Virus record (IMG/VR): IMGVR_UViG_3300044730_001661
Span: 1-64,000 of that record
Direction: 5' to 3' (one strand)
Length of the DNA stretch: 64,000 nt
Origin: a virus
Shown: positions 1 through 64,000 of the stretch, piece by piece
Numbering within the stretch: the stretch's first letter is position 1
How the letters are laid out: each line of letters begins with the position of its first letter
Program-made: the position numbers and the translations under genes
The notes under the pieces: generated by a model
What the model was told of the DNA's origin: nothing
Seen by the model: the letters and a program-made list of their open reading frames with translations, nothing else
The model's database searches: none

Positions 1-29
1 ATTGTACCACACGGCCCGCAGGTTGTCAA
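1..29 (-). promoter_or_regulatory. sigma-70-like promoter for a gene left of the window
   Basis: Read on the minus strand: TTGACA at 29-24, a 17-nt spacer, TACAAT at 6-1. Transcription would leave the window, so the gene it serves is not visible. Confidence 0.75.
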
Positions 30-63
30 CGGGGCTTGATTTCAAATAAATTTGAAAATAAAA

Positions 64-85
64 CAACCGCCCTTTCGGGCGGTTG
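64..85 (-). terminator. rho-independent terminator of the 107-373 gene
   Basis: Perfect 9-bp stem CAACCGCCC/GGGCGGTTG with a 4-nt loop; on the minus strand it is followed by a T-rich run. Confidence 0.85.
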
Positions 86-106
86 CTCCCTCCTCCCTGA
101 ACCCCC

Positions 107-373
107 TTACAGGGGCTTCAGTTCGATCTTGTACTTCGCCTCCAGAATTTCCTTCAGGGCGGCGAGAACCTTCTCGCGGTTCCCCTTCAACCCGTACTCT
201 TTCTTGGCGAGGGCGTAGCAGGAAACGCCACGGGTCAGGCGCATGGGGATTCCACGGGCTGCGGTGCTGATTTCGAACTTCAGACCTTGGTAGATCATGA
301 CCTCGCGGTAGGCGCAGATCTGTTCGGGGGTGTCGAGTGAGATGTCTCCGGTGTTGTTGTTGGGCTGTGCCAT
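107..373 (-). CDS. early protein of unknown function (MAQP family start), 88 aa
   Basis: No domain recognised. The start is the Met whose A lies seven bases past a -10 (TATCAT, 385-380), i.e. at predicted +1; a longer frame would run back through the promoter. It begins MAQPNNNTGD; the genes at 525-845 and 1585-1857 also begin MAQPxxNT although their bodies differ, so promoter and first codons seem to have been copied together. The C-terminal third is Lys/Glu/Leu-rich and probably helical. No Shine-Dalgarno is present. A strong terminator follows. Confidence 0.75.
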   Translation of the reverse strand: MAQPNNNTGDISLDTPEQICAYREVMIYQGLKFEISTAARGIPMRLTRGVSCYALAKKEYGLKGNREKVLAALKEILEAKYKIELKPL

Positions 374-379
374 GCGTGT

Positions 380-408
380 ATGATACCGCGTCAGCGGGTC
401 TATGTCAA
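380..408 (-). promoter_or_regulatory. leaderless promoter of the 107-373 gene
   Basis: TTGACA (408-403), 17-nt spacer, TATCAT (385-380), six bases, then ATG at 373. +1 coincides with the A of the start codon. Confidence 0.85.
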
Positions 409-427
409 ATGCCCCGCTCAAGGGCAT

Positions 428-456
428 TTGACAAATCATGAACCCCGTGGTACAAT
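428..456 (+). promoter_or_regulatory. orphan promoter facing the end of the 525-845 gene
   Basis: TTGACA (428-433), 17-nt spacer, TACAAT (451-456), followed by TGTCTCGGT like the upstream promoter of the tandem cassettes. No plus-strand gene follows; a hairpin at 499-518 lies about 40 nt downstream of predicted +1 (G463). A short RNA is the likely product. Confidence 0.65.
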
Positions 457-498
457 TGTCTCGGTTGACCAAGCCCCCGCAGGGTGAACAAAGAGAAA

Positions 499-518
499 CC
501 CCTGCCTTTCGGCAGGGG
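499..518 (-). terminator. terminator of the 525-845 gene
   Basis: Stem CCCCTGCC/GGCAGGGG with a 4-nt loop, followed on the minus strand by TTTCTCTTTG. Confidence 0.75.
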
Positions 519-524
519 CTCCCT

Positions 525-845
525 TCAGACCTTCACCAACCGCAGCCCCTCCAACGAGGCTTCCCGCAGTTCATCGTCCAACAGCAGAACCCATTCCCCG
601 TAGGGCATCGATGCGATTACGTACTCATCGAATCCCTCGTTGGAAGTCAGCGTGAGGCTGACCGTCGCCATCGCCTCGAACGCGTTCCGGGCGCCCTCAA
701 CGAGGTACTCGTTGCCGCCCTTGAACTTCCAGTACTGGGGGCACTCGCCGTTGCCGTCCCAGTTGTGCGCGCCGTAGTTCTCGCGCACCTGCGTGGTAAC
801 AACGAAGCGAAGGGTTTCAGACGTGTTGGTGGTGGGCTGTGCCAT
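525..845 (-). CDS. conserved hypothetical early protein, 106 aa
   Basis: The segment VQ/TQVRENYGAHNWDGNG, ECPQYWKFKGG (about residues 16-44) resembles a small family I remember from phages and bacteria with no assigned function. The rest looks like a compact alpha/beta domain (helix GARNAFEAMATV, then strands). It shares the MAQPxxNT N-terminus with two other early genes. The start is fixed by the -10 six bases upstream, which makes the message leaderless. It has a second promoter upstream on the minus strand. Confidence 0.8.
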   Translation of the reverse strand: MAQPTTNTSETLRFVVTTQVRENYGAHNWDGNGECPQYWKFKGGNEYLVEGARNAFEAMATVSLTLTSNEGFDEYVIASMPYGEWVLLLDDELREASLEGLRLVKV

Positions 846-851
846 GCGCGT

Positions 852-962
852 ATGATATCACGGGCGCGGTCGGTTGTCAATTACTCTCGCGCATACGCGC
901 ACGACAAAGTAAATAATTTATTCCACCGAGACTATTCTACCACCAGGTTCCTGGTATGTCAA
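852..962 (-). promoter_or_regulatory. tandem promoter cassette (minus-strand copy)
   Basis: Downstream promoter: TTGACA 880-875, 17-nt spacer, TATCAT 857-852, ATG six bases later at 845. Upstream promoter: TTGACA 962-957, 17-nt spacer, TAGAAT 939-934, followed by the box CTCGGTGGAATAATTTATTT. The two -35 boxes are 82 bp apart. Confidence 0.85.
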
Positions 963-991
963 ACGAGTTATCGGTCGCATCACCGGGGTAC

Positions 992-1020
992 TTGACAGCC
1001 ATCGACCGCCATGCTATCAT
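992..1020 (+). promoter_or_regulatory. leaderless promoter of the 1027-1416 gene
   Basis: TTGACA 992-997, 17-nt spacer, TATCAT 1015-1020, six bases, ATG at 1027. It starts about 30 bp from the minus-strand cassette, so the two are divergent. Confidence 0.85.
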
Positions 1021-1026
1021 TAGGGC

Positions 1027-1416
1027 ATGAGCACCACCTACCACAGCCCCATCGACATCGTCCTCTCGCCCTCCCGCGTCATCGACCGCCTCCGCAGCGC
1101 GGAGCGCAACCTGACCATCGGCAACTGCACCATCGCCAACCGCAGCAACTACACCCGCGTCACCTACAAGTTTCAGAGCGGCGCGGCGTTCATCGCCCCC
1201 GTTGGCTGCTACTCTGTCCGCGCCCACGCGCTGACCCGGCAGGGTGCGCTGATGGTGTTCCGGGGGCTTGACGAGGGAAGCGTCCGCATGGCGCTTTCCC
1301 CCGCCGAACTGCGTTCGATGGCGTACATGATGCTCGCTACCGCGAACTGGATCGACAGCCGGGATGACCAGTTCGACCAGTCGCGCCGCAAGCCCGGAGC
1401 GAACGCCTACGGCTGA
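1027..1416 (+). CDS. early protein of unknown function, 129 aa
   Basis: No domain recognised. It begins MSTTYHSPID; ATG-AGC-ACC is the commonest opening in this arm. The centre (residues 30-70) alternates hydrophobic and polar residues as in beta strands; residues 90-115 (LSPAELRSMAYMMLATANWI) look like a helix; the tail is polar and basic. The codons are GC-rich, typical of this arm. Leaderless, monocistronic, with a 12-bp stem terminator just downstream. Confidence 0.75.
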   Translation: MSTTYHSPIDIVLSPSRVIDRLRSAERNLTIGNCTIANRSNYTRVTYKFQSGAAFIAPVGCYSVRAHALTRQGALMVFRGLDEGSVRMALSPAELRSMAYMMLATANWIDSRDDQFDQSRRKPGANAYG

Positions 1417-1433
1417 ACCCACTCGCAACCCAC

Positions 1434-1460
1434 GCCCCCCGGTGCGTTGCACCGGGGGGC
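1434..1460 (+). terminator. GC-rich hairpin terminator after 1416
   Basis: Perfect 12-bp stem GCCCCCCGGTGC/GCACCGGGGGGC with a 3-nt loop; no clear T-run follows. Confidence 0.6.
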
Positions 1461-1474
1461 TATCGCGTTGGGGC

Positions 1475-1578
1475 TTGACATATCAAAGCCTCCATGATAC
1501 AATTGCCTCGGTGGAATAATTTATTTCGGCTCCCTTATCGTTGGGGTACTTGACATACATCGGCTCCTCGCGTACAAT
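1475..1578 (+). promoter_or_regulatory. tandem promoter cassette for the 1585-1857 gene
   Basis: Upstream promoter TTGACA 1475-1480 / TACAAT 1498-1503, followed by the box CTCGGTGGAATAATTTATTT. Downstream promoter TTGACA 1550-1555 / TACAAT 1573-1578, then six bases to ATG. The -35 boxes are 75 bp apart. Confidence 0.9.
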
Positions 1579-1584
1579 ACGCGT

Positions 1585-1857
1585 ATGGCACAGCCCATCA
1601 ACAACACCGCGTCCGACCTCTCCCGCACCCTCCGCGCCCGCCTCGCCGCGGGAACCGTCTGCTTCACCTTCACCAAGATCGACGGCACGACCCGCCCCGC
1701 GTCCGGCACGACCTGCCTCTCGCTCATCCCCGATGCGTTCCGCCCGAAGGCGTCCGGTAAGCGCACGCCCGACAACCTCGTCACCTACTTCGACCTCGAC
1801 CGGATGGCATGGAGGTCGTGCAGGGGGGATCTGATCGTCAGCATCGACCCGGACTGA
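1585..1857 (+). CDS. DUF2693-like SH3 beta-barrel protein, 90 aa
   Basis: Residues 20-88 follow a pattern I associate with the DUF2693/SH3 beta-barrel family: a strand VCFTFTKIDGT, a Gly-Thr turn, LIPDAFRPK, then YFDLDRMAWRSCR. Members are small proteins of phages and Bacteroidetes elements with no known reaction. It begins MAQPINNT like two other early genes. Leaderless, with the start fixed by the promoter. The family call is from memory of the motif order. Confidence 0.7.
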   Translation: MAQPINNTASDLSRTLRARLAAGTVCFTFTKIDGTTRPASGTTCLSLIPDAFRPKASGKRTPDNLVTYFDLDRMAWRSCRGDLIVSIDPD

Positions 1858-1878
1858 CGCAAACTCAAACCCCCCGAC

Positions 1879-1903
1879 AACGCCCCGCCCCGTGCGGGGC
1901 GTT
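1879..1903 (+). terminator. terminator after 1857
   Basis: Stem AACGCCCCGC/GCGGGGCGTT with a 5-nt loop, then GTTATTTGC. Confidence 0.75.
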
Positions 1904-1946
1904 GTTATTTGCACCGGGACGGGATGGGGCAAAGCGCACCGAGGAT

Positions 1947-1975
1947 ATTGTATCACGGGAATGATTCTTTGTCTA
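1947..1975 (-). promoter_or_regulatory. orphan minus-strand promoter
   Basis: TAGACA 1975-1970, 17-nt spacer, TACAAT 1952-1947, then ATCCTCGGTGCGC. It fires back into the terminator of the 1585-1857 gene; no gene follows on this strand, so the product would be a short RNA of about 60 nt. Confidence 0.6.
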
Positions 1976-2000
1976 CCCCACCTTCCTACCGCCGGGGCTC

Positions 2001-2029
2001 TTGACATACCGCCGGAGGCACGGTATCAT
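2001..2029 (+). promoter_or_regulatory. promoter of the 2072-2314 gene
   Basis: TTGACA 2001-2006, 17-nt spacer, TATCAT 2024-2029. At the usual +1 the triplet is ATC rather than ATG; a short leader with hairpin GCCCC/GGGGC and AGGAG (2060-2064) leads to ATG at 2072. Confidence 0.8.
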
Positions 2030-2071
2030 ACAGGCATCAACCAAATGCCCCGCAGGGGCAGGAGCACCACC

Positions 2072-2314
2072 ATGACGAAGGGTACTGCCAAGCAACTGAC
2101 TGACATTCTCACCCGCATGAGCGCCGACATTCAGGCGAACACGCAGGTGCGCGGCGACCTGACCGAAGTCGTTCGGATGGATGTGGAGCCCTTGGAGTGG
2201 GCTATCATGCGGATGCAGCAGATCATCGAAGCGGCATCAGAGACTCCCGAAGAGCGCGAAGAGCGTAAGGCGCGGGAAGACTTGGGTGAGGAAGCCCTCT
2301 ACAGAGGGTGGTGA
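2072..2314 (+). CDS. small helical early protein, 80 aa
   Basis: No family recognised. Almost entirely helical by composition; an acidic and basic C-terminal stretch (ETPEEREERKAREDLGEE, residues 57-74) suggests a coiled coil. One of two early genes with a 36-nt structured leader and a Shine-Dalgarno (AGGAG, 7 nt from ATG) instead of a leaderless start. The alternative ATG at 2045 would have to read through the hairpin and is not favoured. Confidence 0.7.
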   Translation: MTKGTAKQLTDILTRMSADIQANTQVRGDLTEVVRMDVEPLEWAIMRMQQIIEAASETPEEREERKAREDLGEEALYRGW

Positions 2315-2332
2315 ATCACCAACAGACTCAAA

Positions 2333-2358
2333 CAACCCGCCCCTCCGGGGGCGGGTTG
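2333..2358 (+). terminator. terminator after 2314
   Basis: Stem CAACCCGCCCC/GGGGCGGGTTG, then TTTCATT. Confidence 0.85.
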
Positions 2359-2368
2359 TTTCATTGGC

Positions 2369-2473
2369 TTGACAACCAATCGATACCGTGATACAATTGT
2401 CTCGGTGGAATAATTTATTTACGCCCCCCGTATCGTTGGGGTACTTGACATAGAATCGGTAATCGATTACAAT
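2369..2473 (+). promoter_or_regulatory. tandem promoter cassette for the 2480-2839 gene
   Basis: Upstream TTGACA 2369-2374 / TACAAT 2392-2397 plus the CTCGGTGGAATAATTTATTT box; downstream TTGACA 2445-2450 / TACAAT 2468-2473, six bases, ATG. The -35 boxes are 76 bp apart. Confidence 0.9.
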
Positions 2474-2479
2474 ACACGC

Positions 2480-2839
2480 ATGAGCACCACCAACACCGTT
2501 TCCACCTCCTCGTCCGTCCTCGCCGCCAATACGGTCAACGGCTTCGCCAATGAAGCGGCGGTCATCCACGACCAAATGGTGTATGCCGTGTACATGATGA
2601 AGTTCTGCGCCAAAGAGATCCGGATTGCTGCTAACCTGCAGAAGCAAGCGTTCGAGACTCGCAACGACAACCCCGGAGCCGCGCTGCACTTGATGAACTA
2701 CTACGCGGATCGGATTGAGTACTGGGCGGCGGCTGCAGAGCAGTATTCCCAGGACCATGAACGGTTCATGGAACAACTCAAGCGGGAGACGGACGGAATG
2801 CACAAGACCGTTTTCTATGCCGGGTATCCACGGCAATAA
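2480..2839 (+). CDS. helical early protein of unknown function, 119 aa
   Basis: It opens MSTTNTVSTSSS (Ser/Thr-rich, likely disordered) and then appears all-helical: residues 22-110 are rich in Ala, Met, Gln and charged residues with no Gly/Pro breaks except one PGAA turn. No domain recognised. Leaderless start. It lies 10 bp before the promoter of the next gene, with no terminator between. Confidence 0.7.
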   Translation: MSTTNTVSTSSSVLAANTVNGFANEAAVIHDQMVYAVYMMKFCAKEIRIAANLQKQAFETRNDNPGAALHLMNYYADRIEYWAAAAEQYSQDHERFMEQLKRETDGMHKTVFYAGYPRQ

Positions 2840-2849
2840 GCGTGGGTAC

Positions 2850-2878
2850 TTGACAAACCCGAACCAACAAGGTACAAT
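2850..2878 (+). promoter_or_regulatory. leaderless promoter of the 2885-3079 gene
   Basis: TTGACA 2850-2855, 17-nt spacer, TACAAT 2873-2878, six bases, ATG. Confidence 0.85.
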
Positions 2879-2884
2879 ACGCCC

Positions 2885-3079
2885 ATGAGCACTTTCTTCA
2901 ACATCCTCCGCACCGCCCTCTTCCTCAACACTCTCGCCGCCGTGATCCTCGCAGGTACTGCCGCCTACAGCGGCGACCTCCTCCGCGCATCAGTCGCGCT
3001 AATCGCCGGGGTCATGTCCTTCGGGCTCTGGCAGTTCTACCTGCTGATGCACCGCAAGTACGAGCGCGGTACAATCTAA
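2885..3079 (+). CDS. small two-TM membrane protein, 64 aa
   Basis: Two hydrophobic segments (about residues 9-25 and 33-54) joined by a short polar loop YSGDLLRAS, ending in a basic tail (HRKYERG). By the positive-inside rule both ends would be cytoplasmic. No family recognised; an early inner-membrane protein, possibly acting on host physiology (inference). Leaderless; terminator downstream. Confidence 0.75.
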   Translation: MSTFFNILRTALFLNTLAAVILAGTAAYSGDLLRASVALIAGVMSFGLWQFYLLMHRKYERGTI

Positions 3080-3096
3080 CTGGGTGGTGCCAGTCA

Positions 3097-3123
3097 CCCC
3101 CGCCGCGACCGTCGCGGCGGGGG
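3097..3123 (+). terminator. GC-rich palindromic terminator after 3079
   Basis: Two 13-nt arms CCCCCGCCGCGAC/GTCGCGGCGGGGG separated by one base, followed by TTCTTCG. Confidence 0.7.
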
Positions 3124-3141
3124 TTCTTCGTTATGGGGCGC

Positions 3142-3245
3142 TTGACATACGGGGAACCGTATGGTACAATTGCCTCGGTGGAATAATTTATTTACGCTTT
3201 CGTATCGTTGGGGTACTTGACATAGATCAACGCACCGGGTACAAT
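3142..3245 (+). promoter_or_regulatory. tandem promoter cassette for the 3252-3518 gene
   Basis: Upstream TTGACA 3142-3147 / TACAAT 3165-3170 with the CTCGGTGGAATAATTTATTT box; downstream TTGACA 3217-3222 / TACAAT 3240-3245, six bases, ATG. Spacing between -35 boxes 75 bp. Confidence 0.9.
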
Positions 3246-3251
3246 ACGCGC

Positions 3252-3518
3252 ATGAGCACCCTCTCCCGTTCCAACTACATCATTCCCCCCAACGCCTCCG
3301 CTTCGGCTTTAGACCTCATGGTGCTGCAGGCCCGCGTCGAACGGCTGACCGACTCCGTCAAGGACGTGTTCAGGCACGTCCACCGGGTGGATACGAAGCA
3401 CGACGGATGCCGTGAGGCGAACATTGAGATTCTGAACAATCTTATCCTCCGCGCCCTCGCTGACGTGCAGGGGATTCACGCTTGGAACCAGGATGTGGCA
3501 CGGCGTTCGAGCACTTGA
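3252..3518 (+). CDS. small helical early protein, 88 aa
   Basis: It opens MSTLSRSNYI. From residue 18 on it is predicted helical (LDLMVLQARVERLTDSVKD, then ANIEILNNLILRALADVQG) and could form a two-helix coiled coil. No family recognised. Leaderless. Its stop codon overlaps the -35 of the next promoter (TTGACA at 3515), a compact arrangement seen again at 4469. Confidence 0.7.
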   Translation: MSTLSRSNYIIPPNASASALDLMVLQARVERLTDSVKDVFRHVHRVDTKHDGCREANIEILNNLILRALADVQGIHAWNQDVARRSST

Positions 3519-3543
3519 CATAGCCGCCCCGCCGTGATACCAT
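3515..3543 (+). promoter_or_regulatory. promoter of the 3591-3803 gene
   Basis: TTGACA 3515-3520, 17-nt spacer, TACCAT 3538-3543, six bases, then ATC where other genes have ATG. Transcription would give a 41-nt leader with hairpin GCCCC/GGGGC. Confidence 0.8.
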
Positions 3544-3590
3544 ACACGCATCACCCGAACGCCCCACAGGGGCAGAAAGCACCACCCGCC

Positions 3591-3803
3591 ATGTGCAAGC
3601 CGAACACGAACACCGCCGCCGCCGAAGAGAGCCCGCTCTGCGAAGCCTGCCTCGCGGCGGTCGTTGATCGCCCCGGAGTCCTCTGCGGCTCCTGCGAGGA
3701 GGAGGTCAACGCCTACTACGATGACCGTGCCGACCGGGAGATGAGCATCGACCACGGGATCGATGAGGACATCGATGTGTCGTGGTACTACGGAGGGGAC
3801 TGA
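3591..3803 (+). CDS. small CxxC zinc-ribbon-like acidic protein, 70 aa
   Basis: Two knuckles, CEAC (residues 17-20) and CGSC (32-35), could bind one zinc; the rest is strongly acidic (DDRADREMSIDHGIDEDID) and could act as a decoy or protein-binding tail. No family recognised. It is the second gene with a structured leader, homologous in layout to that of 2072-2314, but the leader has only a weak Shine-Dalgarno (AGAAAG, far from ATG). Terminator at 3831. Confidence 0.7.
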   Translation: MCKPNTNTAAAEESPLCEACLAAVVDRPGVLCGSCEEEVNAYYDDRADREMSIDHGIDEDIDVSWYYGGD

Positions 3804-3830
3804 CAACCCTCCCCACGGCGACGGACACGA

Positions 3831-3848
3831 CCCCTGCTAACGCGGGGG
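3831..3848 (+). terminator. terminator after 3803
   Basis: Stem CCCCTGC/GCGGGGG with a 4-nt loop, followed by TTATTTTAG. Confidence 0.75.
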
Positions 3849-3890
3849 TTATTTTAGATAGTAGTGCGCCCAAGAAGGCGCACCGAGACT

Positions 3891-3919
3891 AGTGTACCGT
3901 GGGTTGAATTGTTTGTCAA
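3891..3919 (-). promoter_or_regulatory. orphan minus-strand promoter
   Basis: TTGACA 3919-3914, 17-nt spacer, TACACT 3896-3891, then AGTCTCGGTGCGCC. The predicted RNA opens with hairpin GTGCGCC/GGGCGCAC and runs into the 3831-3848 hairpin; no gene follows on this strand. Confidence 0.6.
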
Positions 3920-3934
3920 ATAGTTTGGATGGGG

Positions 3935-3963
3935 TTGACATAGGATGGGGTTGCGGTTACAAT
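3935..3963 (+). promoter_or_regulatory. leaderless promoter of the 3970-4218 gene
   Basis: TTGACA 3935-3940, 17-nt spacer, TACAAT 3958-3963, six bases, ATG. Confidence 0.85.
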
Positions 3964-3969
3964 ATGCGT

Positions 3970-4218
3970 ATGAGCACCATCGCCCCTATCAAGCGCAAGA
4001 CCACCCGCGTCGAACTCAACGATGCCGAACTGAACATCATTCAGTCCGCACTCTTCGATGGCTTGGTTCGTCTGATGCAGGATTCCAAGTCGTTCGACAT
4101 AACGAATCCCGATGATGACGATTTCCTGATGGAGAGCAAGATGGAGGCGCACACCATCAAGGTTCTTCAGGATAAGTTGAAGTTTGCCCTGAAGCAGATC
4201 GAACTTGACGGGGCTTGA
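3970..4218 (+). CDS. small early protein of unknown function, 82 aa
   Basis: It opens MSTIAPIKRK, a basic start, then a probable two-helix body: VELNDAELNIIQSALFDGLVRLMQ and MESKMEAHTIKVLQDKLKFALKQIE, separated by an acidic loop (NPDDDDF). No family recognised. Leaderless. The stop codon overlaps the -35 of the next cassette. Confidence 0.7.
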   Translation: MSTIAPIKRKTTRVELNDAELNIIQSALFDGLVRLMQDSKSFDITNPDDDDFLMESKMEAHTIKVLQDKLKFALKQIELDGA

Positions 4219-4316
4219 CAGCCCTTTGATGATATGTTACAATTGCCCCGGTGAAATAATTTATTTAAAGTTCTCACCGCTAGGCATTTGACATACGGCG
4301 ACCCTCGTAGTATCAT
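4215..4316 (+). promoter_or_regulatory. tandem promoter cassette for the 4323-4472 gene
   Basis: Upstream TTGACA 4215-4220 / TACAAT 4238-4243 with a variant box (CCCCGGTGAAATAATTTATT); downstream TTGACA 4288-4293 / TATCAT 4311-4316, six bases, ATG. Spacing 73 bp. Confidence 0.85.
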
Positions 4317-4322
4317 TCGGGC

Positions 4323-4472
4323 ATGTACAGCACCGTCTACCGCCCCGCCCGTTTCGTCCACGAAGCCCTTCGCGGAGGGATCCGCCTCCGTCCCAAGACT
4401 TGGGGCAAGAAGTCCCGCGACCCCCGCGCCGCCCGCCGCGCCGCGAAGCGTGACCTGATCCGTGGCACTTGA
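4323..4472 (+). CDS. very basic 49-aa peptide
   Basis: It begins MYSTVYRPARFVHEAL and is very rich in Arg and Lys, especially after residue 24 (KTWGKKSRDPRAARRAAKR). Such a composition suggests nucleic-acid or ribosome binding. Support comes from the exact promoter geometry (ATG six bases past the -10), a full tandem cassette upstream, and a stop codon shared with the next promoter's TTGACA, as at other genes here. Confidence 0.7.
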   Translation: MYSTVYRPARFVHEALRGGIRLRPKTWGKKSRDPRAARRAAKRDLIRGT

Positions 4473-4497
4473 CAGCCCCGAACCCGAAAGGTACAAT
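4469..4497 (+). promoter_or_regulatory. leaderless promoter of the 4504-4764 gene
   Basis: TTGACA 4469-4474 (shares bases with the previous stop codon), 17-nt spacer, TACAAT 4492-4497, six bases, ATG. Confidence 0.85.
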
Positions 4498-4503
4498 TCA
4501 GCC

Positions 4504-4764
4504 ATGAAGCGCACCACCAAGTTCGAACTAAACGCCGCCGTCCGTGTTCTCAACCAGTTGGTTGGAGCCAACCCAGTCGCCCACCAGCCCGGAACCTATG
4601 TCCTCGCCGGAGCCTACGGCGGATGGCAGTTGCAGCGGATTCAGCCGCTCGGAGGGTACGAGGCGGTCACCACGGGCTACCGCAGCAAGCGGGAACTGCT
4701 CGACCTGATTCACGCCTACCGCGCCGGACTCCGGGAGGGCATGGGTATGCCCCTCACGAACTAA
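4504..4764 (+). CDS. small early protein of unknown function, 86 aa
   Basis: A short basic N-terminal helix (MKRTTKFELNAAVRVLNQLVG), a Gly/Tyr-rich beta-like centre (GTYVLAGAYGGWQLQRIQ) and a C-terminal helix (SKRELLDLIHAYRAGLREG) suggest a compact alpha-beta fold. No family recognised. Leaderless; terminator at 4813. Confidence 0.7.
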   Translation: MKRTTKFELNAAVRVLNQLVGANPVAHQPGTYVLAGAYGGWQLQRIQPLGGYEAVTTGYRSKRELLDLIHAYRAGLREGMGMPLTN

Positions 4765-4812
4765 CCAATAACCCCCAGCCGAAGAGGAGTCCGCAGTTAT
4801 GCGGCGATCCCT

Positions 4813-4831
4813 GCCCCGATTCGTTCGGGGC
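4813..4831 (+). terminator. hairpin after 4764
   Basis: Stem GCCCCGA/TCGGGGC with a 5-nt loop; no T-run, so termination is less certain. Confidence 0.5.
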
Positions 4832-4849
4832 TAGGCTGTTTATGGGAAC

Positions 4850-4952
4850 TTGACATATGCCAGATCCCATGATACAATTGCCTCGGTGGAATAATTTATT
4901 TAAAGTTCTAATCGCTAGGGTACTTGACATAGAATCGACCATCGGTTACAAT
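4850..4952 (+). promoter_or_regulatory. tandem promoter cassette for the 4959-5216 gene
   Basis: Upstream TTGACA 4850-4855 / TACAAT 4873-4878 with the CTCGGTGGAATAATTTATTT box; downstream TTGACA 4924-4929 / TACAAT 4947-4952, six bases, ATG. Spacing 74 bp. Confidence 0.9.
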
Positions 4953-4958
4953 ACGCGC

Positions 4959-5216
4959 ATGACACCTCTGATCACCACCACCACCACCGACTCCCCGACC
5001 GTCAAGATCGTCTGCTCCTTTCAGGATCCCGGACAGCGGTACGCGTACCTCTACGGTCGCCTCTGCGGGATGATGATGATGGTGGAGCAGGTCTGCCGTC
5101 AGCACAACAACACCGGGACGAAGATCGACCCGGATGTGTTCACCAACGCGATCAAGGACTACCGCGAACTGGACGAAGCCCTCTTCATCGCCATCGACCG
5201 CCGCATCAAAGCCTAA
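4959..5216 (+). CDS. small early protein of unknown function, 85 aa
   Basis: Thr-rich disordered N-terminus (MTPLITTTTTDSPT), then a Met-rich helix (LYGRLCGMMMMVEQVCRQ) and a C-terminal helix (AIKDYRELDEALFIAIDRR). No family recognised. Leaderless; followed by a GC-rich terminator. Confidence 0.7.
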   Translation: MTPLITTTTTDSPTVKIVCSFQDPGQRYAYLYGRLCGMMMMVEQVCRQHNNTGTKIDPDVFTNAIKDYRELDEALFIAIDRRIKA

Positions 5217-5232
5217 AGGTTGTGCTCCAACC

Positions 5233-5257
5233 GGGAGGGGGATCGTTTCCCCCTCCC
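5233..5257 (+). terminator. terminator after 5216
   Basis: Stem GGGAGGGGG/CCCCCTCCC with a 7-nt loop. Confidence 0.65.
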
Positions 5258-5272
5258 AACCGTACAAGTGAC

Positions 5273-5301
5273 TTGACAGCCCCGAACCCCGAAGGTACAA
5301 T
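5273..5301 (+). promoter_or_regulatory. leaderless promoter of the 5308-5682 gene
   Basis: TTGACA 5273-5278, 17-nt spacer, TACAAT 5296-5301, six bases, ATG. Confidence 0.85.
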
Positions 5302-5307
5302 ACGCCC

Positions 5308-5682
5308 ATGAAGAACACCCCGAACCGCCTCACCGAAGTCACCGAACTCGTCGCCGCCCTCGCCTCCTGCGGCAAGCAGATTGACCGCATCCGTTTCGAT
5401 GACGAGGAGATCAACGCCACCCTCGCCATGTGCGAGATCGCCATCTCCTTCCCGCCGTCTTGGTTCACGAAGGAGGAGGCGGCTCTCGTCCTCGCCATCG
5501 TGGAGGTGCTGTACGGCGACAGCAAGAAGTTCATCGACATGATCCACAGCGAGAACCTGTCGTTCTACGCGAAGGCAGCGGAGACTGCGCTGCGGGAAGC
5601 GAACCGCCCGGTCGCCCCGCTGAAGCAGATCGTGGAACGAGCATACGCGGCACACATTGCGAAGTTCGGCGCGGTGTGCTGA
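5308..5682 (+). CDS. helical early protein of unknown function, 124 aa
   Basis: All-helical by composition: LTEVTELVAALASCG, ATLAMCEIAIS, FTKEEAALVLAIVEVLYGD, FYAKAAETALREAN. The pattern of several 15-20 residue amphipathic helices recurs in the genes at 6642 and 6884 (DNPNWYEES / KRPDWYCDP followed by long helices), so these may be distant relatives. No known family. Leaderless. Confidence 0.7.
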   Translation: MKNTPNRLTEVTELVAALASCGKQIDRIRFDDEEINATLAMCEIAISFPPSWFTKEEAALVLAIVEVLYGDSKKFIDMIHSENLSFYAKAAETALREANRPVAPLKQIVERAYAAHIAKFGAVC

Positions 5683-5836
5683 AGTCCCATAGGGCATGGG
5701 ACGCCCTCCCTGCCCCCGCAAGGGAGCAGGGAGGAAGGATAAACAACACGGGACGCCCTTGCTAGCGTGGCGTGTCTTAACGGAAGCACATTGCAATGGG
5801 CTTCTGCAATGGAGGATGCCGTGCCTCCTAAACCTC
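5683..5836 (+). other. non-coding stretch with hairpins
   Basis: No credible frame. It contains hairpin GTCCCAT/ATGGGAC just after the stop codon and a longer one CCTCCCTGC/GCAGGGAGG near 5704-5734. It may be the 3' end of the 5308 message or a small RNA; I cannot assign it. Confidence 0.4.
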
Positions 5837-5863
5837 TGACCCGTTCCTCTTTAGGGCGGGTCA
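5837..5863 (+). terminator. terminator upstream of element E1
   Basis: Arms TGACCCG/CGGGTCA, then TGTTCTTTG. Confidence 0.7.
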
Positions 5864-5871
5864 TGTTCTTT

Positions 5872-5975
5872 GACTACTATCAGCGTCCCCTCGGGGACGC
5901 TGATTAATTTTGTTGGACAGGAAGTAATTTAAGGACTTTATTTTAATCAATTTGCATAGCAAATTGATAGTAGTC
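5872..5975. repeat. cruciform-type element E1 (104 bp)
   Basis: Outer inverted repeats GACTACTATCA (5872-5882) and TGATAGTAGTC (5965-5975) enclose two further hairpins: 5879-5904 (12-bp stem on a 2-nt loop) and 5946-5968 (ATCAATTTG/CAAATTGAT), with TTGGACAGGA between. It lies between a terminator and a tandem promoter. The right inner hairpin differs from E2-E4; the outer repeats are the same. Confidence 0.85.
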
Positions 5976-6001
5976 CGCCCACACACCCGTGTGCAGCCCA
6001 G

Positions 6002-6103
6002 TTGACAAACAAACAAGGACAGGATACAATTGCCTTGGTCACAAAAATAAAAATACTTCTCCCCGCTTTGCCGCTTGACATAGACGCAACCATGTGATAC
6101 CAT
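6002..6103 (+). promoter_or_regulatory. tandem promoter cassette for the 6110-7252 operon
   Basis: Upstream TTGACA 6002-6007 / TACAAT 6025-6030, with a diverged box (GCCTTGGTCACAAAAATAAA); downstream TTGACA 6075-6080 / TACCAT 6098-6103, six bases, ATG. Spacing 73 bp. Confidence 0.85.
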
Positions 6104-6109
6104 GCACGC

Positions 6110-6340
6110 ATGAGCAATTCACCCGACACCAACGACACCGACAACGACATCGACCTCATCCCCTACGATGACACCTTCAACGACGAGGACTTCGTGGCTG
6201 AACTGGTCGCGGAGGGCTACAGCGAGGAGGAAGCCAAGCGCATGGCTGGCGAGTACGAGTTCGATGACGAGGACGAATACTGCTTCGGTGACAACGACCG
6301 CGACATTCCGGACTTCGTTGACGAGGAGGACTTCGGATGA
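6110..6340 (+). CDS. extremely acidic early protein, 76 aa
   Basis: Dominated by Asp and Glu (NDTDNDIDLIPYDDTFNDED; residues 40-76 again acid-rich), with one helical stretch containing VAEGYSEEEAKRMAG that resembles a UBA-like turn. Such proteins may mimic DNA or bind basic host factors; that is inference. First gene of an operon of four, each overlapping the next by ATGA. Leaderless. Confidence 0.7.
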   Translation: MSNSPDTNDTDNDIDLIPYDDTFNDEDFVAELVAEGYSEEEAKRMAGEYEFDDEDEYCFGDNDRDIPDFVDEEDFG

Positions 6341-6645
6341 TCATTAAGGCAGAAGCCGCGTTCCCCGGAACCGCGAGCCGTGGATGGACGACCCGCAGAC
6401 ACAAGAAGTGCACGGGAAGCATCCTCCATGCCTTGGCTCTCGCGTTCCCGGCTGAACCGGGCATCATGCTCACGCTTGATGTGAGCACGACCTTCGGCAT
6501 CGACAACTTCACCTACACGGTGGAGTTTCCGGAGGACACCTCAAAGAACCAGATCGACCTCTTCATCCGACTCGTAAAACAAGTCAAACACTTCTACGCC
6601 GTGTTCTTGACAGACAACACTTCCCCGGTTACAATGCAGTCATGA
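6337..6645 (+). CDS. early protein of unknown function, 102 aa
   Basis: The start ATG overlaps the previous stop (ATGA), so it is likely translationally coupled. Residues 14-45 are basic and polar (GTASRGWTTRRHKKCTG), then a beta-like stretch (GIMLTLDVSTTFGIDNFTYTVEF) and a helix (SKNQIDLFIRLVKQVKHFYA). No family recognised. The end of the frame contains the promoter for the next gene. Confidence 0.65.
   Translation: MIIKAEAAFPGTASRGWTTRRHKKCTGSILHALALAFPAEPGIMLTLDVSTTFGIDNFTYTVEFPEDTSKNQIDLFIRLVKQVKHFYAVFLTDNTSPVTMQS
6607..6635 (+). promoter_or_regulatory. internal leaderless promoter for the 6642-6887 gene
   Basis: TTGACA 6607-6612, 17-nt spacer, TACAAT 6630-6635, six bases, ATG; all inside the end of the preceding gene. 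Confidence 0.8.
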
Positions 6646-6887
6646 GAAAGCCACCGAACAACCGCCCCGAAACCCCGACCACCACCGATACGAGCGACCT
6701 CCTCAACGAGATCTACAAGTTCGTGGATGACAACCCGAACTGGTACGAGGAGTCCGACCTGATGGCAAAGATGGCGATTGCCCTCTCCGTCCTCAAGATC
6801 GCCTGCCCCGACCCCAACTGCTGCACGGACGAGGAGTATGCGTTCGTGATCGACCTCTGCAAGACCCTCAACGAAAGCATGACATGA
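6642..6887 (+). CDS. small helical early protein, 81 aa
   Basis: Pro/Thr-rich N-terminus (residues 1-19), then a conserved-looking core DNPNWYEESDLMAKMAIALSV. The next gene contains a matching core (KRPDWYCDPAIRLILVNIVAD), so the two are probably paralogues. Both a coupled start (ATGA) and its own leaderless promoter serve it. Confidence 0.7.
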   Translation: MRKPPNNRPETPTTTDTSDLLNEIYKFVDDNPNWYEESDLMAKMAIALSVLKIACPDPNCCTDEEYAFVIDLCKTLNESMT

Positions 6888-7252
6888 GCAAGAACAAGTT
6901 CGACAACTTCTTCAACGACCCGTCCTCCATCATCAAGGACGAGAAGTTTCAGCCCACCTTCGAACAGAAGATCCACGGTCTGATGCTCCTCGTCAGCAAG
7001 CGTCCGGACTGGTACTGCGACCCGGCGATCCGCCTCATCCTCGTCAACATCGTTGCCGATGTGAACAGCGAGTTGCAGGAGATCATGGAGCGTGGCGAGG
7101 AACCCAAGTGCCATGTGTTTGGCGGGGCATTCATGATGCTCCTCAACGACATGATTCGCCTGACGCGGGAGTTCGCCTGTGACGAGGAGAAGCAGATGTA
7201 TGTGGACGGCGAACTGGACGGTGACAAGGAAAACGAGGAAGAAGAGGATTGA
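6884..7252 (+). CDS. helical early protein, paralogue of 6642-6887, 122 aa
   Basis: It shares a WY(x)2-3 helix core with the previous gene (PDWYCDPAIRLILVNIVAD, about residues 37-56). The C-terminus is acidic (DGELDGDKENEEEED). ATGA overlap with the upstream gene indicates coupling. The stop codon overlaps the TTGACA of the tRNA-Lys promoter. Function unknown. Confidence 0.7.
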   Translation: MSKNKFDNFFNDPSSIIKDEKFQPTFEQKIHGLMLLVSKRPDWYCDPAIRLILVNIVADVNSELQEIMERGEEPKCHVFGGAFMMLLNDMIRLTREFACDEEKQMYVDGELDGDKENEEEED

Positions 7253-7277
7253 CAAACCCGCGCCCATCGGTTACAAT
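7249..7277 (+). promoter_or_regulatory. promoter of the tRNA-Lys / 7517 unit
   Basis: TTGACA 7249-7254, 17-nt spacer, TACAAT 7272-7277. No ATG at +1; the transcript leads through a structured leader into tRNA-Lys. Confidence 0.8.
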
Positions 7278-7283
7278 GGGCAA

Positions 7284-7442
7284 AGCCAATGAGCCTGACC
7301 GTAATCCCAGTTGGCGCCCCATAGGGGCAACGCTTCCCGCAAGGGAGAAACTGGTAGGCGCGGCGAATAGCAGTCAAGTCCCGACTGCCGTATGCAAAGG
7401 GTACGCGGGTGGGAACCCGGCTTCAACAGGGTTCCCAAATTC
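7284..7442 (+). ncRNA. candidate structured RNA upstream of tRNA-Lys
   Basis: About 160 nt between predicted +1 and tRNA-Lys with no credible frame. Hairpins visible: CCCGCAAGGG, GCAGTC/GACTGC (7-nt loop) and GGGAACCC/GGGTTCCC (10-nt loop). The last lies just before the tRNA without a T-run. Could be a stable small RNA or a processing leader. No known RNA family recognised. Confidence 0.4.
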
Positions 7443-7514
7443 GCCTTCGTAGCGCAATGGTAGCGCAGTAGACTTTTAATCTATTGGTTGTGGGTTCGAG
7501 TCCCACCGGAGGCA
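7443..7514 (+). tRNA. tRNA-Lys (anticodon UUU)
   Basis: Acceptor GCCTTCG/CGGAGGC, anticodon loop CTTTTAA on a 5-bp stem, T-arm GTGGG/CCCAC with loop TTCGAGT, discriminator A. CCA is not encoded. The next gene starts 2 nt after the 3' end. Confidence 0.95.
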
Positions 7515-7516
7515 TT

Positions 7517-7858
7517 ATGGCGAACGACAAGACAGAACAGAACAAGGCAATGGATCGACTCGCAAGATTGGATGACGAGTTGGATCTTCAGCCCAAACCG
7601 CAGGACTTCGATGAAAAGATCTTTGCCCTGCAGATGTACGACAGGGTAGCCATCGTGGCAGACCTGATCATGGAGCATTGGCTTGAAGGCAATGCCAACC
7701 CGCCACAGGGACTGATCACCGCCTACTACGATGCCGTAGATCACGCACAAATTGCCCTAAATGGCAAACGGCTTCACGAACAGGTTGTTCCACCCAACTC
7801 CGACTTCTACGACTCAATTCATTCTAGATTCGGACTTGACAGACGACCAAACGCCTGA
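7517..7858 (+). CDS. hypothetical protein between two tRNAs, 113 aa
   Basis: It begins MANDKTEQNK; a charged N-terminus is followed by helices (KIFALQMYDRVAIVADLIMEHWL, LITAYYDAVDHAQIALNGK). No family recognised. The ATG is only two bases after the 3' end of tRNA-Lys and there is no Shine-Dalgarno, so 3' processing of the tRNA would make a nearly leaderless message. The end of the frame carries the promoter of tRNA-Leu. Confidence 0.7.
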   Translation: MANDKTEQNKAMDRLARLDDELDLQPKPQDFDEKIFALQMYDRVAIVADLIMEHWLEGNANPPQGLITAYYDAVDHAQIALNGKRLHEQVVPPNSDFYDSIHSRFGLDRRPNA

Positions 7859-7864
7859 TATAAT
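7836..7864 (+). promoter_or_regulatory. consensus promoter of tRNA-Leu
   Basis: TTGACA 7836-7841, 17-nt spacer, perfect TATAAT 7859-7864. Predicted +1 at 7871, two bases before the tRNA. Confidence 0.85.
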
Positions 7865-7872
7865 CAGGTCAC

Positions 7873-7945
7873 GGCACGGTAGACCAACGGCAGAGTCAGT
7901 TGACTCAAAATCAACAAAGTGTGGGTTCGAATCCCACCCGTGCTA
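7873..7945 (+). tRNA. tRNA-Leu (anticodon CAA) with a short variable loop
   Basis: Acceptor GGCACGG/CCGTGCT, D-stem GAC/GTC, anticodon arm GTTGA-CTCAAAA-TCAAC (almost the same as bacterial tRNA-Leu(CAA)), T-arm GTGGG/CCCAC with TTCGAAT, discriminator A. The variable loop is 5 nt instead of the long arm of bacterial tRNA-Leu. Aminoacylation is therefore uncertain. Confidence 0.85.
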
Positions 7946-8074
7946 CTAACGAGATGGATCTTCTTCAAGACCATCCAAGAAGGAAGGGCGAACAAGTCGG
8001 TCAATGGGTTCGCGGAATGTATTAAAATAAAAATGCATTCTTCCCCTCGTACCGTAGTAGTAGCCCTTCCGATT

Positions 8075-8148
8075 GTTCCCGTAGCCCAGCAGGATAGAGC
8101 AGCCGCCTTCTAAGCGGCAGGTCGTTGGTTCGAATCCAACCGGGAACG
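8075..8148 (+). tRNA. tRNA-Arg (anticodon UCU)
   Basis: Acceptor GTTCCCG/CGGGAAC, anticodon arm GCCGC-CTTCTAA-GCGGC, T-arm GTTGG/CCAAC with TTCGAAT, discriminator G. Reads AGA, which is common in the AT-rich right part of the window. Confidence 0.95.
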
Positions 8149-8150
8149 CC

Positions 8151-8178
8151 TTGACAACCCCAAAATAGGAGGTACAAT
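8151..8178 (+). promoter_or_regulatory. promoter of the tRNA-Ile unit
   Basis: TTGACA 8151-8156, 16-nt spacer, TACAAT 8173-8178, followed by a ~105-nt leader before tRNA-Ile. Confidence 0.7.
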
Positions 8179-8184
8179 GTACCT

Positions 8185-8289
8185 GAATTGGATTATATTA
8201 TAATTGAGTTTGGCGGGAACTACAATAACCGCACAGAGGCAACCTGTGGTTGCACGGACACGGGAGCATCCGTAAGAAGGCTCTCCCAC
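8185..8289 (+). ncRNA. structured leader or small RNA before tRNA-Ile
   Basis: No frame. Hairpins CACAG/CTGTG, ACGG/CCGT and GGGAG/CTCCC-type pairings are visible. It parallels the long leader before tRNA-Lys. Function unknown. Confidence 0.35.
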
Positions 8290-8365
8290 GGAAGGGTGGC
8301 TGAATCGTAGTTAGAGCGCATGCCTTATAAGCGTGAATATGTGGGTGCAACTCCCGCCCCTTCCA
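8290..8365 (+). tRNA. tRNA-Ile (anticodon UAU)
   Basis: Acceptor GGAAGGG/CCCTTCC, anticodon arm CATGC-CTTATAA-GCGTG, T-stem GTGGG/CCCGC with the unusual T-loop TGCAACT, discriminator A. Reads AUA. Confidence 0.85.
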
Positions 8366-8383
8366 CTAACAAACATCAAGGGC

Positions 8384-8412
8384 TTGACAGCCCACCGACC
8401 CAACGGTAGAAT
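8384..8412 (+). promoter_or_regulatory. leaderless promoter of the 8419-8748 gene
   Basis: TTGACA 8384-8389, 17-nt spacer, TAGAAT 8407-8412, six bases, ATG. Confidence 0.85.
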
Positions 8413-8418
8413 ACCGAC

Positions 8419-8748
8419 ATGAAGACCAACCGCAACGCAATCCCCGACTCCGGTTCCGTGACGATTGGCTCCCACACCTACACCTGGCTGCGGCACAAGG
8501 ATAGCCCCTCGCGCTTCACCCTGACCAAGGATAACTTCGGTGATTGGGATACCGATCTTGACACGCAGGTGGAACTCCCTGAGGTGTTCAACTTCGTTGA
8601 CCTCAACGAGGAAAACCTGTACCCCGTCTGCGAGAATTGCCGTGGAGGGTACGTCATTGAGTATGACACCGACTACATCGACCAGTTTGAGTGGCTCTTC
8701 GACTGGTTCAAGGAAAACTTTCCGGCAAACGTGACCGAAACCGCTTGA
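8419..8748 (+). CDS. hypothetical protein, 109 aa
   Basis: It begins MKTNRNAIPDSGSVTIGSHTY; beta-rich N-terminal half (TIGSHTYTWLRHKD, RFTLTKDNFGDW), an acidic centre, a CENCRGGY pair of cysteines (residues 72-75) and a C-terminal aromatic helix (DQFEWLFDWFKENF). No family recognised. The stop codon shares bases with the next promoter. Confidence 0.7.
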   Translation: MKTNRNAIPDSGSVTIGSHTYTWLRHKDSPSRFTLTKDNFGDWDTDLDTQVELPEVFNFVDLNEENLYPVCENCRGGYVIEYDTDYIDQFEWLFDWFKENFPANVTETA

Positions 8749-8773
8749 CACAACCCCGAACACAAGGTACAAT
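8745..8773 (+). promoter_or_regulatory. leaderless promoter of the 8780-9037 gene
   Basis: TTGACA 8745-8750, 17-nt spacer, TACAAT 8768-8773, six bases, ATG. Confidence 0.85.
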
Positions 8774-8779
8774 AGGAAC

Positions 8780-9037
8780 ATGAACATCGACCTCAACACG
8801 CTCTGCATCGTTGGTCTGTCCGTCACGACCGTTGCCTTCGCCGCTGCCTTCCTCCGCGAGATCATCCGCGACAAGTTCGACTCCGTTCACGACAAGATCG
8901 AACAGAACACGGTTGACCTCTACTCCGAGCAGGAGAAGTTGTGGAAGCGGGTCACGGACTTGGAGAAGTGCTGCCAGACCCGTTGCAGCCCGTACCCGAC
9001 CAACCACATCAAGAACCACTACAACACGGAAGCCTGA
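8780..9037 (+). CDS. membrane-anchored coiled-coil protein, 85 aa
   Basis: One N-terminal membrane segment (LCIVGLSVTTVAFAAAFL, residues 8-25) followed by a charged coiled coil (DKFDSVHDKIEQNTVDLYSE, to about residue 65) and a Cys-containing tail (CCQTRC). A cytoplasmic coiled coil anchored to the inner membrane is likely. No family recognised. Leaderless; terminator downstream. Confidence 0.7.
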   Translation: MNIDLNTLCIVGLSVTTVAFAAAFLREIIRDKFDSVHDKIEQNTVDLYSEQEKLWKRVTDLEKCCQTRCSPYPTNHIKNHYNTEA

Positions 9038-9080
9038 ACGAGTTGTCAATGCATTAGTACATAGGCTTCCTCTCATAACC

Positions 9081-9108
9081 AGAGAGCCCCGGCGCTACGG
9101 GGCTCTCT
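9081..9108 (+). terminator. terminator after 9037
   Basis: Stem AGAGAGCCCC/GGGGCTCTCT, loop of 8, then GTTCTTTT. Confidence 0.9.
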
Positions 9109-9116
9109 GTTCTTTT

Positions 9117-9209
9117 GACTACTATCAGCCAGCTCTAGAGCTGGCTGATTAAATTGGTGGACAGGATTCAAAGGAATTATAATTTCTTTCAGAAATATTG
9201 ATAGTAGTC
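9117..9209. repeat. cruciform-type element E2 (93 bp)
   Basis: Outer repeats GACTACTATCA (9117-9127) and TGATAGTAGTC (9199-9209). Left inner part is a perfect 26-bp palindrome (9124-9149). GGTGGACAGGA follows, then AATTATAATT and hairpin ATTTCT/AGAAAT. The last ~37 bp match element E4. Confidence 0.9.
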
Positions 9210-9230
9210 CAGAGAGCCACCTGGAGCCAC

Positions 9231-9334
9231 TTGACATAACCTGCGCAGCATGTTACAATGGTCTCGGTATAAAAAATTTATTTACAAAACTTTCTGTGCG
9301 GGTGCTTGACATACAGAAGATTCGGTGGTAAGAT
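9231..9334 (+). promoter_or_regulatory. tandem promoter cassette for the AAA+ gene
   Basis: Upstream TTGACA 9231-9236 / TACAAT 9254-9259 with a box variant (TCTCGGTATAAAAAATTTAT); downstream TTGACA 9306-9311 / TAAGAT 9329-9334, six bases, ATG. Spacing 75 bp. Confidence 0.85.
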
Positions 9335-9340
9335 TGGGGT

Positions 9341-10699
9341 ATGAGCAGCATCGACATTCGCAAGCGTAACTTCCTCAACGCCCTGTACATCCTGTACGGC
9401 AACCCCACCTCCATCGGTGAGGCAACCTACACCCGTGAGCAGTGCATTGCCGCAATCGCGCAATCCTACGCTCTCGGAGGGCAGACCTACAGCGTCCTCC
9501 CGGCTTGGCTGACGCAGGACAAGAGCCGCCGCGTTGAGCGCGGCAAGTACAGCATTCCGGAGATGGTCGTGTTGGTTGACGCCATCATCGAAGAAAACTC
9601 TGATGAAAACTCCACCGTGGAGTTGACAGTCCCCGAAACTTGTGATACCATGAGCAACATGAACAGCAACACTTTCAACCTCGTCGCCCCGTCCTCCGAT
9701 GTTTCGCTCGTCCCCGTCAAGAACGACACTTTCGTTCCGTGGGGTCACCACGATGACATCAGCACCATCCTCAAGTCCAAGCAGTTCGCCCCCGTCTACA
9801 TCACGGGCATGAGCGGCAACGGCAAGACCACGATGGTGGAGCAGATTTGCGCCGCCTCCGGTCGTGAGTGCATCCGCGTCAACATCACCGCCGAAACGGA
9901 CGAGGACGATCTCATCGGCGGCTTCCGGCTCATCAACGGCGAGACGAAGTTCGTGTTCGGCGGGGTCGTTCAGGCTATGCAGCGGGGTGCGATCCTGCTG
10001 CTTGACGAGATCGACCTCGGGACGGAGCGCATGATGTGCCTTCAGCCCGTCCTTGAGGGCAAGGGCATCTACATCAAGAAGATCGGGATGTTCGTCAAGC
10101 CCGTGCAGGGGTTCAATGTGGTCGCCACCGCGAACACGAAGGGCAAGGGCGAGTCTGACCGCTTTGTCGGGACGCGCTGCATGAACGAGGCTTTCCTTGA
10201 CCGCTTCTCGTACTGGTTTGAGCAGGACTACGCGGACAAGACCATCGAAGCGCGCATCATCATCCGCAAGATGAAGGCGTACGGCAAGGAGGACAAGGAG
10301 TTCGCGCAGTACCTCGTCAAGTGGGCGGAAACGATCCGCCTCGGCTTCAAGGAGGGCGGCTTGGACGATATCATCACGACCCGCCGCTTGGAGGAGGTGT
10401 GCAAGGCGTTCGCCATCTTTAGCGACAAGCAGAAGGCGATCAAGTTGACGCTGACCCGGTTCGACCCGGCTACGCAGGAGGCGTTCTACAACCTCTACAC
10501 GAAGATCGACCCGACCATGCTCCCGACCCCGGAGGGCATGAAGGAGGAGAAGCCCTCCTCGCCGGGTTCCTGCTCGACCTCCGATGCTGACGAGATCAAG
10601 AAGGCGGTCGATGCCGCCATTGCCAAGATGTTCCCGACCTCCACGGTCGTTGATCCCAACCTCACCAACCCCGGCACGGACTACGCCGTGACCGCCTAA
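9341..10699 (+). CDS. MoxR/CobS-like AAA+ ATPase with an N-terminal fused domain, 452 aa
   Basis: Residues 1-100 form a small helical domain resembling the protein encoded at 10724-10945. The AAA+ core has Walker A GMSGNGKT (156-163), Walker B LLDEID (about 220-225), and a sensor-like region VVATANTKGKGESDR. Such ATPases (MoxR, CobS, NorQ types) act as hexameric rings that remodel a partner carrying a VWA domain; that partner is encoded at 11215-13362. In marine T4-like phages similar genes are labelled cobS; a real role in cobalt chelation is unproven. An internal promoter could give a short form from Met107. The C-terminal 60 residues are Pro/Ser-rich. Confidence 0.85.
   Translation: MSSIDIRKRNFLNALYILYGNPTSIGEATYTREQCIAAIAQSYALGGQTYSVLPAWLTQDKSRRVERGKYSIPEMVVLVDAIIEENSDENSTVELTVPETCDTMSNMNSNTFNLVAPSSDVSLVPVKNDTFVPWGHHDDISTILKSKQFAPVYITGMSGNGKTTMVEQICAASGRECIRVNITAETDEDDLIGGFRLINGETKFVFGGVVQAMQRGAILLLDEIDLGTERMMCLQPVLEGKGIYIKKIGMFVKPVQGFNVVATANTKGKGESDRFVGTRCMNEAFLDRFSYWFEQDYADKTIEARIIIRKMKAYGKEDKEFAQYLVKWAETIRLGFKEGGLDDIITTRRLEEVCKAFAIFSDKQKAIKLTLTRFDPATQEAFYNLYTKIDPTMLPTPEGMKEEKPSSPGSCSTSDADEIKKAVDAAIAKMFPTSTVVDPNLTNPGTDYAVTA
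9623..9651 (+). promoter_or_regulatory. internal promoter inside the AAA+ gene
   Basis: TTGACA 9623-9628, 17-nt spacer, TACCAT 9646-9651, seven bases, in-frame ATG at 9659 (Met107). It would produce the ATPase without the N-terminal domain from a leaderless or 1-nt-leader message. Confidence 0.65.
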
Positions 10700-10723
10700 C
10701 CAAGAAAGAGAAAGAAAAAGAAA

Positions 10724-10945
10724 ATGCCATACCTCAACAAGCGCAATCGTTTCGTCACCACCGCCAAGCACTACGCGGAAGTTCACAATCGCCCCATCGA
10801 CTGCTTCACGAAGGCAGACCTCCTCGCCATTGCGAAGTCGATCAACATGAAGGGGATTCCGACTTGGGTGCTGAAGGAACACCGCAGCGCGGTGAGCAAG
10901 GGAGTCTACGATCTCACCTCGCTCATCAACGCGGTTCCCGTCTGA
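10724..10945 (+). CDS. small helical protein related to the N-terminus of the AAA+ protein, 73 aa
   Basis: The order 'FTKADLLAIAKSINMKG, PTWVLKEHRSAVSKGVYDL' resembles 'YTREQCIAAIAQSYALGG, LPAWLTQDKSRRVERGKYSI' in residues 28-77 of the neighbouring AAA+ protein. The fold may be a helix-turn-helix or adaptor domain. It follows the ATPase by 24 bp with a purine-rich stretch (AAGAAAGAGAAAG) that may serve as ribosome binding site; no promoter of its own. Function unknown. Confidence 0.7.
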   Translation: MPYLNKRNRFVTTAKHYAEVHNRPIDCFTKADLLAIAKSINMKGIPTWVLKEHRSAVSKGVYDLTSLINAVPV

Positions 10946-10959
10946 CGGATGCTGTTCAT

Positions 10960-10987
10960 GCCCCTCCCCCCGAATGGGGGGAGGGGC
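10960..10987 (+). terminator. terminator after 10945
   Basis: Stem GCCCCTCCCCCC/GGGGGGAGGGGC with a 4-nt loop. Confidence 0.7.
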
Positions 10988-10998
10988 GATAGCGTGGA

Positions 10999-11102
10999 AC
11001 TACTATCAAATTCTTCCAGCTTCGCTGGAAGAATTTTTATTGGACGGTATTTAGATTCCTGCAAGGAATTATAATTTTCTGAAAGAAAATATTGATAGTA
11101 GT
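10999..11102. repeat. cruciform-type element E3 (104 bp)
   Basis: Outer repeats ACTACTATCA (10999-11008) and TGATAGTAGT (11093-11102). Left inner hairpin AAATTCTTCCAGC/GCTGGAAGAATTT on a 3-nt loop; TTGGACGGTA; then AATTATAATT and hairpin ATTTTCT/AGAAAAT, one base pair longer than in E2/E4 with both arms changed together. Confidence 0.9.
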
Positions 11103-11179
11103 TATCGGACCCACCGATTTATTAAATTTCCCCGGAATTAAATTCTGCGATTATTTGTGCCTCCATGCGGACGAGGTAC

Positions 11180-11208
11180 TTGACATACAGACGGGGGTGG
11201 GTTACAAT
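11180..11208 (+). promoter_or_regulatory. leaderless promoter of the VWA gene
   Basis: TTGACA 11180-11185, 17-nt spacer, TACAAT 11203-11208, ACGCGC, ATG at 11215. Confidence 0.85.
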
Positions 11209-11214
11209 ACGCGC

Positions 11215-13362
11215 ATGAACAAGTCTCTCTCCATCTTTGCCCGCGCCCTCGCCACCGAGAACATCTCCTTTGCTTTCAGCAAGGAGGCGGAAACCGCATC
11301 GTTCGATGTGAAGAACCGCCACCTCGTCCTCCCGGTGTGGGATGTGTCCGAAACCGTGCAGACCATGCTCGTGGCGCACGAGATCAGCCATGCCCTGTGG
11401 ACTCCCTACGAGCGCAGCGAGGCTCTGCTCAACGCTGCGGAGAAGGACGGCTACGACCGTACCCTGCTTCAGCGGATCGCCAATGTCGTGGAGGATGTTC
11501 GCATTGAGAAGTTGATGAAGGCGAAGTACCCCGGTACGCGCCGCGACTTCTTCTTGGGCTACAAGGAGATCTACGAGATCGACCTCTTTGGCTTCAAGGG
11601 CAAGGACTTCAGCGACTCCAACACCATCACCCGCCTGAACCTCCATTGCAAGTGGGGCGTTCCCGGCTTCCTCACCATCGACCTCTCCAACGAGGAGCAG
11701 GGGTTTGTTGCCGACATTGACGCGGCGCAGACCATTGAGGATGTGTACGAGGTCGCCAAGCGCATCTACGATGACAAGGGCATGGACAAGACCCGCGAGA
11801 AGTTTGAGCAGGGCGGTGAGGATCAGCAGCAGGGCAGCAGCAAGACCGACAAGACCGACAAGGCGGACAAGATCGTGGAGGGCAACACGGACTCCATCGG
11901 CAGGAAGAGCGGAGAAGATTATAACTTTCCTACGGTCGTGATCTCCCCGCTCAAGGACTACCACCGCTGCATCATCAGCAGCGAGATGATCCGCGATAGC
12001 CTCAAGAACGCGAACACGGGCTACGACAATCCGCTCCCCGCCTACCGCGAGTTCGTCCGCGAGTCCGATGCGTTCGTGCGCCAGTTGGTCGCCCAGTTCG
12101 ACCGCCGCAAGGCTGCGGACGAGATCCGCCGGGAGCGTCCGAAGCAGACGGGGATGCTGAACCTTGACCGCCTCCACCAGTACCGCACCCATGACGATAT
12201 CTTCATCAGCAAGATCGTCAAGCAGGACGGCAAGAGCCACGGCATCGTGTTCATGCTTGACTTCAGCGGGTCGATGCAGAGCAACATCCGCGACTGCTAC
12301 CTTCAGATCCTCCAGTTGGTGTGGTTCTGCGAGAAGGCGAAGATCCCGTTTGAGGTGTTCGCGTTCACCGACCTCCATGTTCGCGCCCTGATCCCGACCT
12401 TTGATGCGGACGAGAAGGCGTACTACCGTAACCCGGCGAACATGAACACGCAGTTCAAGCACCCGCTCATGCCGATCCCGGCGCAGGACAAGCCCAATCA
12501 GATGAACTACGGGCAGGTTGGACTCATGCAGATCGCCTCCTCGCAGGACAGCGCGGAGAAGCGCGAGGAGATCCTTGCCTACCTGTACGGGGCTATGGTT
12601 GCCGGGACGCACTCTCGCGGCGGTGACTACCTGAACATGAGCGGAACCCCGACCGTGGAAGCCGTTGCGGTGTGCAGCCAGTTCATGCAGGAGTGGGTCA
12701 AGGACAACAACATTCAGATCCCGACCCTCATGGTCGTGACGGACGGCTCCCCCAACGGCATCTGCATGAGGGATTCCAACTCCGACATTCTCTACTACGG
12801 CTTGGGCAAGCAGGGTTCGCTCACGGTCGTGAACGAGATCATGGGTACGACCCACCAGTTGGACATTGCCGATATGCAGCACCTTGACTTGGGGAACGCG
12901 ATCCTCTACCCGATGTTGGACGCGCTCCGCACCAACCTCAACGCCCGTATCGTTGGGATGTATGTGGGCGGTCAGAGCCTCCATGAGAACGCCTTTGTGC
13001 AGTTCTGCATGGGAGCGCAGGAGCGCATGGCGTACTGGAATCAGCCGTGGAATCAGCGCAAGGATGTGAAGGAGACTCCCCGGTTCAAGGCGGCGAAGGA
13101 AACCTACAACGAGGGCGCGATCATCGTCCACCCCGATACCTTCCCCGGCTACGATGCCTACTTCCTCCTCAAGACCCCGAAGATCGTGAAGGACGAGGAG
13201 GCGTTCAAGGAGGGCAACTTCACGAAGGTCAAGAACGCCTTTATCAAGACGATGGCGAAGCGCGGAGGCTCCCGCGTGTTCCTCACCCGGTATGTGGATA
13301 TCGTGGCGGGTCAGCCCCTCAACAAGAAGGGGGACGCCATCTACAACCACCCCGTGTTCTGA
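11215..13362 (+). CDS. VWA-domain protein with HExxH motif (CobT-like partner of the AAA+ ATPase), 715 aa
   Basis: Start fixed by the promoter. Residues 55-59 are HEISH (HExxH zinc-peptidase motif), followed by NVVEDVRIEKLM, a pairing typical of CobT/VWA-type phage proteins once called peptidases. A Lys/Asp/Thr-rich linker (DKTDKTDKADK) separates this from a VWA domain whose MIDAS motif is DFSGSM (349-354), with a later VVTDGSPNG. Known MoxR/CobS-type ATPases work with such VWA proteins, and the ATPase lies just upstream. Function could be metal insertion, protein remodelling or proteolysis; not decidable here. Confidence 0.85.
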   Translation: MNKSLSIFARALATENISFAFSKEAETASFDVKNRHLVLPVWDVSETVQTMLVAHEISHALWTPYERSEALLNAAEKDGYDRTLLQRIANVVEDVRIEKLMKAKYPGTRRDFFLGYKEIYEIDLFGFKGKDFSDSNTITRLNLHCKWGVPGFLTIDLSNEEQGFVADIDAAQTIEDVYEVAKRIYDDKGMDKTREKFEQGGEDQQQGSSKTDKTDKADKIVEGNTDSIGRKSGEDYNFPTVVISPLKDYHRCIISSEMIRDSLKNANTGYDNPLPAYREFVRESDAFVRQLVAQFDRRKAADEIRRERPKQTGMLNLDRLHQYRTHDDIFISKIVKQDGKSHGIVFMLDFSGSMQSNIRDCYLQILQLVWFCEKAKIPFEVFAFTDLHVRALIPTFDADEKAYYRNPANMNTQFKHPLMPIPAQDKPNQMNYGQVGLMQIASSQDSAEKREEILAYLYGAMVAGTHSRGGDYLNMSGTPTVEAVAVCSQFMQEWVKDNNIQIPTLMVVTDGSPNGICMRDSNSDILYYGLGKQGSLTVVNEIMGTTHQLDIADMQHLDLGNAILYPMLDALRTNLNARIVGMYVGGQSLHENAFVQFCMGAQERMAYWNQPWNQRKDVKETPRFKAAKETYNEGAIIVHPDTFPGYDAYFLLKTPKIVKDEEAFKEGNFTKVKNAFIKTMAKRGGSRVFLTRYVDIVAGQPLNKKGDAIYNHPVF

Positions 13363-13378
13363 CGGAGAGGGAAGGGAA

Positions 13379-13416
13379 CCCCCCAGGACTGGAAGGAGAG
13401 AGCCAGTCCTGGGGGG
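13379..13416 (+). terminator. terminator after the VWA gene
   Basis: Stem CCCCCCAGGACTGG/CCAGTCCTGGGGGG, loop of 10. Confidence 0.75.
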
Positions 13417-13432
13417 CCTCGGGGGAGCTGCG

Positions 13433-13524
13433 GACTACTATCAAATTTCCTTAAAGGAAATTTGATTTTTTACATGGACGGGGCGCAGGAATTATAATTT
13501 CTTTCAGAAATATTGATAGTAGTC
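13433..13524. repeat. cruciform-type element E4 (92 bp)
   Basis: Outer repeats GACTACTATCA (13433-13443) and TGATAGTAGTC (13514-13524). Left inner hairpin ATCAAATTTCC/GGAAATTTGAT, a different sequence from E1-E3 but again fully paired; ATGGACGGGG; right half nearly identical to E2. Confidence 0.9.
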
Positions 13525-13633
13525 CCATACCTGGAAGGGGAGACCAGCACGCCAGACTCCTGGTTACCTGCGTGCTCGAGCACCGGCTGGACGGGATCTA
13601 GCCAAATAATAAATTATTTTAATTATCGGGCAC

Positions 13634-13663
13634 TTGACATAGCGTGCCGTCCCATGGTATAAT
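13634..13663 (+). promoter_or_regulatory. sigma-70-like promoter in the non-coding block
   Basis: TTGACA 13634-13639, 18-nt spacer, TATAAT 13658-13663, followed by TGCTCTTGGTGCC, a relic of the upstream-promoter box. Confidence 0.65.
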
Positions 13664-13737
13664 TGCTCTTGGTGCCCTAATTTAATTTGCTTAACTCAGG
13701 TACGTCCACTGAGGTTATGGGACTTGTGGGTACCTAC

Positions 13738-13765
13738 TTGACAACCCCCATATCTGGTGTATAGT
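13738..13765 (+). promoter_or_regulatory. second promoter in the non-coding block
   Basis: TTGACA 13738-13743, 16-nt spacer, TATAGT 13760-13765. No ATG at +1 (the first is 13779), so it may drive a non-coding RNA across the repeats. Confidence 0.5.
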
Positions 13766-14413
13766 TACCAGACTGTTCATGCGACCGATAACCTCCCAGT
13801 CCCTTGTGACCGATAATCATACCGGCGGGGCTGGGAGTTATCGGGCGTTCACCGTTACCGGACTCGACGGGTCTACGGTTATCGGGCTCAACAAAGTTTC
13901 AAATAATTTTGAAATTTTTATCGGACGGTCTCAGAGTCCGGGAACTACTATCCAGACTACTATCAGGGTCCGATAAGGACCCGTTACAAGCTGGCCCTGG
14001 ACGGGATACAAAAATTTTAAGGATCTTATGGGACCCTGGACGGGATATAGAATGCCTGGACAGGATGTAGCTCCATTGTCATAGGACTGTCACATTTAAT
14101 AATAATATTGTCATCGATTGGACGGGATAGAGCTCTCCTGGACGGTACCTGCAGGTGGCATTGTCAGTAGGCTCTCAAATATTATCAAAATTTTATAAAA
14201 TTTGTCTTTGTATAGTCGTTGTAGAATCGATTATACGGCGTTTTGTCGTTTAAGAGGCCTCGGGAGGCACTTTAAGGCTTCGGAGGGCTCTGAGGGGCCT
14301 TCTAGGGCTCTTAAAGAGGGTTTAAGAGAGGGGTACTAACTCAATCTTTCTCAAAAATTCTTATAAATTTCTTACCCACCCCACACTCTTTCATACCCCC
14401 CTTTACCCCACCC

Positions 14414-14818
14414 TTATTCCTCGTCCTCTACTGGCTTTATATTCTCCATATCAGCCTGATCTATGACATACGCTGGTATGGTTTTCTTCTTTTCTATTGA
14501 ATGTGCCTTCTTGATTCTATTCAATCCGTCTGTAATGGAAATAGTCCCGTCCTCTTGTCTTACGCCCAGTACGGGTACGCTGGTATCTGCCTTTTCCATT
14601 CTTGCCTTGTGTTCTTTGTTGTCCATGTCATATTGCTTTTCCCACCATTCTAGTGCGTCGGTATCTTCTATGGGCAAATCTTTTATTAATTTTGTATTCT
14701 TCTTGGCGTATTCGTAGATGTCCTTGACTCGGTACTTCTTTCCAGTCTCATCGTTTTGGGCGAGTTGCTCGTCCCAATTTTCTACTGCCTCTCTCAAAAA
14801 TTCTTTAAATTTCTTCAT
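14414..14818 (-). CDS. ParB-like-domain protein with capsid-targeting-type N-terminus, 134 aa
   Basis: It begins MKKFKEFLREA, like the capsid-targeting sequence of T4 internal proteins (MKTYQEFIAEA), where the prohead protease cuts after (L/I)xE; here FLRE fits. Residues 80-120 (VPVLGVRQEDGT, ITDGLNRIKKAH, IPAYVID) match the ParB/sulfiredoxin-type nuclease fold, with the DG(x)2R core. Overlaps the upstream gene by ATGA. Likely packaged in the head and injected with DNA (inference). Confidence 0.75.
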   Translation of the reverse strand: MKKFKEFLREAVENWDEQLAQNDETGKKYRVKDIYEYAKKNTKLIKDLPIEDTDALEWWEKQYDMDNKEHKARMEKADTSVPVLGVRQEDGTISITDGLNRIKKAHSIEKKKTIPAYVIDQADMENIKPVEDEE

Positions 14819-15306
14819 ATTGTTATGTCGTTAAGGCTGTCGATCATTCTGAACTTGGGATTCTTGCGGGCCCTTGCACGGATCATGTTGCCTGCTCTGT
14901 CATTTATATGATCTGCATGGGCTTTGATGATATCCCTGAGTTCGTCTGGATCGGTGTTTTTAAATTTGGGTGAACGCCCAACCTTGTTGGTAACTCTGTA
15001 GAGAACATCGAAGAGTGTCGGTTTCTCGTAATCACCCTTCAGGTCAGCGTGCATTGCTTCAAAGTGTTTAGGATCTTCTCCCGTGATGGTGTCGATGTGC
15101 TTTCCCAATTCTTCTTGATACATTCTCGATTCCGGAGAATCTTCTACGTCTATGTTCGGAAGTTCTGATTTAATAAAACTTAAAAATTGTCCCATTGGGT
15201 GTCTGCGGTGATCCTGCTTCGGTTCCCCTGTCTGGGTAACGATGTTTTTGGGTGTTGCGAGGACGATGTCATTTTCCTCGCTCAGGAATTGAAGAAAGCT
15301 TTTCAT
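14815..15306 (-). CDS. putative internal head protein with capsid-targeting-type N-terminus, 163 aa
   Basis: It begins MKSFLQFLSEEN, again the K-x-F-x-x-F-L-x-E pattern with a protease site after FLSE. The body is polar and charged with helices (SRMYQEELGKHIDTI, LRDIIKAHADHIND) and no recognised enzyme motif. A late promoter CCTAAATA (15319-15312) puts +1 exactly on its A. Forms a two-gene late operon with the ParB-like gene. Confidence 0.7.
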   Translation of the reverse strand: MKSFLQFLSEENDIVLATPKNIVTQTGEPKQDHRRHPMGQFLSFIKSELPNIDVEDSPESRMYQEELGKHIDTITGEDPKHFEAMHADLKGDYEKPTLFDVLYRVTNKVGRSPKFKNTDPDELRDIIKAHADHINDRAGNMIRARARKNPKFRMIDSLNDITI

Positions 15307-15311
15307 GTATG

Positions 15312-15319
15312 TATTTAGG
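15312..15319 (-). promoter_or_regulatory. T4-type late promoter (CCTAAATA)
   Basis: On the minus strand CCTAAATA ends six bases before the A of ATG (15306). Divergent from and adjacent to the sigma-70-like promoter at 15320. Confidence 0.7.
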
Positions 15320-15347
15320 TTGACTTGGGCTCTTTTGATGGTATGAT
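15320..15347 (+). promoter_or_regulatory. leaderless promoter of the 15354-15713 gene
   Basis: TTGACT 15320-15325, 16-nt spacer, TATGAT 15342-15347, six bases, ATG 15354. Promoters right of 14 kb use a 16-nt spacer rather than 17. Confidence 0.75.
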
Positions 15348-15353
15348 GTGTGC

Positions 15354-15713
15354 ATGGAAACCAGAGACGTTCGTCGGCTCAAGGCAGAGATCCGTTACTT
15401 GCGGAACTGCCTGATGGAAGCGTACAACGCGATCCCGACCCTTCCCTGCAATTCGCAGGACTCTTGGAAAGTGGTCAGCCCGATCATGCGAGCCATCCGG
15501 GAATATCACACATCTTACGATGTCGAGTTCATTCAGTCCACGGTGAATGAAAAGCGCAAAGCCGTATCCGCCCATCTTACCCGCCCGATTACCGCGTCGG
15601 AGTTGGGAGGTACTGATGTTCCTCCTGTCGTTCAGGAGCCGGAACTCACCGTCAAGATAGACTCGTCCTTTATTCCCAAGAATGTTGCGTTGGCGAAGTC
15701 TTTTGGGTTTTGA
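15354..15713 (+). CDS. hypothetical protein, 119 aa
   Basis: It begins METRDVRRLKAEIRYLRNCL, an amphipathic helix likely to form a coiled coil, then residues 30-66 are helical and the rest less ordered. The start is set by promoter geometry (an earlier in-frame ATG at 15348 would lie just upstream of +1). No family recognised. The stop lies next to the following promoter. Confidence 0.7.
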   Translation: METRDVRRLKAEIRYLRNCLMEAYNAIPTLPCNSQDSWKVVSPIMRAIREYHTSYDVEFIQSTVNEKRKAVSAHLTRPITASELGGTDVPPVVQEPELTVKIDSSFIPKNVALAKSFGF

Positions 15714-15715
15714 CC

Positions 15716-15743
15716 TTGACCTGTCCTGACTCGGAGATATACT
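15716..15743 (+). promoter_or_regulatory. leaderless promoter of the 15750 operon
   Basis: TTGACC 15716-15721, 16-nt spacer, TATACT 15738-15743, six bases, ATG 15750. Confidence 0.75.
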
Positions 15744-15749
15744 AGAACT

Positions 15750-16013
15750 ATGGCTACCAAGACCAAGAAAGAAACCAAGTACCACTACTTCTTTAATTAC
15801 GACCGGGGAAACTATTTTCAGATTTCCCGTGGGCTGGAAAAGCGTTACAGCCGCTATTTTTGCGGAAGGGGAATTGGAGTTAGTGGGTTCCACATTCACT
15901 TCTACTGCACTCCAAAGGAGTATAAGCGCATTGTGGCTTGCGCTCGTCGTCGCTACGGCAAGATCAAGAGTGTCACTCGTTATACCGAAGAAGCCTTTTA
16001 CGGAGATGACTGA
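15750..16013 (+). CDS. small basic aromatic-rich protein, 87 aa
   Basis: It opens MATKTKKETKYHYFFNYDRG; rich in Tyr, Phe, Arg and Lys throughout (RYSRYFCGRG, HIHFYCTPKEYKR, CARRRYGKIK). Probably a nucleic-acid-binding alpha/beta domain. No family recognised. First gene of a run of closely packed genes to 17417. Confidence 0.65.
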   Translation: MATKTKKETKYHYFFNYDRGNYFQISRGLEKRYSRYFCGRGIGVSGFHIHFYCTPKEYKRIVACARRRYGKIKSVTRYTEEAFYGDD

Positions 16014-16014
16014 T

Positions 16015-16203
16015 ATGGCTACCAAGAACAAGACCAAAATCGAAAAAACTCCCCTCACCCTCCACGACCGCATGGATAAGATTCAGGAAATGATTGAATT
16101 TTTGTCCAATGACATCTTTGAGGGTAACATCACCACCAACGAGATCACCGATCAGTTGGAGCAGATTACCGTCAAGATTGAGAACTTCAAGGACTTGCTC
16201 TGA
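16015..16203 (+). CDS. small coiled-coil protein, 62 aa
   Basis: It starts one base after the previous stop; opening MATKNKTK echoes the previous gene's MATKTKK. The rest (LTLHDRMDKIQEMIEFLSND, ITDQLEQITVKIENFKDLL) looks like a helical hairpin. Its TGA overlaps the next ATG. Confidence 0.6.
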   Translation: MATKNKTKIEKTPLTLHDRMDKIQEMIEFLSNDIFEGNITTNEITDQLEQITVKIENFKDLL

Positions 16204-16580
16204 TGCCCGACTACGAACCCCTAGACTATCGCCTACGCTGCCATAGCAAGCGCACCGATCTTCCCCCTGATGTTCTGCGGGATATCTGTGAGGCGTATGA
16301 GTATATGGAACTTCTTCGTGATGAATTGACCGAGCGCATTCATATGTGTGATATGCGTTCTGAAAAGATTCTCGAACTTACTGCCGAGCGCGACGAGGCA
16401 AGACTAGAAGTGTGCGAATGGGTTGAGATGGATGGAGCGACGACTGCCAAGGAAGAGGCCGAGTTGCGTGGATGGGACTGCTTCAAGAACGCACCAGTCG
16501 TCAAGACGCTGAACGGCGTAGTTGTTTCCAAAGGCAAGGCACTACCACCAAAGTTTGAACTCGGAGAAGATGACAAATGA
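16203..16580 (+). CDS. coiled-coil hypothetical protein, 125 aa
   Basis: Residues 20-80 form a continuous charged helix (LRDICEAYEYMELLRDELTE, then ELTAERDEARLEVCEWVEM). The C-terminal part contains AELRGWDCFKNAPVVKTLNG. No family recognised. Overlaps both neighbours by a few bases, typical of a coupled operon. Confidence 0.65.
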   Translation: MPDYEPLDYRLRCHSKRTDLPPDVLRDICEAYEYMELLRDELTERIHMCDMRSEKILELTAERDEARLEVCEWVEMDGATTAKEEAELRGWDCFKNAPVVKTLNGVVVSKGKALPPKFELGEDDK

Positions 16581-16840
16581 ACAGAGAACGCTACATCGAA
16601 CTCAACACCACGGGACAGGATCTCACCCCCGAAGAGTGGGATCAGGGTTGGCATTGGTGTGTTGAATGGGATGGCTTGCTTGTAGGCCCGAACACCGAAG
16701 AGGCTCTTGTCTGCTCTTGCAACCATCCTGTCATCGAAGCATGGAAGCAGTCCGATGCTGGCAAGAAGTTGCAAGAGGAACTTGATAAGCGGTCTGAGGA
16801 AATTACTGAAAAAAACTTTTTTATGGGTGAAATGGACTAA
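16577..16840 (+). CDS. hypothetical protein, 87 aa
   Basis: Trp-rich N-terminal half (PEEWDQGWHWCVEWDGLLVG, residues 18-37), a CSC pair, then a charged C-terminal helix (AGKKLQEELDKRSEEITEK). No family recognised. ATGA overlap upstream; stop overlaps the next ATG. Confidence 0.65.
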   Translation: MNRERYIELNTTGQDLTPEEWDQGWHWCVEWDGLLVGPNTEEALVCSCNHPVIEAWKQSDAGKKLQEELDKRSEEITEKNFFMGEMD

Positions 16841-17292
16841 TGGGATACTCAGTTTCAACAATCTACGATATTGGACAGAAGTTTTCTTCGTCCATCGACC
16901 AGGGCTCCATGTACATGGAGGTGTCGTACACCAACCCATTGAAGTTTGATCCTACGCTGACGATCATGGAGCCTCGCTCCGAAGCAATCGTGGAGCCTAC
17001 AGTGTCGAACTATGCTGCAGCCACTCGCCCGTTCTTCATGGGTTCGTTTGATGGCTTTTGGATTCACAAGGTCTTCAACGACGGCAACCTTGTGATGACC
17101 GTGCAGACCGTCGATCAGGATATGTTCATCCCCGTGCAGCATGACCGCGTTGAGAGCGTGTCGATGGGCTACATGGAGAGCATTCCCTATGACGGTCCCG
17201 TGCGTCCTCCTGTGCCTGCTCCGGGCGTTGGAGCCATGCTTGGACTGGCTGCTCTGTTTGCGGTTGGACGGAAGCGGATAAATAGAAAGTGA
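16840..17292 (+). CDS. beta-rich protein with a PEP-CTERM-like C-terminus, 150 aa
   Basis: Residues 1-120 look beta-rich and polar with no N-terminal signal peptide. The end has VPAPG (125-129), a hydrophobic stretch GAMLGLAALFAV (131-142) and GRKRINRK. This order (PxP-G, membrane segment, Arg/Lys tail) is that of PEP-CTERM-type sorting signals, frequent in Planctomycetota and other Gram-negatives. Without a signal peptide, the segment may instead be a simple C-terminal membrane anchor. Function unknown. Confidence 0.65.
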   Translation: MGYSVSTIYDIGQKFSSSIDQGSMYMEVSYTNPLKFDPTLTIMEPRSEAIVEPTVSNYAAATRPFFMGSFDGFWIHKVFNDGNLVMTVQTVDQDMFIPVQHDRVESVSMGYMESIPYDGPVRPPVPAPGVGAMLGLAALFAVGRKRINRK

Positions 17293-17417
17293 ATCAGCAA
17301 GGCATTCCATACATCATTCCTCTGTGGGCATTCATAGGTATTGTCTGTGCTCCTGCGCTTGGACTGTTTGTAGCAGAGGTTTTGATATGGTTTCGCAAAC
17401 ATAAAAATAAATATTGA
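17289..17417 (+). CDS. 42-aa single-TM peptide (GTG start)
   Basis: The GTG start overlaps the previous TGA (GTGA). Sequence VNQQGIPYIIPLWAFIGIVC continues as a hydrophobic segment (residues 7-36) with a basic tail RKHKNKY. The coupled position and full-length membrane segment support it. It ends two bases before tRNA-Pro. No family. Confidence 0.55.
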   Translation: MNQQGIPYIIPLWAFIGIVCAPALGLFVAEVLIWFRKHKNKY

Positions 17418-17419
17418 TA

Positions 17420-17493
17420 CGGGCATTAACTCAGCTTGGTAGAGTGCTTGCTTTGGGAGCAAGATGCCGTTGGTTCAAATCCAGCATGCCCGA
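17420..17493 (+). tRNA. tRNA-Pro (anticodon UGG)
   Basis: Acceptor CGGGCAT/ATGCCCG, anticodon arm CTTGC-TTTGGGA-GCAAG, T-arm GTTGG/CCAGC with TTCAAAT, discriminator A. Confidence 0.95.
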
Positions 17494-17497
17494 TTAC

Positions 17498-17525
17498 TTG
17501 ACTTTACACTTATAAAGGTCATAAT
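17498..17525 (+). promoter_or_regulatory. leaderless promoter of the 17532-17696 gene
   Basis: TTGACT 17498-17503, 16-nt spacer, CATAAT 17520-17525, six bases, ATG. Confidence 0.65.
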
Positions 17526-17531
17526 AGACTT

Positions 17532-17696
17532 ATGAAAACTCTAATTAACAAACTCACTATTCCCGCTATCATTCTTCTTGCCATCAATTTGATTGGCCTT
17601 GTATTTCACAAGAACTATGAAGGTGCTATGATGGGAAGCATTGTCGGCGTACTCTGTGCGTTCCTTGCAACAGAGATCCGCGCAAAGTTTGACTGA
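17532..17696 (+). CDS. 54-aa two-TM membrane protein
   Basis: MKTLINKLTIPAIILLAINL opens the first membrane segment (residues 9-24); a second runs MGSIVGVLCAFLAT (34-47); the loop between is polar. The tail EIRAKFD is charged. The leaderless promoter geometry supports the start. No family recognised; an inner-membrane micro-protein. Confidence 0.65.
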   Translation: MKTLINKLTIPAIILLAINLIGLVFHKNYEGAMMGSIVGVLCAFLATEIRAKFD

Positions 17697-17701
17697 CTTT
17701 A

Positions 17702-17775
17702 GGCCCCATAGATTAAATGGCTAAATCGTCTCCCTTTCAAGGAGAAGAGTCCGAGTTCGATCCTCGGTGGGGTCA
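17702..17775 (+). tRNA. tRNA-Glu (anticodon UUC)
   Basis: Acceptor GGCCCCA/TGGGGTC, anticodon arm TCTCC-CTTTCAA-GGAGA, T-arm CCGAG/CTCGG with TTCGATC, discriminator A. Confidence 0.95.
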
Positions 17776-17789
17776 TTGAGCATATTACC

Positions 17790-18044
17790 ATGAGCGATAT
17801 TGAAACAAAAATAAGAGAACTTTCAAACAAGTGGAAGAGTGCCCACATGGAAGCTTCCGCAATCTGCCGAGATGCTGCAGAGGAACTTCGTGTGCTTCGC
17901 CTTCAACTTCAGGCTGCAAATCGTGAGTTGGAGCTCTATCGTCATATGGATCGTCCACATTATTATCCAAATATTCCTGAGAAGGAGTATAGAGTTACTT
18001 GCTCTACCAACATTCTCGGATGGGGAAAAGGAAAAGACGAATGA
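17790..18044 (+). CDS. coiled-coil hypothetical protein, 84 aa
   Basis: It begins 14 bases after tRNA-Glu without a clear Shine-Dalgarno. Residues 3-55 are one long charged helix (ETKIRELSNKWKSAHMEASA, then AAEELRVLRLQLQAANRELE), followed by an aromatic tail. No family recognised. Overlaps the next gene by ATGA. Confidence 0.65.
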   Translation: MSDIETKIRELSNKWKSAHMEASAICRDAAEELRVLRLQLQAANRELELYRHMDRPHYYPNIPEKEYRVTCSTNILGWGKGKDE

Positions 18045-18487
18045 ACCCTTTTGTTGAAAATCATCCCGATCAGATCGACAAGTTGATCCAGGATTATCCT
18101 GTTGTCTTTCGACACATGGACACCACTACGGTTTCCAGCCTTCCTGCTGGCTGGTACACGATCATGGACAAACTCTGCTCCGATCTCACTCCGCTTCTTG
18201 AGGAAGCCCTGCAAGAGAATCCCGAGACTCCTGAAGAGCCTCTGTTCAGCATACTGCAGATCAAGGAGAAGTTCGGTGGTCTTCGTTTTTATTATACGAT
18301 GAACACAAAGAACGATGATCTCTACAGAAAAGTTCAGTCAATGGTTGACAATGCAGAGGATGCTTCCTACGAAACTTGTCAGATCACGGGAAAGCCAGGT
18401 GTCCTGTGCAAGAGTGGTAGTTGGTACATGACTCTATGCGAAGAGTCCAGAATCTCCATGGGTTACAAGATCATCGGCAATGGATAA
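18041..18487 (+). CDS. conserved phage/bacterial hypothetical protein, 148 aa
   Basis: The pattern GWYTIMDKLCSDL, LQIKEKFGGLRFYY, then a C-terminal CQITGKPGVLCKSG matches a small family I recall from phages and proteobacteria whose members usually end in CxxCGxPG and TLCxEH; here the first Cys pair is incomplete (C-Q-I-T-G), so zinc binding may be reduced. Function unknown. Overlaps both neighbours. Confidence 0.75.
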   Translation: MNPFVENHPDQIDKLIQDYPVVFRHMDTTTVSSLPAGWYTIMDKLCSDLTPLLEEALQENPETPEEPLFSILQIKEKFGGLRFYYTMNTKNDDLYRKVQSMVDNAEDASYETCQITGKPGVLCKSGSWYMTLCEESRISMGYKIIGNG

Positions 18488-19034
18488 TAGAAACCTAATC
18501 GATCACTACAAGTATTGGACCGACGATGCAATTCGTGCAGATTTGGATGTACGCCGTTTTAATTATTCAGTTGTTTGTTGCAATATTGGCAATGATTTTA
18601 ATATTGCAACCGTCATTCGAAATGCTAATGCGTTTCTTGCGCAGGAGGTGGTAATCTATGGTAATAAGAAGTATGATCGAAGGGGCACGGTGGGTACTCA
18701 CCATTATAGCAATTTTCGTCATGTCAGGAGCATTGATTCTCTTGGAGACTATCTGCGGGAGCGACGAGAGCAGCATAGAGGACAGATTCGACTATTGGGA
18801 ATAGACAATATTCCCGAGGCAAAGGATGTCAATGCCTTTGACTTTGATCCAAATGTCCATTATGTAATGATCTTCGGGCAGGAGCAGATTGGCGTTCCTA
18901 CGGACGTGCTAAGTATGTGTGATGACGTTCTCTACATTCCCCAGTACGGGTCCGTGAGAAGCATCAATGTCGGTTGCGCAAGTTCAATCATAATGAACAA
19001 TTACTGCGCCAAAATTCACTCCTCGGTGGTGTAA
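18480..19034 (+). CDS. SPOUT (TrmH/SpoU-type) RNA methyltransferase, 184 aa
   Basis: Three SPOUT motifs in order: motif 1 NIATVIRNANAF (about 40-52), motif 2 VMIFGQEQIGVP (about 128-139), motif 3 IPQYGSVRSINVGCASSIIM (about 153-172), the last forming the knot that binds S-adenosylmethionine. Family members methylate ribose 2'-O positions in tRNA or rRNA. With three tRNA genes next to it, a tRNA substrate is plausible. The last 15 bp of the gene, including the stop, lie inside tRNA-Gln. Confidence 0.85.
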   Translation: MDNRNLIDHYKYWTDDAIRADLDVRRFNYSVVCCNIGNDFNIATVIRNANAFLAQEVVIYGNKKYDRRGTVGTHHYSNFRHVRSIDSLGDYLRERREQHRGQIRLLGIDNIPEAKDVNAFDFDPNVHYVMIFGQEQIGVPTDVLSMCDDVLYIPQYGSVRSINVGCASSIIMNNYCAKIHSSVV

Positions 19035-19090
19035 AGGTAGCACAAGAGGCTTTGAACCTCTTTGTCTTGGTTCGAATCCAAGCTGAGGAA
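19020..19090 (+). tRNA. tRNA-Gln (anticodon UUG)
   Basis: Acceptor TCCTCGG/CTGAGGA, anticodon arm AGAGG-CTTTGAA-CCTCT, T-arm CTTGG/CCAAG with TTCGAAT, discriminator A. The 5' end overlaps the SPOUT gene. Confidence 0.95.
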
Positions 19091-19092
19091 TT

Positions 19093-19203
19093 ATGGTTAC
19101 TAAGATACTCATCTGGACCGCAATCGGTTCAGTAATAATGACAGGATTTGGAATAATTTTATACGGAATCTTTTGTATGATCCGTGACTCGCAAAGGAAC
19201 TAA
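19093..19203 (+). CDS. 36-aa single-TM peptide
   Basis: The ATG lies two bases after the 3' end of tRNA-Gln (same TT-ATG junction as at tRNA-Lys). Sequence MVTKILIWTAIGSVIMTGFG continues to about residue 29 as one membrane segment, then a basic tail RDSQRN. No Shine-Dalgarno. No family. Confidence 0.5.
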   Translation: MVTKILIWTAIGSVIMTGFGIILYGIFCMIRDSQRN

Positions 19204-19204
19204 A

Positions 19205-19462
19205 ATGAAGCCTATTGGTAAATGGATTGTTGCATCGTCTTTGATCGGTGGTGAAAAGAAGACCTCTGCCGGTATCATCTTTCAGGAGAAGTCCAAGAGC
19301 AAGATCATCCCTGCAAAGGTGATTGCTGTTGGAAACAAACTCACCGAAGATATCAAAGTCGGTGACGTTATCTGGTGGGATGTCAGTAAATTAAAAGATG
19401 GCTTCCGAGGAAACCATCTAGTCCACCAAGACTGGGTTGAGTTGGTAGAGCGAGAGGCTTAA
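19205..19462 (+). CDS. GroES-like co-chaperonin, 85 aa
   Basis: Follows the GroES layout: MKPIGKWIVASSL, the mobile-loop region (GGEKKTSAGIIFQEKSKSK), AKVIAVGNKL, IKVGDVIWWD, and a C-terminal VELVE strand. GroES caps the GroEL chamber; T4 gp31 replaces GroES to fold the capsid protein. No GroEL is in the window, so it would work with host GroEL. Start at 19205, one base after the previous stop. Confidence 0.8.
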   Translation: MKPIGKWIVASSLIGGEKKTSAGIIFQEKSKSKIIPAKVIAVGNKLTEDIKVGDVIWWDVSKLKDGFRGNHLVHQDWVELVEREA

Positions 19463-20226
19463 GTTCCCTCTCGGCTGGAATCTATTACGGTACCTGGAGC
19501 GTATGTTGCGCTATTTATTGGACGATTTCTTTGTGAAGGATGGCCTTCCTGAAACTCCATAAAATGTGGATGTTTATAGAGTTGCATTTGGGCGTTATAA
19601 GCTTGTCTACCTAATGCTGTTCCAGCAGGTGATCTTTCAAAATTTGGAGAGTTTCTTCTTTGTGCAACATATTGTTGTTGCAGGATTTCTGCTTGCTGTG
19701 CTAAACTCATCAAAGCTTTTGATGGGTATCTTTTACCCCCGTGAACTAAAGAAGGATCGCTCCATAGCACTTCTTGTGCATCGGTCATTGTAGCAACACT
19801 TGGTTCACCTGGACCATCATTAGCATCATTAAACCCGTTAGTTGCATGTTCATCTGGGCGTCCAGCCAACTCACGTTCTTCATCTGGATTTGCATTTGTT
19901 GTGGCTAGACGAACCTCTACTTCGTTCAAAACTCTCGGGAACCCACCGTAAACAAAGTTTCCGGCCTGCACTTCAGTGCCTTCCTTCAATTGCTTCTTTT
20001 TCTTCTTTGCTTTCTTGACAGGCTTCTTGGACTTGTCGTTCTTCTTGGCCATATTAGCCTTGATTGCCTTGTCTCTGGAACCTAGGAACTCTTCGGATCC
20101 GGTTTCAACTTCTCCGTCTCCATCATAGTCCTTGTCTGCAAGCTTGGAAAGCTTCTTCTCAAGAATATTAATTTGTTCTTGCAATTGTTCGCAGAGATTT
20201 TTATAGTAATTTTGAAGGTAGTGCAT
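19459..20226 (-). CDS. virion-type protein with N-terminal coiled coil and Ca-binding-like loop, 255 aa
   Basis: Residues 5-33 form a coiled coil; 33-60 contain DKDYDGDGEVETGSEEFLGS, like an EF-hand/dockerin loop seen in proteins of marine T4-like phages; 66-82 are Lys-rich. The remainder is polar with Ala/Gln-rich helices. Late promoter at 20245-20252 and AGGA before ATG. Its stop overlaps the convergent GroES-like gene by 4 bp. Role unknown. Confidence 0.65.
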   Translation of the reverse strand: MHYLQNYYKNLCEQLQEQINILEKKLSKLADKDYDGDGEVETGSEEFLGSRDKAIKANMAKKNDKSKKPVKKAKKKKKQLKEGTEVQAGNFVYGGFPRVLNEVEVRLATTNANPDEERELAGRPDEHATNGFNDANDGPGEPSVATMTDAQEVLWSDPSLVHGGKRYPSKALMSLAQQAEILQQQYVAQRRNSPNFERSPAGTALGRQAYNAQMQLYKHPHFMEFQEGHPSQRNRPINSATYAPGTVIDSSREGT

Positions 20227-20244
20227 TTAATTTGTCCTTAATGA

Positions 20245-20252
20245 TATTTATA
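20245..20252 (-). promoter_or_regulatory. T4-type late promoter (TATAAATA)
   Basis: Exact TATAAATA on the minus strand, 18 bases before ATG 20226; the short leader carries AGGA. Confidence 0.8.
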
Positions 20253-23200
20253 AATTTGGAAGATAATGGTTGTAAGTTGGGTATGTGCCAAACGTATACG
20301 ATCCAACATTCTTCAATTGATTCAAAATCTCACTATAGTTTGCTGGCTTAATGGAATCAAAAGTTATTCCGTTTGCATAGCGGTCAGTAGGATAACATGG
20401 TCCCCAGAAAGGATCGAATACGAAACCATCACGGTCCAAACTTCTTTGAGACAACAGATCTATGGTTCCATCTAAACGAATACCGTAGGCCAAATCTCCT
20501 ACGCTTCTGATCCAAGCAAACGGATTATCCAAAATATTATCATCGGCAACAGCAAGCACGGGAATGTTGCTACCAGCTAAAGTGTATCCCGTATTTGCAG
20601 AACCACCACTCAAGACTGGATAATTTCCTGCAGTATCTCCATAAGCAAATACTTTAACAATTACGTCATTTGTGATGTAATTTGTTTCTTTCACCATCCA
20701 CGGTGGTGGGTCCGATGCAGTGCTTCCAAAATAATCAAAATAAGAAAATCCAAATAAAGAGTCGGGTGCAGTTCCATCCAATGGGATTTCATATACAGAA
20801 AGATATTCTCCATTGACTTTAGGAGGATTACCCCAACCTCCAGAAGTATTTGACATAGATGCTCTAGTATTAAGCCACATTGTGGACTCGTCATAAGTTT
20901 CTAAAGTAGGAGTTGGAATAACTAAACCTGGTGAAAGCGGATTGGGTCCATTTCCTATTTTCCATCTTGAACCACCCGGAGATGCTGGTGCATAAGCAAA
21001 ATTAAATATTGGTGAGAATCCATATCTAGAATAATCAAAAGAAGCTGTACCAAGAGTAAAATCACCTTTCATGGTAACTCTACCATGATCCAATATTTCT
21101 TGAGCGTAATTTGGATTGGTTGTAATATCAAAAATACATGGAACATATACATCATTACCCGCAAACGGAGTCCACGTTCCATTATTACTCAATATTCCAA
21201 CCAATCCAGGTCCTCGTGCAGACTCATTATTTGCCAATCCACTACAAAAACGCTGTAGACTTACACATCTCGGGGGAACATAAACCAATTGCTGTGTATT
21301 ATTAACTTCCAAAACAACTCCATAAATCATATCATAAAGTTGTTGGTCAAAATTAGAATTTTCTGGATAAGACCAAGTTTGTGAACCAGAATTATAAGTT
21401 GCTGTATAATGTTGTACCCTGCTCAGCAATCTTCTAACATATGGGTTTGAAGTAGCAACATCTTGGAATTTTACTACTTCACACATTTGAGTAGGATGTG
21501 GAAAAGACGAACGTGAAGGAATATAACCTGTATAAGTTGGGTTGATGCAAGTTGCAACACCCCCACTGATATATCCACCCCAAACGGAGGTCACGGGGAA
21601 ACGGACACCATCAATTTTTGGAATAAAGTTTAGAACATAAGCAATCTCCTTGCATGTTCCATTTATTATACTTCCAGTTACAGTACTTCCGCTCCAAGCA
21701 TAATATTGCTTAAATTCATCTGGTCTAGCTCCAGGAGGGGGTCCTAAAGGTGGTGTTTCTAGGGTTCCAAATTCAGATGCTCTTCCAGATTCTGGATCTT
21801 GTGGGTCCACAAATTTATTTTTTTTCTGGTTATATGAATTATAATAGTTGTTAGATCCAGTATTACCAGCTACACTTGTTATTTCGACTCCGTAAAGGCG
21901 ACCAGATTTATGAAGGCACCACACATAAATCAAACTACCGAGTAGACCACCGGATACGGTTACTGATACAAAGTCCCTATTTTCTATAGTAACAGGATTG
22001 TTTTCGTCATCTGTTAAAAACCCATTCGCAATCCAGTCTTCATCAAAATATGTCAAATACTCCCATGCAGCTGAAGTGCTTGCTATTCCCTGTGGAGTAG
22101 TATCGCTATTATACAATATTCTCACAGTTCCATTTTCATCTAACATTGCCAAACATTGATCTGTTGATAGATCAACTGATACCAGATTAATTTCACCCGT
22201 AGCACCAACATCATCGACGCCATCCATATCCAGATCGTTGCCATATAAACCGGCAACCGGTGCAATTTTTCCTCCATTTGTGAGTACTACTGAATGGTAG
22301 TGACCTGCTCCTAAACGATATGGTGTCTGGTTAACGCCAGTGTATACAGTAGATGGAACCGTTGCCTGATTTGTAGTAACACCATCAAAGTTTGTATTCG
22401 CTCCCCACGCTACGATAAAATTACCAGCATCATATCCTGTTGGTCCGACCGCCGCTAAAGCATGGGCAGCACCCGCAGCAATATCCACAATTCTGCCTTG
22501 TATTTCGGATGGGACCTCTACTACAGTTCCACCCACTATACTGAGAACACTATTTTCGCCAGTAAATCCCCAAGCATATAGAGTATTATTGATATCTAAA
22601 GCCATTGCAAAATAATCACCGGCTGCAATTTTTTTAATATCTGCAGAGAAAGATGGTCCAGTTAATCCAGACGGTACATCGTATATACCAATATAAGCAG
22701 GAAGATCTCCTGGATCTTTTGCTCCTCCCCAAATAAATATACGTCCAGAATCATTTAAAGCCATGGAATAATATTGACGAGCATCTATCTGTACTATATT
22801 TCCAAGCCCAGTCATTCCACTCGGGACAGTGCACTGTCCAAAATCATTGCTTCCCCAGCAAATTACATCATTGGTATCTGTTAACACGACGGCGTGCTTC
22901 CAACCTGCGGCAACCTGTGTCACAACCTTGGATGAAAGAGATGGAGGTACGTTTTCTACTACACCCGAAGAACCTGGAGATCTACCCCATACGGAAATTT
23001 GACCATTTTCTTTGGCTGCAATTGCCCAATCCGACCCAGCGTCTCCACCCATCGCTATATCAATAAAACCGGTACCGGATGGGAGATCGTCACGAACTTT
23101 TCCAAATAGGTCAAATCCAGTAAATCCTAAAGATCCGTCTATTTTTATTACAAGAGTATTTTTGACGTTAGGGGCAACTTCTTTCAGTTCTCCAAATGGA

Positions 23201-24420
23201 GCTAAGTTAAGTTCTTTGTTAGAAGTTTGGCCAAATCCGTGAGTAATATTATATGCAGAGGCCCCGCTGATCAAACTAGGATTTTTGCATTCTAGTGACC
23301 ATACAGATGGCTGATTTAATATCAAATCATAGATTGCGCTAGTTATAGTAAAACTGGTAGTATATCCTGTTCGAGGAACAGAAAGCTTTTTATTGTTTTC
23401 TGTTATAAATACGCCACCACCATATCCGGCCGCTATTGAAATATGATTTGCACCTTTCACTTCTCCTGTTGCAAAATCATACCATTGATATTTGTTAAAA
23501 GTTGATGGTTCGATATATTCCGACCCAACACCTCTTCTAGCTGTATCGCCAATATCATACAAAGATCCCGGAACAGCATTTTGGGTTATCCAGTTAGTAG
23601 CCCATGTTCTTCCAGAAGTTCCAGGTTCATCGTATTCAATTGCTCCGGAAATATCACCTTTAGTTCCAAGAGCACCGCCCATAAACGCACGGCCTGCCAA
23701 TCCGGAATCCCATTGAGTTGCAACATCTTGAACGCCTATTTCCAAAAAGTTAAATACACCACCAAAAGTTGATAAACCATTTGCAAGTAATGTATATGGG
23801 AATTCTGGATAATATTCGTCAATACTATTAAAGTCATGGTTTCTTTCAACCATGTATCCGTAAATGTCACCGTCAACAACACGCAAAAGCGGTAGCGAAG
23901 ACTCAAATGGTATTTCTCCGGTTGAACCAGAAATAAATGGTCCTTGCCCATCCATCGATGACATATCAAATAATGACAAGAAGTCATTTAAAGTATTTTT
24001 GATTATACCAAAATTATTCATCCATTGATTGGTATCTTTGTTAAAGTAAAAAATACCAAATGGTGTTTTGAACGGTTGCCAGTCTTTGTATTCTACTTGA
24101 GCAGGGGCCTTGAATGCCAAGGCATTTTGTTCAACCAGTTCCTTTGGCGAAATGCTCTTATATTTTTTCTCGATTGCCTTTTCTTTTAACAGGATATCTT
24201 TTTTGGTTGGAAGATGTCTTTTATCTGTTACAATTGGCTTTTCTTTCTTTGGTAAAAATACTTTTTCTACCTTTATCGGATTTTTTGAAGATTCCTCAAT
24301 TTCCTTTTGAGATTTTATAATAACTTCTTTAAAAGCTTCTTCTATAATTGGCTTTTTTGTTTGATTTTCAAAATTTTGCTTTGTAAATCTTTTTATAAAA
24401 TCTTCATTTGGGTGCGACAT
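20248..24420 (-). CDS. large RCC1-repeat virion/adhesin protein, 1390 aa
   Basis: Residues 1-110 are charged and helical (Lys/Glu-rich), then a GIFYFNKDTNQWMN motif common in phage fibre N-termini. The middle (about 430-730) holds RCC1-type beta-propeller repeats recognised by recurring VAAGWKHAVVLTDTNDVICWG, IDARQYYSMALNDSG and IAAGDYFAMALDINNTLYAWG. The C-terminal 600 residues are Gly/Asn/Tyr-rich beta structure. RCC1 propellers bind proteins or sugars; here a receptor-binding or baseplate fibre is likely. Late promoter puts +1 on the ATG. Confidence 0.8.
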   Translation of the reverse strand: MSHPNEDFIKRFTKQNFENQTKKPIIEEAFKEVIIKSQKEIEESSKNPIKVEKVFLPKKEKPIVTDKRHLPTKKDILLKEKAIEKKYKSISPKELVEQNALAFKAPAQVEYKDWQPFKTPFGIFYFNKDTNQWMNNFGIIKNTLNDFLSLFDMSSMDGQGPFISGSTGEIPFESSLPLLRVVDGDIYGYMVERNHDFNSIDEYYPEFPYTLLANGLSTFGGVFNFLEIGVQDVATQWDSGLAGRAFMGGALGTKGDISGAIEYDEPGTSGRTWATNWITQNAVPGSLYDIGDTARRGVGSEYIEPSTFNKYQWYDFATGEVKGANHISIAAGYGGGVFITENNKKLSVPRTGYTTSFTITSAIYDLILNQPSVWSLECKNPSLISGASAYNITHGFGQTSNKELNLAPFGELKEVAPNVKNTLVIKIDGSLGFTGFDLFGKVRDDLPSGTGFIDIAMGGDAGSDWAIAAKENGQISVWGRSPGSSGVVENVPPSLSSKVVTQVAAGWKHAVVLTDTNDVICWGSNDFGQCTVPSGMTGLGNIVQIDARQYYSMALNDSGRIFIWGGAKDPGDLPAYIGIYDVPSGLTGPSFSADIKKIAAGDYFAMALDINNTLYAWGFTGENSVLSIVGGTVVEVPSEIQGRIVDIAAGAAHALAAVGPTGYDAGNFIVAWGANTNFDGVTTNQATVPSTVYTGVNQTPYRLGAGHYHSVVLTNGGKIAPVAGLYGNDLDMDGVDDVGATGEINLVSVDLSTDQCLAMLDENGTVRILYNSDTTPQGIASTSAAWEYLTYFDEDWIANGFLTDDENNPVTIENRDFVSVTVSGGLLGSLIYVWCLHKSGRLYGVEITSVAGNTGSNNYYNSYNQKKNKFVDPQDPESGRASEFGTLETPPLGPPPGARPDEFKQYYAWSGSTVTGSIINGTCKEIAYVLNFIPKIDGVRFPVTSVWGGYISGGVATCINPTYTGYIPSRSSFPHPTQMCEVVKFQDVATSNPYVRRLLSRVQHYTATYNSGSQTWSYPENSNFDQQLYDMIYGVVLEVNNTQQLVYVPPRCVSLQRFCSGLANNESARGPGLVGILSNNGTWTPFAGNDVYVPCIFDITTNPNYAQEILDHGRVTMKGDFTLGTASFDYSRYGFSPIFNFAYAPASPGGSRWKIGNGPNPLSPGLVIPTPTLETYDESTMWLNTRASMSNTSGGWGNPPKVNGEYLSVYEIPLDGTAPDSLFGFSYFDYFGSTASDPPPWMVKETNYITNDVIVKVFAYGDTAGNYPVLSGGSANTGYTLAGSNIPVLAVADDNILDNPFAWIRSVGDLAYGIRLDGTIDLLSQRSLDRDGFVFDPFWGPCYPTDRYANGITFDSIKPANYSEILNQLKNVGSYTFGTYPTYNHYLPNL

Positions 24421-24425
24421 AGAAA

Positions 24426-24433
24426 TATTTATA
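24426..24433 (-). promoter_or_regulatory. T4-type late promoter, leaderless
   Basis: Exact TATAAATA; six bases from its last A the A of ATG (24420) is +1. Confidence 0.85.
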
Positions 24434-24440
24434 CCTATCT

Positions 24441-24468
24441 TTGACTTGGTTAAACTATACTATATAAT
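24441..24468 (+). promoter_or_regulatory. leaderless sigma-70-like promoter of 24475-24642
   Basis: TTGACT 24441-24446, 16-nt spacer, TATAAT 24463-24468, six bases, ATG. Divergent from the late promoter of the RCC1 gene. Confidence 0.8.
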
Positions 24469-24474
24469 CCGTAA

Positions 24475-24642
24475 ATGAGAAATAATAATTTAGAAGAACT
24501 ATTTTACGAGTATGGCCATATCCAATATAAAATTGGAAGAATGGAAACCGATGAAAAATCAAATACGAAAGATTACAGCAAAGCGGTAGCAGAAAAAGAA
24601 AGATTGGCAGAAGCCTTCAGAATGGTATGTAAAAAGAATTAA
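24475..24642 (+). CDS. 55-aa helical charged peptide
   Basis: MRNNNLEELFYEYGHIQYKI continues as one charged helix to KERLAEAFRMVCKKN. Supported by a perfect -10 six bases upstream. Overlaps the convergent 24639-24830 gene by 4 bp. No family recognised. Confidence 0.65.
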   Translation: MRNNNLEELFYEYGHIQYKIGRMETDEKSNTKDYSKAVAEKERLAEAFRMVCKKN

Positions 24643-24830
24643 ATCACAGAATCGCCTATAGTTGTTTTAATAATGCTATTAACATATCGGGGTGCATATC
24701 CCCTCAATTTTTCAAGAAGCTGCTTTCTCACTTCTGCTTTCCACTGTTCGAGACCAATGTTCGTTTGATCCTGCCCCGAAGCAACTTCCGAAGGCGTACT
24801 GATCTGCTCTACATTATATAAGTTTCCCAT
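24639..24830 (-). CDS. small late protein, 63 aa
   Basis: Start chosen at MGNLYNVEQI because GATAAATA (24843-24836) places +1 exactly there; longer starts would lie upstream of the promoter. The C-terminal half is helical (LEQWKAEVRKQLLEKLRGYA). No family recognised. Confidence 0.6.
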   Translation of the reverse strand: MGNLYNVEQISTPSEVASGQDQTNIGLEQWKAEVRKQLLEKLRGYAPRYVNSIIKTTIGDSVI

Positions 24831-24835
24831 AGGAT

Positions 24836-24843
24836 TATTTATC
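24836..24843 (-). promoter_or_regulatory. T4-type late promoter (GATAAATA), leaderless
   Basis: On the minus strand, with +1 on the A of ATG at 24830; overlaps the start region of the plus-strand gene at 24844. Confidence 0.65.
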
Positions 24844-25116
24844 ATGGCAAAATCAAAGAAAAAATCAAAATCCAAAGTAACCCCAAAGCCAAAATATCCA
24901 GATTATATTGAGGCTTTCATTCAAAAAGTCCACTCCGAAACACCTTTTATTGTCAGAGTGGATCAATATCAGAATGACAAGTCATATCATGTGGGGGTGA
25001 TTAAAAAATCTCCAAGAACTCGGCATTGCATATGGATGGTCGGTTATGTAGACAAACCAGAATATCTTTCTCAATTTTGGACCTCTAACGCTTTTAAGTC
25101 CAATCAAAAAGACTAA
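24844..25116 (+). CDS. basic hypothetical protein, 90 aa
   Basis: Lys/Ser-rich N-terminus (MAKSKKKSKSKVTPKPKYP), then an alpha-beta body (DYIEAFIQKVHSETPFIVRV, YHVGVIKKS, CIWMVGYVDKPEYLSQFW). Probably nucleic-acid binding. No clear promoter seen. No family recognised. Confidence 0.6.
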   Translation: MAKSKKKSKSKVTPKPKYPDYIEAFIQKVHSETPFIVRVDQYQNDKSYHVGVIKKSPRTRHCIWMVGYVDKPEYLSQFWTSNAFKSNQKD

Positions 25117-25119
25117 ATA
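25112..25119 (+). promoter_or_regulatory. candidate late promoter (ACTAAATA)
   Basis: Predicted +1 at 25125, three bases before ATG 25128. Two mismatches to TATAAATA. Confidence 0.45.
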
Positions 25120-25127
25120 TTTGTACC

Positions 25128-25370
25128 ATGTACGACAAATATTTTTTAGTAAATCGTCTTCCAGCAGTAAACGTAGCTATCCCAAAGCATAAGGGTATCA
25201 TTGTTAGCGCAAATACAAACGCTCAACTTTCATTCAATTTTTATAGTGAAATTGGAGTTACGATGACGGCAGGATTCACTTTCTCTGCCGGAACATCCAT
25301 TCTTCCAATACAGCCACAATCTTTGGCCGCTGCCGTTCCCGCTGGTGTGACTGCTTTTTATCTAAACTGA
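25128..25370 (+). CDS. small virion-type protein, 80 aa
   Basis: Beta-rich and uncharged (VNVAIPKHKGIIVSANTNAQ, then VTMTAGFTFSAGTS). The composition resembles small structural proteins of myoviruses near tail genes. Followed 4 bp later by the next gene. Confidence 0.6.
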   Translation: MYDKYFLVNRLPAVNVAIPKHKGIIVSANTNAQLSFNFYSEIGVTMTAGFTFSAGTSILPIQPQSLAAAVPAGVTAFYLN

Positions 25371-25373
25371 TAA

Positions 25374-25814
25374 ATGCCAAGTTTAAATTTATCCATCAAT
25401 CTTGGTGCCAGTGAACCAGGTTCGGCTCCCGAACCACCTCAATTTACAGCAGATTGGGGAAATATCAATACAATGGATAATACAGCCACTGTTTATTGGG
25501 CAAGTACAACAGGTGCGCAATTAAATAAAGCACATGCAACCCAAATAACATTTTCTGGCTTAGGAAAAACTATTACAGTAACTTTATCTATAAGTGGTGA
25601 TAGTGCAGGGGTATCAAGTGTTCGGCATGAAAAAAATGGTGGAGGTATCAAAACCACTTCAACGGTTCCTGTTACAGACGGGGATACTTTAATAGTCGGT
25701 GTTGTTTCACCAGTCTTCGCTCCTAGTAATGGCGGTGGAAATCTTATAGTTACAAATACAACCGATGGATATGTGATAGACACTATACCATATACAGCTG
25801 ACATTGGAATATAA
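25374..25814 (+). CDS. beta-rich virion-type protein, 146 aa
   Basis: Pro/Ser-rich start, then alternating Thr/Ile/Val strands (TVYWASTTGAQL, TITVTLSISGD, NLIVTNTTDGY) typical of an Ig-like or fibre-associated domain. No family recognised. Two-gene late unit with 25128. Confidence 0.6.
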   Translation: MPSLNLSINLGASEPGSAPEPPQFTADWGNINTMDNTATVYWASTTGAQLNKAHATQITFSGLGKTITVTLSISGDSAGVSSVRHEKNGGGIKTTSTVPVTDGDTLIVGVVSPVFAPSNGGGNLIVTNTTDGYVIDTIPYTADIGI

Positions 25815-26013
25815 AGAAATACGTTGCCTAGTCACCAATAAAATTTTAAATTCCGATGAATGGTATTGGTATTCATGGGAAATGGAAGCCGTTATTTCAG
25901 CACCGGGTCTTGCCGAAATAGAAATTCGCCGTCATGATCCTGACGACGAATTTGCTAAAATGTTATGGGAAGAGTGGGAATGGACCCGAGAGATCGGGTA
26001 CCCGGATCTTTAA
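25804..26013 (+). CDS. acidic Trp-rich protein, 69 aa (TTG start likely)
   Basis: No ATG lies early in this frame; TTG at 25804 overlaps the end of the previous gene. Contains WYWYSWEMEAV and LWEEWEWTREIG, with acidic residues between. Its stop overlaps the convergent gene by 4 bp. No family; start uncertain. Confidence 0.5.
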   Translation: MEYKEIRCLVTNKILNSDEWYWYSWEMEAVISAPGLAEIEIRRHDPDDEFAKMLWEEWEWTREIGYPDL

Positions 26014-27059
26014 GCTCCGAAGAACTTATTAATCTTATCCGATACGCTCTCGTTGGTAGCCCCTCTGGTGACAACTCTTGCTGTTCTGCCGCCCGGAAGA
26101 ACGACACGACCTTCTGTATCTGGTTTTAACCCAGAGACTGCTTTCTTGGTTCTTTCTCTTCTAGTTGGTGCAGGTGCAGAAACAGTTGATCTTGGAGTGG
26201 GTTGTGGTGCGCCCAATCCTTGGGCAATTAATGCTTGGTTGGCTGCTGAGGTACTAACATTCATTGCTTCTCTGCCGACTGGTGTAGGGAGAGATCCCAT
26301 GCCACCCATGCTCGGTGCAGGTTCATCTCCGACAGAGAATTTTGGAACGCGGCTAATATTTACATCTACTACGCGGTCCAATCTTCCGTCCTTTACATCG
26401 GCTGAAACGTCAAAGGCATCTGCGTCTCCATCACCATCTACGTCTACCGGGCGAAGATCTGGTGTTGCATCAACCATAGCGTTTTCTGCATCCGGTGTTC
26501 TGTTGGGGGTTTGCATTCTACGAAGTCTTTCCATTGCCTCGTATGTTCTGCGATTTGTCCAGGTGGACAACGGCCCGGGAGAAGGTGTGTCGGGCAAAGC
26601 TTCAAAATCTTCTCTTCCAACGGATCCAGGTCCGATTACAGCTTCACCCTGGCCAATTGCATAGGCTTGTGCTGCCGCAGCTTTCGCAATATTTCTTGCA
26701 CCTTTTTCTCCAATTTTAAGAGCCTCGCTGGGTTTCAACGCTGGATTTGGATTTTTTAAAGTTCCTTTTCCTCTGTTTCCTGAACCTTCACCTTGTTCTG
26801 TTGGTCTTACGCCAGTATTTACAGTTTGAATAAGATCAAAGATTCCTTTAGCAATTCTGCCAGCAATTTCGTTTTCTGCAGAACCTTGACCGATTGTTCC
26901 GGGTCTGGTACGACCACCGATACTGGTTTGCCCTTGCTTTAAACCAGTCTCACCAGAAATCTGTTGTGCTTCTGAGAGAAGTTTGGCATGATTGTGCTGT
27001 ACAGTGTTAGCAGCATTTTTAAGATCGTGGATCCAATTATAATAGCCTTGATTACTCAT
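26010..27059 (-). CDS. Gly/Pro-rich disordered virion-type protein, 349 aa
   Basis: A helical N-terminus (WIHDLKNAANTVQHNHAKLL) is followed by low-complexity Gly, Pro, Thr and Arg-rich sequence. An acidic segment DVDGDGDADAFDVSADVKDG resembles a dockerin-type calcium loop. The late promoter puts +1 on ATG. Possibly a scaffold or internal protein; unknown. Confidence 0.6.
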   Translation of the reverse strand: MSNQGYYNWIHDLKNAANTVQHNHAKLLSEAQQISGETGLKQGQTSIGGRTRPGTIGQGSAENEIAGRIAKGIFDLIQTVNTGVRPTEQGEGSGNRGKGTLKNPNPALKPSEALKIGEKGARNIAKAAAAQAYAIGQGEAVIGPGSVGREDFEALPDTPSPGPLSTWTNRRTYEAMERLRRMQTPNRTPDAENAMVDATPDLRPVDVDGDGDADAFDVSADVKDGRLDRVVDVNISRVPKFSVGDEPAPSMGGMGSLPTPVGREAMNVSTSAANQALIAQGLGAPQPTPRSTVSAPAPTRRERTKKAVSGLKPDTEGRVVLPGGRTARVVTRGATNESVSDKINKFFGA

Positions 27060-27064
27060 ACAAT

Positions 27065-27072
27065 TATTTATA
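27065..27072 (-). promoter_or_regulatory. T4-type late promoter, leaderless
   Basis: Exact TATAAATA on the minus strand with +1 at 27059, the A of ATG. Confidence 0.85.
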
Positions 27073-27073
27073 C

Positions 27074-27101
27074 TTGACTTTAGTTCAACGTGCTATATAG
27101 T
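27074..27101 (+). promoter_or_regulatory. leaderless sigma-70-like promoter of 27108 and the tRNA/tmRNA cluster
   Basis: TTGACT 27074-27079, 16-nt spacer, TATAGT 27096-27101, six bases, ATG 27108. It lies 1 bp from a divergent late promoter. Confidence 0.75.
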
Positions 27102-27107
27102 ACTGGC

Positions 27108-27242
27108 ATGGATTATGGATCACATGGTGCAGGCAAAGGTGACGGATATCGGGCAGTAAATCTTGCCCAGTACCAGAAGAATTATGAAGCTATTTTTGGC
27201 AAGAAAAAGGCTAAGACTAAACCCAAAAAGCCAAAAAAGTAA
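27108..27242 (+). CDS. 44-aa Lys-rich peptide (MDYGSHGAGKGD type)
   Basis: It starts MDYGSHGAGKGDGYRAVNLA and ends in a Lys/Pro-rich tail. I recall similarly built short GKGD peptides in T4-like phages; function unknown. It ends five bases before tRNA-Gly and heads the tRNA/tmRNA transcript. Confidence 0.65.
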   Translation: MDYGSHGAGKGDGYRAVNLAQYQKNYEAIFGKKKAKTKPKKPKK

Positions 27243-27247
27243 AATTT

Positions 27248-27319
27248 GCGGATGTAACTCAATGGTAGAGTGCTAGCCTTCCAAGCTTGCTGTTGAGGGT
27301 TCGAGTCCCTTCATCCGCT
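27248..27319 (+). tRNA. tRNA-Gly (anticodon UCC)
   Basis: Acceptor GCGGATG/CATCCGC, anticodon loop CTTCCAA on a stem with one T-T mismatch, T-loop TTCGAGT, discriminator T. Confidence 0.9.
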
Positions 27320-27472
27320 TTGACAATTGAAGACCATTAAGCTGCTCGGGATAACTGATACCCTGCAGCAATCAGAGGTGGGGCGCGAATACCTCAGAAG
27401 AACGCGAAGGGCTAGTATTATACTTCCCAAGGCTTGATCGGCCTTGGAAAAAGGATTCAATGCCCGTTTTTA
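27320..27472 (+). other. structured spacer between tRNA-Gly and tRNA-Tyr
   Basis: About 150 nt without a frame. Contains GCTGC/GCAGC and CCAAGG/CCTTGG pairings. Could be a precursor spacer or a further RNA; not assignable. Confidence 0.35.
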
Positions 27473-27554
27473 GCGAGTTTACTCAAGCGGTCAACGAGGG
27501 CAGACTGTAAATCTGCTGGCATTGCCTACGAAGGTTCGAATCCTTCAGCTCGCA
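27473..27554 (+). tRNA. tRNA-Tyr (anticodon GUA)
   Basis: Acceptor GCGAGTT/AGCTCGC, anticodon arm GCAGA-CTGTAAA-TCTGC, long variable arm as expected for bacterial Tyr, T-arm GAAGG/CCTTC with TTCGAAT, discriminator A. Confidence 0.95.
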
Positions 27555-27568
27555 CTAAATAGTTTTAT

Positions 27569-27657
27569 GCGTAGTTCAGTCAACGCTGACTAGAATCGCC
27601 TACTTGCAAGGGGTGATTTGATACAGAGCAACAGAGGTGCAAGTCCTCCACTACGCT
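27569..27657 (+). tRNA. aberrant tRNA-like gene (best-fit anticodon UGC, Ala)
   Basis: Perfect acceptor GCGTAGT/ACTACGC, D-stem AGTC/GACT, T-stem GAGG/CCTC with loop TGCAAGT. The anticodon loop CTTGCAA sits on a stem with an A-G mismatch and wobble pairs; the D-loop lacks GG; the variable region is about 19 nt. It may be a degenerate tRNA or tRNA mimic. It directly precedes the tmRNA. Confidence 0.5.
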
Positions 27658-27658
27658 T

Positions 27659-27719
27659 TGGTATTGTTGAGCTTGGATAGAAATACGGCAACACAGGGGT
27701 TCGATTCCCCTCGGCTCCA
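27659..27719 (+). ncRNA. tmRNA acceptor piece
   Basis: T-arm AGGGG/CCCCT with TTCGATT (27695-27711), acceptor strand CGGCTCC (27712-27718), discriminator A (27719). The 5' boundary is inferred from the end of the tRNA-like gene upstream. Confidence 0.8.
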
Positions 27720-27816
27720 TTAGCCTAACCCAGAGTCCCTGCAACCTCTGGAGACGGCGAAACAAGTCCTCGTAGCAGCGGGGCACGACCTGAAGTCCTA
27801 GGCTTCAGGTCAATAA
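27720..27816 (+). other. tmRNA intervening segment
   Basis: 97 nt removed in two-piece tmRNAs. Contains perfect hairpin CCTGAAG/CTTCAGG (27789-27809). Confidence 0.65.
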
Positions 27817-27899
27817 GGGGCTGAACTGGCTTCGACTGTCGTAAAGTATTGAAGAAGGAGATACCCGACACGGGTAACAAGTGTCGTAAATAAACAGTT

Positions 27900-27938
27900 G
27901 CAAATATAAAAGCCGCACCAATGCGGATGGCTGCTTAA
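27900..27938 (+). CDS. tmRNA tag reading frame: ANIKAAPMRMAA
   Basis: The resume codon GCA lies 14 nt after PK1 and follows AACAGTT, close to the AATAGTC before the E. coli resume codon. The peptide ANIKAAPMRMAA ends in the small hydrophobic residues typical of ClpXP degrons (compare LAA). The tag codons also form a hairpin (CCGCA/TGCGG). Confidence 0.85.
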   Translation, partial: ANIKAAPMRMAA

Positions 27939-27951
27939 AGCAGTGGGGTTT

Positions 27952-27986
27952 CCCGGTTTTCCCGCATCTGAAAAACCGGGTTTTTT
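27952..27986 (+). terminator. terminator of the tRNA/tmRNA transcript
   Basis: Stem CCCGGTTTT/AAAACCGGG, then TTTTTT. Confidence 0.95.
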
Positions 27987-27990
27987 ATTG

Positions 27991-27998
27991 GATAAATA
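27991..27998 (+). promoter_or_regulatory. late promoter (GATAAATA), leaderless
   Basis: +1 falls on the A of ATG 28004. Confidence 0.7.
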
Positions 27999-28003
27999 TT
28001 TGT

Positions 28004-28171
28004 ATGATTGTACACAAAGGTAACAAATGGATGGTTATGGACTCCGAAGGTGAAAAAGTCCTCGGGACTCATGAAACAGAAAAAGATGCCAAAAAACAAT
28101 TGGCTGCTATTGAAATTTCAAAGCATAAAAAATTAAAGACTTTCAAGGAACACCTAGAAGATAATTCTTGA
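28004..28171 (+). CDS. small late protein, 55 aa
   Basis: MIVHKGNKWMVMDSEGEKVL then a helix (ETEKDAKKQLAAIEISKHKK) and a C-terminal LKTFKEHLED, which resembles the K-x-F-x-x-F-L-E capsid-targeting pattern but at the wrong end. Similar beta-hairpin plus helix peptides occur in other phages. The stop shares bases with the next promoter. Confidence 0.65.
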   Translation: MIVHKGNKWMVMDSEGEKVLGTHETEKDAKKQLAAIEISKHKKLKTFKEHLEDNS

Positions 28172-28195
28172 CTAGTCTGCTCCTTAGTGCATATT
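28168..28195 (+). promoter_or_regulatory. probable leaderless promoter of 28202
   Basis: TTGACT 28168-28173, 16-nt spacer, CATATT 28190-28195, six bases, ATG; an alternative -10, TATTAT, overlaps. Confidence 0.5.
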
Positions 28196-28201
28196 ATCGT
28201 C

Positions 28202-28375
28202 ATGCCAAACTCTAAGCAACGTATTACTGCTCGTCGTCACAAGAAGCGTAAGGACCGTCTTGCACGGAACCGCGCTAATAGCCTCATGGAGGCAAAAGTT
28301 GGTACACTTCGTGCGCTTGACGCGATTGGCCAACTCCCCAAGTCTGTCAAGCAAAAGAGACTGCCTAATGGCTAA
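28202..28375 (+). CDS. very basic 57-aa protein
   Basis: MPNSKQRITARRHKKRKDRL, then RNRANSLMEAKVGTLRALDA: Arg/Lys-rich first half, helical second half. Likely nucleic-acid binding. Overlaps the next gene by 8 bp. No family recognised. Confidence 0.65.
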   Translation: MPNSKQRITARRHKKRKDRLARNRANSLMEAKVGTLRALDAIGQLPKSVKQKRLPNG

Positions 28376-28667
28376 GACTGAAACTCAGATGTCTCTTGCG
28401 GATGTTCGCAAGACCTATGACTCTATTGATTGTTTTTTTACTTACTATGATGGTGACAAATCTACGTTTGATTTTTATGGAACTAATGCTACTGGTGCAG
28501 AGGTGCGCATTTCCCTTGGCGGATGCCCCGCTTGGATCAAGCATATGTCTTTTGGTCCTCAAGACCCACTAAATATTTCCGATGCCATTGAGCGTCATGT
28601 TCGTTATATCTCTGTCACGGATAACCGTGGCAAGGTTGTTTACGAGCAGTTCTTCGACACTAACTAA
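28368..28667 (+). CDS. hypothetical protein, 99 aa
   Basis: MAKTETQMSLADVRKTYDSI opens an alpha-beta protein with strands CFFTYYDGDKSTFDFYG and AEVRISLGG, and a C-terminal RYISVTDNRGKVVYEQFF. No family recognised. AAAGGAT precedes the following gene, so the operon uses Shine-Dalgarno sites here. Confidence 0.65.
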   Translation: MAKTETQMSLADVRKTYDSIDCFFTYYDGDKSTFDFYGTNATGAEVRISLGGCPAWIKHMSFGPQDPLNISDAIERHVRYISVTDNRGKVVYEQFFDTN

Positions 28668-28675
28668 AGGATACC

Positions 28676-29083
28676 ATGAATAATTCTGATTACAATGATT
28701 TCAATAACTGGCAAAACGGGGATGAGAACGAGATGAATAATCCCAATAACTGGTTCCCGAAGAATGGTTTCTTCTATTATGGATCCAGCAGTGATGCCTT
28801 CAAGAAGATGTGGGAAAACATCAATAATGGTGAAAATCCAATGGAATACATGAAGGAGTATTTCCATTTGGATGATATCACTAAAAAGTACAATAAAAAT
28901 AATAAGAGACCCAAGCCAAGCCGTCCTACCGCCAATAAGATGGTTGTTTTTAGCCAAGAGGACTATCTCAAGCTAATTGAGATTCGTGGTTATCTGAATA
29001 TCACTGAGCAATATGCTCACGTAAAGGCTTTGGATAAACTTATCAATCAGATTCAAATTTTGCCAAAAGGTGGTAATCCATGA
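28676..29083 (+). CDS. Asn-rich hypothetical protein, 135 aa
   Basis: The N-terminal 40 residues are Asn/Asp/Trp-rich and probably disordered; residues 45-90 and 100-130 are helical (SSDAFKKMWENINNG, EDYLKLIEIRGYLNITEQYA). No family recognised. Overlaps the next gene by ATGA. Confidence 0.65.
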   Translation: MNNSDYNDFNNWQNGDENEMNNPNNWFPKNGFFYYGSSSDAFKKMWENINNGENPMEYMKEYFHLDDITKKYNKNNKRPKPSRPTANKMVVFSQEDYLKLIEIRGYLNITEQYAHVKALDKLINQIQILPKGGNP

Positions 29084-29292
29084 CATACGTACCGGGATCG
29101 GCCTATAATGCAGGCTTCAAGGCTCGAATGGAAGGCAGTGCCAGAGATGTGCTTTCTGCAGACCATAATAACGTTTATATTCAAGAATGGTTGACTGGCT
29201 GGGATGATGCCCACAAGAAGATCATTGCGGAAGCCAGAGAAAACTCTGGATGCAATAAACCAAAATGCTGTAAAAAGTTTTTACAGGATTGA
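29080..29292 (+). CDS. small Cys-tailed protein, 70 aa
   Basis: MTYVPGSAYNAGFKARMEG, then VYIQEWLTGWDDAHKKI, a short motif I have seen in phage ribosome-modulation-like small proteins (GF-A-R-G...WLxGW), and a CNKPKCCKKF tail. Ribosome modulation factor similarity is tentative. A bidirectional terminator follows. Confidence 0.6.
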   Translation: MTYVPGSAYNAGFKARMEGSARDVLSADHNNVYIQEWLTGWDDAHKKIIAEARENSGCNKPKCCKKFLQD

Positions 29293-29315
29293 AAAAGCCC
29301 CGCAAGGGGCTTTTT
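29292..29315. terminator. bidirectional terminator
   Basis: AAAAAGCCCC/GGGGCTTTTT with a 4-nt loop, between convergent genes ending at 29292 and 29317. Confidence 0.95.
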
Positions 29316-29316
29316 T

Positions 29317-30042
29317 TTATTCAAACTCCAGATTATACTCTTCCATGAAACTCTTTGGATTATACTGAATCCAGTGATAATTTGTTTCATTGGTATCTGG
29401 ATTTACAGATCTGAGAATATATTTCTTTGTTGGATTGCTTCTCTGCATTCTCTGCAAATAAGACTTGCTGGGAAGTTCATTTGGAACGTGGCTCCATGCC
29501 TTCGCAGAACTGAAATGCTTGAATTCTTCTGGGCACACATCAAACATCTCACAGTTATCAAGTCCTGCTATTACGGGTTCTTTTCTTCTGGTGGTTCCCA
29601 TCACAGGATCGTATCCAGATACGGAACCGTTATTGTAACCGGGTGAGGTGGCTGGTGTGCCCATGCCTCCGGCATCCATGTCTTCGGTCAATTCAAAATA
29701 ACTTAAGTCTGGGCTAACTTGAAGGGCCAGCGTTGCTTCCATGAGCCCAGAGTATTCAGAAGTTGTTATTCCAAATTTTTCAGCTTCTTCACCGAAGAGT
29801 TGCAAGGTAGTCATAAAGTTCCCCAATTTGCTCTTTGTCATTCCTTGGGGAAGTTCTTCGAATATTTTTTTCAATTTGATAATCAGATATTCCAGAGGAT
29901 CGATGCTGCTCTCTGGTTTGACTATATTTCCTCTGCTGTCGATTGCACCGGAACTATATGCAGTCAATGAAGTATAAGGTGCGGAGATTCCCTCTGCAAA
30001 CTTATAAAAGTAAAAGGATGGTACGTATTGTATTTTATCCAT
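29317..30042 (-). CDS. late protein of unknown function, 241 aa
   Basis: Aromatic start (MDKIQYVPSFYFYKFAEG), helical centre (DPLEYLIIKLKKIFEELPQG), acidic stretch, a Gly/Pro loop (GGMGTPATSPGYNNG) and a basic end. No enzyme motif visible. A variant late promoter (AATAAATA) lies seven bases before ATG. Probably a virion component, by neighbourhood. Confidence 0.6.
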   Translation of the reverse strand: MDKIQYVPSFYFYKFAEGISAPYTSLTAYSSGAIDSRGNIVKPESSIDPLEYLIIKLKKIFEELPQGMTKSKLGNFMTTLQLFGEEAEKFGITTSEYSGLMEATLALQVSPDLSYFELTEDMDAGGMGTPATSPGYNNGSVSGYDPVMGTTRRKEPVIAGLDNCEMFDVCPEEFKHFSSAKAWSHVPNELPSKSYLQRMQRSNPTKKYILRSVNPDTNETNYHWIQYNPKSFMEEYNLEFE

Positions 30043-30048
30043 TTTAAT

Positions 30049-30056
30049 TATTTATT
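30049..30056 (-). promoter_or_regulatory. candidate late promoter (AATAAATA)
   Basis: Predicted +1 at 30043, within one base of the ATG at 30042. Confidence 0.55.
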
Positions 30057-30492
30057 TTTCTGTTTGCTGCAACTTTCTGTCAACTCTGGGGTCTGTATTG
30101 ATTTCTGAATATCGCAACTCTGGTATTGATTTTATATTAAAATTCAAGAAAACTAAAAACGATTTTAGATAAGAATACAATCTCGGTTCAAGTTTATAAA
30201 AAAGTATTCGGCTTGCATTTTCCTCACCGAATACGTTTCCGAGAATTATTATGTGATTTAATATAAGACGTTCTCTGATTGATTTTAATGTCTTATACTT
30301 GTGTATCTTTTGCAATAGCCTTTTTACGTACTTGACTCGTTTCATGTCATCCATGAACTCCGTCTTTCCGGAACATTCTTTGTTAAAATAACAAGCCTGA
30401 CAGAATTCTGGAAAGCTTTCTTCTGTCAGAGGCTTGTTTTTATCTAGCATCGATTGTTCAGTGCTGGCAACCACAGTCAGCTTGTCCTGCAT
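30052..30492 (-). CDS. conserved phage protein with basic helical core, 146 aa
   Basis: Core pattern FCQACYFNKECSGKTEFMDD, KRVKYVKRLLQKIHKY, then RERLILNHIIILGNVFGEENA and LKSFLVFLNF. I remember this order (KYxKRLL...ERLILNHxIxLxNVFG) in a short conserved family of marine T4-like phages, function unknown. Start uncertain: Met at 30492 (chosen) or 30450; the frame overlaps the upstream gene. Confidence 0.65.
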   Translation of the reverse strand: MQDKLTVVASTEQSMLDKNKPLTEESFPEFCQACYFNKECSGKTEFMDDMKRVKYVKRLLQKIHKYKTLKSIRERLILNHIIILGNVFGEENASRILFYKLEPRLYSYLKSFLVFLNFNIKSIPELRYSEINTDPRVDRKLQQTEK

Positions 30493-31018
30493 CCGAATTA
30501 TATGAAGATGATTCAGTCGGAGCAATGACAAACATTACTTTACGTAGATGATTGGGTTGCTTTTGCACGTTTACGGTCAATGCAAGCGAATGGCCTAATT
30601 TTTCCTTGATTCCATCGCCTTGCTTGAATCCTGTCTTGTTAACGTCATCGTACGGATTTTGACCGTATACACCCAGCTGAGGACTTCCATATTGAACCAA
30701 TTCAAAAGAGGACAATCCGTCGCTGAGAACCATTGTTGGTGCATCAAAATCCAAACCAAAGAGATTCAGCTTTTGCTTGACTACTGCCAAAACACTGTCT
30801 GGATCAATATAGTCTCTATTCGAGAATCCATAAAGCATAGCATTGATTGCATCGATTTGGTGTGATTTATTTAAATTAAAAGTTCCACGATCAGTTACGG
30901 GAGATGGTCCCAATTTGCCTTGAGGATCACCGACGTAAAGACCACCGCCGAAGGTGTGTTCACCTGCTGCGGATTCGTAGATATCATTGATTGTTTGTAC
31001 TAGTTTCTTGAATTTCAT
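30458..31018 (-). CDS. virion-associated protein of unknown function, 186 aa
   Basis: N-terminus MKFKKLVQTINDIYESAAGE resembles a capsid-targeting sequence with a possible cut after IYE. Gly-rich segments and VNVQKQPNHLRKVMFVIAP follow; the end is Cys-rich (CGCQH). AGGAAAG precedes the ATG. Second in an operon with 31028-34533. Confidence 0.6.
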   Translation of the reverse strand: MKFKKLVQTINDIYESAAGEHTFGGGLYVGDPQGKLGPSPVTDRGTFNLNKSHQIDAINAMLYGFSNRDYIDPDSVLAVVKQKLNLFGLDFDAPTMVLSDGLSSFELVQYGSPQLGVYGQNPYDDVNKTGFKQGDGIKEKLGHSLALTVNVQKQPNHLRKVMFVIAPTESSSYNSDAGQADCGCQH

Positions 31019-31027
31019 GGCTTTCCT

Positions 31028-32170
31028 TTATTTAGTTCTCTGTTCTATTAACCCATATAGATCTGGATCGTATTTTTTATTAGTGGTAAGAGCACTATTT
31101 TCTATGCTTTCCATGACCTTCTTCCACTTTCCACCCTTGCTCTTGTAGCATTTCGCTGCCCACGCATTTGCATATGCCGAGGGATATACATCAAACTTAT
31201 TCTTGGCTTGTTCAATGCAGGCACTCCATTTTTTTGGATCTTTTGCCTTATTCTTCTTGCCTTCGGTGAGCTCGGTTGATTCTTTCAACATCGAAGACAC
31301 GGATTGAGTGCTCCAGGTCTTGCAGGCCCAGTATCTTGCCTTCCATCTTGGTCCCGGATTATCGCAATTGTGTCTTGCTCTGAAGTTCTTTCTGCGAGCT
31401 GGGTCATCACGCTTTATTTCCATATTGGGATCACCAAAGTTTACTTTGACAACATTTCCTTTGTCATTCTTTACATAAACTTTGTATTTCTTTACATCGC
31501 CGCGCATGATTTTGTTTAGCTTGACCTTTTTTCCTTCCTCTTCATAGATCTCGACAAAATCACCATACTGATTTTTTTCCTCTCCCTCTGTGATGTCAAC
31601 GAAACCCATGATGGTGTCAGGTAAAAAAGTCTCGGATATCTCACATCCGTTCTCGTCTGAGAAGACAACTTTATATTCTGATTCGGTATACTCAACGAGA
31701 TCTACGTTCAAAATATTACCAGATTCATTTATGATTACATCACAAGGCAAAAGATCTCTTGCTTCTATGGAAGAAAAAGAAATGTTCTTTACTACATTTA
31801 AATTTTCCACAATAAAAAACTCAAAGGTTTCTTTTATCTCGGTGACGCCTGTTTTTACGTAAACTGGCTTTTTGCCCTTTGTATCAGATTCGCCTTTTTT
31901 TCCGTGACCGGCTTCTCTTTGTGCTAATCTTTTTCTACGAACAAAGCTGCCTATCTTATCCTTGCCGAGTTTCTTTGCTTTTTGTCGGCTCAGGCATGCT
32001 GAATATGCATCACCTTCTTCAGCATCTCCGCATTTGCCGACTCTTTCGCCTTTGGTATTGTAACGATCCCAACCAGGACCCCCGCCAGCTGATTCTTTGT
32101 TGAACCATTTGCCGAGTCCCGATTTTGCATATACTTTTTCTAAAATCAATTCGAGATCGTTATTAGTCAT
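31028..32170 (-). CDS. multi-domain phage protein (DUF5872-like plus conserved C-terminal domains), 380 aa
   Basis: Residues 17-95 (WFNKESAGGGPGWDRYNTKG, GDAYSACLSRQKA, FVRRKRLAQREAG) match a domain I know as DUF5872. Residues 212-285 (VKLNKIMRGDVKKYKVYV, NFGDPNMEIKRDDPARRKNF, DNPGPRWKARYWACKTW) form another conserved phage domain. Near the C-terminus WSACIEQAKNKFDVYPSAYA is a third. All are common in marine T4-like phages without known function. ATG chosen because it overlaps the previous TGA. Confidence 0.8.
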   Translation of the reverse strand: MTNNDLELILEKVYAKSGLGKWFNKESAGGGPGWDRYNTKGERVGKCGDAEEGDAYSACLSRQKAKKLGKDKIGSFVRRKRLAQREAGHGKKGESDTKGKKPVYVKTGVTEIKETFEFFIVENLNVVKNISFSSIEARDLLPCDVIINESGNILNVDLVEYTESEYKVVFSDENGCEISETFLPDTIMGFVDITEGEEKNQYGDFVEIYEEEGKKVKLNKIMRGDVKKYKVYVKNDKGNVVKVNFGDPNMEIKRDDPARRKNFRARHNCDNPGPRWKARYWACKTWSTQSVSSMLKESTELTEGKKNKAKDPKKWSACIEQAKNKFDVYPSAYANAWAAKCYKSKGGKWKKVMESIENSALTTNKKYDPDLYGLIEQRTK

Positions 32171-34533
32171 TTCCAATCCTTGTTTTGTTTCTCGCCCTTT
32201 TTGTGTCCATTATCTGCCCTGTTTTCAGAGCGATCACGGAGCCGTAAATTATTTAGCTTGTTGCTACCACCATTTCTCAATGGGTTTTTGTGGTCAACGT
32301 CAACCTTGGATCCTTTTTTGACCTTGCCCTTTCTTATGAGTTTATCTCTGGCTGTGGTCCTTTTGGATCTTTCTTTTCTTTGCTTTGGCTTTCCGTGATA
32401 ATTTTTATATTCTTTTTTATAATTTCTCTTGGAAGCCTCGACCAGAATGTCGCGGGCCAGATTCATTACAAGTTCTGGACATTCATAAAGTCTTTCTATG
32501 ATATTATCATATATCGTCTTTAGATTTATGTAATCTGCTTCGGTCTGCTCTGTAAGCATACCGTCTTGAATCAATACAGAAGCCTGAACATCGTCAATCA
32601 AATTATTTTGCAGGAGCTTGGCCAAAACAAAATTATTAGTCAAAGATTCAACCAAAAGATCATTCATCAGCATCGCACATTCACCCAAAACTTCTTGGCT
32701 GATGTTTTCACCTTTTATTACTGGAATCTTGATGGTCTTCTTTCCTATGGTTATATAATTGTACTGAACTGCATTCAGGTCAGTTGCCTTGAAGCCAGGA
32801 AGCAAGCTGGCGTTCAATAAGAAATCACTGTTTCTTGTGAGATAGTTTACCATTATATTGATGGGTTCGATGGTATCTCTTTGAACCAATAATTTTTCTA
32901 GATCTTGTTCTCCCGACTCTTCCTTTTTCTTTGCTTCTACGATGGTTGTAAACTTTTTAAGCATTTCCGCAGCAGATGGCTTAAAATTGGAAATATTGGA
33001 AGATGTAATGGGATCTTTGGCTGGCTTCACATCAAGTGAAGACATCTTAGTTACGTTATCAAAATATTCATCTGTTAGCGGGAAAATTCCATTTGCTGTT
33101 ATCAGATGGTTTGGAGCCATTGCAGGATCTGTAATATTGTCACCACGCAAAACAGTCTTCAGAACATTCTTTATTATTTCTTTCTTAAGAATGTTCTGGC
33201 TTCCTTTCATAAGGTCACGAGCACCTTCTTCCCATGCTTTAGTATAATACGCTAATGAAGCCAGATTGTTCAATTGGCCATTTTCATCAAAAATAGTTCC
33301 CACAACCTTGCCGTCTGGAGAGGTTATCTTTGCTTGTTGAAGCTTGGCAAGAAGAGCTGGGTTATTTTGGATTTGTCCAACCAATTCATCTGGAATCAAA
33401 ACTTGAGAGAAAGATTGCTTTCCTGCTTGCATTTTTTGGAATGCAGCTGCCATCTTTGGGTCCGAAGATACTATTTGAGGGTTACTTAATGCTTGAGTTA
33501 GTGCACTAGAAATCAATCCTTTTACGTTTTTATTTGATTGATCAAATGAATTTGTCGAAAGAGATATCTCACCACCAGCAGAAACCTTAAACTTATAGTT
33601 TCCACATTCCATATCAGGACTGCCTTCTGAATTTACAGGCTTACCTACAGTCTCAATATTTGTCAAGAGATTCTGAATGCACTGATCACCGATTTGAGAT
33701 AGAATCTTGCGTGCAGTATAGAAAGCAGATTTAGTGAAGTCTCTTACATCCGGTGCCAAAGCCATATAGGTTTGAATCTCTTGGTCACTGGCACCGGCCT
33801 TCATCTTTGCCAAGAAAACAAGAGCGTTCAGCACCTGTTGGTTGTATGGAGCAGAGCTGATATTGCTTAGACCGAAATCGACGCTAAGATTTTCATAAGA
33901 AAGTCTGTCGAAGTCGCTATTGGCCGGAGGCTTACGAGTCATCTTAAAGAACTCGTTGCGCAAATCAGGCGGCATGCTCATCAGCTGTTCAGGTGTCATT
34001 TGAGACATGTTGTTGAACACATCTTCCTTGGAAAGGCGTTTTGCCTTTCCTTCTTTCTTCTCATCCTTTGCCTGCGGTCTTACTTCTTCTCTTTCCTTTT
34101 CTTCGTCTTTCTTCGCATCCTTCTTTGGCTTGTCGTCTTTTTTCTTTTCTTTTACGTCATTGAAAAGAAGTTTAGAAGCCCGAGTTTGCTCAAAATTTTC
34201 ATTGCGAGTTACTTGTTCGGCCTCTCCCAGCGAAACAGCACCCTGGCTAACCCTTTCGTGCACGCTTTCATTGAAGGAATCTTTGAAGATAAGCTGTAAA
34301 GTTCCGCTCTTTGTGCGGACTATGATAATATCCTTCAATAATTCTTGCTTTGGTTTTTTATCGCGTGGAACTTGTCTGGAACGCTCTACACGCTTTCTTG
34401 CCGCATCACGAGCCTTAAAATCGGCTGTAGATGCCTTGGCCCGTTCTTTTTTCTCTGCTGCTCCCGGGCCCTCGGAAGCTTCATTTAGAACTGATTCTGT
34501 AACAATTTGCTGTAATAAGGTCTTGAAGTTCAT
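32167..34533 (-). CDS. large virion protein with C-terminal HNH-type domain, 788 aa
   Basis: N-terminus MNFKTLLQQIVTESVLNEA has possible prohead-protease sites (VTE, LNE). A Lys/Glu-rich low-complexity stretch (about 120-165) is followed by a long helical region. Residues about 715-788 carry KNYHGKPKQR, GSKVDVDHKNPLRNGGSNKL and ENRADN, the H-N-N/H layout of HNH nucleases. A nuclease tethered to an internal or injected protein is likely. Late promoter two bases upstream of ATG. Confidence 0.7.
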   Translation of the reverse strand: MNFKTLLQQIVTESVLNEASEGPGAAEKKERAKASTADFKARDAARKRVERSRQVPRDKKPKQELLKDIIIVRTKSGTLQLIFKDSFNESVHERVSQGAVSLGEAEQVTRNENFEQTRASKLLFNDVKEKKKDDKPKKDAKKDEEKEREEVRPQAKDEKKEGKAKRLSKEDVFNNMSQMTPEQLMSMPPDLRNEFFKMTRKPPANSDFDRLSYENLSVDFGLSNISSAPYNQQVLNALVFLAKMKAGASDQEIQTYMALAPDVRDFTKSAFYTARKILSQIGDQCIQNLLTNIETVGKPVNSEGSPDMECGNYKFKVSAGGEISLSTNSFDQSNKNVKGLISSALTQALSNPQIVSSDPKMAAAFQKMQAGKQSFSQVLIPDELVGQIQNNPALLAKLQQAKITSPDGKVVGTIFDENGQLNNLASLAYYTKAWEEGARDLMKGSQNILKKEIIKNVLKTVLRGDNITDPAMAPNHLITANGIFPLTDEYFDNVTKMSSLDVKPAKDPITSSNISNFKPSAAEMLKKFTTIVEAKKKEESGEQDLEKLLVQRDTIEPINIMVNYLTRNSDFLLNASLLPGFKATDLNAVQYNYITIGKKTIKIPVIKGENISQEVLGECAMLMNDLLVESLTNNFVLAKLLQNNLIDDVQASVLIQDGMLTEQTEADYINLKTIYDNIIERLYECPELVMNLARDILVEASKRNYKKEYKNYHGKPKQRKERSKRTTARDKLIRKGKVKKGSKVDVDHKNPLRNGGSNKLNNLRLRDRSENRADNGHKKGEKQNKDWK

Positions 34534-34539
34534 CTCCAA

Positions 34540-35142
34540 TTATTTAGGCTCTGGAGATTCCTTATAAATTTCAAGCGGATTGTAAAGTTTGATGTTTTTG
34601 CAGCTTTTTACTTTTCCGCTGGCTAGTTTTTTAATACAGCCGTAATCTATGTTATTTGCTTCTGCAAACTGTTTTAAATTAGTGACTGTAAATACTTGCC
34701 CGCTTAATTTATCTTGGAAGATGGCCGATTTTAAGATTTTAATTTTTTGTGGTTTTGGTTCTTCAATTTTCTCTCTGGAACCAGTTCTTTCCTGAACAGC
34801 CCTTACTTCTACCGCAGTCCATCCCTTGTAGGTCTTTCTTTTTCCATTCAAGAGTTCACAAATTTTTACTGGAGTGAGACCGTGCTTCTTTCCGAATTCA
34901 GTAAGATTCTCAAAGAATATTTTTTCTCCAGTATCAACTCGCTTGAGCCAGTTTCCATTTTGTTCTTTTACTGGGTTAGTCCATACCCAGTTTTTGTTTT
35001 CATAGGTAAAGAAACCACCATGCTGATTGATGAAATTTTGACGGTTTTTGGCAGCTTTTGAATTGTCATTCATGGCAACCCATAATTTTGAATTTCTTCG
35101 GTTTACATCCTGCCAAGGAGTATTTACGTTATGAAATTCCAT
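34540..35142 (-). CDS. DNA-binding protein with two NUMOD-type HTH repeats, 200 aa
   Basis: Two similar modules: FENLTEFGKKHGLTPVKICE with LLNGKRKTYKGWT (about 78-112), and VTNLKQFAEANNIDYGCIKK with LASGKVKSCKN (about 153-185). This matches NUMOD/IENR1 helix-turn-helix modules found beside homing endonucleases, but no nuclease motif is present. Overlaps the end of the MGME1-like gene. Confidence 0.7.
   Translation of the reverse strand: MEFHNVNTPWQDVNRRNSKLWVAMNDNSKAAKNRQNFINQHGGFFTYENKNWVWTNPVKEQNGNWLKRVDTGEKIFFENLTEFGKKHGLTPVKICELLNGKRKTYKGWTAVEVRAVQERTGSREKIEEPKPQKIKILKSAIFQDKLSGQVFTVTNLKQFAEANNIDYGCIKKLASGKVKSCKNIKLYNPLEIYKESPEPK
34541..34548 (-). promoter_or_regulatory. late promoter (CCTAAATA)
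   Basis: Predicted +1 at 34535, two bases before ATG 34533. Same variant as at 15312. Confidence 0.6.
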
Positions 35143-35797
35143 TTTGTTTTCCGTATGATGTTATCAGTGATTTTAATCTTTTTACGTGATTTATTGGTTT
35201 GTCCTGGAATACTTGTTTCATTCCATCTTCACAAGCAATTAAAATAGCAAAATTATCTACTATGATTCCTGTTCTCTCTTGGAACATAAGTGCGTATGCC
35301 GTTGCTTGAGCCAAGTAATTGTCAATGTGCGATAATTGTTTTTCTTTGGTGCTTGCTTTGAAATCTATGATCGACAGCTTTCCATCGTACTCTGCGATAC
35401 AGTCTGTTCTTCCGGCAAGACCTAAAGTTTTTGACCATAAAGGTGTTTCTAAAGCAATTATGTTATCAATTTTATCTAATTCTGGTTTTAAAATTGAAAA
35501 TAATGATTTAAAAGAAGAATGCACATTATCGTAATCCAGATCTTCGTTTTTTAAGTATTTCTCAATAAGACTATGAAATTTTGTACCACGTGAAGTAACT
35601 CTTTTACTCTCTTCTGGATTTTTTTGTCTCCATTCGGCAAAGAATTGTTGTTTTTGAAAACCGACGACAGTGGTAACAGAAGGAAATATCCCTTCCGGTG
35701 TCTGGTATAATCGTTTTCCGTTTTCGGAAACTTCTTTCAATTCACCAGTAATTTCAATCGGTTTATGTATAAATTGTTTTGTAAAACTAATACTCAT
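35129..35797 (-). CDS. PD-(D/E)XK exonuclease, MGME1-like, 222 aa
   Basis: RecB-family nuclease signature: H75 in GTKFHSLIEKYL, LGLAGRTDCIAEYDGKL with D132, then IIDFKAS with D145 and K147, and a following LAQATAYALMF helix. The order matches MGME1-like single-strand DNA exonucleases in phages and mitochondria. Likely role: recombination or processing of DNA ends. Lies with a NUMOD-type DNA-binding gene downstream. Confidence 0.85.
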   Translation of the reverse strand: MSISFTKQFIHKPIEITGELKEVSENGKRLYQTPEGIFPSVTTVVGFQKQQFFAEWRQKNPEESKRVTSRGTKFHSLIEKYLKNEDLDYDNVHSSFKSLFSILKPELDKIDNIIALETPLWSKTLGLAGRTDCIAEYDGKLSIIDFKASTKEKQLSHIDNYLAQATAYALMFQERTGIIVDNFAILIACEDGMKQVFQDKPINHVKRLKSLITSYGKQNGIS

Positions 35798-35840
35798 ATA
35801 TGGCGATAATTATAACACAAATTTTAAATTATACAATTAT

Positions 35841-38216
35841 TTATGCCAAATAATGGGTAAGTGCATAGCTTCCGGCTTGCTTGGTTCTTAGCCTTACATC
35901 AATATTTGATGGTGCATTTGCCCGAGAATCTTGTTGTCCGCGATTATCACCACCACCTTCACTTCCGGGTATGGATGGCAATCTACCTTTTCCACCTTCT
36001 TCTGTTGTTTTTCCAGAACTAGCGGGGGGTGGTACAGGTGGTGGAGGTCCTGGTGGAGTTCTATTATTATTTGTGTTTGCGGTTGCGCGGGCCGTGGAGC
36101 GAGCTGTCGCAGGAGCTACGGCAGGAGCTACGGCAGGAGCTGTGACGGGAGCCGTGAAGGGGGCCGTAGTCGAGGCTGTGGTGGAAACTGTGTCCGTAGC
36201 CTTGTCTGTAGCCTTGTCTGTAGCCTTGTCTGTAGCCTTGTCTGTAGCCTTGTCTGTAGCCTTTTCTGTAGCCTTATCAGCAGACGTTACAGTAACTGTT
36301 TTGGCAACCGTAGAAGCACTAGCACTTGAACTACCGGATGCGGCTATTATCTGTGATGCTCTAGATGGAGTTGCTGTAGTTGTGTTAGTTGTTCTTGACG
36401 ATCCAGGTTTTGGTGTACCTGGTTTAGGCGCAGATGGTTGAGATGTCGGCTGTACAGACCTTGGGGCAGTCTGCGGTTCATAAACAACTTTTGGTCCTGA
36501 AGGTGTTTTTGGAGCGGTAGAAACAATGGCAGGTGGTCTTGGGGGTACAACTGGAGCGTTGGGAATTGCTTCACCGACAGTTACTGTACCTGAAGCTACG
36601 GTCGCGGCGGCTTTTGCTACTTGTTTTACTGGTTCTGGTACAATTGGTTCTGTTTTGGGAGCAGGTGGCGATAATGACGGAGCCTTTTCGCCTCGGCGGG
36701 CCCAGAATTCTGATTGCTTTTTATGAATATCGTCTTCGTATTCTTTAGCGAGTTTTTGCATGTCTTCATCTGATAATGCTTTTCCTCTTTCTCTCCAACT
36801 TTGCTCGTTCGCAGTTTTTTGAAGATCTTCAAGTGTTTCAAAGTCGGCCAATCGCTTGGGTACAATTACCATTGAAGGATCCATAAGAAATTGCGATCTC
36901 TTACTTCCAGGTTTTGGTGGATTATAAACATATTGTGGTAATTCACCTGCTGGAAGTGGTTTGGTTAATCCTCCTTCTAAAGGCTGATTAATAAAACTTT
37001 GTTGTTCTCCTTGAGATAATTCTTGTTCTAATTTTTCTTTGGGTGATCTTGGTCCAAAATTTTGACCTTCTCCTTGATTTCCTTTTGTTATTCTTGAAAC
37101 AGTTTTATTAAAGCCCATCAACTTGAACAATTCTTTGGCAGTATATTGTTCGGGTTTCGAAATTACTGTACCGTCAGGTTTAAAATGTATTGGTGACCAT
37201 TGGCCTTGATTCAACCCATATTCTGGTATTATGGGTTCAGTAGCCCTAGCCCAAGAAAGTCTTCCACCTTCAACTCCTTTGACTGGGCCACTCCAAACTT
37301 CTGGTTTTTCAGGAGCAGTCCATTCAATTCCTTTAAATTTATCACCAAACGTTGGTTCGGGTGCTGGTTTAGCTGCTTTAAATTCCTTTGGTACTACCGG
37401 TGCATTGGACTGAGTTCTTACCCTTCCACCTCTGCCGGGAATTAAAAAGTTTAAGAGATACGGAATATTTTGACCGACGATATCTTGCCATTTTGATGGA
37501 GCTGCTGCTATTTGCTCTACTGCTTGTTTTACAAGCAAACCTCCTGCGCCAGTGGCTAAGACAGGAGCAACAAACGGAGCCGCTGCTGCGGGAAGAGCCG
37601 CTGCGGCTGCGCCCAATACAAGTGGTGCAGCAACAACTGCGGCAGCTGTTCCTTTTATAAATTCCGGATTGGTTGCTGTTTTTAATGCGCCCTTTCCCAA
37701 CTTATACGCACTGGAGCTTGCATCATATGATGGGTGACTCGGAGATACTTCAATTATTTCTGATCCCTCTTCTTGGCTTTTTACAATATCTTCGGGATCC
37801 AAGAATGATTGATGGGTTATGAATCCGCCTTTGGTTTTTTTAATATAAAGAGGTCTATCAATATCTCCGGCAAGTTCTTTATAAGATTCTGGATCCAGAG
37901 CAGAAACTAGTTTTGGATTATCGGCAAGCATTTGCTTGTGGACTTCCATTTTAGTTGGATTGTATTGCTGACCAAGAATTGCCCGAGTTTGTGCCGAGAC
38001 TTGAGCAAGAGCTCTGGCATATGCCTTATTATATTCACCAGTAAGTTGCTTTGGATCCACAGCAGGTGCTGGTTGGTTTCCGCCTACCTTTATGGATTCG
38101 CCACCTGCTTTTGGCTTAAATTTATCTAAACCAACGTCTTCCTTTTCCATCAACAAAGCGTTTTGCTGATAGCGTTTCTCTAGAAAATATTCGACTAAAA
38201 TTCGTTGGTTGGCCAT
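35841..38216 (-). CDS. large virion-type protein with hydrophobic segment and DKAT repeats, 791 aa
   Basis: N-terminus MANQRILVEYFLEKRYQQN is helical. About residues 185-240 are Ala-rich and hydrophobic (AAVVAAPLVLGAAAAALPAA), possibly a membrane insert. The C-terminal 250 residues are Pro/Thr/Ala-rich; seven 4-residue units (DKAT/EKAT) come from a 12-bp tandem repeat at about 36196-36279. Possibly an ejection or internal protein. Leaderless late promoter overlaps the end of the upstream gene. Confidence 0.6.
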   Translation of the reverse strand: MANQRILVEYFLEKRYQQNALLMEKEDVGLDKFKPKAGGESIKVGGNQPAPAVDPKQLTGEYNKAYARALAQVSAQTRAILGQQYNPTKMEVHKQMLADNPKLVSALDPESYKELAGDIDRPLYIKKTKGGFITHQSFLDPEDIVKSQEEGSEIIEVSPSHPSYDASSSAYKLGKGALKTATNPEFIKGTAAAVVAAPLVLGAAAAALPAAAAPFVAPVLATGAGGLLVKQAVEQIAAAPSKWQDIVGQNIPYLLNFLIPGRGGRVRTQSNAPVVPKEFKAAKPAPEPTFGDKFKGIEWTAPEKPEVWSGPVKGVEGGRLSWARATEPIIPEYGLNQGQWSPIHFKPDGTVISKPEQYTAKELFKLMGFNKTVSRITKGNQGEGQNFGPRSPKEKLEQELSQGEQQSFINQPLEGGLTKPLPAGELPQYVYNPPKPGSKRSQFLMDPSMVIVPKRLADFETLEDLQKTANEQSWRERGKALSDEDMQKLAKEYEDDIHKKQSEFWARRGEKAPSLSPPAPKTEPIVPEPVKQVAKAAATVASGTVTVGEAIPNAPVVPPRPPAIVSTAPKTPSGPKVVYEPQTAPRSVQPTSQPSAPKPGTPKPGSSRTTNTTTATPSRASQIIAASGSSSASASTVAKTVTVTSADKATEKATDKATDKATDKATDKATDKATDTVSTTASTTAPFTAPVTAPAVAPAVAPATARSTARATANTNNNRTPPGPPPPVPPPASSGKTTEEGGKGRLPSIPGSEGGGDNRGQQDSRANAPSNIDVRLRTKQAGSYALTHYLA
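36196..36279. repeat. 12-bp tandem repeat, seven units
   Basis: Plus-strand unit GTAGCCTTGTCT; five perfect and two slightly changed copies. In frame, so copy changes alter the protein by four residues. Confidence 0.9.
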
Positions 38217-38220
38217 ATTA

Positions 38221-39720
38221 TTATCTATACGGTACGTCTTTTAACTTATCTGTAATTGCGTCAATTTCCTTTTGACGTTTGGCATCCTGTTCGGCTTTGA
38301 AGCTGGCTCTTTGATTTGCTCTTTCTTCTGCTTCTCTTGCTCTGAGCTGATCTGCTTTGGCTCTCTTTTCTGCTTCTTCCTTTTTAATTCTTTGACGAAG
38401 AGCCTCGTCTTCAACTGCCTTTGCCTCATCTTCTTGCTTGATTTTGTCTTGTGTAGATGTTCTAAGATCTTCAGTCGATCTACCAACAGTTTTTCCAAAC
38501 ATTTCATCGGCTTTTTGATTTACTATAGAGCTTCCGGCTTCGCCCATGGCAGCACCAGCACCACTGAGAGCAGCACCGGCATCACCACCAATCAATCCAC
38601 CGATTGCTCCCAATGCTCTAGATGCAGCCTGCGATCCTTGACCGACGTTTCCGGATTGAGCATTGATGCTGTCCTTTACTTTTGTTTCGGTTGCGGATGC
38701 AATCTTCTCGTCTCTGCTCATTACCGAACGAGCAAAAGCAAGTTTTGATGTTTCTGCTGCAGTCAATTCTGATGGATCTTTGCCAGATAGATTTTCAATA
38801 TCGCTTGCAAAAGCACTACTCATCTTGTTTGTCTGCTTTTGATCTCTGAATGCTTTCAATGCGGCACGGTTTTCAGCAGTATCTGCTGGAACTGTTCCGT
38901 CCTTTGCAAGAGTCTTTCCGGTTTCTTTTTCGTATTCAAGAGCTTCGTCTTCTTTATATCTGCGCTTTCTTTCTTCTGCTCTTGCAGCTCTTTCTTCGTC
39001 TTGTATTGCTCTCAAACCTATGTTTCCTGCAGCTATCTGTTTATTTCTGTCTGCCCGAGCAATTCTATTTACTGCACGACCTTCTGGTGTTAGTTCATCA
39101 CCTGGTTTTGTATTCATGGAAAGACCCTGACGAACCATCTTTGTATAATCGCTTTTTTCCATGTTTCCACCGAAAATAGGAGGTGCTGAATCAGGTTGTG
39201 CTCCGAACACGCTTGGTGAAGCTCCACTCTGTGAAGGAGCCCCCGCTGGTGCTCCGGAAGTTGATTGAATTTGAGAAAGACCGACACCAGCTCCTTGAGC
39301 TGCTTGGTTAGCATTGGAAGCGGTAGGTAAACCCATACCAACATTTGCAACAGTTGATAATGTTTTTAGGCCAGTTCCCATTCCAGGAGCAGCAGCGTTA
39401 ACAGCATCTGCAACATCATCAAAAATGCCTTCTTTGATCATGCCGAACAAATTGCGATCAATATTCTTCGTAAAGGCTTTTGATTGTGGGGTTCCCTTAT
39501 TCTTTGCATACTCTGCTGCAGAAATAGCTTGACTTATTAGATTTGGTGTGCTAATATTTGGATCAAAAGGTTTTTTCTCTTTTGGTCTACTATTCTCCAA
39601 CATCATGTCGATTGTTTTACGAAAATCACTTTTTTTTAATTTTATTTGATCAGTTGAATGTTGCTGGCCAATAAAATTTTTAATATCCGAATAAATTTTT
39701 CTATCGTTTTTATTATCCAT
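38221..39720 (-). CDS. virion-type protein with C-terminal coiled coil, 499 aa
   Basis: Charged N-terminus; centre rich in Gly/Ala/Ser (GMGTGLKTLSTVANVGMGLP); the last ~75 residues form a highly charged coiled coil (KIKQEDEAKAVEDEALRQRI and so on). No family recognised; neighbourhood and late promoter suggest a scaffold or internal protein. Confidence 0.6.
   Translation of the reverse strand: MDNKNDRKIYSDIKNFIGQQHSTDQIKLKKSDFRKTIDMMLENSRPKEKKPFDPNISTPNLISQAISAAEYAKNKGTPQSKAFTKNIDRNLFGMIKEGIFDDVADAVNAAAPGMGTGLKTLSTVANVGMGLPTASNANQAAQGAGVGLSQIQSTSGAPAGAPSQSGASPSVFGAQPDSAPPIFGGNMEKSDYTKMVRQGLSMNTKPGDELTPEGRAVNRIARADRNKQIAAGNIGLRAIQDEERAARAEERKRRYKEDEALEYEKETGKTLAKDGTVPADTAENRAALKAFRDQKQTNKMSSAFASDIENLSGKDPSELTAAETSKLAFARSVMSRDEKIASATETKVKDSINAQSGNVGQGSQAASRALGAIGGLIGGDAGAALSGAGAAMGEAGSSIVNQKADEMFGKTVGRSTEDLRTSTQDKIKQEDEAKAVEDEALRQRIKKEEAEKRAKADQLRAREAEERANQRASFKAEQDAKRQKEIDAITDKLKDVPYR
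38222..38229 (-). promoter_or_regulatory. late promoter (TATAGATA), leaderless
   Basis: One mismatch to TATAAATA; +1 on the A of ATG 38216. Confidence 0.65.
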
Positions 39721-39730
39721 GGCTGTAAAA

Positions 39731-39750
39731 TATTTAGATTTTCATAAATA
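39731..39750. promoter_or_regulatory. divergent late promoters
   Basis: Minus: TCTAAATA (39738-39731), +1 near 39725 for ATG 39720. Plus: CATAAATA (39743-39750), +1 near 39756 for ATG 39761. Confidence 0.6.
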
Positions 39751-39760
39751 CTTAAAAGGT

Positions 39761-40246
39761 ATGAAGAAACAGGTACTCTTGCTCAATCAAGACAATACCC
39801 CCCTGAATATCATTACCGTCAGTAAAGCCTATAAATTGATGTCCCGTGACAAGGTTTGGGGGGATGAAACCAACGAGTGTTATGAAGTCGCATCAGTATC
39901 AAAGATTGTCAAAATTCCTAAAATTTTGATTCTTAAATACTATGTAAAATTGCCTTATAAAAAGGCAGCACCTTCCAGACAAAACATCCTACGAAGAGAT
40001 CATTTCTGTTGTCAGTATTGCGGTATTGACATGACTCCAAAAGAGGCTACCGTGGATCACGTTATACCTAGATCTAAAGGTGGGGCATCATCGTGGGTTA
40101 ACATGGTTGCTGCCTGCAGAGACTGTAATTTGGCAAAGGGAAACCGAACTCCAAAAGAAGCAAAGATGGATCTAAAATCAAAGCCAAAAGAACCATCCTA
40201 CGGATTCTTGTTTGAAAACATGCTAATTAGTTTTAGGAAGAAATAA
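39761..40246 (+). CDS. HNH endonuclease, 161 aa
   Basis: C-terminal HNH core: CQYCG (first Cys pair), VDHVIPRSKGGASSWVNMV, then ACRDCNLAKGN (second pair) and RTPKEA. The N-terminal part (VLLLNQDNTPLNIITVSKAY) is typical of the McrA-like HNH family widespread in bacteria and phages. It could be a homing or restriction-type nuclease, or assist packaging. Start at 39761 follows the late promoter and AAAAGG; a longer frame from 39719 would begin upstream of +1. Confidence 0.85.
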   Translation: MKKQVLLLNQDNTPLNIITVSKAYKLMSRDKVWGDETNECYEVASVSKIVKIPKILILKYYVKLPYKKAAPSRQNILRRDHFCCQYCGIDMTPKEATVDHVIPRSKGGASSWVNMVAACRDCNLAKGNRTPKEAKMDLKSKPKEPSYGFLFENMLISFRKK

Positions 40247-40247
40247 C

Positions 40248-40553
40248 ATGCCTAATTATGCTTATAAGTGTGAAAAATGTGATCATTCATTTGACGAAAT
40301 GATGAAATATGAAGAACGCGACACACCGACCAAGAAACCTTGTCCAAAGTGTAAAAAAAAGAAAATAATAAGAGATTGGGCTGCTGGAACCCCCTCATTG
40401 GCAATGGATACCACTCTTACTCCAAGTAAGGTTGTCGGAAGCCAATTTAAAGAAGTTATCGATAGAATCAAGAGCAGTGGACATGTTCCAAAGCGCCATC
40501 ATGCAAAACTTGATGCCAGTGCTAATATGAATGCTGGGCGGATTGTCCGTTAA
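40248..40553 (+). CDS. FmdB-type zinc-ribbon protein, 101 aa
   Basis: MPNYAYKCEKCDHSFDEMMK, then PCPKCKKKK: the two CxxC knuckles of FmdB-family zinc ribbons, which begin MPxYxYxCxxC. Present in many T4-like marine phages; proposed regulators, role unproven. The C-terminal half is basic. Overlaps the convergent RuvC-like gene by 4 bp. Confidence 0.85.
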   Translation: MPNYAYKCEKCDHSFDEMMKYEERDTPTKKPCPKCKKKKIIRDWAAGTPSLAMDTTLTPSKVVGSQFKEVIDRIKSSGHVPKRHHAKLDASANMNAGRIVR

Positions 40554-41089
40554 GACTTTGCCTGCATCATCGCCTTCAAAATATAATAACTGTCTATAAC
40601 ATCCGTAACAGGATTAGTCAGTGAATTTTGACCAAAGACCGAGATCAAATCGGTCTTTGTTTCTTTGCTGAAGGCTTCGTACATTGCCTGTTTATCCGCG
40701 TTTCCCTTGCCCGTGGCGAGTTTCTTGACCTTGGACGGCTCTACGATGGTCACGGGAACGGCGAGCTTATGGAGCTTGTATTTCAGGATTCCGCAGTTCT
40801 CTGCAAGATTAAAAACTCGTCCATGGGAACCGTAAGAATAGCCTTCAATGGCTACGTCTGCAGCACCTATGCATAAATTTGTGGCCCATTCCGAAATCGT
40901 ATCAAATCTTTCGGTATCGTAGGCATATTCCTCAAAACCTTCCCCGTTGATATTTGGGGCAATTTTTGTGGCATATTTCTTTGTATTGGTTAAAAAATAA
41001 AATGAGCAATTAGCAAAACAGAATTCTCGCTTCTCGTCATAAAGACAAATTGCTGGGCTTGTTATAGAATAGTCAATGCCTACTAACAT
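40550..41089 (-). CDS. RuvC-like (RNase H fold) endonuclease, 179 aa
   Basis: MLVGIDYSITSPAICLYDEK gives the first catalytic Asp (D5); VAIEGYSYGSHG gives the second acid; VEPSKVKKLATGKGNADKQAM and VTDVIDSYYI give the last acidic motif. Layout of RuvC-type Holliday-junction resolvases and related phage proteins. Likely resolves branched DNA before packaging. ATG 41089 chosen since predicted late +1 (41096) lies inside an earlier ATG. Confidence 0.75.
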   Translation of the reverse strand: MLVGIDYSITSPAICLYDEKREFCFANCSFYFLTNTKKYATKIAPNINGEGFEEYAYDTERFDTISEWATNLCIGAADVAIEGYSYGSHGRVFNLAENCGILKYKLHKLAVPVTIVEPSKVKKLATGKGNADKQAMYEAFSKETKTDLISVFGQNSLTNPVTDVIDSYYILKAMMQAKS

Positions 41090-41101
41090 GGAGAACATAT
41101 A

Positions 41102-41109
41102 TATTTATA
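41102..41109 (-). promoter_or_regulatory. T4-type late promoter of the RuvC-like gene
   Basis: Exact TATAAATA; +1 near 41096, ATG 41089. Confidence 0.75.
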
Positions 41110-41114
41110 CCTTG

Positions 41115-41203
41115 GCCAGCAGCGGTGGTTCCTGAGCATTACGATGAGCGTTTACTTCGATTGGCCCAAAAGGGATGCGTGGAACAAACCCACCGCTGCT
41201 GGC
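41115..41203. repeat. long inverted repeat between divergent late genes
   Basis: Perfect arms GCCAGCAGCGGTGG (41115-41128) and its complement (41190-41203), with TTCC/GGAA extending the stem past a bulge. The ~60-nt apex has further pairings. GC-rich in AT-rich surroundings; flanked by late promoters pointing away. No known family recognised. Confidence 0.8.
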
Positions 41204-41214
41204 TAAAATATTTA

Positions 41215-41222
41215 TAAATATT
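41215..41222 (+). promoter_or_regulatory. T4-type late promoter of 41242
   Basis: Exact TATAAATA; leader of about 14 nt with AAAGGA before ATG 41242. Confidence 0.8.
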
Positions 41223-41241
41223 TGCATCAAAAGGAAATATT

Positions 41242-42369
41242 ATGGCAGTATATTACTGGCGCGGAGCAATAGATAGTGATGTCAACAACCCGTTAAACTG
41301 GTCTCTTTGGTATAGTAGTGGATCTACTGCTACACCACCACCAGCAACATCAAAACCTGTATGGGGATCGGATGTACAATTTGTAAAATATACAGCCCCA
41401 GCAGGAAGCACTGTCACATATCCAATTTATGGGCCAAGTGGAACTTTATCTGGGACAAGTGCATCTGCTGGCTCCACTTCTGGTTTAAGATATCTAAAAT
41501 CCATAAGAGTAGATGAAAACTTTCCAAAAAATATAGGATCTTCAGGTGGTTCTGGATATCTTAATATCTATGCCGATAATATCTATCTTTACCATGCGGC
41601 CAATAGCCACTCAAACGTTTATCTAAATGTTCCTTCAGATAGCCCAGCTGTTTCCGGACGTTTAGCTTATATATATGTTTCAAGCAAGGCTACCGGAGTA
41701 AATTATTTTATTCGAGGATATGGTCTATTAAATGCTGATGCCACGGCATACCCAACATATTCAAACATTTATCTTTATAATTTTACTGGTGGTGCAAATG
41801 CATTCTCAGCTGGATCAAACGATACCTTTTTCTTAGATTCAACTTCTTCCATAGATCAAAATATGTATTTCTATGGCAAGGGAAATAGCATTGTATTAGA
41901 TAAAGGATTTTCAATAAATAACGATAACAGCATGTATCTTTTTGCTCTGCAAAGTGATTCAAGCCAATTATTATATCTGAGACCATTAGGATTTTCAGGT
42001 TCATCGGGACCTTCAGAAATTACAAATACCACACTAAAATTGGTCACACAGGGAATTAATAATCAGAGACCTTACATTTTAGTCGAACATGGAACCGATT
42101 TTACTAATTTGCAAATGCAAGCAGGACACATATCTTTCAATCCAGGTGGAGCAAACGATGGTTGCAGAATTTGGCAAGGAACCATGAACAGTGCAACATC
42201 AAAAATGACTATTGCAAATACTGGCGATGTAACCATTCTTGAAGCATCTGGTGGGTATGATGGTTTTGCAATTCAGAGTGCCTCAACAAGCAGTCCCGTT
42301 CCGATTTATTATAATGGTAACTATTCAATAGTAATGTCAGACTCAAGTTATTACTGGGGAAATACTTAA
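41242..42369 (+). CDS. beta-rich fibre/adhesin-type protein, 375 aa
   Basis: It opens MAVYYWRGAIDSDVNNPLNW, a motif (WxGA.D.DVN.P.NW) common at the N-terminus of phage fibre-associated beta proteins. The body is Ser/Gly/Thr/Tyr-rich repeats (YLKSIRVDENFPKN, NIYADNIYLYHAAN) consistent with a beta-helix. Probably a virion surface protein. Single gene with its own late promoter and terminator. Confidence 0.7.
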   Translation: MAVYYWRGAIDSDVNNPLNWSLWYSSGSTATPPPATSKPVWGSDVQFVKYTAPAGSTVTYPIYGPSGTLSGTSASAGSTSGLRYLKSIRVDENFPKNIGSSGGSGYLNIYADNIYLYHAANSHSNVYLNVPSDSPAVSGRLAYIYVSSKATGVNYFIRGYGLLNADATAYPTYSNIYLYNFTGGANAFSAGSNDTFFLDSTSSIDQNMYFYGKGNSIVLDKGFSINNDNSMYLFALQSDSSQLLYLRPLGFSGSSGPSEITNTTLKLVTQGINNQRPYILVEHGTDFTNLQMQAGHISFNPGGANDGCRIWQGTMNSATSKMTIANTGDVTILEASGGYDGFAIQSASTSSPVPIYYNGNYSIVMSDSSYYWGNT

Positions 42370-42391
42370 TAAATTTTTATAAAATATTATA

Positions 42392-42422
42392 AAAAATCCT
42401 CCCCATTAAGGGGAGGATTTTT
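42392..42422 (+). terminator. terminator after 42369
   Basis: Stem AAAATCCTCCCC/GGGGAGGATTTT, 5-nt loop, T-run; usable from both sides (tRNA-Asn ends at 42430 on the other strand). Confidence 0.95.
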
Positions 42423-42429
42423 ATTTATG

Positions 42430-42502
42430 CTCCTCCGACTGGAATCGAACCAGTGACATGGAAGTTAACAGCTTCCCGCTCTACCTACTGAGCTACAGAG
42501 GA
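42430..42502 (-). tRNA. tRNA-Asn (anticodon GUU)
   Basis: Minus strand: acceptor TCCTCTG/CGGAGGA, anticodon arm GGAAG-CTGTTAA-CTTCC, T-arm ACTGG/CCAGT with TTCGATT, discriminator G. At the end of the replication operon, 8 bp after the RNR stop. Confidence 0.95.
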
Positions 42503-42509
42503 GTGAGGA

Positions 42510-44399
42510 TCAGACTATCTGGCAACCTCCAGCACTGCAGGCAAATTCCTTTGCCGACTCAGTATTGTCTTCTGCCTCATATTTAGAGAGCTCCTTGAAG
42601 TTAACCTTAACCTTCGGATGCGCTGCATATGTTGCGGAATCAATTTGCTCAAATGGAGCCTGAGCGTATGTGTGATTGTCGCCACCGGGAAGGAACGAGA
42701 TGCCTGTTGCGACATCGAAGTTCTCCCAGAGCCAGTTACCGACCTCAAGGAACTCGGAGTCCTTGTAGTTGACGGTGATCGATGGCTTGTGATGGCAGTA
42801 ATGTTCCTGATAAGTCTTCCACAGATCCAAGTGATCCAATGCACGGAGATCTTCCGTGGTGATTGTGCCTCTTGGAGCCTTCATGGCAAATGTGAAGACA
42901 GCCGTGTTATTAGGATTGATCACATCATCTTCGCAAGGAACGCCTTGATCCTTCATAAGATTGTAAATTGGGTCCTTCTTGTCAATGCGAATTCTACGGT
43001 AATAGTGTTCCGCATAGCGTGGGTGAAGACCGGATGCCGAATCGACCAAGCACGAAGTAGTGCCCTCTGGCTTGATACATGTGATGGACTTGCTTGGATT
43101 GATGCCAAGCTTCTCTGCCCACTTCATGTTGGTTGCCGTTGCATGGTCCCGGAGGGTTTCAAGTAGACGCACCAATTTGGGCTTACCTTCGAGACCGCTG
43201 GTCAATTTATTATCATAAATTCCTGTCATGCTGACACCCAGCAGACGCTCCTCTTCGCAGTTCTTCTTCCACTCGGGACGAAGGTATGGGAAGTGAGTGA
43301 AAGTCGATTGAACCGTACCGATAATGGTGGCGATCTCAATCTTCTTCTTCAGGGAAGCGGCAGTGTCATCAGGACGAACAACGACTGTTGAAAGATTGCA
43401 GAACTCAAATGGCTTGAGAATAATCTCCGAGCATGGATTCGTACCATACTCGCAGTTCTCGTCACGACCCCACTTGGCTGCTTGTTCCTGCAATGCCTTG
43501 CGGTTGATCATTCCACGCTCACCGCTATGGCTATTGTAGAGCGAAGTCCACTCCTCAAGGAACTGACCCATCGGAGGACGACCACGGTAGACAGCAGAGT
43601 TGTTTGCGTAGGAACGGAAGCCAGCCTGCTCCCACCATGCGCCGCTCTTGCAGAGAGCCATCTCACGATCCGAAAGATCGCTGAGAGAAATCATGGCAGA
43701 ACGACGAACACCACCGACGATAACTGCGTTTGCAATTGCACAGCAAATATCATGGCACTCAAGAGCAGTGAGTCTGCGTCCCTGTGCGTTGTAGAACACC
43801 TTGACGATGAACTTGAACAGATTGTCAAGAGGAGCAGGACCACTTGCACGACCACCAAAAGTCTTCAGTCTTGCACCAGCTGGACGAATGTTCGACAGAT
43901 CCCACTTAACATGGCGACCTGCATACAAGTGATCCATGATGAACTTGACTGCGTTGCCCCAACCCTCCTTCGAGTCCTCAACAACATAAGTGATCTCGAA
44001 AGCCTTTTCAATCTTGTTCGCAACCTGTGGGAGCTTGTCGGTGTACTGATGTTCAACCGAATAGCCAACACCAGTGCCGTTCATGAGAACGACAAACAGT
44101 TCTGCAAACGAATCAAGACTGTCAATCGGCAAGTACGAGCAATTGTACAGGCAAGTGTTGTCGTGATCCAGAGCAGGTCCAGCAGTCATCAGACTGCGCA
44201 TAGAAGGCAATACCTCAAGATTGAGAATTGCTTCCTTTACGTCAGGACGCTCTGCAAGCTGAGGAACCTTAGTGGTAAAGTACTTCCACCAGCGGTCAAC
44301 GCATTCCTCCCAGGATTCACGCCGATTGTAGTCCGGCATCCAGCGAGAATAGCGAGAGATAAAAATAAACGATTGAAAAGGTGATAAAATTTCTGCCAT
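42510..44399 (-). CDS. nrdJ: class II (adenosylcobalamin-dependent) ribonucleotide reductase, monomeric type, 629 aa
   Basis: Reduces ribonucleotides to deoxyribonucleotides. Cys pair NTCLYNC (83, 87); active site NPCSEII with C323 and E325, and FCNLS with C334; C-terminal shuttle cysteines CSAGGC (621, 626). No partner subunit and no NrdB are present, as expected of the Lactobacillus RTPR type. Shorter than the roughly 740-residue RTPR, mainly at the N-terminus. AAAGGAG lies before the ATG. Requires B12 from the host. Confidence 0.9.
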   Translation of the reverse strand: MAEILSPFQSFIFISRYSRWMPDYNRRESWEECVDRWWKYFTTKVPQLAERPDVKEAILNLEVLPSMRSLMTAGPALDHDNTCLYNCSYLPIDSLDSFAELFVVLMNGTGVGYSVEHQYTDKLPQVANKIEKAFEITYVVEDSKEGWGNAVKFIMDHLYAGRHVKWDLSNIRPAGARLKTFGGRASGPAPLDNLFKFIVKVFYNAQGRRLTALECHDICCAIANAVIVGGVRRSAMISLSDLSDREMALCKSGAWWEQAGFRSYANNSAVYRGRPPMGQFLEEWTSLYNSHSGERGMINRKALQEQAAKWGRDENCEYGTNPCSEIILKPFEFCNLSTVVVRPDDTAASLKKKIEIATIIGTVQSTFTHFPYLRPEWKKNCEEERLLGVSMTGIYDNKLTSGLEGKPKLVRLLETLRDHATATNMKWAEKLGINPSKSITCIKPEGTTSCLVDSASGLHPRYAEHYYRRIRIDKKDPIYNLMKDQGVPCEDDVINPNNTAVFTFAMKAPRGTITTEDLRALDHLDLWKTYQEHYCHHKPSITVNYKDSEFLEVGNWLWENFDVATGISFLPGGDNHTYAQAPFEQIDSATYAAHPKVKVNFKELSKYEAEDNTESAKEFACSAGGCQIV

Positions 44400-44425
44400 A
44401 TTTGAGACTCCTTTGGTGGGTGTCT

Positions 44426-45136
44426 TTATTTAGTTGTTAGAGTTTGCCACGAAACCGGGAAAAGTGGAGCAATAAGTTGTCCGATTGCCTCGGCAAATTT
44501 TTGAATTTCCCATTGTGCATGACTGTCGATTCTCAGGTTATAAACGCGGGCAAATGCGTAGAGAGAACCAGTCCACACAAATTCCGTATAAGTTCCTTGT
44601 GGCAAGATTGAACGGGCTTGCTCAGGAGCAACACCGTCTGCCAAAAGTTTGTTGTAAAGATCAAGACACTCGTTGACGACACCTTGGTATTCCTGTCGCA
44701 ACTTAATGCAGAGATCCATATCTTCAATTGCACCACTGCTCCCCTGCTTGGCTCCATCGGTAGGAGCACCACGCCACATCGGAACATAGACTTCCGGTTC
44801 AAATGTGACATATCTACGGCTGACCTCGTTCATGACAAGACCAATCTGGTGCTTTCCAAGTTGTGCACGAACAAAGATCGGGCACTTGATGCGCAAGCTG
44901 ATCTGCGGATGACAGAAAGGAGTGAAGTGATTATGCTTTGCAAGATACTTGATAAGTTTTGTATCTTTCTCCAGCAACTTCTGTTCCTGATATCCGGTCC
45001 AGTTTCTCTCTGAATCCCAATAGCTTTCCTTGTTGAAGGAAACTCTTGCGGCGTTGACAACGCTAAGATCCGATCCCATGTAGTCCATTAGATCAACATG
45101 TCCGTGATCCAAAACAAAATACTTAGTCTGAGCCAT
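44426..45136 (-). CDS. thyX: flavin-dependent thymidylate synthase ThyX, 236 aa
   Basis: Makes dTMP from dUMP with FAD and methylene-tetrahydrofolate. The signature is RAQLGKHQIGLVMNEVSRRY (about 87-106), the phage variant of RHRxxSxNExSxRY: the usual RHR is KHQ and there is one extra residue. Early HNHFTPFCHPQ and late RSILPQGTYTEFVWTGSL also fit. Start MAQTKYF chosen because the frame upstream overlaps another gene. Confidence 0.9.
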   Translation of the reverse strand: MAQTKYFVLDHGHVDLMDYMGSDLSVVNAARVSFNKESYWDSERNWTGYQEQKLLEKDTKLIKYLAKHNHFTPFCHPQISLRIKCPIFVRAQLGKHQIGLVMNEVSRRYVTFEPEVYVPMWRGAPTDGAKQGSSGAIEDMDLCIKLRQEYQGVVNECLDLYNKLLADGVAPEQARSILPQGTYTEFVWTGSLYAFARVYNLRIDSHAQWEIQKFAEAIGQLIAPLFPVSWQTLTTK

Positions 45137-45353
45137 TTTTATTGGTTGGATCTCTGTCATCTTCTTCCTCATCATCATCAACAAGTTCAACTTTAACACC
45201 GGGGATCTTTGTAAAATCGGCAGCATACTCTCTTGCACGTGCCCAAAGCTTTGGATCCATTTCCTTTACATATTCACCAAAGCGCTGAACAAACGTTAAA
45301 TAAGCTTCGCTAGCCTTGAGGATATCTTCCTCTGAGATTTCTTCTTCATCCAT
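45123..45353 (-). CDS. small acidic protein, 76 aa
   Basis: Acidic N-terminus (MDEEEISEEDILKASEAYLT), helical centre (FVQRFGEYVKEMDPKLWARA) and acidic tail (VELVDDDEEEDDRDPTN). No family recognised. Between primase and ThyX in the replication operon. Confidence 0.65.
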   Translation of the reverse strand: MDEEEISEEDILKASEAYLTFVQRFGEYVKEMDPKLWARAREYAADFTKIPGVKVELVDDDEEEDDRDPTNKNGSD

Positions 45354-45354
45354 T

Positions 45355-46332
45355 TTAAACCTTCTTCCAGTTAGTATATTTCATCTTAGCCTTAAGTCCA
45401 GAATAAACATTGTTGATAATGAGCTTGTAGGTTATTTCCAAGCCGTAAGCCATTACCATGTCATTAATGTCCTTCTTGTTTATTTCAGAAGGCCATATAA
45501 CGACATTTCTTCCAGAGTCAATGTACTTTCCAATGAGGTGGACTATCTCTGAATTTCTAGGCTCATTGTCGAATATGAACACCACATTCGATTTTTTGAT
45601 CTTTTCTGGAAGTGTCTCAATCCATCCCGCACCTTGGAGTGCAACTCCGTTCGGCAGGAACATCGAATCAATCGGCCCTTCGGTGACATACACCGTAGAA
45701 CGTGGATCTACCTTATCTAGGTTATACCAAAGACGCTCGCAACCTTGCTGTTTAAGCGTGATATAGCGGATTGCATTCTCGCTGAACGCTCGTCCCTGTA
45801 CGCCCAAAAGCTCTCCGCTTTCGTCGTAGAAGGGGATGACGAGCCGTTCCTCCGTCTTGCCATCCCTATCAAAGGATCGCATGATCTTGCCAAAATCAGC
45901 AGTGTAATAAAAGTTGCTGTACTTTTCTTTCGGAATAAATCTAGACTGAACATATTTTACCGCCTTGTGGTCTGCGTTGAGCAGGTCCAGTCTTGTCCCG
46001 AGTTCTGTAAACACAGGCTGACGCTTCTCGGGCTTGGTTTCTTCTTCCAAGACTGGATTTTTTTCTTTGTAGACTTCGAATGCGTATTCCTTGCAGAGAG
46101 ATGGGCTGACACTTTCAAGTACAGAATATAGATTGCAAGCAACACCGCAATTGTGACATTTGTATACATAATTTCCTTTGTGCTCGAAGAAGTATCCCCT
46201 TGTCTTGGACTTGTTCTTCTGCGAGTCGCCACACTTGAAACATCTGCATGTGGCTAAAGTATCCTTTTTCCACTTGAACTTTTCAAGTGAACCTGACAGA
46301 AGATTAACATACTTCTTGTCAATGTATAGCAT
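45355..46332 (-). CDS. 61: DNA primase, T4 gp61 / DnaG type, 325 aa
   Basis: N-terminal zinc ribbon: Cys 29/31/34 and 59/62 (TCRCFKC, KCHNC). Toprim domain: VTEGPIDS (216-223) with the catalytic Glu, and FIFDNE (252-257) with the metal-binding Asp. Makes RNA primers on the lagging strand together with the helicase encoded next door. The stop of the helicase gene overlaps its ATG. Confidence 0.9.
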   Translation of the reverse strand: MLYIDKKYVNLLSGSLEKFKWKKDTLATCRCFKCGDSQKNKSKTRGYFFEHKGNYVYKCHNCGVACNLYSVLESVSPSLCKEYAFEVYKEKNPVLEEETKPEKRQPVFTELGTRLDLLNADHKAVKYVQSRFIPKEKYSNFYYTADFGKIMRSFDRDGKTEERLVIPFYDESGELLGVQGRAFSENAIRYITLKQQGCERLWYNLDKVDPRSTVYVTEGPIDSMFLPNGVALQGAGWIETLPEKIKKSNVVFIFDNEPRNSEIVHLIGKYIDSGRNVVIWPSEINKKDINDMVMAYGLEITYKLIINNVYSGLKAKMKYTNWKKV

Positions 46333-47747
46333 TATTTAGCGCCTTCGAAGGTCCAGTTGATGGCCTTGTTCTTCTTCTTTCCGAACTGTGGGTTGAATGC
46401 CTGACCATCTGACCCTGAGCCAAACGCCTCCTCATCGGTATTATTTGCATTGATGAGATTATTATTTGTGTTATCAACATCGAAGAACTTCATCTTGGAC
46501 TTGTTGACTCCGACCAAGAACTTTCTGTTCTTTGTTAGATCATTGCCACGGTTCTTCAGCTGCTTGACCATCAGATGACCACCCTCTGCAAGTTCTTCAT
46601 TCTCAATCAGAGCAAAGAAAAAGTCTGCCGTCTGAGGCAAACCAAAGCTTTCGGATGTATCGGTCATCTCCATGTCGCTGCTCTTTGCACCTTCGCGGTT
46701 GACCTGGGTGGCCGTCCAGAGAGGTACGTTGAACTGCTTGGCGAGGCCACGGAGCTCTTCTGCAATACCCTTAACGTAAGTATAGCTGTTCATGCCGTTG
46801 CCCAGCTTAAAACGAGCACATGAACAAATGTTCAGATAGTCAACGAAGATTACGTCTGGGGTAAACTTCTTTTTAATCTTCAGCTCTTCCATAAGATTAC
46901 GGAAGTGAGTAACGTTGGCTGCTGCTGTAGGATACTCCTTGATGATGAGCTTTCCACGGCAGGTCTTTTTGAGGTTTTCAACCTTGCTCTCATACTTGGT
47001 AAGAGGCATCTGCTCAAGGATGTGCATCTCTGTATCCAATAGATTTGCATCGATGCGCTTTGCAATTTCCTCTTCAGCCATCTCAAGCGTGATGTAGAGA
47101 ACATTCAGATTCTGTGACAGACATGCTGCTGCATGATGGCATAGGAATGCACTCTTTCCGACACCAGACGCTGCCATGACAACATTTAAGGTCTTCTTGC
47201 GGGTTCCGCCACGTGTGATGAGATTGAACATTTCCAAGTCAAAGGGAACCTTCTCTTCCACCCTGTGGTAATACTCGTATCGCTCGTCAACGTCCTCAAG
47301 GAAGTCGTGACCGACTCGGGTGTCAAAGGACACAGACAATGCCTTAGACATGATCTCTGGAATAGCATTCTGTGTCTGTTCCTTGTCCTTGCCTTCAATG
47401 ATACCGATAGATGCCATGATACCATTGTAGATGGCTTTTTCCTTGCAGAACTTTTCAGTGTTCTCAACTAGCCAAATGGTGTCCGACTTCTCCCCCTCCT
47501 TGTACATTTCATCGGAGATAGAAACGCACTTCTTGAATTCTACCTCACCAAGACCCTTCTCGTTCTCCAGAGAGATGAGAATAGCATCCTTGGTGGGAAT
47601 GTTGTTGTACTTTAGGATAAACTTGCTGACGATGTTGAACACCGTCTTCTCGGCTTTATCGTGGAAGTACTCTTCCTGAAGGAACGGAACGACCTTTCTT
47701 GCGTACTCCTCATTAAGTACCAAGTTCTTTAGAATGACTGTTTCCAT
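46332..47747 (-). CDS. 41: replicative DNA helicase, DnaB / T4 gp41 type, 471 aa
   Basis: RecA-fold ATPase: Walker A AASGVGKS (192-199), Walker B DVIFVDYLNI (298-307), then WTATQVNREGAKSSDMEM, typical of DnaB motif H3/H4, and a later arginine finger region. N-terminal helical domain as in gp41. Unwinds DNA at the fork as a hexamer. C-terminal Asn/Gly-rich tail. Confidence 0.92.
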   Translation of the reverse strand: METVILKNLVLNEEYARKVVPFLQEEYFHDKAEKTVFNIVSKFILKYNNIPTKDAILISLENEKGLGEVEFKKCVSISDEMYKEGEKSDTIWLVENTEKFCKEKAIYNGIMASIGIIEGKDKEQTQNAIPEIMSKALSVSFDTRVGHDFLEDVDERYEYYHRVEEKVPFDLEMFNLITRGGTRKKTLNVVMAASGVGKSAFLCHHAAACLSQNLNVLYITLEMAEEEIAKRIDANLLDTEMHILEQMPLTKYESKVENLKKTCRGKLIIKEYPTAAANVTHFRNLMEELKIKKKFTPDVIFVDYLNICSCARFKLGNGMNSYTYVKGIAEELRGLAKQFNVPLWTATQVNREGAKSSDMEMTDTSESFGLPQTADFFFALIENEELAEGGHLMVKQLKNRGNDLTKNRKFLVGVNKSKMKFFDVDNTNNNLINANNTDEEAFGSGSDGQAFNPQFGKKKNKAINWTFEGAK

Positions 47748-47784
47748 ATTTTTATCTTATCACAAAGTCTTCACAAGTCCACCA

Positions 47785-48102
47785 TTAATCCTGATGAACG
47801 TCGTCTTCAAGATCTACGGGATCTTTCTGTGTAATTTCCATTGCATTTTTTTCAACAATATCAACAAAAATTTCACCAACAGTTTGAGTAAAAACTTCAT
47901 CCTGTTGATTAAATCCTTCCGGAGCCTCTACCATTGTGATATCCATATTAACCTTGAGATTTTCGCCTTCGACTTCTTCTAATGAAATCTTTCCATACTT
48001 GTAAACGATGCCAGCAAACTGCCCTTCCATAATCCGGATAGGGCAGGTGTCGTGACCGACCATCATTTCATCTATAAACTTATACTCAGGTACCTTGGCC
48101 AT
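47785..48102 (-). CDS. hypothetical protein in the replication operon, 105 aa
   Basis: First half beta-rich (PIRIMEGQFAGIVYKYGKIS, VNMDITMVEAPEG), second half acidic and helical (FVDIVEKNAMEITQKD). I recall similar proteins near uvsX in T4-like phages but cannot name a function. Overlaps the end of uvsX by 17 bp. Confidence 0.65.
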   Translation of the reverse strand: MAKVPEYKFIDEMMVGHDTCPIRIMEGQFAGIVYKYGKISLEEVEGENLKVNMDITMVEAPEGFNQQDEVFTQTVGEIFVDIVEKNAMEITQKDPVDLEDDVHQD

Positions 48103-49108
48103 ACTTAAAGTCCTTTTGAATCTCTTCGTCCAACTTAGTTAGGATATCTTTAGTAAAGTACTTCTCGGGATCCTCATCGATGTTCTTCTCGAACGCCTTG
48201 GTTCCATCCGGCAATTCGATGCGAGTGGATACCTTCTTGAAGATGTTATACTTTAGTGCAAGATCGGTCAGACCATAATATCTGCTCAGACCAGAAGTAT
48301 AGTTCAGGCGAGTCTCGACATTCATGTTCTCCTTAACAAAACGATTCTTATAGTTGGTGCACTTGATAAAGTTTCCGACAACGCCCTCCTCAGTTTTGTC
48401 CTTGCTCTTGGAAAGTGTAAGGATATTACTGGCTGCATACTTAAGGCCAATACCACCACCAAGTTCCTTTGTGGGAACATATGCACCGATGACCTGATAT
48501 GTGTGATTGGTCAGCAACATGGGGATCTTTGCCTTGCCAAGCTTCAGCGTTAGAACGCGGAAGGTTGCCTTGGTCTGCTGTGCCTTGGTCATGTCACGGA
48601 CATTCTTGCCCTCTGCAGAATCATTCATTTCCTTCTCGGTTGACAACATGCCCAGAGAATCCAAAACCATGAAGACTGGCTTGCGCTCTTCCTCGGGCTG
48701 CTCTAGAATGTCATTGACGATCTTGAGAGCCTGTGTCTTGAACTCCTCAATCGTTGCAACGGGAATGACTGCAACGCGCTCAGGATCAACGCCACGGGCA
48801 GTAAACATATCAGATGTCACTGCTTGCTCCGTGTCAAAGTAGACGACTACGCCATCTTTGTGATCCTTGAGGAACTGGCCTGCGATACCGATTGCATAAA
48901 AGGTCTTTCCCGTGGCAGGATCTCCAGCCAAGCAGGAGATCTTGTTGTTGGGCAGACCACCAAAGATTGAACCGGACAGCAATGCATTCAGTGCATATGA
49001 GCCAGTATCGATAAACCCAGTAACATCAGCACCGTCGATGCCGTCAGATACTAGGGTTGCGTCAGGATTGTTTATTTTGCTTATCAGTGTTTTTAGATAC
49101 TTCGACAT
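48086..49108 (-). CDS. uvsX: RecA-type recombinase UvsX, 340 aa
   Basis: Walker A GDPATGKT (62-69), Walker B VFMVLDS (145-151), and RecA-like VVYFDTEQAV near residue 88-97; TKELGGGIGLKYAA corresponds to the L2/multimer region. Catalyses strand exchange for recombination-dependent replication. Length is close to T4 UvsX. Its first 47 bp overlap the previous gene's end. Confidence 0.92.
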   Translation of the reverse strand: MSKYLKTLISKINNPDATLVSDGIDGADVTGFIDTGSYALNALLSGSIFGGLPNNKISCLAGDPATGKTFYAIGIAGQFLKDHKDGVVVYFDTEQAVTSDMFTARGVDPERVAVIPVATIEEFKTQALKIVNDILEQPEEERKPVFMVLDSLGMLSTEKEMNDSAEGKNVRDMTKAQQTKATFRVLTLKLGKAKIPMLLTNHTYQVIGAYVPTKELGGGIGLKYAASNILTLSKSKDKTEEGVVGNFIKCTNYKNRFVKENMNVETRLNYTSGLSRYYGLTDLALKYNIFKKVSTRIELPDGTKAFEKNIDEDPEKYFTKDILTKLDEEIQKDFKYGQGT

Positions 49109-49442
49109 TCTTTTCCTTTTTTTCCATAAGCCGATATGCTTCGTCTGTTTGATATTCTGCCATCGAAAGGTGATCTTGCAAGGAATGCACGATATGCATG
49201 ATTCTGTCCCTGACCGCCATCATCTTGTCGAAGACACCCATCGTTGGTCCCGTAAACCAATCTTCATTTTTTTTCTGTAGGGTACCATAATACTCGGAGA
49301 GCGTCTGATGCTCCATGAGCAGCATATGTACTGGCATCCCAGTAATACGATCTTTCAATTCTTCCAAAGATTCCTGCGGAATCTGGTCGTATTGATTATA
49401 GCGAATAAGTTTGCTGTTCTTTCTAATTTTTTTCTTTGGCAT
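49062..49442 (-). CDS. helical protein next to uvsX, possible mediator, 126 aa
   Basis: MPKKKIRKNSKLIRYNQYDQ is basic; the rest is long helices (MLLMEHQTLSEYYGTLQKKN, VRDRIMHIVHSLQDHL). Size, charge and position fit a UvsY-like recombination mediator, but I see no sequence motif that proves it. ATG 49442 lies 4 bp after the previous stop. Confidence 0.5.
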   Translation of the reverse strand: MPKKKIRKNSKLIRYNQYDQIPQESLEELKDRITGMPVHMLLMEHQTLSEYYGTLQKKNEDWFTGPTMGVFDKMMAVRDRIMHIVHSLQDHLSMAEYQTDEAYRLMEKKEKNVEVSKNTDKQNKQS

Positions 49443-49446
49443 AGGA

Positions 49447-49638
49447 TTACTCGTCAAACCAACGGGGATCGATCAGAGAAACAAGAAGCATGCAGCAACC
49501 AAGTTCCCAGCCACCCAGCATAAACGCCAAAAATGTAACTGCGCCCATCAGCAAACGCTGAACATGCTCAAAGTACTCGGAGATCTTAAAATTACGCTTG
49601 AGCGAATCCTTGATATAATTAAAGATTTTCTTGATCAT
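49447..49638 (-). CDS. small membrane protein, 63 aa
   Basis: Basic amphipathic start (MIKKIFNYIKDSLKRNFKIS), then a hydrophobic segment LLMGAVTFLAFMLGGWELGCCMLLV (about 29-53). One or two membrane passes. Overlaps the upstream gene by 20 bp. No family. Confidence 0.65.
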   Translation of the reverse strand: MIKKIFNYIKDSLKRNFKISEYFEHVQRLLMGAVTFLAFMLGGWELGCCMLLVSLIDPRWFDE

Positions 49639-49867
49639 TCAATTTTTCCTTTAAAAGTTTTATTTCCTGTTTTAGTGACTTGATTTCTTCCGATGCAACC
49701 CGTAAGGTATCTTGGATTTCATACCAAAAACTAAACATTGGGCAAAGTGATGCCGTATCCAATCGTTCTTCAATAGAAGAAAGATTTAACCTCATGTGTA
49801 AAAGTTTACTATTTTCATCCGTACATATGTTTTGTACGGGATGGCAATCAATTTTGTTTTTTTCCAT
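49619..49867 (-). CDS. small coiled-coil protein, 82 aa
   Basis: Cys-containing N-terminal half and a clear heptad helix at the end (VASEEIKSLKQEIKLLKEKL). No family recognised. Overlaps both neighbours by about 20 bp. Confidence 0.6.
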   Translation of the reverse strand: MEKNKIDCHPVQNICTDENSKLLHMRLNLSSIEERLDTASLCPMFSFWYEIQDTLRVASEEIKSLKQEIKLLKEKLNDQENL

Positions 49868-50129
49868 TATTCAGTTTTCTTACAGTAATTATAGCACCTG
49901 CGTAGTTGTCTGCAACTACTGATTCATCAATTTCTATGTTTTCGATGATTACATTATTGCCAGTGTCAAGAAATCTATCGCCAACCATAAGGCATGGGCC
50001 ACCTTCAAAATCAAATAGCCCATCGCCATGGCGAGTATAGAGAGACCTACCTTCGATTCTGTAACGTCCGTCTTCAAGAAGCGTGATAATTCGTTCATCA
50101 CCATATCTAGATTTAAGTTTCTTCACCAT
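49848..50129 (-). CDS. small beta-rich protein, 93 aa
   Basis: Contains ERIITLLEDGRYRIEGRSLY, then RHGDGLFDFEGGPCLMVGDR, a beta-sheet-like body with several GxG/DG turns, and a C-terminal strand AIITVRKLN. No family recognised. It begins four bases after the upstream stop. Confidence 0.65.
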   Translation of the reverse strand: MVKKLKSRYGDERIITLLEDGRYRIEGRSLYTRHGDGLFDFEGGPCLMVGDRFLDTGNNVIIENIEIDESVVADNYAGAIITVRKLNNGKKQN

Positions 50130-50132
50130 TTC

Positions 50133-50687
50133 TTAACACTCCTGATTAACTGCCTTAAGCATTTCAATCTCTTCTTTGAGATCTTTTATTTCTTCTTCCA
50201 GTTCCTTGATACGGGCATCCCTATCACTCGAATAAGCGTCACCGTGAACGGGTGCCTGTTGATAGACTTTACTAAAATTTTTGGGAGTAGTATACGTGGA
50301 ATATGACGGAGCGGACTTTAATGTGGTATTCATTTTTTTACTCCAACGCTGTGCATCGCTTGTAACTTTTATAAGATTGATCAACAGTCTTTCCGGATCT
50401 GCTGCGACTGCAGTATAATCAAGAATGTTGATACCAAAAAATTCAAGAAATTCTTTTGAAAATTCTTCACTCATTACAACTGGTGGGGCAACACCAAGTT
50501 TGTTTTCTGGGACTGCCTTAACCGTAATTTTTACAGACCAGGCGTAATCAAAATATTCAATATAAACCTCAAGGAAATCAACTCCATCATAAATCATCTT
50601 GGAAACATTGCCTGGGCCAAAACGCCCCCAGTCAATTGTATAACCAGTTTTACTTTTCTTAAAGATCATACTACCAATATAACTCAT
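50133..50687 (-). CDS. protein with C-terminal coiled coil, 184 aa
   Basis: Beta-rich N-terminal domain (IDWGRFGPGNVSKMIYDGVD, VYIEYFDYAWSVKITVKAVP) and a charged coiled coil at residues 153-180 (RDARIKELEEEIKDLKEEIE). Ser/Tyr/Thr linker in between. No family recognised. Overlaps the polymerase stop by ATGA, so probably coupled to it; possible replisome accessory. Confidence 0.65.
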   Translation of the reverse strand: MSYIGSMIFKKSKTGYTIDWGRFGPGNVSKMIYDGVDFLEVYIEYFDYAWSVKITVKAVPENKLGVAPPVVMSEEFSKEFLEFFGINILDYTAVAADPERLLINLIKVTSDAQRWSKKMNTTLKSAPSYSTYTTPKNFSKVYQQAPVHGDAYSSDRDARIKELEEEIKDLKEEIEMLKAVNQEC

Positions 50688-53185
50688 CCAAAGAAGGATT
50701 CAAGTGTGACTTGCTGATTTATCGACCACCCAATAGCCTGAAGAACGTTGTCAAGCGGTTCACCGAAAGTCTTATCAAACTGCTTCTTTCGGTCAATGTA
50801 CTTCTCCAACTGAAACTGCTCTGGTGGCTTGCCAATGAATCCGATGACTGCATCTCGTCCTCCCATTCCGTAAGGATTGGGTACCTTGACGAAGACGAAC
50901 TTCATCTTGTCGTTCTCCTTGATTGCAGGAATGTCCTTATCAAGTTTTAGTTTCTTAACATAGGCATTGTGAAGCAATGCAGCCTTGGTTGCAATCGGGG
51001 TTCCTGACTTGTAGATGTCAGAGGAGTCGATATACTTTCCCATACCCTTAACTCCGCGAGGAGACGCAACATCTTCGATGGGCAGATTCATAAACGCATC
51101 ATAAAATTCATCGACGTATGCGCGAAGCTCCTCGGGAGTCTTGGTCAGAATGATCTTAATGCAGTCCTTGAGTTTAGAACGCACGACTGCAGGCGTACTG
51201 CTTCGTGCAGTTTCCAGACCCATGATCTTGAGTTTTGGATCGGCAAACCGAACACCTTCAAGGTCTTGCATGAGGAGTGCATATCGCTTCTTGGCAATAA
51301 ACATCCCAGCAGAAGCAATCGCCTCACGCTTGAAGAAGATCTTGTTCTCCGGGCATCCTAGAGTGGACGCCAGCAATTCCATTTCTTTCTTGAACTGCGG
51401 TTGGATCTTGTGTTCACACACTTCATGAATGAACTGTGTTACGTCTGGGATGTCTGTCTTTGCAGAAACCTTCTCCACGACAGCATTCAGATTCAGATAG
51501 ACCGAGTCGGTATCCACCGCCAGTACATAGTCCTTGTCATCCTTCGTAAGGTGCTGAATATAGTCGTTCATGGCCATCTCTGCCTTGCGAATAATGACCT
51601 GACCAGTTACGGTCACGGCGGTAGCAAGTTCCGGAGATGAGTAGACGAAAGCAGGATTTCCAAGGCAACCGTATAGGCTGTTTGCAAGAATCTTCTTGAC
51701 TGACTGACGAATTTTCAATGCCGCAATACGAGGAAGAAGATCCTTGTCCTTAGTCTTCTCGTATTCCTTTTCCAACTCAATCATCTTGTTCTTCGCTTCC
51801 TTGCGCTGATTGAAAGTCCTTTCGATCAGAATAGGAATAAACCCCTTGAGTTTGGTGGTAAAAGCCGATCCGTTACAAGCAAGCGAACTATTATTCGCAA
51901 TTGCTTCCTTGACCAAATCAGGAATATCTTTTCTCTTGCTTCGAAGGAAGTCATCTGCATTCAAAGACGAATCCTTGTGCACACAAGTCTCCGGAGAGAT
52001 GTTCCACTGCATGATGATGCTGGGATACAGACTGGTGGCGTCAAAGCTGACAACGTTCTTGTACAGACCCGGAGTCACTTCCTTGACATATGCACCGACA
52101 AACTGGTCATCCTTTGCATAACTACGCTTTAGGGGAGGAACAATGTTCTTTTGTGCGAGATAGTCACAGCAGATGGTTTCCCAGATCCGTGTGGCAAAGA
52201 ATACTGTATCATAGGTGATCTTTGCCTCATAAGCAATGGATACCGCCAAATCAATCAGCTTTAGCTTATCGTCAAGTCGCTCAACCAGGATAGCGTCTTG
52301 GACGTTATACTCCGCAAACTTTTGAAAGTTCTGGCGATAAAACTCACGCATCGATCCATATTCGCTGTAATCCAGTTTCTGTGCATCGAGTTCTACCTTT
52401 GCAATGTTTTGCAGGGCGTAACTTTCCTGACTGGTTCCGGAAAACTTCTTATATAGATCCATGTAATCCAAGATCGTGTAGCCGGGGAACTCGTAGATCT
52501 TGTAATTCTTGCCACCGATGTCCGTTTCACGCATCTTGAGAAAGCCAAACGGAAGCCAACTCTGTATTTCCTTCTCCTCGAAGTAAAGCAGTGCCCTACC
52601 CATTATGTAGGGAATATCGAACAACTTGATATTCCATCCGGTAAGAATGTCTGCTCCCTCCTTGGCAAGGATATCGAAGGTCTTCTTGAGAAGTTCCTTC
52701 TCGTTGGCAACCATATGGACTTTGCAGTCCGGTAGGTTGATCGGAGTAAAACTAATAACGTGAGTCACTCCGGAGATGCGAATGCTCATCAAGTTGACTC
52801 TCTCGTTCGGAGAATCTAGATCTGGGAATCCGTTTTCGGATTCACATTCCAAGTCTAGGTATGCTACTTTGATCTGGGAAAGATCGTATTCCACCTCAGA
52901 CGGATAAGTCTCCATGAGGTATTGAGTAATGAAATCAGTGTTGCCATAGATCGGACAATCCTCCAGTTCTCTGTACTGGTCGATGAACTCCCTGCAATCA
53001 TAAAGGCTGTCAAAGATCATTCGCTTGACCTTGACTCCGTTGAGAGTCCGGTACTTGGAATCCTTCTCCGAACGAATGTACATGGATGGCTTAAACACGA
53101 TGGAGTCAGTAAATCGTTCTCCATTGCGATAGCCACGAACCAGTACTTTGTTGCCCTTTAGGGCGCAGGCAGTGTAAAATTTCAT
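50684..53185 (-). CDS. 43: family B DNA polymerase, T4 gp43 type, 833 aa
   Basis: 3'-5' exonuclease motifs: Exo I DLECES (D111/E113), Exo II GWNIKLFD (183-190), Exo III YNVQDAIL (293-300). Polymerase motifs: A DATSLYPSI (382-390), B KILANSLYGCLGN (498-510), C VDTDS (557-561). All catalytic acids present. Slightly shorter than T4 gp43. Replicative polymerase; it overlaps the gene before it by one base. Confidence 0.95.
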   Translation of the reverse strand: MKFYTACALKGNKVLVRGYRNGERFTDSIVFKPSMYIRSEKDSKYRTLNGVKVKRMIFDSLYDCREFIDQYRELEDCPIYGNTDFITQYLMETYPSEVEYDLSQIKVAYLDLECESENGFPDLDSPNERVNLMSIRISGVTHVISFTPINLPDCKVHMVANEKELLKKTFDILAKEGADILTGWNIKLFDIPYIMGRALLYFEEKEIQSWLPFGFLKMRETDIGGKNYKIYEFPGYTILDYMDLYKKFSGTSQESYALQNIAKVELDAQKLDYSEYGSMREFYRQNFQKFAEYNVQDAILVERLDDKLKLIDLAVSIAYEAKITYDTVFFATRIWETICCDYLAQKNIVPPLKRSYAKDDQFVGAYVKEVTPGLYKNVVSFDATSLYPSIIMQWNISPETCVHKDSSLNADDFLRSKRKDIPDLVKEAIANNSSLACNGSAFTTKLKGFIPILIERTFNQRKEAKNKMIELEKEYEKTKDKDLLPRIAALKIRQSVKKILANSLYGCLGNPAFVYSSPELATAVTVTGQVIIRKAEMAMNDYIQHLTKDDKDYVLAVDTDSVYLNLNAVVEKVSAKTDIPDVTQFIHEVCEHKIQPQFKKEMELLASTLGCPENKIFFKREAIASAGMFIAKKRYALLMQDLEGVRFADPKLKIMGLETARSSTPAVVRSKLKDCIKIILTKTPEELRAYVDEFYDAFMNLPIEDVASPRGVKGMGKYIDSSDIYKSGTPIATKAALLHNAYVKKLKLDKDIPAIKENDKMKFVFVKVPNPYGMGGRDAVIGFIGKPPEQFQLEKYIDRKKQFDKTFGEPLDNVLQAIGWSINQQVTLESFFG

Positions 53186-53505
53186 TAAATCTTCCGATTG
53201 TCTTTATCAGCCAGCAAACCGTGCAATAGTATCATATAATTAATGACATCCAAGATACTGTCTTCCACGGTTTCGTTGCTGACCTTCAGTTCACCCTTTT
53301 TGAGGAAGGTAGAAATACGAGAAACCTTGTCCACAACCCGAAGCATGAGCCCCTCTTCTGCTGTGGCGAAGCCCAGGATCTCTCCGCGCTTAAAATTAGC
53401 AAAAGGATCGGTTCCCGATGCGTAATCTGCGGATTTGTGACGCATTATAATTAATGCCCGGTTGCAAATTTCTTGGTGTAAAGCAAATAATTCGTCTCTA
53501 GTCAT
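53185..53505 (-). CDS. DUF1599 / nucleotide-modification-associated domain protein, 106 aa
   Basis: Helical; key pattern RHKSADYASGTDPFANFKRG, then RVVDKVSRISTFLKKGE and VEDSILDVINYMILLHGLL. This matches what I know as DUF1599 / Nmad1-type domains, related in shape to MazG-like all-alpha NTP phosphatases. May act on nucleotides. First gene of the replication operon, with a leaderless promoter. Confidence 0.8.
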   Translation of the reverse strand: MTRDELFALHQEICNRALIIMRHKSADYASGTDPFANFKRGEILGFATAEEGLMLRVVDKVSRISTFLKKGELKVSNETVEDSILDVINYMILLHGLLADKDNRKI

Positions 53506-53511
53506 GTAGAC

Positions 53512-53539
53512 ATTATAGACCCTAATAGGGGGGTGTCAA
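53512..53539 (-). promoter_or_regulatory. leaderless sigma-70-like promoter of the replication operon
   Basis: Minus strand: TTGACA 53539-53534, 16-nt spacer, TATAAT 53517-53512, six bases, ATG 53505. Confidence 0.85.
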
Positions 53540-53542
53540 GAA

Positions 53543-53550
53543 TCTAAATA
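53543..53550 (+). promoter_or_regulatory. late promoter (TCTAAATA)
   Basis: Predicted +1 at 53556; leader of about 14 nt with GGAG before ATG 53570. Confidence 0.6.
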
Positions 53551-53569
53551 TTAAGACACGGAGATTTTA

Positions 53570-54178
53570 ATGTCATTTGGATTCCTAGAAGTACCTAAAA
53601 CCGTAGAGAGCATTGCATGGTGGGTCGCAGGAGTGCTTGGAATAAGCCTTGGCGTCCACAGATTCTGGAAATCCAAAACAAAAACCGACAATTTTATTTT
53701 AATTCACAGTGAGATCAATGAGCGTCTTACAGAGCTCCGTGTCGCTTCAAATTCCATGCGGGCTAGCGTCATGCAGTTTCACAATGGTGAGTACTATATG
53801 GATGGAATTTCCATGAGAAAATTTTCAGTTTCTCATGAGTCTTCCCACAAGGGCTATACATCTCAAGCACTAAAATTTAAAAATACACTTTGTTCTTTGT
53901 TTATTCCACTAATCACCAAAGTTCTAGAAAACAGACCTTTGATTTATTCGGTCGAAGCATTGCCAGAAAATAGCTATGTCAAACATTTCTTTGAAGATGA
54001 ATTTACATCACACTTTGCATGTCTTCCTCTTAAAAATAAAAATGTCAATGTTGGATTCATTCTAGTTCAATGGCACAAAGACTATTCTCCAGACCTTATT
54101 CAAGAACAAAATTTGATGAATCATTTTGAAGAAGTCCGTGGATCAATAGAATTACAACTTTCATATCAAAAGAATTGA
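53570..54178 (+). CDS. membrane-anchored protein with GAF-like body, 202 aa
   Basis: N-terminal membrane segment (SIAWWVAGVLGISLGVHRFW, about 14-33), a short linker, then a body with VMQFHNGEYYMDGISMRKFS and FACLPLKNKNVNVGFILVQW, resembling a GAF/PAS-type fold. Seen in marine T4-like phages next to holin-type genes; function unknown. First gene of a late three-gene unit. Confidence 0.65.
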   Translation: MSFGFLEVPKTVESIAWWVAGVLGISLGVHRFWKSKTKTDNFILIHSEINERLTELRVASNSMRASVMQFHNGEYYMDGISMRKFSVSHESSHKGYTSQALKFKNTLCSLFIPLITKVLENRPLIYSVEALPENSYVKHFFEDEFTSHFACLPLKNKNVNVGFILVQWHKDYSPDLIQEQNLMNHFEEVRGSIELQLSYQKN

Positions 54179-54184
54179 GGTAAT

Positions 54185-54619
54185 ATGCCGACAGAACTTA
54201 TATCTTTGCTCGGAGGTGGTGTGACGGGATTCCTGTTCCGTTACTGGGCACAGCGAGCCCAAGACCAAAAAGACATGTTCAAGATGGTCATTGAAGCAAA
54301 TAAGCAAACTACAGACAACCAAGACAAGGCAGCACAGAGAGTTCCTCTGGATGTCGGTAAAGGTGTTCGCCAGTTGATTGTTCTATCCTGCCTTTTTGCT
54401 GTTGTTGCTGCACCGTTTGTCCTACCATTTTTTGGAATTTCCACGTTTGCCGAATTTACTCAAAAACAACCTGAAAGTTTCTTTGGTTTGGTCCCAGAGA
54501 CAACTCGGAAGTATTTTGTAGAAATTCCAGGATATTTGTTTGCTGAAGAAAATCGTCAAGTTCTCTTGGCTGTCGTCGGATTCTACTTTGGTACAGCTGC
54601 AGGAGGAAATAAATCATGA
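54185..54619 (+). CDS. holin-type membrane protein, 144 aa
   Basis: Three hydrophobic segments: LISLLGGGVTGFLFRYW (5-21), LIVLSCLFAVVAAPFVLPFF (63-82) and VLLAVVGFYFGTAAG (125-139), with a charged first loop. The GFYFG ending is common in holin-like proteins of marine phages. Would set lysis timing in the inner membrane. GAGG precedes ATG. Confidence 0.65.
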   Translation: MPTELISLLGGGVTGFLFRYWAQRAQDQKDMFKMVIEANKQTTDNQDKAAQRVPLDVGKGVRQLIVLSCLFAVVAAPFVLPFFGISTFAEFTQKQPESFFGLVPETTRKYFVEIPGYLFAEENRQVLLAVVGFYFGTAAGGNKS

Positions 54620-54855
54620 AATATCTTCTATCGCTTATTTTTCTCGCTTCCTGCACAAATCCCCAAATTGTATCTTCCTTGGATAAACAGGGAAACCCAG
54701 TACATAGCGTACTCAAAGAACCTTTCTTTGGGGCACCAAACCAAGGATCTGAATGGAGTTTTTGGTATGTTGTGATATGCCTTATTACCTTTTGGGCCGT
54801 CTGGAAAGAATTTAAATCAGTAAAATGGCCAAAATCAAAGAATAAAGACCAATAA
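54616..54855 (+). CDS. lipoprotein with C-terminal TM (mini u-spanin-like), 79 aa
   Basis: Signal MKYLLSLIFLASC with lipobox LASC (Cys13), a 34-residue polar stretch, a membrane segment FWYVVICLITFWAVW (49-63) and a basic tail. This is the topology of unimolecular spanins, which link outer and inner membrane at lysis, but the periplasmic part is far shorter than in phage T1 gp11. ATGA overlap with the holin-type gene. Confidence 0.6.
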   Translation: MKYLLSLIFLASCTNPQIVSSLDKQGNPVHSVLKEPFFGAPNQGSEWSFWYVVICLITFWAVWKEFKSVKWPKSKNKDQ

Positions 54856-54873
54856 AATTCAAATTAATATCAT

Positions 54874-54881
54874 TATAAATA
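54874..54881 (+). promoter_or_regulatory. T4-type late promoter of 54901
   Basis: Exact TATAAATA, then AAAAAAGGA before ATG 54901. Confidence 0.8.
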
Positions 54882-54900
54882 TAAAAAAGGACTACTAAAC

Positions 54901-56403
54901 ATGTATACTACTAGACAGATGGCTACTTTTTTTGCTTCTTTGGTTGAACAAACCAATACAGTTGCTTCTCCGGGCTCTCCTATCGTTAACACAATGATGG
55001 GTCCATTTACTTTTAATGCAGCAACTCAATCTTGGACAAACGTAAATAACGGCATGAGAATCAGCAATGCTGAATTCCAAAATATGATGAGTGCCGGTGA
55101 TTATACTACAACTTCCTCGGATTCCGGAACTGCAATTTCAGTAGTTGTCCCACCAACTCCAGGGGAGCCATCAAATTTTACAATTACAAAATTAAATTTT
55201 ACCGGTGGACCGTATTCAACTTCTTCCAATTATGGAACGGGCGCTTCTGCATGGACTTCAGTTGGAACCATTGCGGGTAATACCACCGGAACAAAGTTAA
55301 AATGGGGACTTTCCGGTACCACTTCCAACGCTTTAATTGGTGAGCTCTATTATCGTAGAAATGGTGTAGAATTTAGTAATGCATTGGCTGAAGGAACTGC
55401 ATTCCCATTCGTTCCGCCATCGGCCAACTGGACCAGCGGTCAAACCATTCAATTGGGTGTAAAAGCAAATAGTCTATTTAATGGAGTATTTACACAAAGT
55501 ATAGAATTGTTTAACGTAAATGATGGAAATACTTCATGCAGTAATAAAATTACATTTATAATTAATTGCCCAGCTAATAGAAATGCTTTTATATTGGGTT
55601 CAGATTTTGGTACCAAAAATTACCTAAATATGCCTGTAGCTGGCACTACTTATTTTGCATCCGGCGCCGGGCCAACCCCAGTGTTTGCATTTGGAAATAG
55701 CAATCTTGTAGGTGGAAATAACGCGGCCTTTAGATTAACTGCTTCACTTACAGGTGTACAAGGAACAACCCCAGGAATATTTGGAACAACTTCCGGTACT
55801 GGCGCTATGTTTAATCTGTTAACTTCAGGTCTTACAGTTGGATTGTTTACAGATCCATTTTTAAATTTACAAAACAATAGAGAAGCATTCCAAGTAGCCA
55901 TCGTTACTCCCACAACGCCCGGATCAGGTTCAGGGTTCTTGCAATTGGTAAACACATCAAATGGACAAAATTTTTCAACAGGTGTGACATATAGTTATGC
56001 AACAGGTGATATAACTCCAACACTATCACCGAGTAGCTGGGGAGGATTGACCGGAATGAGTGTTGTAGATATTGAATATTATGCCGCATCCGGTGGAGCT
56101 AGCACTGATGAATTTGCCGCATCTGTAGTAGAATTCCTTAATATGAATACTACAATTCAAGTTTCTATAACAGATATCAATTCCACTGGAGGACCACTTG
56201 AAAGAATTGAGATCAATATTAATGGCAAGGCATGGGGTGAGATTGTTAGTGGTAACCAATTTGGTGTACAGCCGAATGATAATCTAAGAATTAGAGCCGT
56301 TCCTAACACACCTTGTTCTGGTATACTCCGAGTCAGAAACGAGTCTGCCGGTACCATCTTGCAGGATATTAGCTACGGTTTCTCTGAAGTAGAACCAATT
56401 TAA
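54901..56403 (+). CDS. virion structural/fibre-type protein, 500 aa
   Basis: MYTTRQMATFFASLVEQTNT, then PFTFNAATQSWTNVNNGMRI, a motif (F.FN..TQ.W.N...G) also seen in the RCC1 protein here (GIFYFNKDTNQWMNN), suggesting a shared attachment domain. The rest is Thr/Ser/Gly-rich beta structure with Ig-like repeats. Probably a surface or fibre protein. Confidence 0.65.
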   Translation: MYTTRQMATFFASLVEQTNTVASPGSPIVNTMMGPFTFNAATQSWTNVNNGMRISNAEFQNMMSAGDYTTTSSDSGTAISVVVPPTPGEPSNFTITKLNFTGGPYSTSSNYGTGASAWTSVGTIAGNTTGTKLKWGLSGTTSNALIGELYYRRNGVEFSNALAEGTAFPFVPPSANWTSGQTIQLGVKANSLFNGVFTQSIELFNVNDGNTSCSNKITFIINCPANRNAFILGSDFGTKNYLNMPVAGTTYFASGAGPTPVFAFGNSNLVGGNNAAFRLTASLTGVQGTTPGIFGTTSGTGAMFNLLTSGLTVGLFTDPFLNLQNNREAFQVAIVTPTTPGSGSGFLQLVNTSNGQNFSTGVTYSYATGDITPTLSPSSWGGLTGMSVVDIEYYAASGGASTDEFAASVVEFLNMNTTIQVSITDINSTGGPLERIEININGKAWGEIVSGNQFGVQPNDNLRIRAVPNTPCSGILRVRNESAGTILQDISYGFSEVEPI

Positions 56404-56405
56404 TT

Positions 56406-56921
56406 TTACTTCCCAGTACTTCCAAACCCGCCAACCCGGTCAGACTTCTGGCCGGGTTTGTCGTATGTCTCCATGAGCTTAATTTGCTCATACTTGACAA
56501 CCTCGGCTTGAGCAATCCTATCACGGTCATAGATTCGAACAGCCTCTTGGGTATTCGTGTTCATCATAATGACCTTGGTTTCATGGGTATAATCTTCGTC
56601 CACAACACCTTCACAGTTTGCAAGAGTAAGACCAAACTTTAAAGCCATTCCGGAACGTGGATGGAGACGAATGGAGTATCCGGCAGGAATATCAAAGGTG
56701 AGCCCTGTACGGATCAATGCACGCTCTCCGGGAAGCAGAAGGATGCAGTTTCCCTTTCCGCTCTCAAAGGAGGGGATAACATCCACAAACTCCTTACCAG
56801 AGTAGACCCGAACCTTTTCACTATCGGGAATGTATGCAGCAAGATCAAAGCATGCGGCAAGACCAGTTTGATAATTGGGATCAACGACAGAGGGATCGGC
56901 TTTGTGGTAGTTTAGAAACAT
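56406..56921 (-). CDS. dut: dUTPase (trimeric), 171 aa
   Basis: Hydrolyses dUTP to dUMP, feeding ThyX and keeping uracil out of DNA. Motifs: RSGMALKFGLTLANCEGVVD (motif 2-3), DRIAQAEVVKY (motif 4) and RVGGFGSTGK (motif 5). Met at 56921 chosen, matching a leaderless promoter; the ATG two codons upstream would lie before +1. Confidence 0.92.
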   Translation of the reverse strand: MFLNYHKADPSVVDPNYQTGLAACFDLAAYIPDSEKVRVYSGKEFVDVIPSFESGKGNCILLLPGERALIRTGLTFDIPAGYSIRLHPRSGMALKFGLTLANCEGVVDEDYTHETKVIMMNTNTQEAVRIYDRDRIAQAEVVKYEQIKLMETYDKPGQKSDRVGGFGSTGK

Positions 56922-56927
56922 CCCCAC

Positions 56928-56955
56928 AGTATACCAATCAATAAATTATTGTCAA
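56928..56955 (-). promoter_or_regulatory. leaderless sigma-70-like promoter of dut
   Basis: TTGACA 56955-56950, 16-nt spacer, TATACT 56933-56928, six bases, ATG 56921. It lies at the 3' end of the tail-fibre operon. Confidence 0.8.
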
Positions 56956-57272
56956 GTAATTTCCATTACGGATACGACAACATGTGTACTAAAAGTATAT
57001 CCAGATGTATATCTCAGCTGATTACCACTTTCAAGTGCCAGTGGGGCATCCAATACCTGAAAACTTGTTCTGGAAGGCAACTGCGCTTGAGTAATAAGAG
57101 AATATGCAGTGCTTCCCTTTAAAAGTTCTACGGTAACATAATTTATATTATTTACATCATTGTTAGCAATTTGAATCGAATTTACCAACGCTGTTCCAGT
57201 CACTCCACTATAAATTGTTGTAGCAGCAGTACTGCCGACCAAAGTTCCAAAACTTTTATATGCTTCAGGCAT
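56952..57272 (-). CDS. small tail/fibre-associated protein, 106 aa
   Basis: All beta by composition: AYKSFGTLVGSTAATTIYSG, VNSIQIANNDVNNINYVTVE, RYTSGYTFSTHVVVSVME. Matches the type of short structural proteins found behind fibre genes in T4-like marine phages. Overlaps the previous gene by 8 bp. Confidence 0.65.
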   Translation of the reverse strand: MPEAYKSFGTLVGSTAATTIYSGVTGTALVNSIQIANNDVNNINYVTVELLKGSTAYSLITQAQLPSRTSFQVLDAPLALESGNQLRYTSGYTFSTHVVVSVMEIT

Positions 57273-57486
57273 AAGGATTTCCTTCTTCAGTATTTATCTG
57301 TAATTCAGGAAGACCAAAAAATACTCTAGCTGCACCTTCTGTATCAAACCAATACCAGCCCCCTACAGGGTAGGTATAATCATCTTTATTTTCTGCATAC
57401 AGATTATAACCGCCAGATAAGACATAATTTGGTCCATGCAGTAAATCTTCATTATCTAATTTATAAAATCCTGGTCCTCTATCCAT
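57265..57486 (-). CDS. small hypothetical protein in the fibre operon, 73 aa
   Basis: Tyr/Gly/Asn-rich (YVLSGGYNLYAENKDDYTYP, GGWYWFDTEGAARVFFGLP), likely a short beta domain. Function unknown. Four bases separate it from the fibre gene upstream in the operon. Confidence 0.6.
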   Translation of the reverse strand: MDRGPGFYKLDNEDLLHGPNYVLSGGYNLYAENKDDYTYPVGGWYWFDTEGAARVFFGLPELQINTEEGNPYA

Positions 57487-57490
57487 AATT

Positions 57491-59182
57491 TTATCCTGTT
57501 ACTGTCCATCCTTTAGCAATTGCGATTGCTGGATTGTCTGCTGCGTTTCCCCAGTTGCCTGATACTGTAATTGTTCTTGCTCCTGCGCCAGATGCACCAA
57601 CTGTTCCTAGATTGGTATAAATTGTATTTAAAGCAGTGGCCCCCAAAGAATTGTTACTGAAGTCCACATTCGCTCCCGTAAATCCACTCATACCACATGA
57701 ACTTAAACTCCAGTTCTGGAAGAACATATTTGTGTAGGTTCCTGCGGTATTTGTTCTTAATTGAATATTTGGAATTTCTTTAATTCCACGACAATCGTAG
57801 AAAATTTCAGAGATATTTGCAACACCACTTAAATTTATATTTGGGCAATTTGTTAATTTATAACATCCATAGAACATAGCATTTGCAGTAGTAAGTGTTG
57901 CCCCAGTAACAAATGTATTTGGAACTCTTTCAAGAGTTCGACCAAATCTAAACATATTTGATGTATTTGTTGCATTGGGCATATTGAAAGTATTTCCCCA
58001 TGCATCGAGATTTGTTATTGCCGAAGTATTAAACATGTCATTAAATAAAGTTCCTGCAGTTGTATCAAGATAAGGAACTTGTTCTAATGATCTAGTCTGG
58101 GCAAACATCAATGAAAAATTAGTAATGTTAGAGGTATTTTTAATTTTTGGTAAGTATCTTAAATTATCACAACCAAAAAACAAACTTCCCAAACTTGTAG
58201 CGGATACCGCGTCTATTTCTCCCGGAATTTCCTCTAAGGCTCTACATCCCGCAAAAAGCCCAGCCATATTTGTACTTGTTACTTTTGAAGTATTAATGGC
58301 CGGTACTCTTTTCAGAGCTTGACAATCTTGAAATAACTGTGACATGAAAGTACAGTTACTTGTATTAAATGTACCGGGAACTTTTTTAAGTGAAGAACAC
58401 AAATAAAACATAAAGTTTAAATTTGGTGCGTTTTGAGTTTCACAAATGCTTGGAGGTATCCATTCCAGTGCATGGCAGCTGTGAAACAAACTTTGAAAAT
58501 CTGTTATTCTTGATGTTGATGGAAATGCACTTATAATTTTAAGATTATTACAACCAATAAATGCAGCACCCAAAGATGTTAAATTAGATGTGCCAATCCA
58601 TCTAAAGTGTTCAAGGAGTCTTGACGCAGATCTATTATTAAATGTTGTATCGGAAACAGTCAACCCACCTGTTGCAAAAGGAGCTGACATGATAATTTCA
58701 AGGTAACCGTTGTTGTAGTAACTTTGCAATCCAGATTGTGGATTTTTCAGAGCAAAGTTAAAAAATCCATTAAAAGTTGCCCCGGCTTGGGGTATAATTA
58801 CAATATTAAGAGTTTTATAACCACGGAAGACATCACTTGTTAATCCCGCATAAGTTGTTTTGTCATAATTTTTTGAAGCTGTTGAGGCTGAAGAGTATGC
58901 TCCTGTTGTTCCATCACCCCAGTCAACACTAAAATTTCCAGTCATTGTAAATGCAGTAAAGTTATTATCAGTATTGTATACTGCATTTGTTATTACAATT
59001 TTTTGTTCTCCTTCGGATACAGTTGGTCCCTGTCTCCAAGCACTAGGTCTTATCCAAGCGGTTTCAGAGCTATAGTCGTTAACTAGATATTTTTTATTTA
59101 AACTAACAGTACCTGTGACATCATCATGTGCCGTATAATCCCCGATATACCCGTTATTAAGACGACTTGATCTTGTTCTCAT
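57491..59182 (-). CDS. BspA/DUF285-type leucine-rich-repeat fibre protein, 563 aa
   Basis: Residues 60-100 hold a PKD-like strand (FTMTGNFSVDWGDGTTGAYS). From about 190 on, repeats of the form 'NTSxxTxMxxLFxxCxxLxxVP' recur roughly every 23 residues (for example SQLFQDCQALKRVPAINTSK, NMAGLFAGCRALEEIPGEID). This is the BspA/DUF285 surface repeat of bacteria. A receptor-binding fibre tip is likely. Start at ATG 59182, which overlaps the previous TGA. Confidence 0.8.
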   Translation of the reverse strand: MRTRSSRLNNGYIGDYTAHDDVTGTVSLNKKYLVNDYSSETAWIRPSAWRQGPTVSEGEQKIVITNAVYNTDNNFTAFTMTGNFSVDWGDGTTGAYSSASTASKNYDKTTYAGLTSDVFRGYKTLNIVIIPQAGATFNGFFNFALKNPQSGLQSYYNNGYLEIIMSAPFATGGLTVSDTTFNNRSASRLLEHFRWIGTSNLTSLGAAFIGCNNLKIISAFPSTSRITDFQSLFHSCHALEWIPPSICETQNAPNLNFMFYLCSSLKKVPGTFNTSNCTFMSQLFQDCQALKRVPAINTSKVTSTNMAGLFAGCRALEEIPGEIDAVSATSLGSLFFGCDNLRYLPKIKNTSNITNFSLMFAQTRSLEQVPYLDTTAGTLFNDMFNTSAITNLDAWGNTFNMPNATNTSNMFRFGRTLERVPNTFVTGATLTTANAMFYGCYKLTNCPNINLSGVANISEIFYDCRGIKEIPNIQLRTNTAGTYTNMFFQNWSLSSCGMSGFTGANVDFSNNSLGATALNTIYTNLGTVGASGAGARTITVSGNWGNAADNPAIAIAKGWTVTG

Positions 59183-59907
59183 AAGAACCAACTCCTAGCA
59201 TTGTTTGTCACGTAAATTTGATTTTGTAAAACTTGAATATTTCCTGATACACCTACAATACCGGAACCGGGCTCTAGACTGATTCCAGAAGTGCCTCCAG
59301 ATACAATCTCACCATTGGTTCCATCATGCTCAAGTCTTATAAAATCGGTTGCCCTTAGTGATCCGGATCGGTAAACATAAAGATTTGGATTTATGTGTGT
59401 AGCACCCGGAGATCTGTTAGCGTTTCCCAACCCAGCTTTATCAACTATAGCAACCGCTCCGCTGTTTATTCCAGTTGATGTGTCAATAAAAAATTGAATT
59501 GTATCATTTCCAGTAGAGCTGCACACCACACCATTTTGCCCGTTTGATCCAAAATTAAATCGTACATCTGAGCCTATTACTAGCCCCGTATCAAACAGTA
59601 TATTTGATTGATTCAATGCAGCATCTGACGATCTAATTGTACCAAATCTTGGTCCATAACCCCAAGAAGTAAAATCTAAATACATTCCATAGTGCGTAGA
59701 CCCGCCCGGAGCAGGCATGAAGTCCATACGACCGTTGGTGGTGTTTTGAATATACTCTGCGTTTTGGAGGCTTATGTTACCACTAAAAGTTCCGCCTGCT
59801 GAACTGATACCTGCTAAAGCATTAACAAGCCCAGACTCAAGAATAATATTATACCCGGTTCTACCAGTAGAATATCCTCCAACGGAATTGAACGGCATTA
59901 GTGGCAT
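59179..59907 (-). CDS. tail fibre-type protein, 242 aa
   Basis: MPLMPFNSVGGYSTGRTGYN start, then ISSAGGTFSGNISLQNAEYI, a phrase repeated with small changes in the 60293 fibre (ISASGGMTLAGSL), and a Gly/Ser/Asn-rich beta body. Ends VYVTNNARSWFL. Probably a fibre segment or fibre partner. Confidence 0.7.
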   Translation of the reverse strand: MPLMPFNSVGGYSTGRTGYNIILESGLVNALAGISSAGGTFSGNISLQNAEYIQNTTNGRMDFMPAPGGSTHYGMYLDFTSWGYGPRFGTIRSSDAALNQSNILFDTGLVIGSDVRFNFGSNGQNGVVCSSTGNDTIQFFIDTSTGINSGAVAIVDKAGLGNANRSPGATHINPNLYVYRSGSLRATDFIRLEHDGTNGEIVSGGTSGISLEPGSGIVGVSGNIQVLQNQIYVTNNARSWFL

Positions 59908-60296
59908 TATTCAGTAATTTCCTCTGTATTTATGGCATTTACTTGAAGTCTTGTTCCCATCAATTGATAAATGTTATCTTTTTGTTGATTGTTTGTTTGA
60001 TATTTGTATTCGGTTACACCTGTTAAATTTTTGTAATGTTCTACTGCGAGCATAACCTTTGAAAAAACTTCATGTGCATTTATGTTTTTATTGTTTACAT
60101 TATTAAAATTTACATTTTCAGCTTGTTTAAATGCTACACAAGTTTTTTCACTAGAATCATGAAAAAACAACACATTATATTCTACTTGATTTACTGTAAA
60201 CTGATATACAATCCAAAAATGTTGAAAACTATTTGATGTATTGCCGTTTTCTACAAAAATATTATTTTCTAAAATATATGAAGTATTATATATCAT
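59907..60296 (-). CDS. hypothetical protein between fibre genes, 129 aa
   Basis: Alpha/beta look: IYNTSYILENNIFVENGNTS, FTVNQVEYNVLFFHDSSEKT, then KVMLAVEHYKNLTGVTEYKY. Asn/Gln-rich. Could be a fibre assembly chaperone, judging only by position. TAATG junction with the next gene. Confidence 0.6.
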   Translation of the reverse strand: MIYNTSYILENNIFVENGNTSNSFQHFWIVYQFTVNQVEYNVLFFHDSSEKTCVAFKQAENVNFNNVNNKNINAHEVFSKVMLAVEHYKNLTGVTEYKYQTNNQQKDNIYQLMGTRLQVNAINTEEITE

Positions 60297-63200
60297 CCTA
60301 TTCTCTCTATTTCAATCATATAGTTTAATGTTCCAGCCTTTGGAATCGGTTGTGTAACAGAAATTGAAATGTAATCTCCATCATATGATAAACTATATAC
60401 AGGAGCACTCAATCCATTAAATAAGGATATTTCAGACCAATTTAAAGTATTAGAATCTGATAAAGTTACCATAAAAGTTGATAAATTATCATAAGGAGTT
60501 GCAAACGATGTTTCTTTATTGGCTATCGTTATTTTAAATGATCCACTTACATCATCAACAATAGTATCATATGATATTTTACAAATTGTTACTCCAACCA
60601 AAGCTGATGTTGAAGTGTAGTAACTATAAAGTTTATTAACTGCTGTGTAATTAAACGAACTATATTGTACAGCAAAACGAGATTCTGCTGTAATTCCAAA
60701 AGCTGATGATTTATTTATAGTCACCGGACCACTAAATGACGCAGTGGAACCCTGTAAAGATCCCGCAAGAGTCATCCCACCAGAAGCACTAATCCCCGCA
60801 GTAAATCTTGTAAGTGCACTGAAGGTTCCTCCTGCAGCACTCAATCCACCGTTGGCAGCTAACAATCCGGTGACCGTAATGGCATCGGTTACTGCATCAC
60901 CAAGATTGACATTTCCATTGGCAACAAAGTTTCCATTGACGGTAAGAGTTGAACCAGAAGGAATTATTATGTTTGATGATAAAGTTGCTCCAGAAGCACT
61001 AATACCACTTGGTGCATTCACCAATCCGTATATTGTTGCGGAGGTTTGTGTATTTCTACCAATGACTGCCGTATTGGAGCCTAAACCAACGGCTAAATTA
61101 CCAATTACAATCTCGTTAGTTTGTGCGTCTGCGGATGCACGGGCATCGTAACCAATGTAAATTCCACCAGTTGCTGATGAAAGAGAACCAGCACCCGTAC
61201 CTCTTCTTCTTCCAGCCAGTGCTCCGATTGCAGTGTTTTGACTTCCTGAGTTAAGGAATAATAGAGATTGATTACCTATTGCAGTATTATCAGAACTGAA
61301 TGTATTACCAGCAGAGGTTAATGAAAAACTTCCTATTGCAGTATTTCTATATCCTGTTTCATTTCCATCAAGCGTATTGTGACCTATTGCCACATTATCA
61401 CTTCCACTCGTATTAAACTCTAAACTACTCTCTCCTATTGCAATATTCCTAAAACCTGCATTATTATTAAGTGCAAAACTACTTATTGCCACATTAGCGA
61501 AACCAGCATCGGTACTATTACTCATTGCGGCAGCACCAATTGCCACATTATTATCACCAGCAGTTGCCGATGCAAGAGCACTATGACCAACAGCTGTGTT
61601 GGATAAACCGCCCTCCATTACTCCTAATGCAAATGCTCCTATTACAGTATTGCTAGATCCCGAAACTGGTCCCTGACCAATTCTCAAACTATTTACAAAA
61701 ATATCATTGGCAAAGGTTATTCCACCTGCGGCAGAAATTCCTGATGTAAAGGATTGAAGAGCAACAAAGGTATTTGCCGTTCCTGTGGTTACGCCAGTAA
61801 CATCGCCAGTAAGACCGTTGAAAGATGTTACCGTACCGAGTCTAATTTGATTTATGAATGATGTTCCGCTAATAGCCTTGGAAGTTGTAGAAGAAGCTCC
61901 GTCATCGGTAAATACTTTTATAAACTCAGAACTAATTGTATTCAGTTTACTCACGACACCGGATGTTGCATACCCAACACCTTCTATGTCGGTCAAGTAC
62001 ATTACATTGGTACCCGGTCTTTGAACTAAAATTTTATCAGCAAGATCTGGATTTTTTAAACCAGTTATTGCAGAAGCGCCTTGAATGTAATTCAAGGTAA
62101 ATGAGTATGTTGAACCAGAAATACTAGAAGTTATTCCCTGTCCTGCATTTAAAATAATATTTTGCGTAGCACCATTTACACTCAAAACTCCAGTATTCGA
62201 AACAGTCAGAGTGTTTCCAGAGACAGATAGACCGATACCAGAGCCATTGGTGATACCGACAGCACCAGTAAGACCACGCAAAGAACTTACAAGCGGTAAA
62301 CTTGTGACACTTAAATTTTCCCATCCAGTGACACCATCCACATAAGTCAACACCTGATAATTTTGAGGAGATGTTATTATAACATCCGTCAAATCATCAA
62401 GAGTCAACGATACTGATCCACCGCCACTCGTCGTGCTTCTAAAGTTTCCTGCCTGAAGAATAAGAGCATCAGATGTATTTGTTAAATCGGTGGCACCGCT
62501 TTTTACCAGCAAATATCCGGCAAAGATCGCATTTGTTCTGGTATTTTCAATTTCAGTAAAGTTTTCAAAGTTTATGTTTGCAGCAGCATCTGCCAAACTT
62601 GTATACTCTGCACGACCATAATAAACACCCAAAAGAGTCGGTGTATTTGGATAATAGAATAGTCTTTGAATTGTGTATTTACCACCGGGAACTGTTTGTA
62701 AAGTTCCGCTACCATTATCATACTTGGTAGGATCTATTGCAGTTTGGTTGGGAACCGTTATAAAACTTCCTGCGGTTACTCCACGATAATATCTGTAGAA
62801 AATGCAATCTGTGTAAGCCCCATCCGACACAACGCTTGGATTGTCCGTATCATTGATCCAGTTTCTACCAAGGCTAAAAGCGGTTCCAGAAGTTCTGTTT
62901 AGTTTTAAGTTTGCACCATTTGGTTGGATGGTGTGCCCAGAGACTTTAATTGGACCGAAGGAACGAATGAATTGCTCGTACTGCTTGTCCGTTGCGTATG
63001 CCACGTTTGGATTTGTTCTTGCAAGATTGATAAATGTTCTTGAAGGGTGTACGAGCTGACCAATAATTATAGTAGTTTCTAGCTGTTGATCCGTATAGTA
63101 AGTTGGTCTCTGTTGGACAAGACCAGCAGAATCCACATAAATCCAAGTAGTATCACTAGTTGCGAGATGTGTTAACGTTATTCCAGTTTGGCCTGCCCAA

Positions 63201-63511
63201 TCAACATAGTGGAATGTTGGAAATGGGCCAGATGTATAGGTAGATCCAGAGGCGTGTATTTGTCCTCTTCCGGCAGTAATGTCAAAATGTGCACTGTTTC
63301 CCGCATTTATAGAAATAATTCCACCATACAAAAGACCTGTTGCTAGATTTGATGCATAAATGCTTCCAGAAATTCCGTAAAGGGCGTTCGAATCATTTGC
63401 AATATCTGCTGTAACGATTTTATCCCAAGCAACTCCATTGTATTGCCACTGCTGTCCCGCGTAGGAATACGTCTGTCCTGATGATGGGGTTGATGGAAAA
63501 TCAATAGGCAT
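60293..63511 (-). CDS. large tail fibre with YadA-type head repeats, 1072 aa
   Basis: MPIDFPSTPSSGQTYSYAGQ with WQYNGVAWDKI is a common phage fibre N-terminus. Residues about 625-800 contain repeated NTAIG/NVAIG units (NTVIGAFALGVMEGGLSNTA, DNVAIGHNTLDGNETGYRNT) as in YadA-type trimeric adhesin heads. ISASGG(M/A)T blocks follow. Trimeric receptor-binding fibre. First gene of its late operon; ATG two bases after predicted +1. Confidence 0.85.
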   Translation of the reverse strand: MPIDFPSTPSSGQTYSYAGQQWQYNGVAWDKIVTADIANDSNALYGISGSIYASNLATGLLYGGIISINAGNSAHFDITAGRGQIHASGSTYTSGPFPTFHYVDWAGQTGITLTHLATSDTTWIYVDSAGLVQQRPTYYTDQQLETTIIIGQLVHPSRTFINLARTNPNVAYATDKQYEQFIRSFGPIKVSGHTIQPNGANLKLNRTSGTAFSLGRNWINDTDNPSVVSDGAYTDCIFYRYYRGVTAGSFITVPNQTAIDPTKYDNGSGTLQTVPGGKYTIQRLFYYPNTPTLLGVYYGRAEYTSLADAAANINFENFTEIENTRTNAIFAGYLLVKSGATDLTNTSDALILQAGNFRSTTSGGGSVSLTLDDLTDVIITSPQNYQVLTYVDGVTGWENLSVTSLPLVSSLRGLTGAVGITNGSGIGLSVSGNTLTVSNTGVLSVNGATQNIILNAGQGITSSISGSTYSFTLNYIQGASAITGLKNPDLADKILVQRPGTNVMYLTDIEGVGYATSGVVSKLNTISSEFIKVFTDDGASSTTSKAISGTSFINQIRLGTVTSFNGLTGDVTGVTTGTANTFVALQSFTSGISAAGGITFANDIFVNSLRIGQGPVSGSSNTVIGAFALGVMEGGLSNTAVGHSALASATAGDNNVAIGAAAMSNSTDAGFANVAISSFALNNNAGFRNIAIGESSLEFNTSGSDNVAIGHNTLDGNETGYRNTAIGSFSLTSAGNTFSSDNTAIGNQSLLFLNSGSQNTAIGALAGRRRGTGAGSLSSATGGIYIGYDARASADAQTNEIVIGNLAVGLGSNTAVIGRNTQTSATIYGLVNAPSGISASGATLSSNIIIPSGSTLTVNGNFVANGNVNLGDAVTDAITVTGLLAANGGLSAAGGTFSALTRFTAGISASGGMTLAGSLQGSTASFSGPVTINKSSAFGITAESRFAVQYSSFNYTAVNKLYSYYTSTSALVGVTICKISYDTIVDDVSGSFKITIANKETSFATPYDNLSTFMVTLSDSNTLNWSEISLFNGLSAPVYSLSYDGDYISISVTQPIPKAGTLNYMIEIERIG

Positions 63512-63518
63512 TGTCTAA

Positions 63519-63526
63519 TATTTATC
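63519..63526 (-). promoter_or_regulatory. late promoter (GATAAATA) of the fibre operon
   Basis: Predicted +1 at 63513, two bases before ATG 63511. Confidence 0.7.
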
Positions 63527-63538
63527 TTAAATTACAAA

Positions 63539-63754
63539 TTAATAGTCTGAAGGATCTGCTTCAACAAATTCCGAAGGAGATAACCAGATCAGTCTTTTTC
63601 CACAGTATACACCTTCAACCAAACATTTTGTTGGATCCTGTGCAATTTCTCCCCAGTATATGAACCGATCATCAGCTGAAAGCTGAAAGTTTATAGCCTG
63701 TGTTGAATTTGCATCAACTAATTTTACGATGGATAATGGTCTTGGGTTTGGCAT
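63539..63754 (-). CDS. small hypothetical protein upstream of the fibre, 71 aa
   Basis: MPNPRPLSIVKLVDANSTQA, then DDRFIYWGEIAQDPTKCLVE, CGKRLIWLSPSEFVEADP: beta-rich, like short tail-associated proteins of T4-like phages. Function unknown. Three bases lie between it and the preceding stop codon. Confidence 0.65.
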   Translation of the reverse strand: MPNPRPLSIVKLVDANSTQAINFQLSADDRFIYWGEIAQDPTKCLVEGVYCGKRLIWLSPSEFVEADPSDY

Positions 63755-63757
63755 AGT

Positions 63758-64000
63758 TTATGAGAATATTAAAATTTCCCTTGCTACTGGTCGGCGTATT
63801 CTGATGCCGATGTAATCCAGGAATATAAGTCTTGCGGTTGCTGTAGCCGTTACTGTCTTGGAATTGGTTATAAAGCCACCCATGTAGTCTCCAGCTGCCG
63901 TTGGAATTCTTGCTGTTGTGGTAGGTGTTGCCGTACCTTCTGTATTTATATTATCTGTGAGATTTTTGATTTTATAGGTCGTCGTATATGTCCCATCAGA
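63758..64000 (-). CDS. partial structural protein running off the window (80 residues seen)
   Basis: The frame is open from 64000 to a TAA at 63760-63758. Visible end: Thr-rich (SDGTYTTTYKIKNLTDNINT, TATPTTTARIPTAAG), then YMGGFITNSKTVTATATARL and a basic end IRIRRPVAREILIFS. Only the C-terminus is seen; probably a virion protein. Confidence 0.65.
   Translation of the reverse strand, partial: SDGTYTTTYKIKNLTDNINTEGTATPTTTARIPTAAGDYMGGFITNSKTVTATATARLIFLDYIGIRIRRPVAREILIFS

Follow-up and report, generated by a model that had tools for sequence, protein, structure and literature searches.

A phage-encoded circularly permuted tmRNA gene with a conserved, folded spacer

Anatomy of the locus and its carrier phage

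The stretch of DNA analysed here (64,000 nucleotides, hereafter the window) comes from a 67,996-base virus record, itself probably a fragment. It carries a gene in which the acceptor/T-arm half lies upstream of the 5' half, the two halves being joined by an acceptor stem of 7 bp (Table 1). The Rfam model RF04321 (tmRNA_permuted) scored 67 bits at positions 27660-27938 (curated cut-off 47; E = 1e-10 for a search of the window), and ARAGORN independently called a permuted tmRNA (tmRNA*) at 27630-28029. The original prediction of a phage-encoded, circularly permuted tmRNA of the two-piece type was borne out by model score, anatomy and covariation, and the elements that it had named (acceptor strands, helix 2, PK1, the end of the tag frame and the terminator hairpin) were all found in place. 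By every feature that could be tested, the gene is a functional-looking member of the permuted tmRNA family.

Permuted and lineage-specific tmRNA models had been proposed as a check, and the outcome was divided: RF04321 exceeded its cut-off, whereas none of the alphaproteobacterial, cyanobacterial and betaproteobacterial models did. The betaproteobacterial model RF01850, the sole lineage-specific model listed for the window gene, stayed at 37.1 bits, below its cut-off of 84. No match at or above the cut-off was obtained for the window gene with the alphaproteobacterial model RF01849, in a test passed by the gene of Pelagibacter phage HTVC008M, and no cyanobacterial tmRNA model was listed in the Rfam search of 27560-28260. 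The lineage of the window tmRNA (alpha, beta or cyano) is not assignable from the model score.

Two details of the anatomy had to be revised. CCA is not encoded in the acceptor piece, the sequence reading A-TTA there (CTCC-A-TTA); the phage tRNAs in the window likewise lack an encoded CCA, so that the tmRNA gene follows the phage's own convention. The element described earlier as a strong terminator does contain the hairpin, but this is interleaved with GTGGG/CCCGC and hence also likely to form a second pseudoknot; we regard 27943-27987 as a probable PK2, doubling as terminator. The GTGGGG of this region is common to all aligned members.

Among the products of the carrier are a T4-type family B polymerase (43% identical to its best relatives, which are from cyanophages), a gp41-type helicase, a gp61-type primase, UvsX and a B12-dependent (class II) ribonucleotide reductase (42510-44399), about 53% identical to enzymes of Rhizobium, Lentibacter and Streptomyces phages. 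The T4-type capsid gene gp23 was present in six of the 11 related contigs tested. No smpB gene was found on the window contig or on 11 related contigs, most of them fragments, and similarity searches of sequenced and cultured phages revealed no DNA similar to the tmRNA region. It should be added that the G+C content drops along the contig from 0.59 (1-20000) to about 0.40 (20000-64000). Since tRNAs without CCA occur in both parts, the contig may be one genome; a chimeric assembly is also possible.

Table 1. Features at and around the permuted tmRNA gene, in window positions
Feature	Position	Strand	Evidence
tRNA-Tyr (GTA), upstream	27473-27555	+	ARAGORN, Rfam
TAAATA, T4-type late-promoter core, 13 nt before the tRNA-like element	27556-27561	+	spacing in relatives
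Optional tRNA-like element: 7-bp acceptor stem, D-like and T arms, enlarged anticodon-like arm	27569-27656	+	homologues, pair-preserving changes
Acceptor piece: outer-helix strand, helix 2 strand, T-arm, acceptor 3' strand, discriminator A	27660-27719	+	RF04321, alignment, pair counts
T-arm	27695-27711	+	5 bp; both-side changes in 3 pairs
Acceptor stem 3' strand CGGCTCC, pairing with GGGGCTG (27817-27823)	27712-27718	+	7/7 pairs in 67/68 relatives
G3-U70 pair, G27819-U27716	within acceptor stem	+	68/68 relatives
Discriminator A	27719	+	sequence
Spacer core, type A: SP1 27723-25/27756-58, SP2 27730-35/27746-51, SP3 27768-72/27779-83, pseudoknot 27739-42/27775-78	27720-27785	+	
Optional spacer hairpin GACCTGAAG-TCCTAGG-CTTCAGGTC	27787-27811	+	both-side changes in 8/9 pairs
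Coding (mRNA-like) piece: 5' acceptor strand, D-loop-like segment, helix 2, PK1, tag, helix 5, PK2/terminator	27817-27987	+	RF04321, ARAGORN, alignment
D-loop-like segment GGCTTCGAC	after acceptor 5' strand	+	sequence
Helix 2, TGTCGT with ACGGCA	27837-27842 with 27685-27690	+	sequence, pairing
PK1: stem 1 27866-71/27881-86, stem 2 27874-78/27897-27901	27866-27901	+	covariation
Probable tag frame AAPMRMAA and stop	27912-27938	+	GCC/GCT at 27912 in 68/68
Helix 5, surrounding the stop codon	27930-27944	+	99% of cells paired, nearly invariant
Probable PK2, 27943-47/27961-65 interleaved with 27952-59/27973-80; T run from 27981	27943-27987	+	sequence

Related loci and covariation

Pattern scans of uncultivated viral contigs, with three different parts of the gene as patterns, gave 68 parsed family members; two gapped patterns returned no match over the viral contigs. 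The acceptor stem, of which there are 10 sequence versions, pairs fully in all members except one and has G-U as its third pair throughout, as computed directly from the sequences. The parser needed TCCA and at least six of seven acceptor pairs at the best of about 15 offsets, and the count of acceptor pairing is thus partly by construction; the U70 side (TCCA) was required by it, whereas the variety of stem versions and the G at position 3 were unforced by the search.

In an alignment of 34 sequences, both sides had changed in 15 of 36 tmRNA pairs, against 4.9 expected from shuffles, and slid registers came nowhere near this value. The alignable tmRNA length is about 110 nt only, and acceptor pairing is understated in this alignment, as MAFFT put the 5' acceptor strand one base off in approximately half of it. 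Compensatory changes were located in helix 2 (e.g., TGTCGT/ACGGCA of the window against TAGCAC/GTGT-TA of L107, read by eye), in the outer helix and in PK1, where two pairs of stem 1 had changed on both sides and stem 2 was paired in all 68 members (3' strand GTTGC with GTAAC or GCAAC), with T-G replaced by C-G in six. Both-side changes in the helices that join the pieces thus show the two to have evolved as a single folded unit.

At the D-loop motif, some relatives have GGAATAGAT instead of GGCTTCGAC, and such altered motifs might weaken tmRNA function there. Within the tRNA-like domain, a large subgroup (L164, L171, L174, L176, L181 and others) has GGAATAGAT or GGAATCGAT where the conserved GGNTTCGAC segment would stand. 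A broad bacterial pattern also yielded loci resembling a new permuted lineage in Campylobacterota; these were dismissed as tRNAs adjoining a standard tmRNA, the same search having returned true permuted genes as well.

Reading frame of the tag

Both ARAGORN and the original prediction let the tag start at 27900, giving ANIKAAPMRMAA. The end of that frame, MAA followed by TAA at 27938, was retained, whereas its start is probably wrong: 26 of the 68 relatives have one extra A after the GC of the 27900 codon, which places the GCA out of frame with the conserved end. Position 27912 lies 10-11 nt past the 3' strand of PK1 stem 2, it is occupied by GCC or GCT in every member, and the frame of eight codons opened there ends with M, I or V and then AA in all 68. 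Given this invariance and the frame disruption at 27900, the later start is preferred, and AAPMRMAA would probably be the tag of the window gene rather than ANIKAAPMRMAA. By this start, 30 members share AAPMRMAA, others have ANELAMAA, ANQLAMAA and further variants, and many tags open with A-N, the usual beginning of tmRNA tags.

Upstream elements and expression

The tRNA-like element between the tyrosine tRNA and the tmRNA received no call from either ARAGORN or Rfam. Its homologue precedes the tmRNA in 25 of the 68 relatives and is absent from others. Its anticodon-like arm is oversized and fast-evolving, with acceptor stem and T-arm being normal; related elements were noted in L005, L007, L160-L164, L166, L170, L181 and L193, and those of L160-L163 stand within a tRNA array.

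TAAATA lies upstream of the acceptor piece, its start 10-12 nt away, in 31 of 68 members, compared with a background of 3% in random segments of the same loci. Among the 25 members carrying the tRNA-like element, 23 (window included) have the hexamer 13-14 nt ahead of that element, so that it occurs at a fixed upstream spacing in 54 of 68 overall. Furthermore, ATAAATA is enriched in the window (24 occurrences vs 11.6 expected). This spacing and enrichment make late expression of the tmRNA likely. Where TAAATA stands directly upstream, transcription may start at the very beginning of the acceptor piece.

Spacer between the pieces

The two pieces are separated by 97 nt (27720-27816, between A27719 and G27817) that are expected to be cut out. 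Among 33 distinct members with the spacer type of the window (type A), chosen by their coding piece and not by the spacer, mean pairwise identity was 80% in the spacer core and 86% in the acceptor piece, in comparison to 28-29% in the 100-nt flanks on either side of the gene. Across 35 spacers, both sides had changed in 16 of 27 spacer pairs, pseudoknot and 3' hairpin included, and neither any of 500 shuffles nor any slid register reached 16. Examples read by eye are CTGTAA/TTACAG (L214) for CTGCAA/TTGCAG and GGC/GCC (L200) for GCC/GGC. The 3' hairpin is missing from some relatives, e.g., L003 and L107. Minimum free energy did not single out the 66-nt core (z -1.1), and the whole spacer with its hairpin reached z -3.8. 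The spacer is conserved and, judging by its covariation, a folded RNA.

Rfam 15 returned no match to the spacer over 27560-28260 up to E = 10, the matches being to tmRNA models or, elsewhere, weak and non-credible; at the cut-off, the spacers of nine relatives were likewise without an Rfam match. A known riboswitch in the spacer, considered by analogy to the glutamine riboswitch of phage Melnitz, was therefore left without Rfam support. A covariance model of the type A spacer found no match in 100 other phage loci from a broad tmRNA search. Its only bacterial match (Dechloromonas, 23.8 bits) was rejected as chance, with most of the SP2 hairpin missing and the position more than 3 kb from the tmRNA of that genome.

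Two other states of the slot were observed in the family. Nine contigs (L203, L210, L217, L220, L224, L231, L233, L234 and L235) have an unrelated structured element there (type B), about 120-190 nt long, which is closed by GGTTAG/CTAACC and has no Rfam match; both tmRNA pieces are visible on eight of these contigs. In 14 members, only 5-6 nt intervene (type C), and the spacer element is therefore dispensable for processing. By inspection, the upstream flank is common to L207 (type C) and L208 (type A), which suggests that the tRNA-like domain and the spacer may be swapped together, as one cassette.

Proposed function and alternative explanations

From the two-piece anatomy, the pairing, the alanine identity pair, the tag frame with its final AA and the promoter-core spacing, all read from sequence and covariation, we infer expression, cleavage, charging, tagging and a benefit to the phage. 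The precursor would be transcribed together with the upstream tRNA-like element, probably from a T4-type late promoter. Host RNase P would then generate the 5' end at G27817 and an RNase Z-type activity the 3' end at A27719, and the CCA-adding enzyme would complete the acceptor piece. Held together by the acceptor stem, helix 2 and the outer helix, the pieces would be charged with alanine via G3-U70, a pair that is the mark of alanine tRNA. Together with host SmpB, the tmRNA would rescue stalled ribosomes, the added tag ending in MAA marking the protein for proteolysis. We assign a probability of roughly 0.88 to the gene being such a working phage-encoded permuted tmRNA, cut in two, alanine-charged and rescuing ribosomes with host SmpB.

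The lack of smpB on the window contig and 11 related contigs could fit a decoy, i.e. a phage tmRNA occupying SmpB or stalled ribosomes and so blocking host trans-translation. Such a role has been suggested for mycobacteriophage DS6A, whose tmRNA is tag-less, and in E. coli the endogenous tmRNA is inhibited by a phage tmRNA that lacks a tag (PMC11915505). A decoy, however, would have no need of the tag frame, which is kept in 68/68 together with its length and final AA, or of PK1 and helix 5, which are also kept, and host SmpB would suffice for a working tmRNA despite the missing gene; we consider the decoy improbable. The near-equal conservation of spacer and acceptor piece (80% vs 86%), along with a type C spacer that amounts to a 5-6-nt loop with scant room for two cuts, might instead point to a precursor that is never cut, retains its spacer and acts otherwise, e.g., in regulation, with the acceptor stem as a cap. 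Even so, G3-U70, the discriminator A and the tag frame, relevant only with a free 3' end, are kept, and intervening sequences of 1-74 nt are known for permuted tRNA genes (PMC3978253); an uncut precursor thus appears more improbable still. As for a recently captured or decayed fragment of a host tmRNA, functionless in the phage, phages do acquire tmRNA genes from their hosts at integration sites, as discussed in PMC9004378, but this origin is contradicted by compensatory changes built up over a long time in a family whose 68 members are all from phages, T4-type late-promoter cores are present and the core parts are without decay, leaving it the least credible of the three.

The working tmRNA, which we prefer, leaves the conserved, folded and exchangeable spacer unaccounted for. 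It may be a functional RNA that is released, an element with a self-cleaving or a regulatory role, or a selfish insertion. Tentatively, we place highest a separate structured RNA freed by the two cuts of the tmRNA, with an element that serves processing or regulation of the precursor ranking behind it, while holding even the released RNA to be rather doubtful. The position between the pieces might, on an equally speculative view, be a slot for folded RNAs with functions of their own, from which the maturation cuts would free the pseudoknotted type A or the unrelated type B RNA. If this were true, a single late phage transcript would give rise to a tmRNA and a second functional RNA.

Comparison with known systems

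The original prediction had implied that a permuted tmRNA in a T4-like phage would be new. A 2022 study (PMC9004378) described two-piece tmRNAs in T4-like marine phages and made 53 two-piece predictions among phage genomes, of which 50 were aquatic, and the tmRNA database of 2025 has 79 phage tmRNAs (PMC11915505). HTVC008M also has a permuted gene, and our broad scan of viral contigs gave at least 120 stretches, nearly all called permuted by ARAGORN. Phage permuted tmRNA is thus an already known and common kind.

The methylophage Melnitz and related pelagimyophages (Buchholz 2022, PMC9004378) resemble the window in having a permuted ssrA gene in a T4-like aquatic phage. The Melnitz gene is alphaproteobacterial-related and was reported with a glutamine riboswitch, whereas the window gene has no above-cut-off lineage match and a different structured spacer without Rfam match. 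The cultured T4-like pelagiphage HTVC008M (NC_020484, 145161-145370) similarly has a permuted tmRNA (RF04321, 90.6 bits) with a tag ending in AA; unlike the window gene, it scores 83.8 bits with the alphaproteobacterial model (cut-off 50) and its tag is ANFNEYALAA. No DNA similarity was detectable between the HTVC008M and window tmRNA genes. In the public record, the HTVC008M gene is unannotated, with only hypothetical proteins under the match. The betaproteobacterial two-piece tmRNA (RF01850) has the same gene order as the window gene but is bacterial, with tags such as ANDERFAIAA, and the window gene lies far below its cut-off. In permuted tRNA genes of algae and archaea, there is likewise an intervening sequence between the 3' and 5' halves, and its removal by RNase P and tRNase Z has been proposed; there, however, the halves are re-ligated into one RNA, and the intervening sequence is not described as a conserved folded RNA in the accessible portion of the source (PMC3978253).

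In the open literature, with most subscription journals outside the search, no account of a conserved folded spacer in a permuted tmRNA gene was found. The novelty lies in the structured, exchangeable spacer, which to our knowledge is the first sign of a conserved and exchangeable folded RNA in the part of a permuted tmRNA gene that is discarded. Furthermore, we found no earlier study comparing phage permuted tmRNAs within one phage lineage, as done here with 68 sequences, strong covariation and a corrected tag start. Two questions have thereby become testable, namely how a phage benefits from carrying a ribosome-rescue RNA of its own and whether the spacer is active after excision.

It should also be added that other phage permuted tmRNAs (L015, L017, L018, L022, L040, L045, L077, L114 and L116) have unusually long predicted tags of 24-31 residues ending in AA, e.g., ANADTFDFSAMSFTGNTVRGAANESRFALAA.
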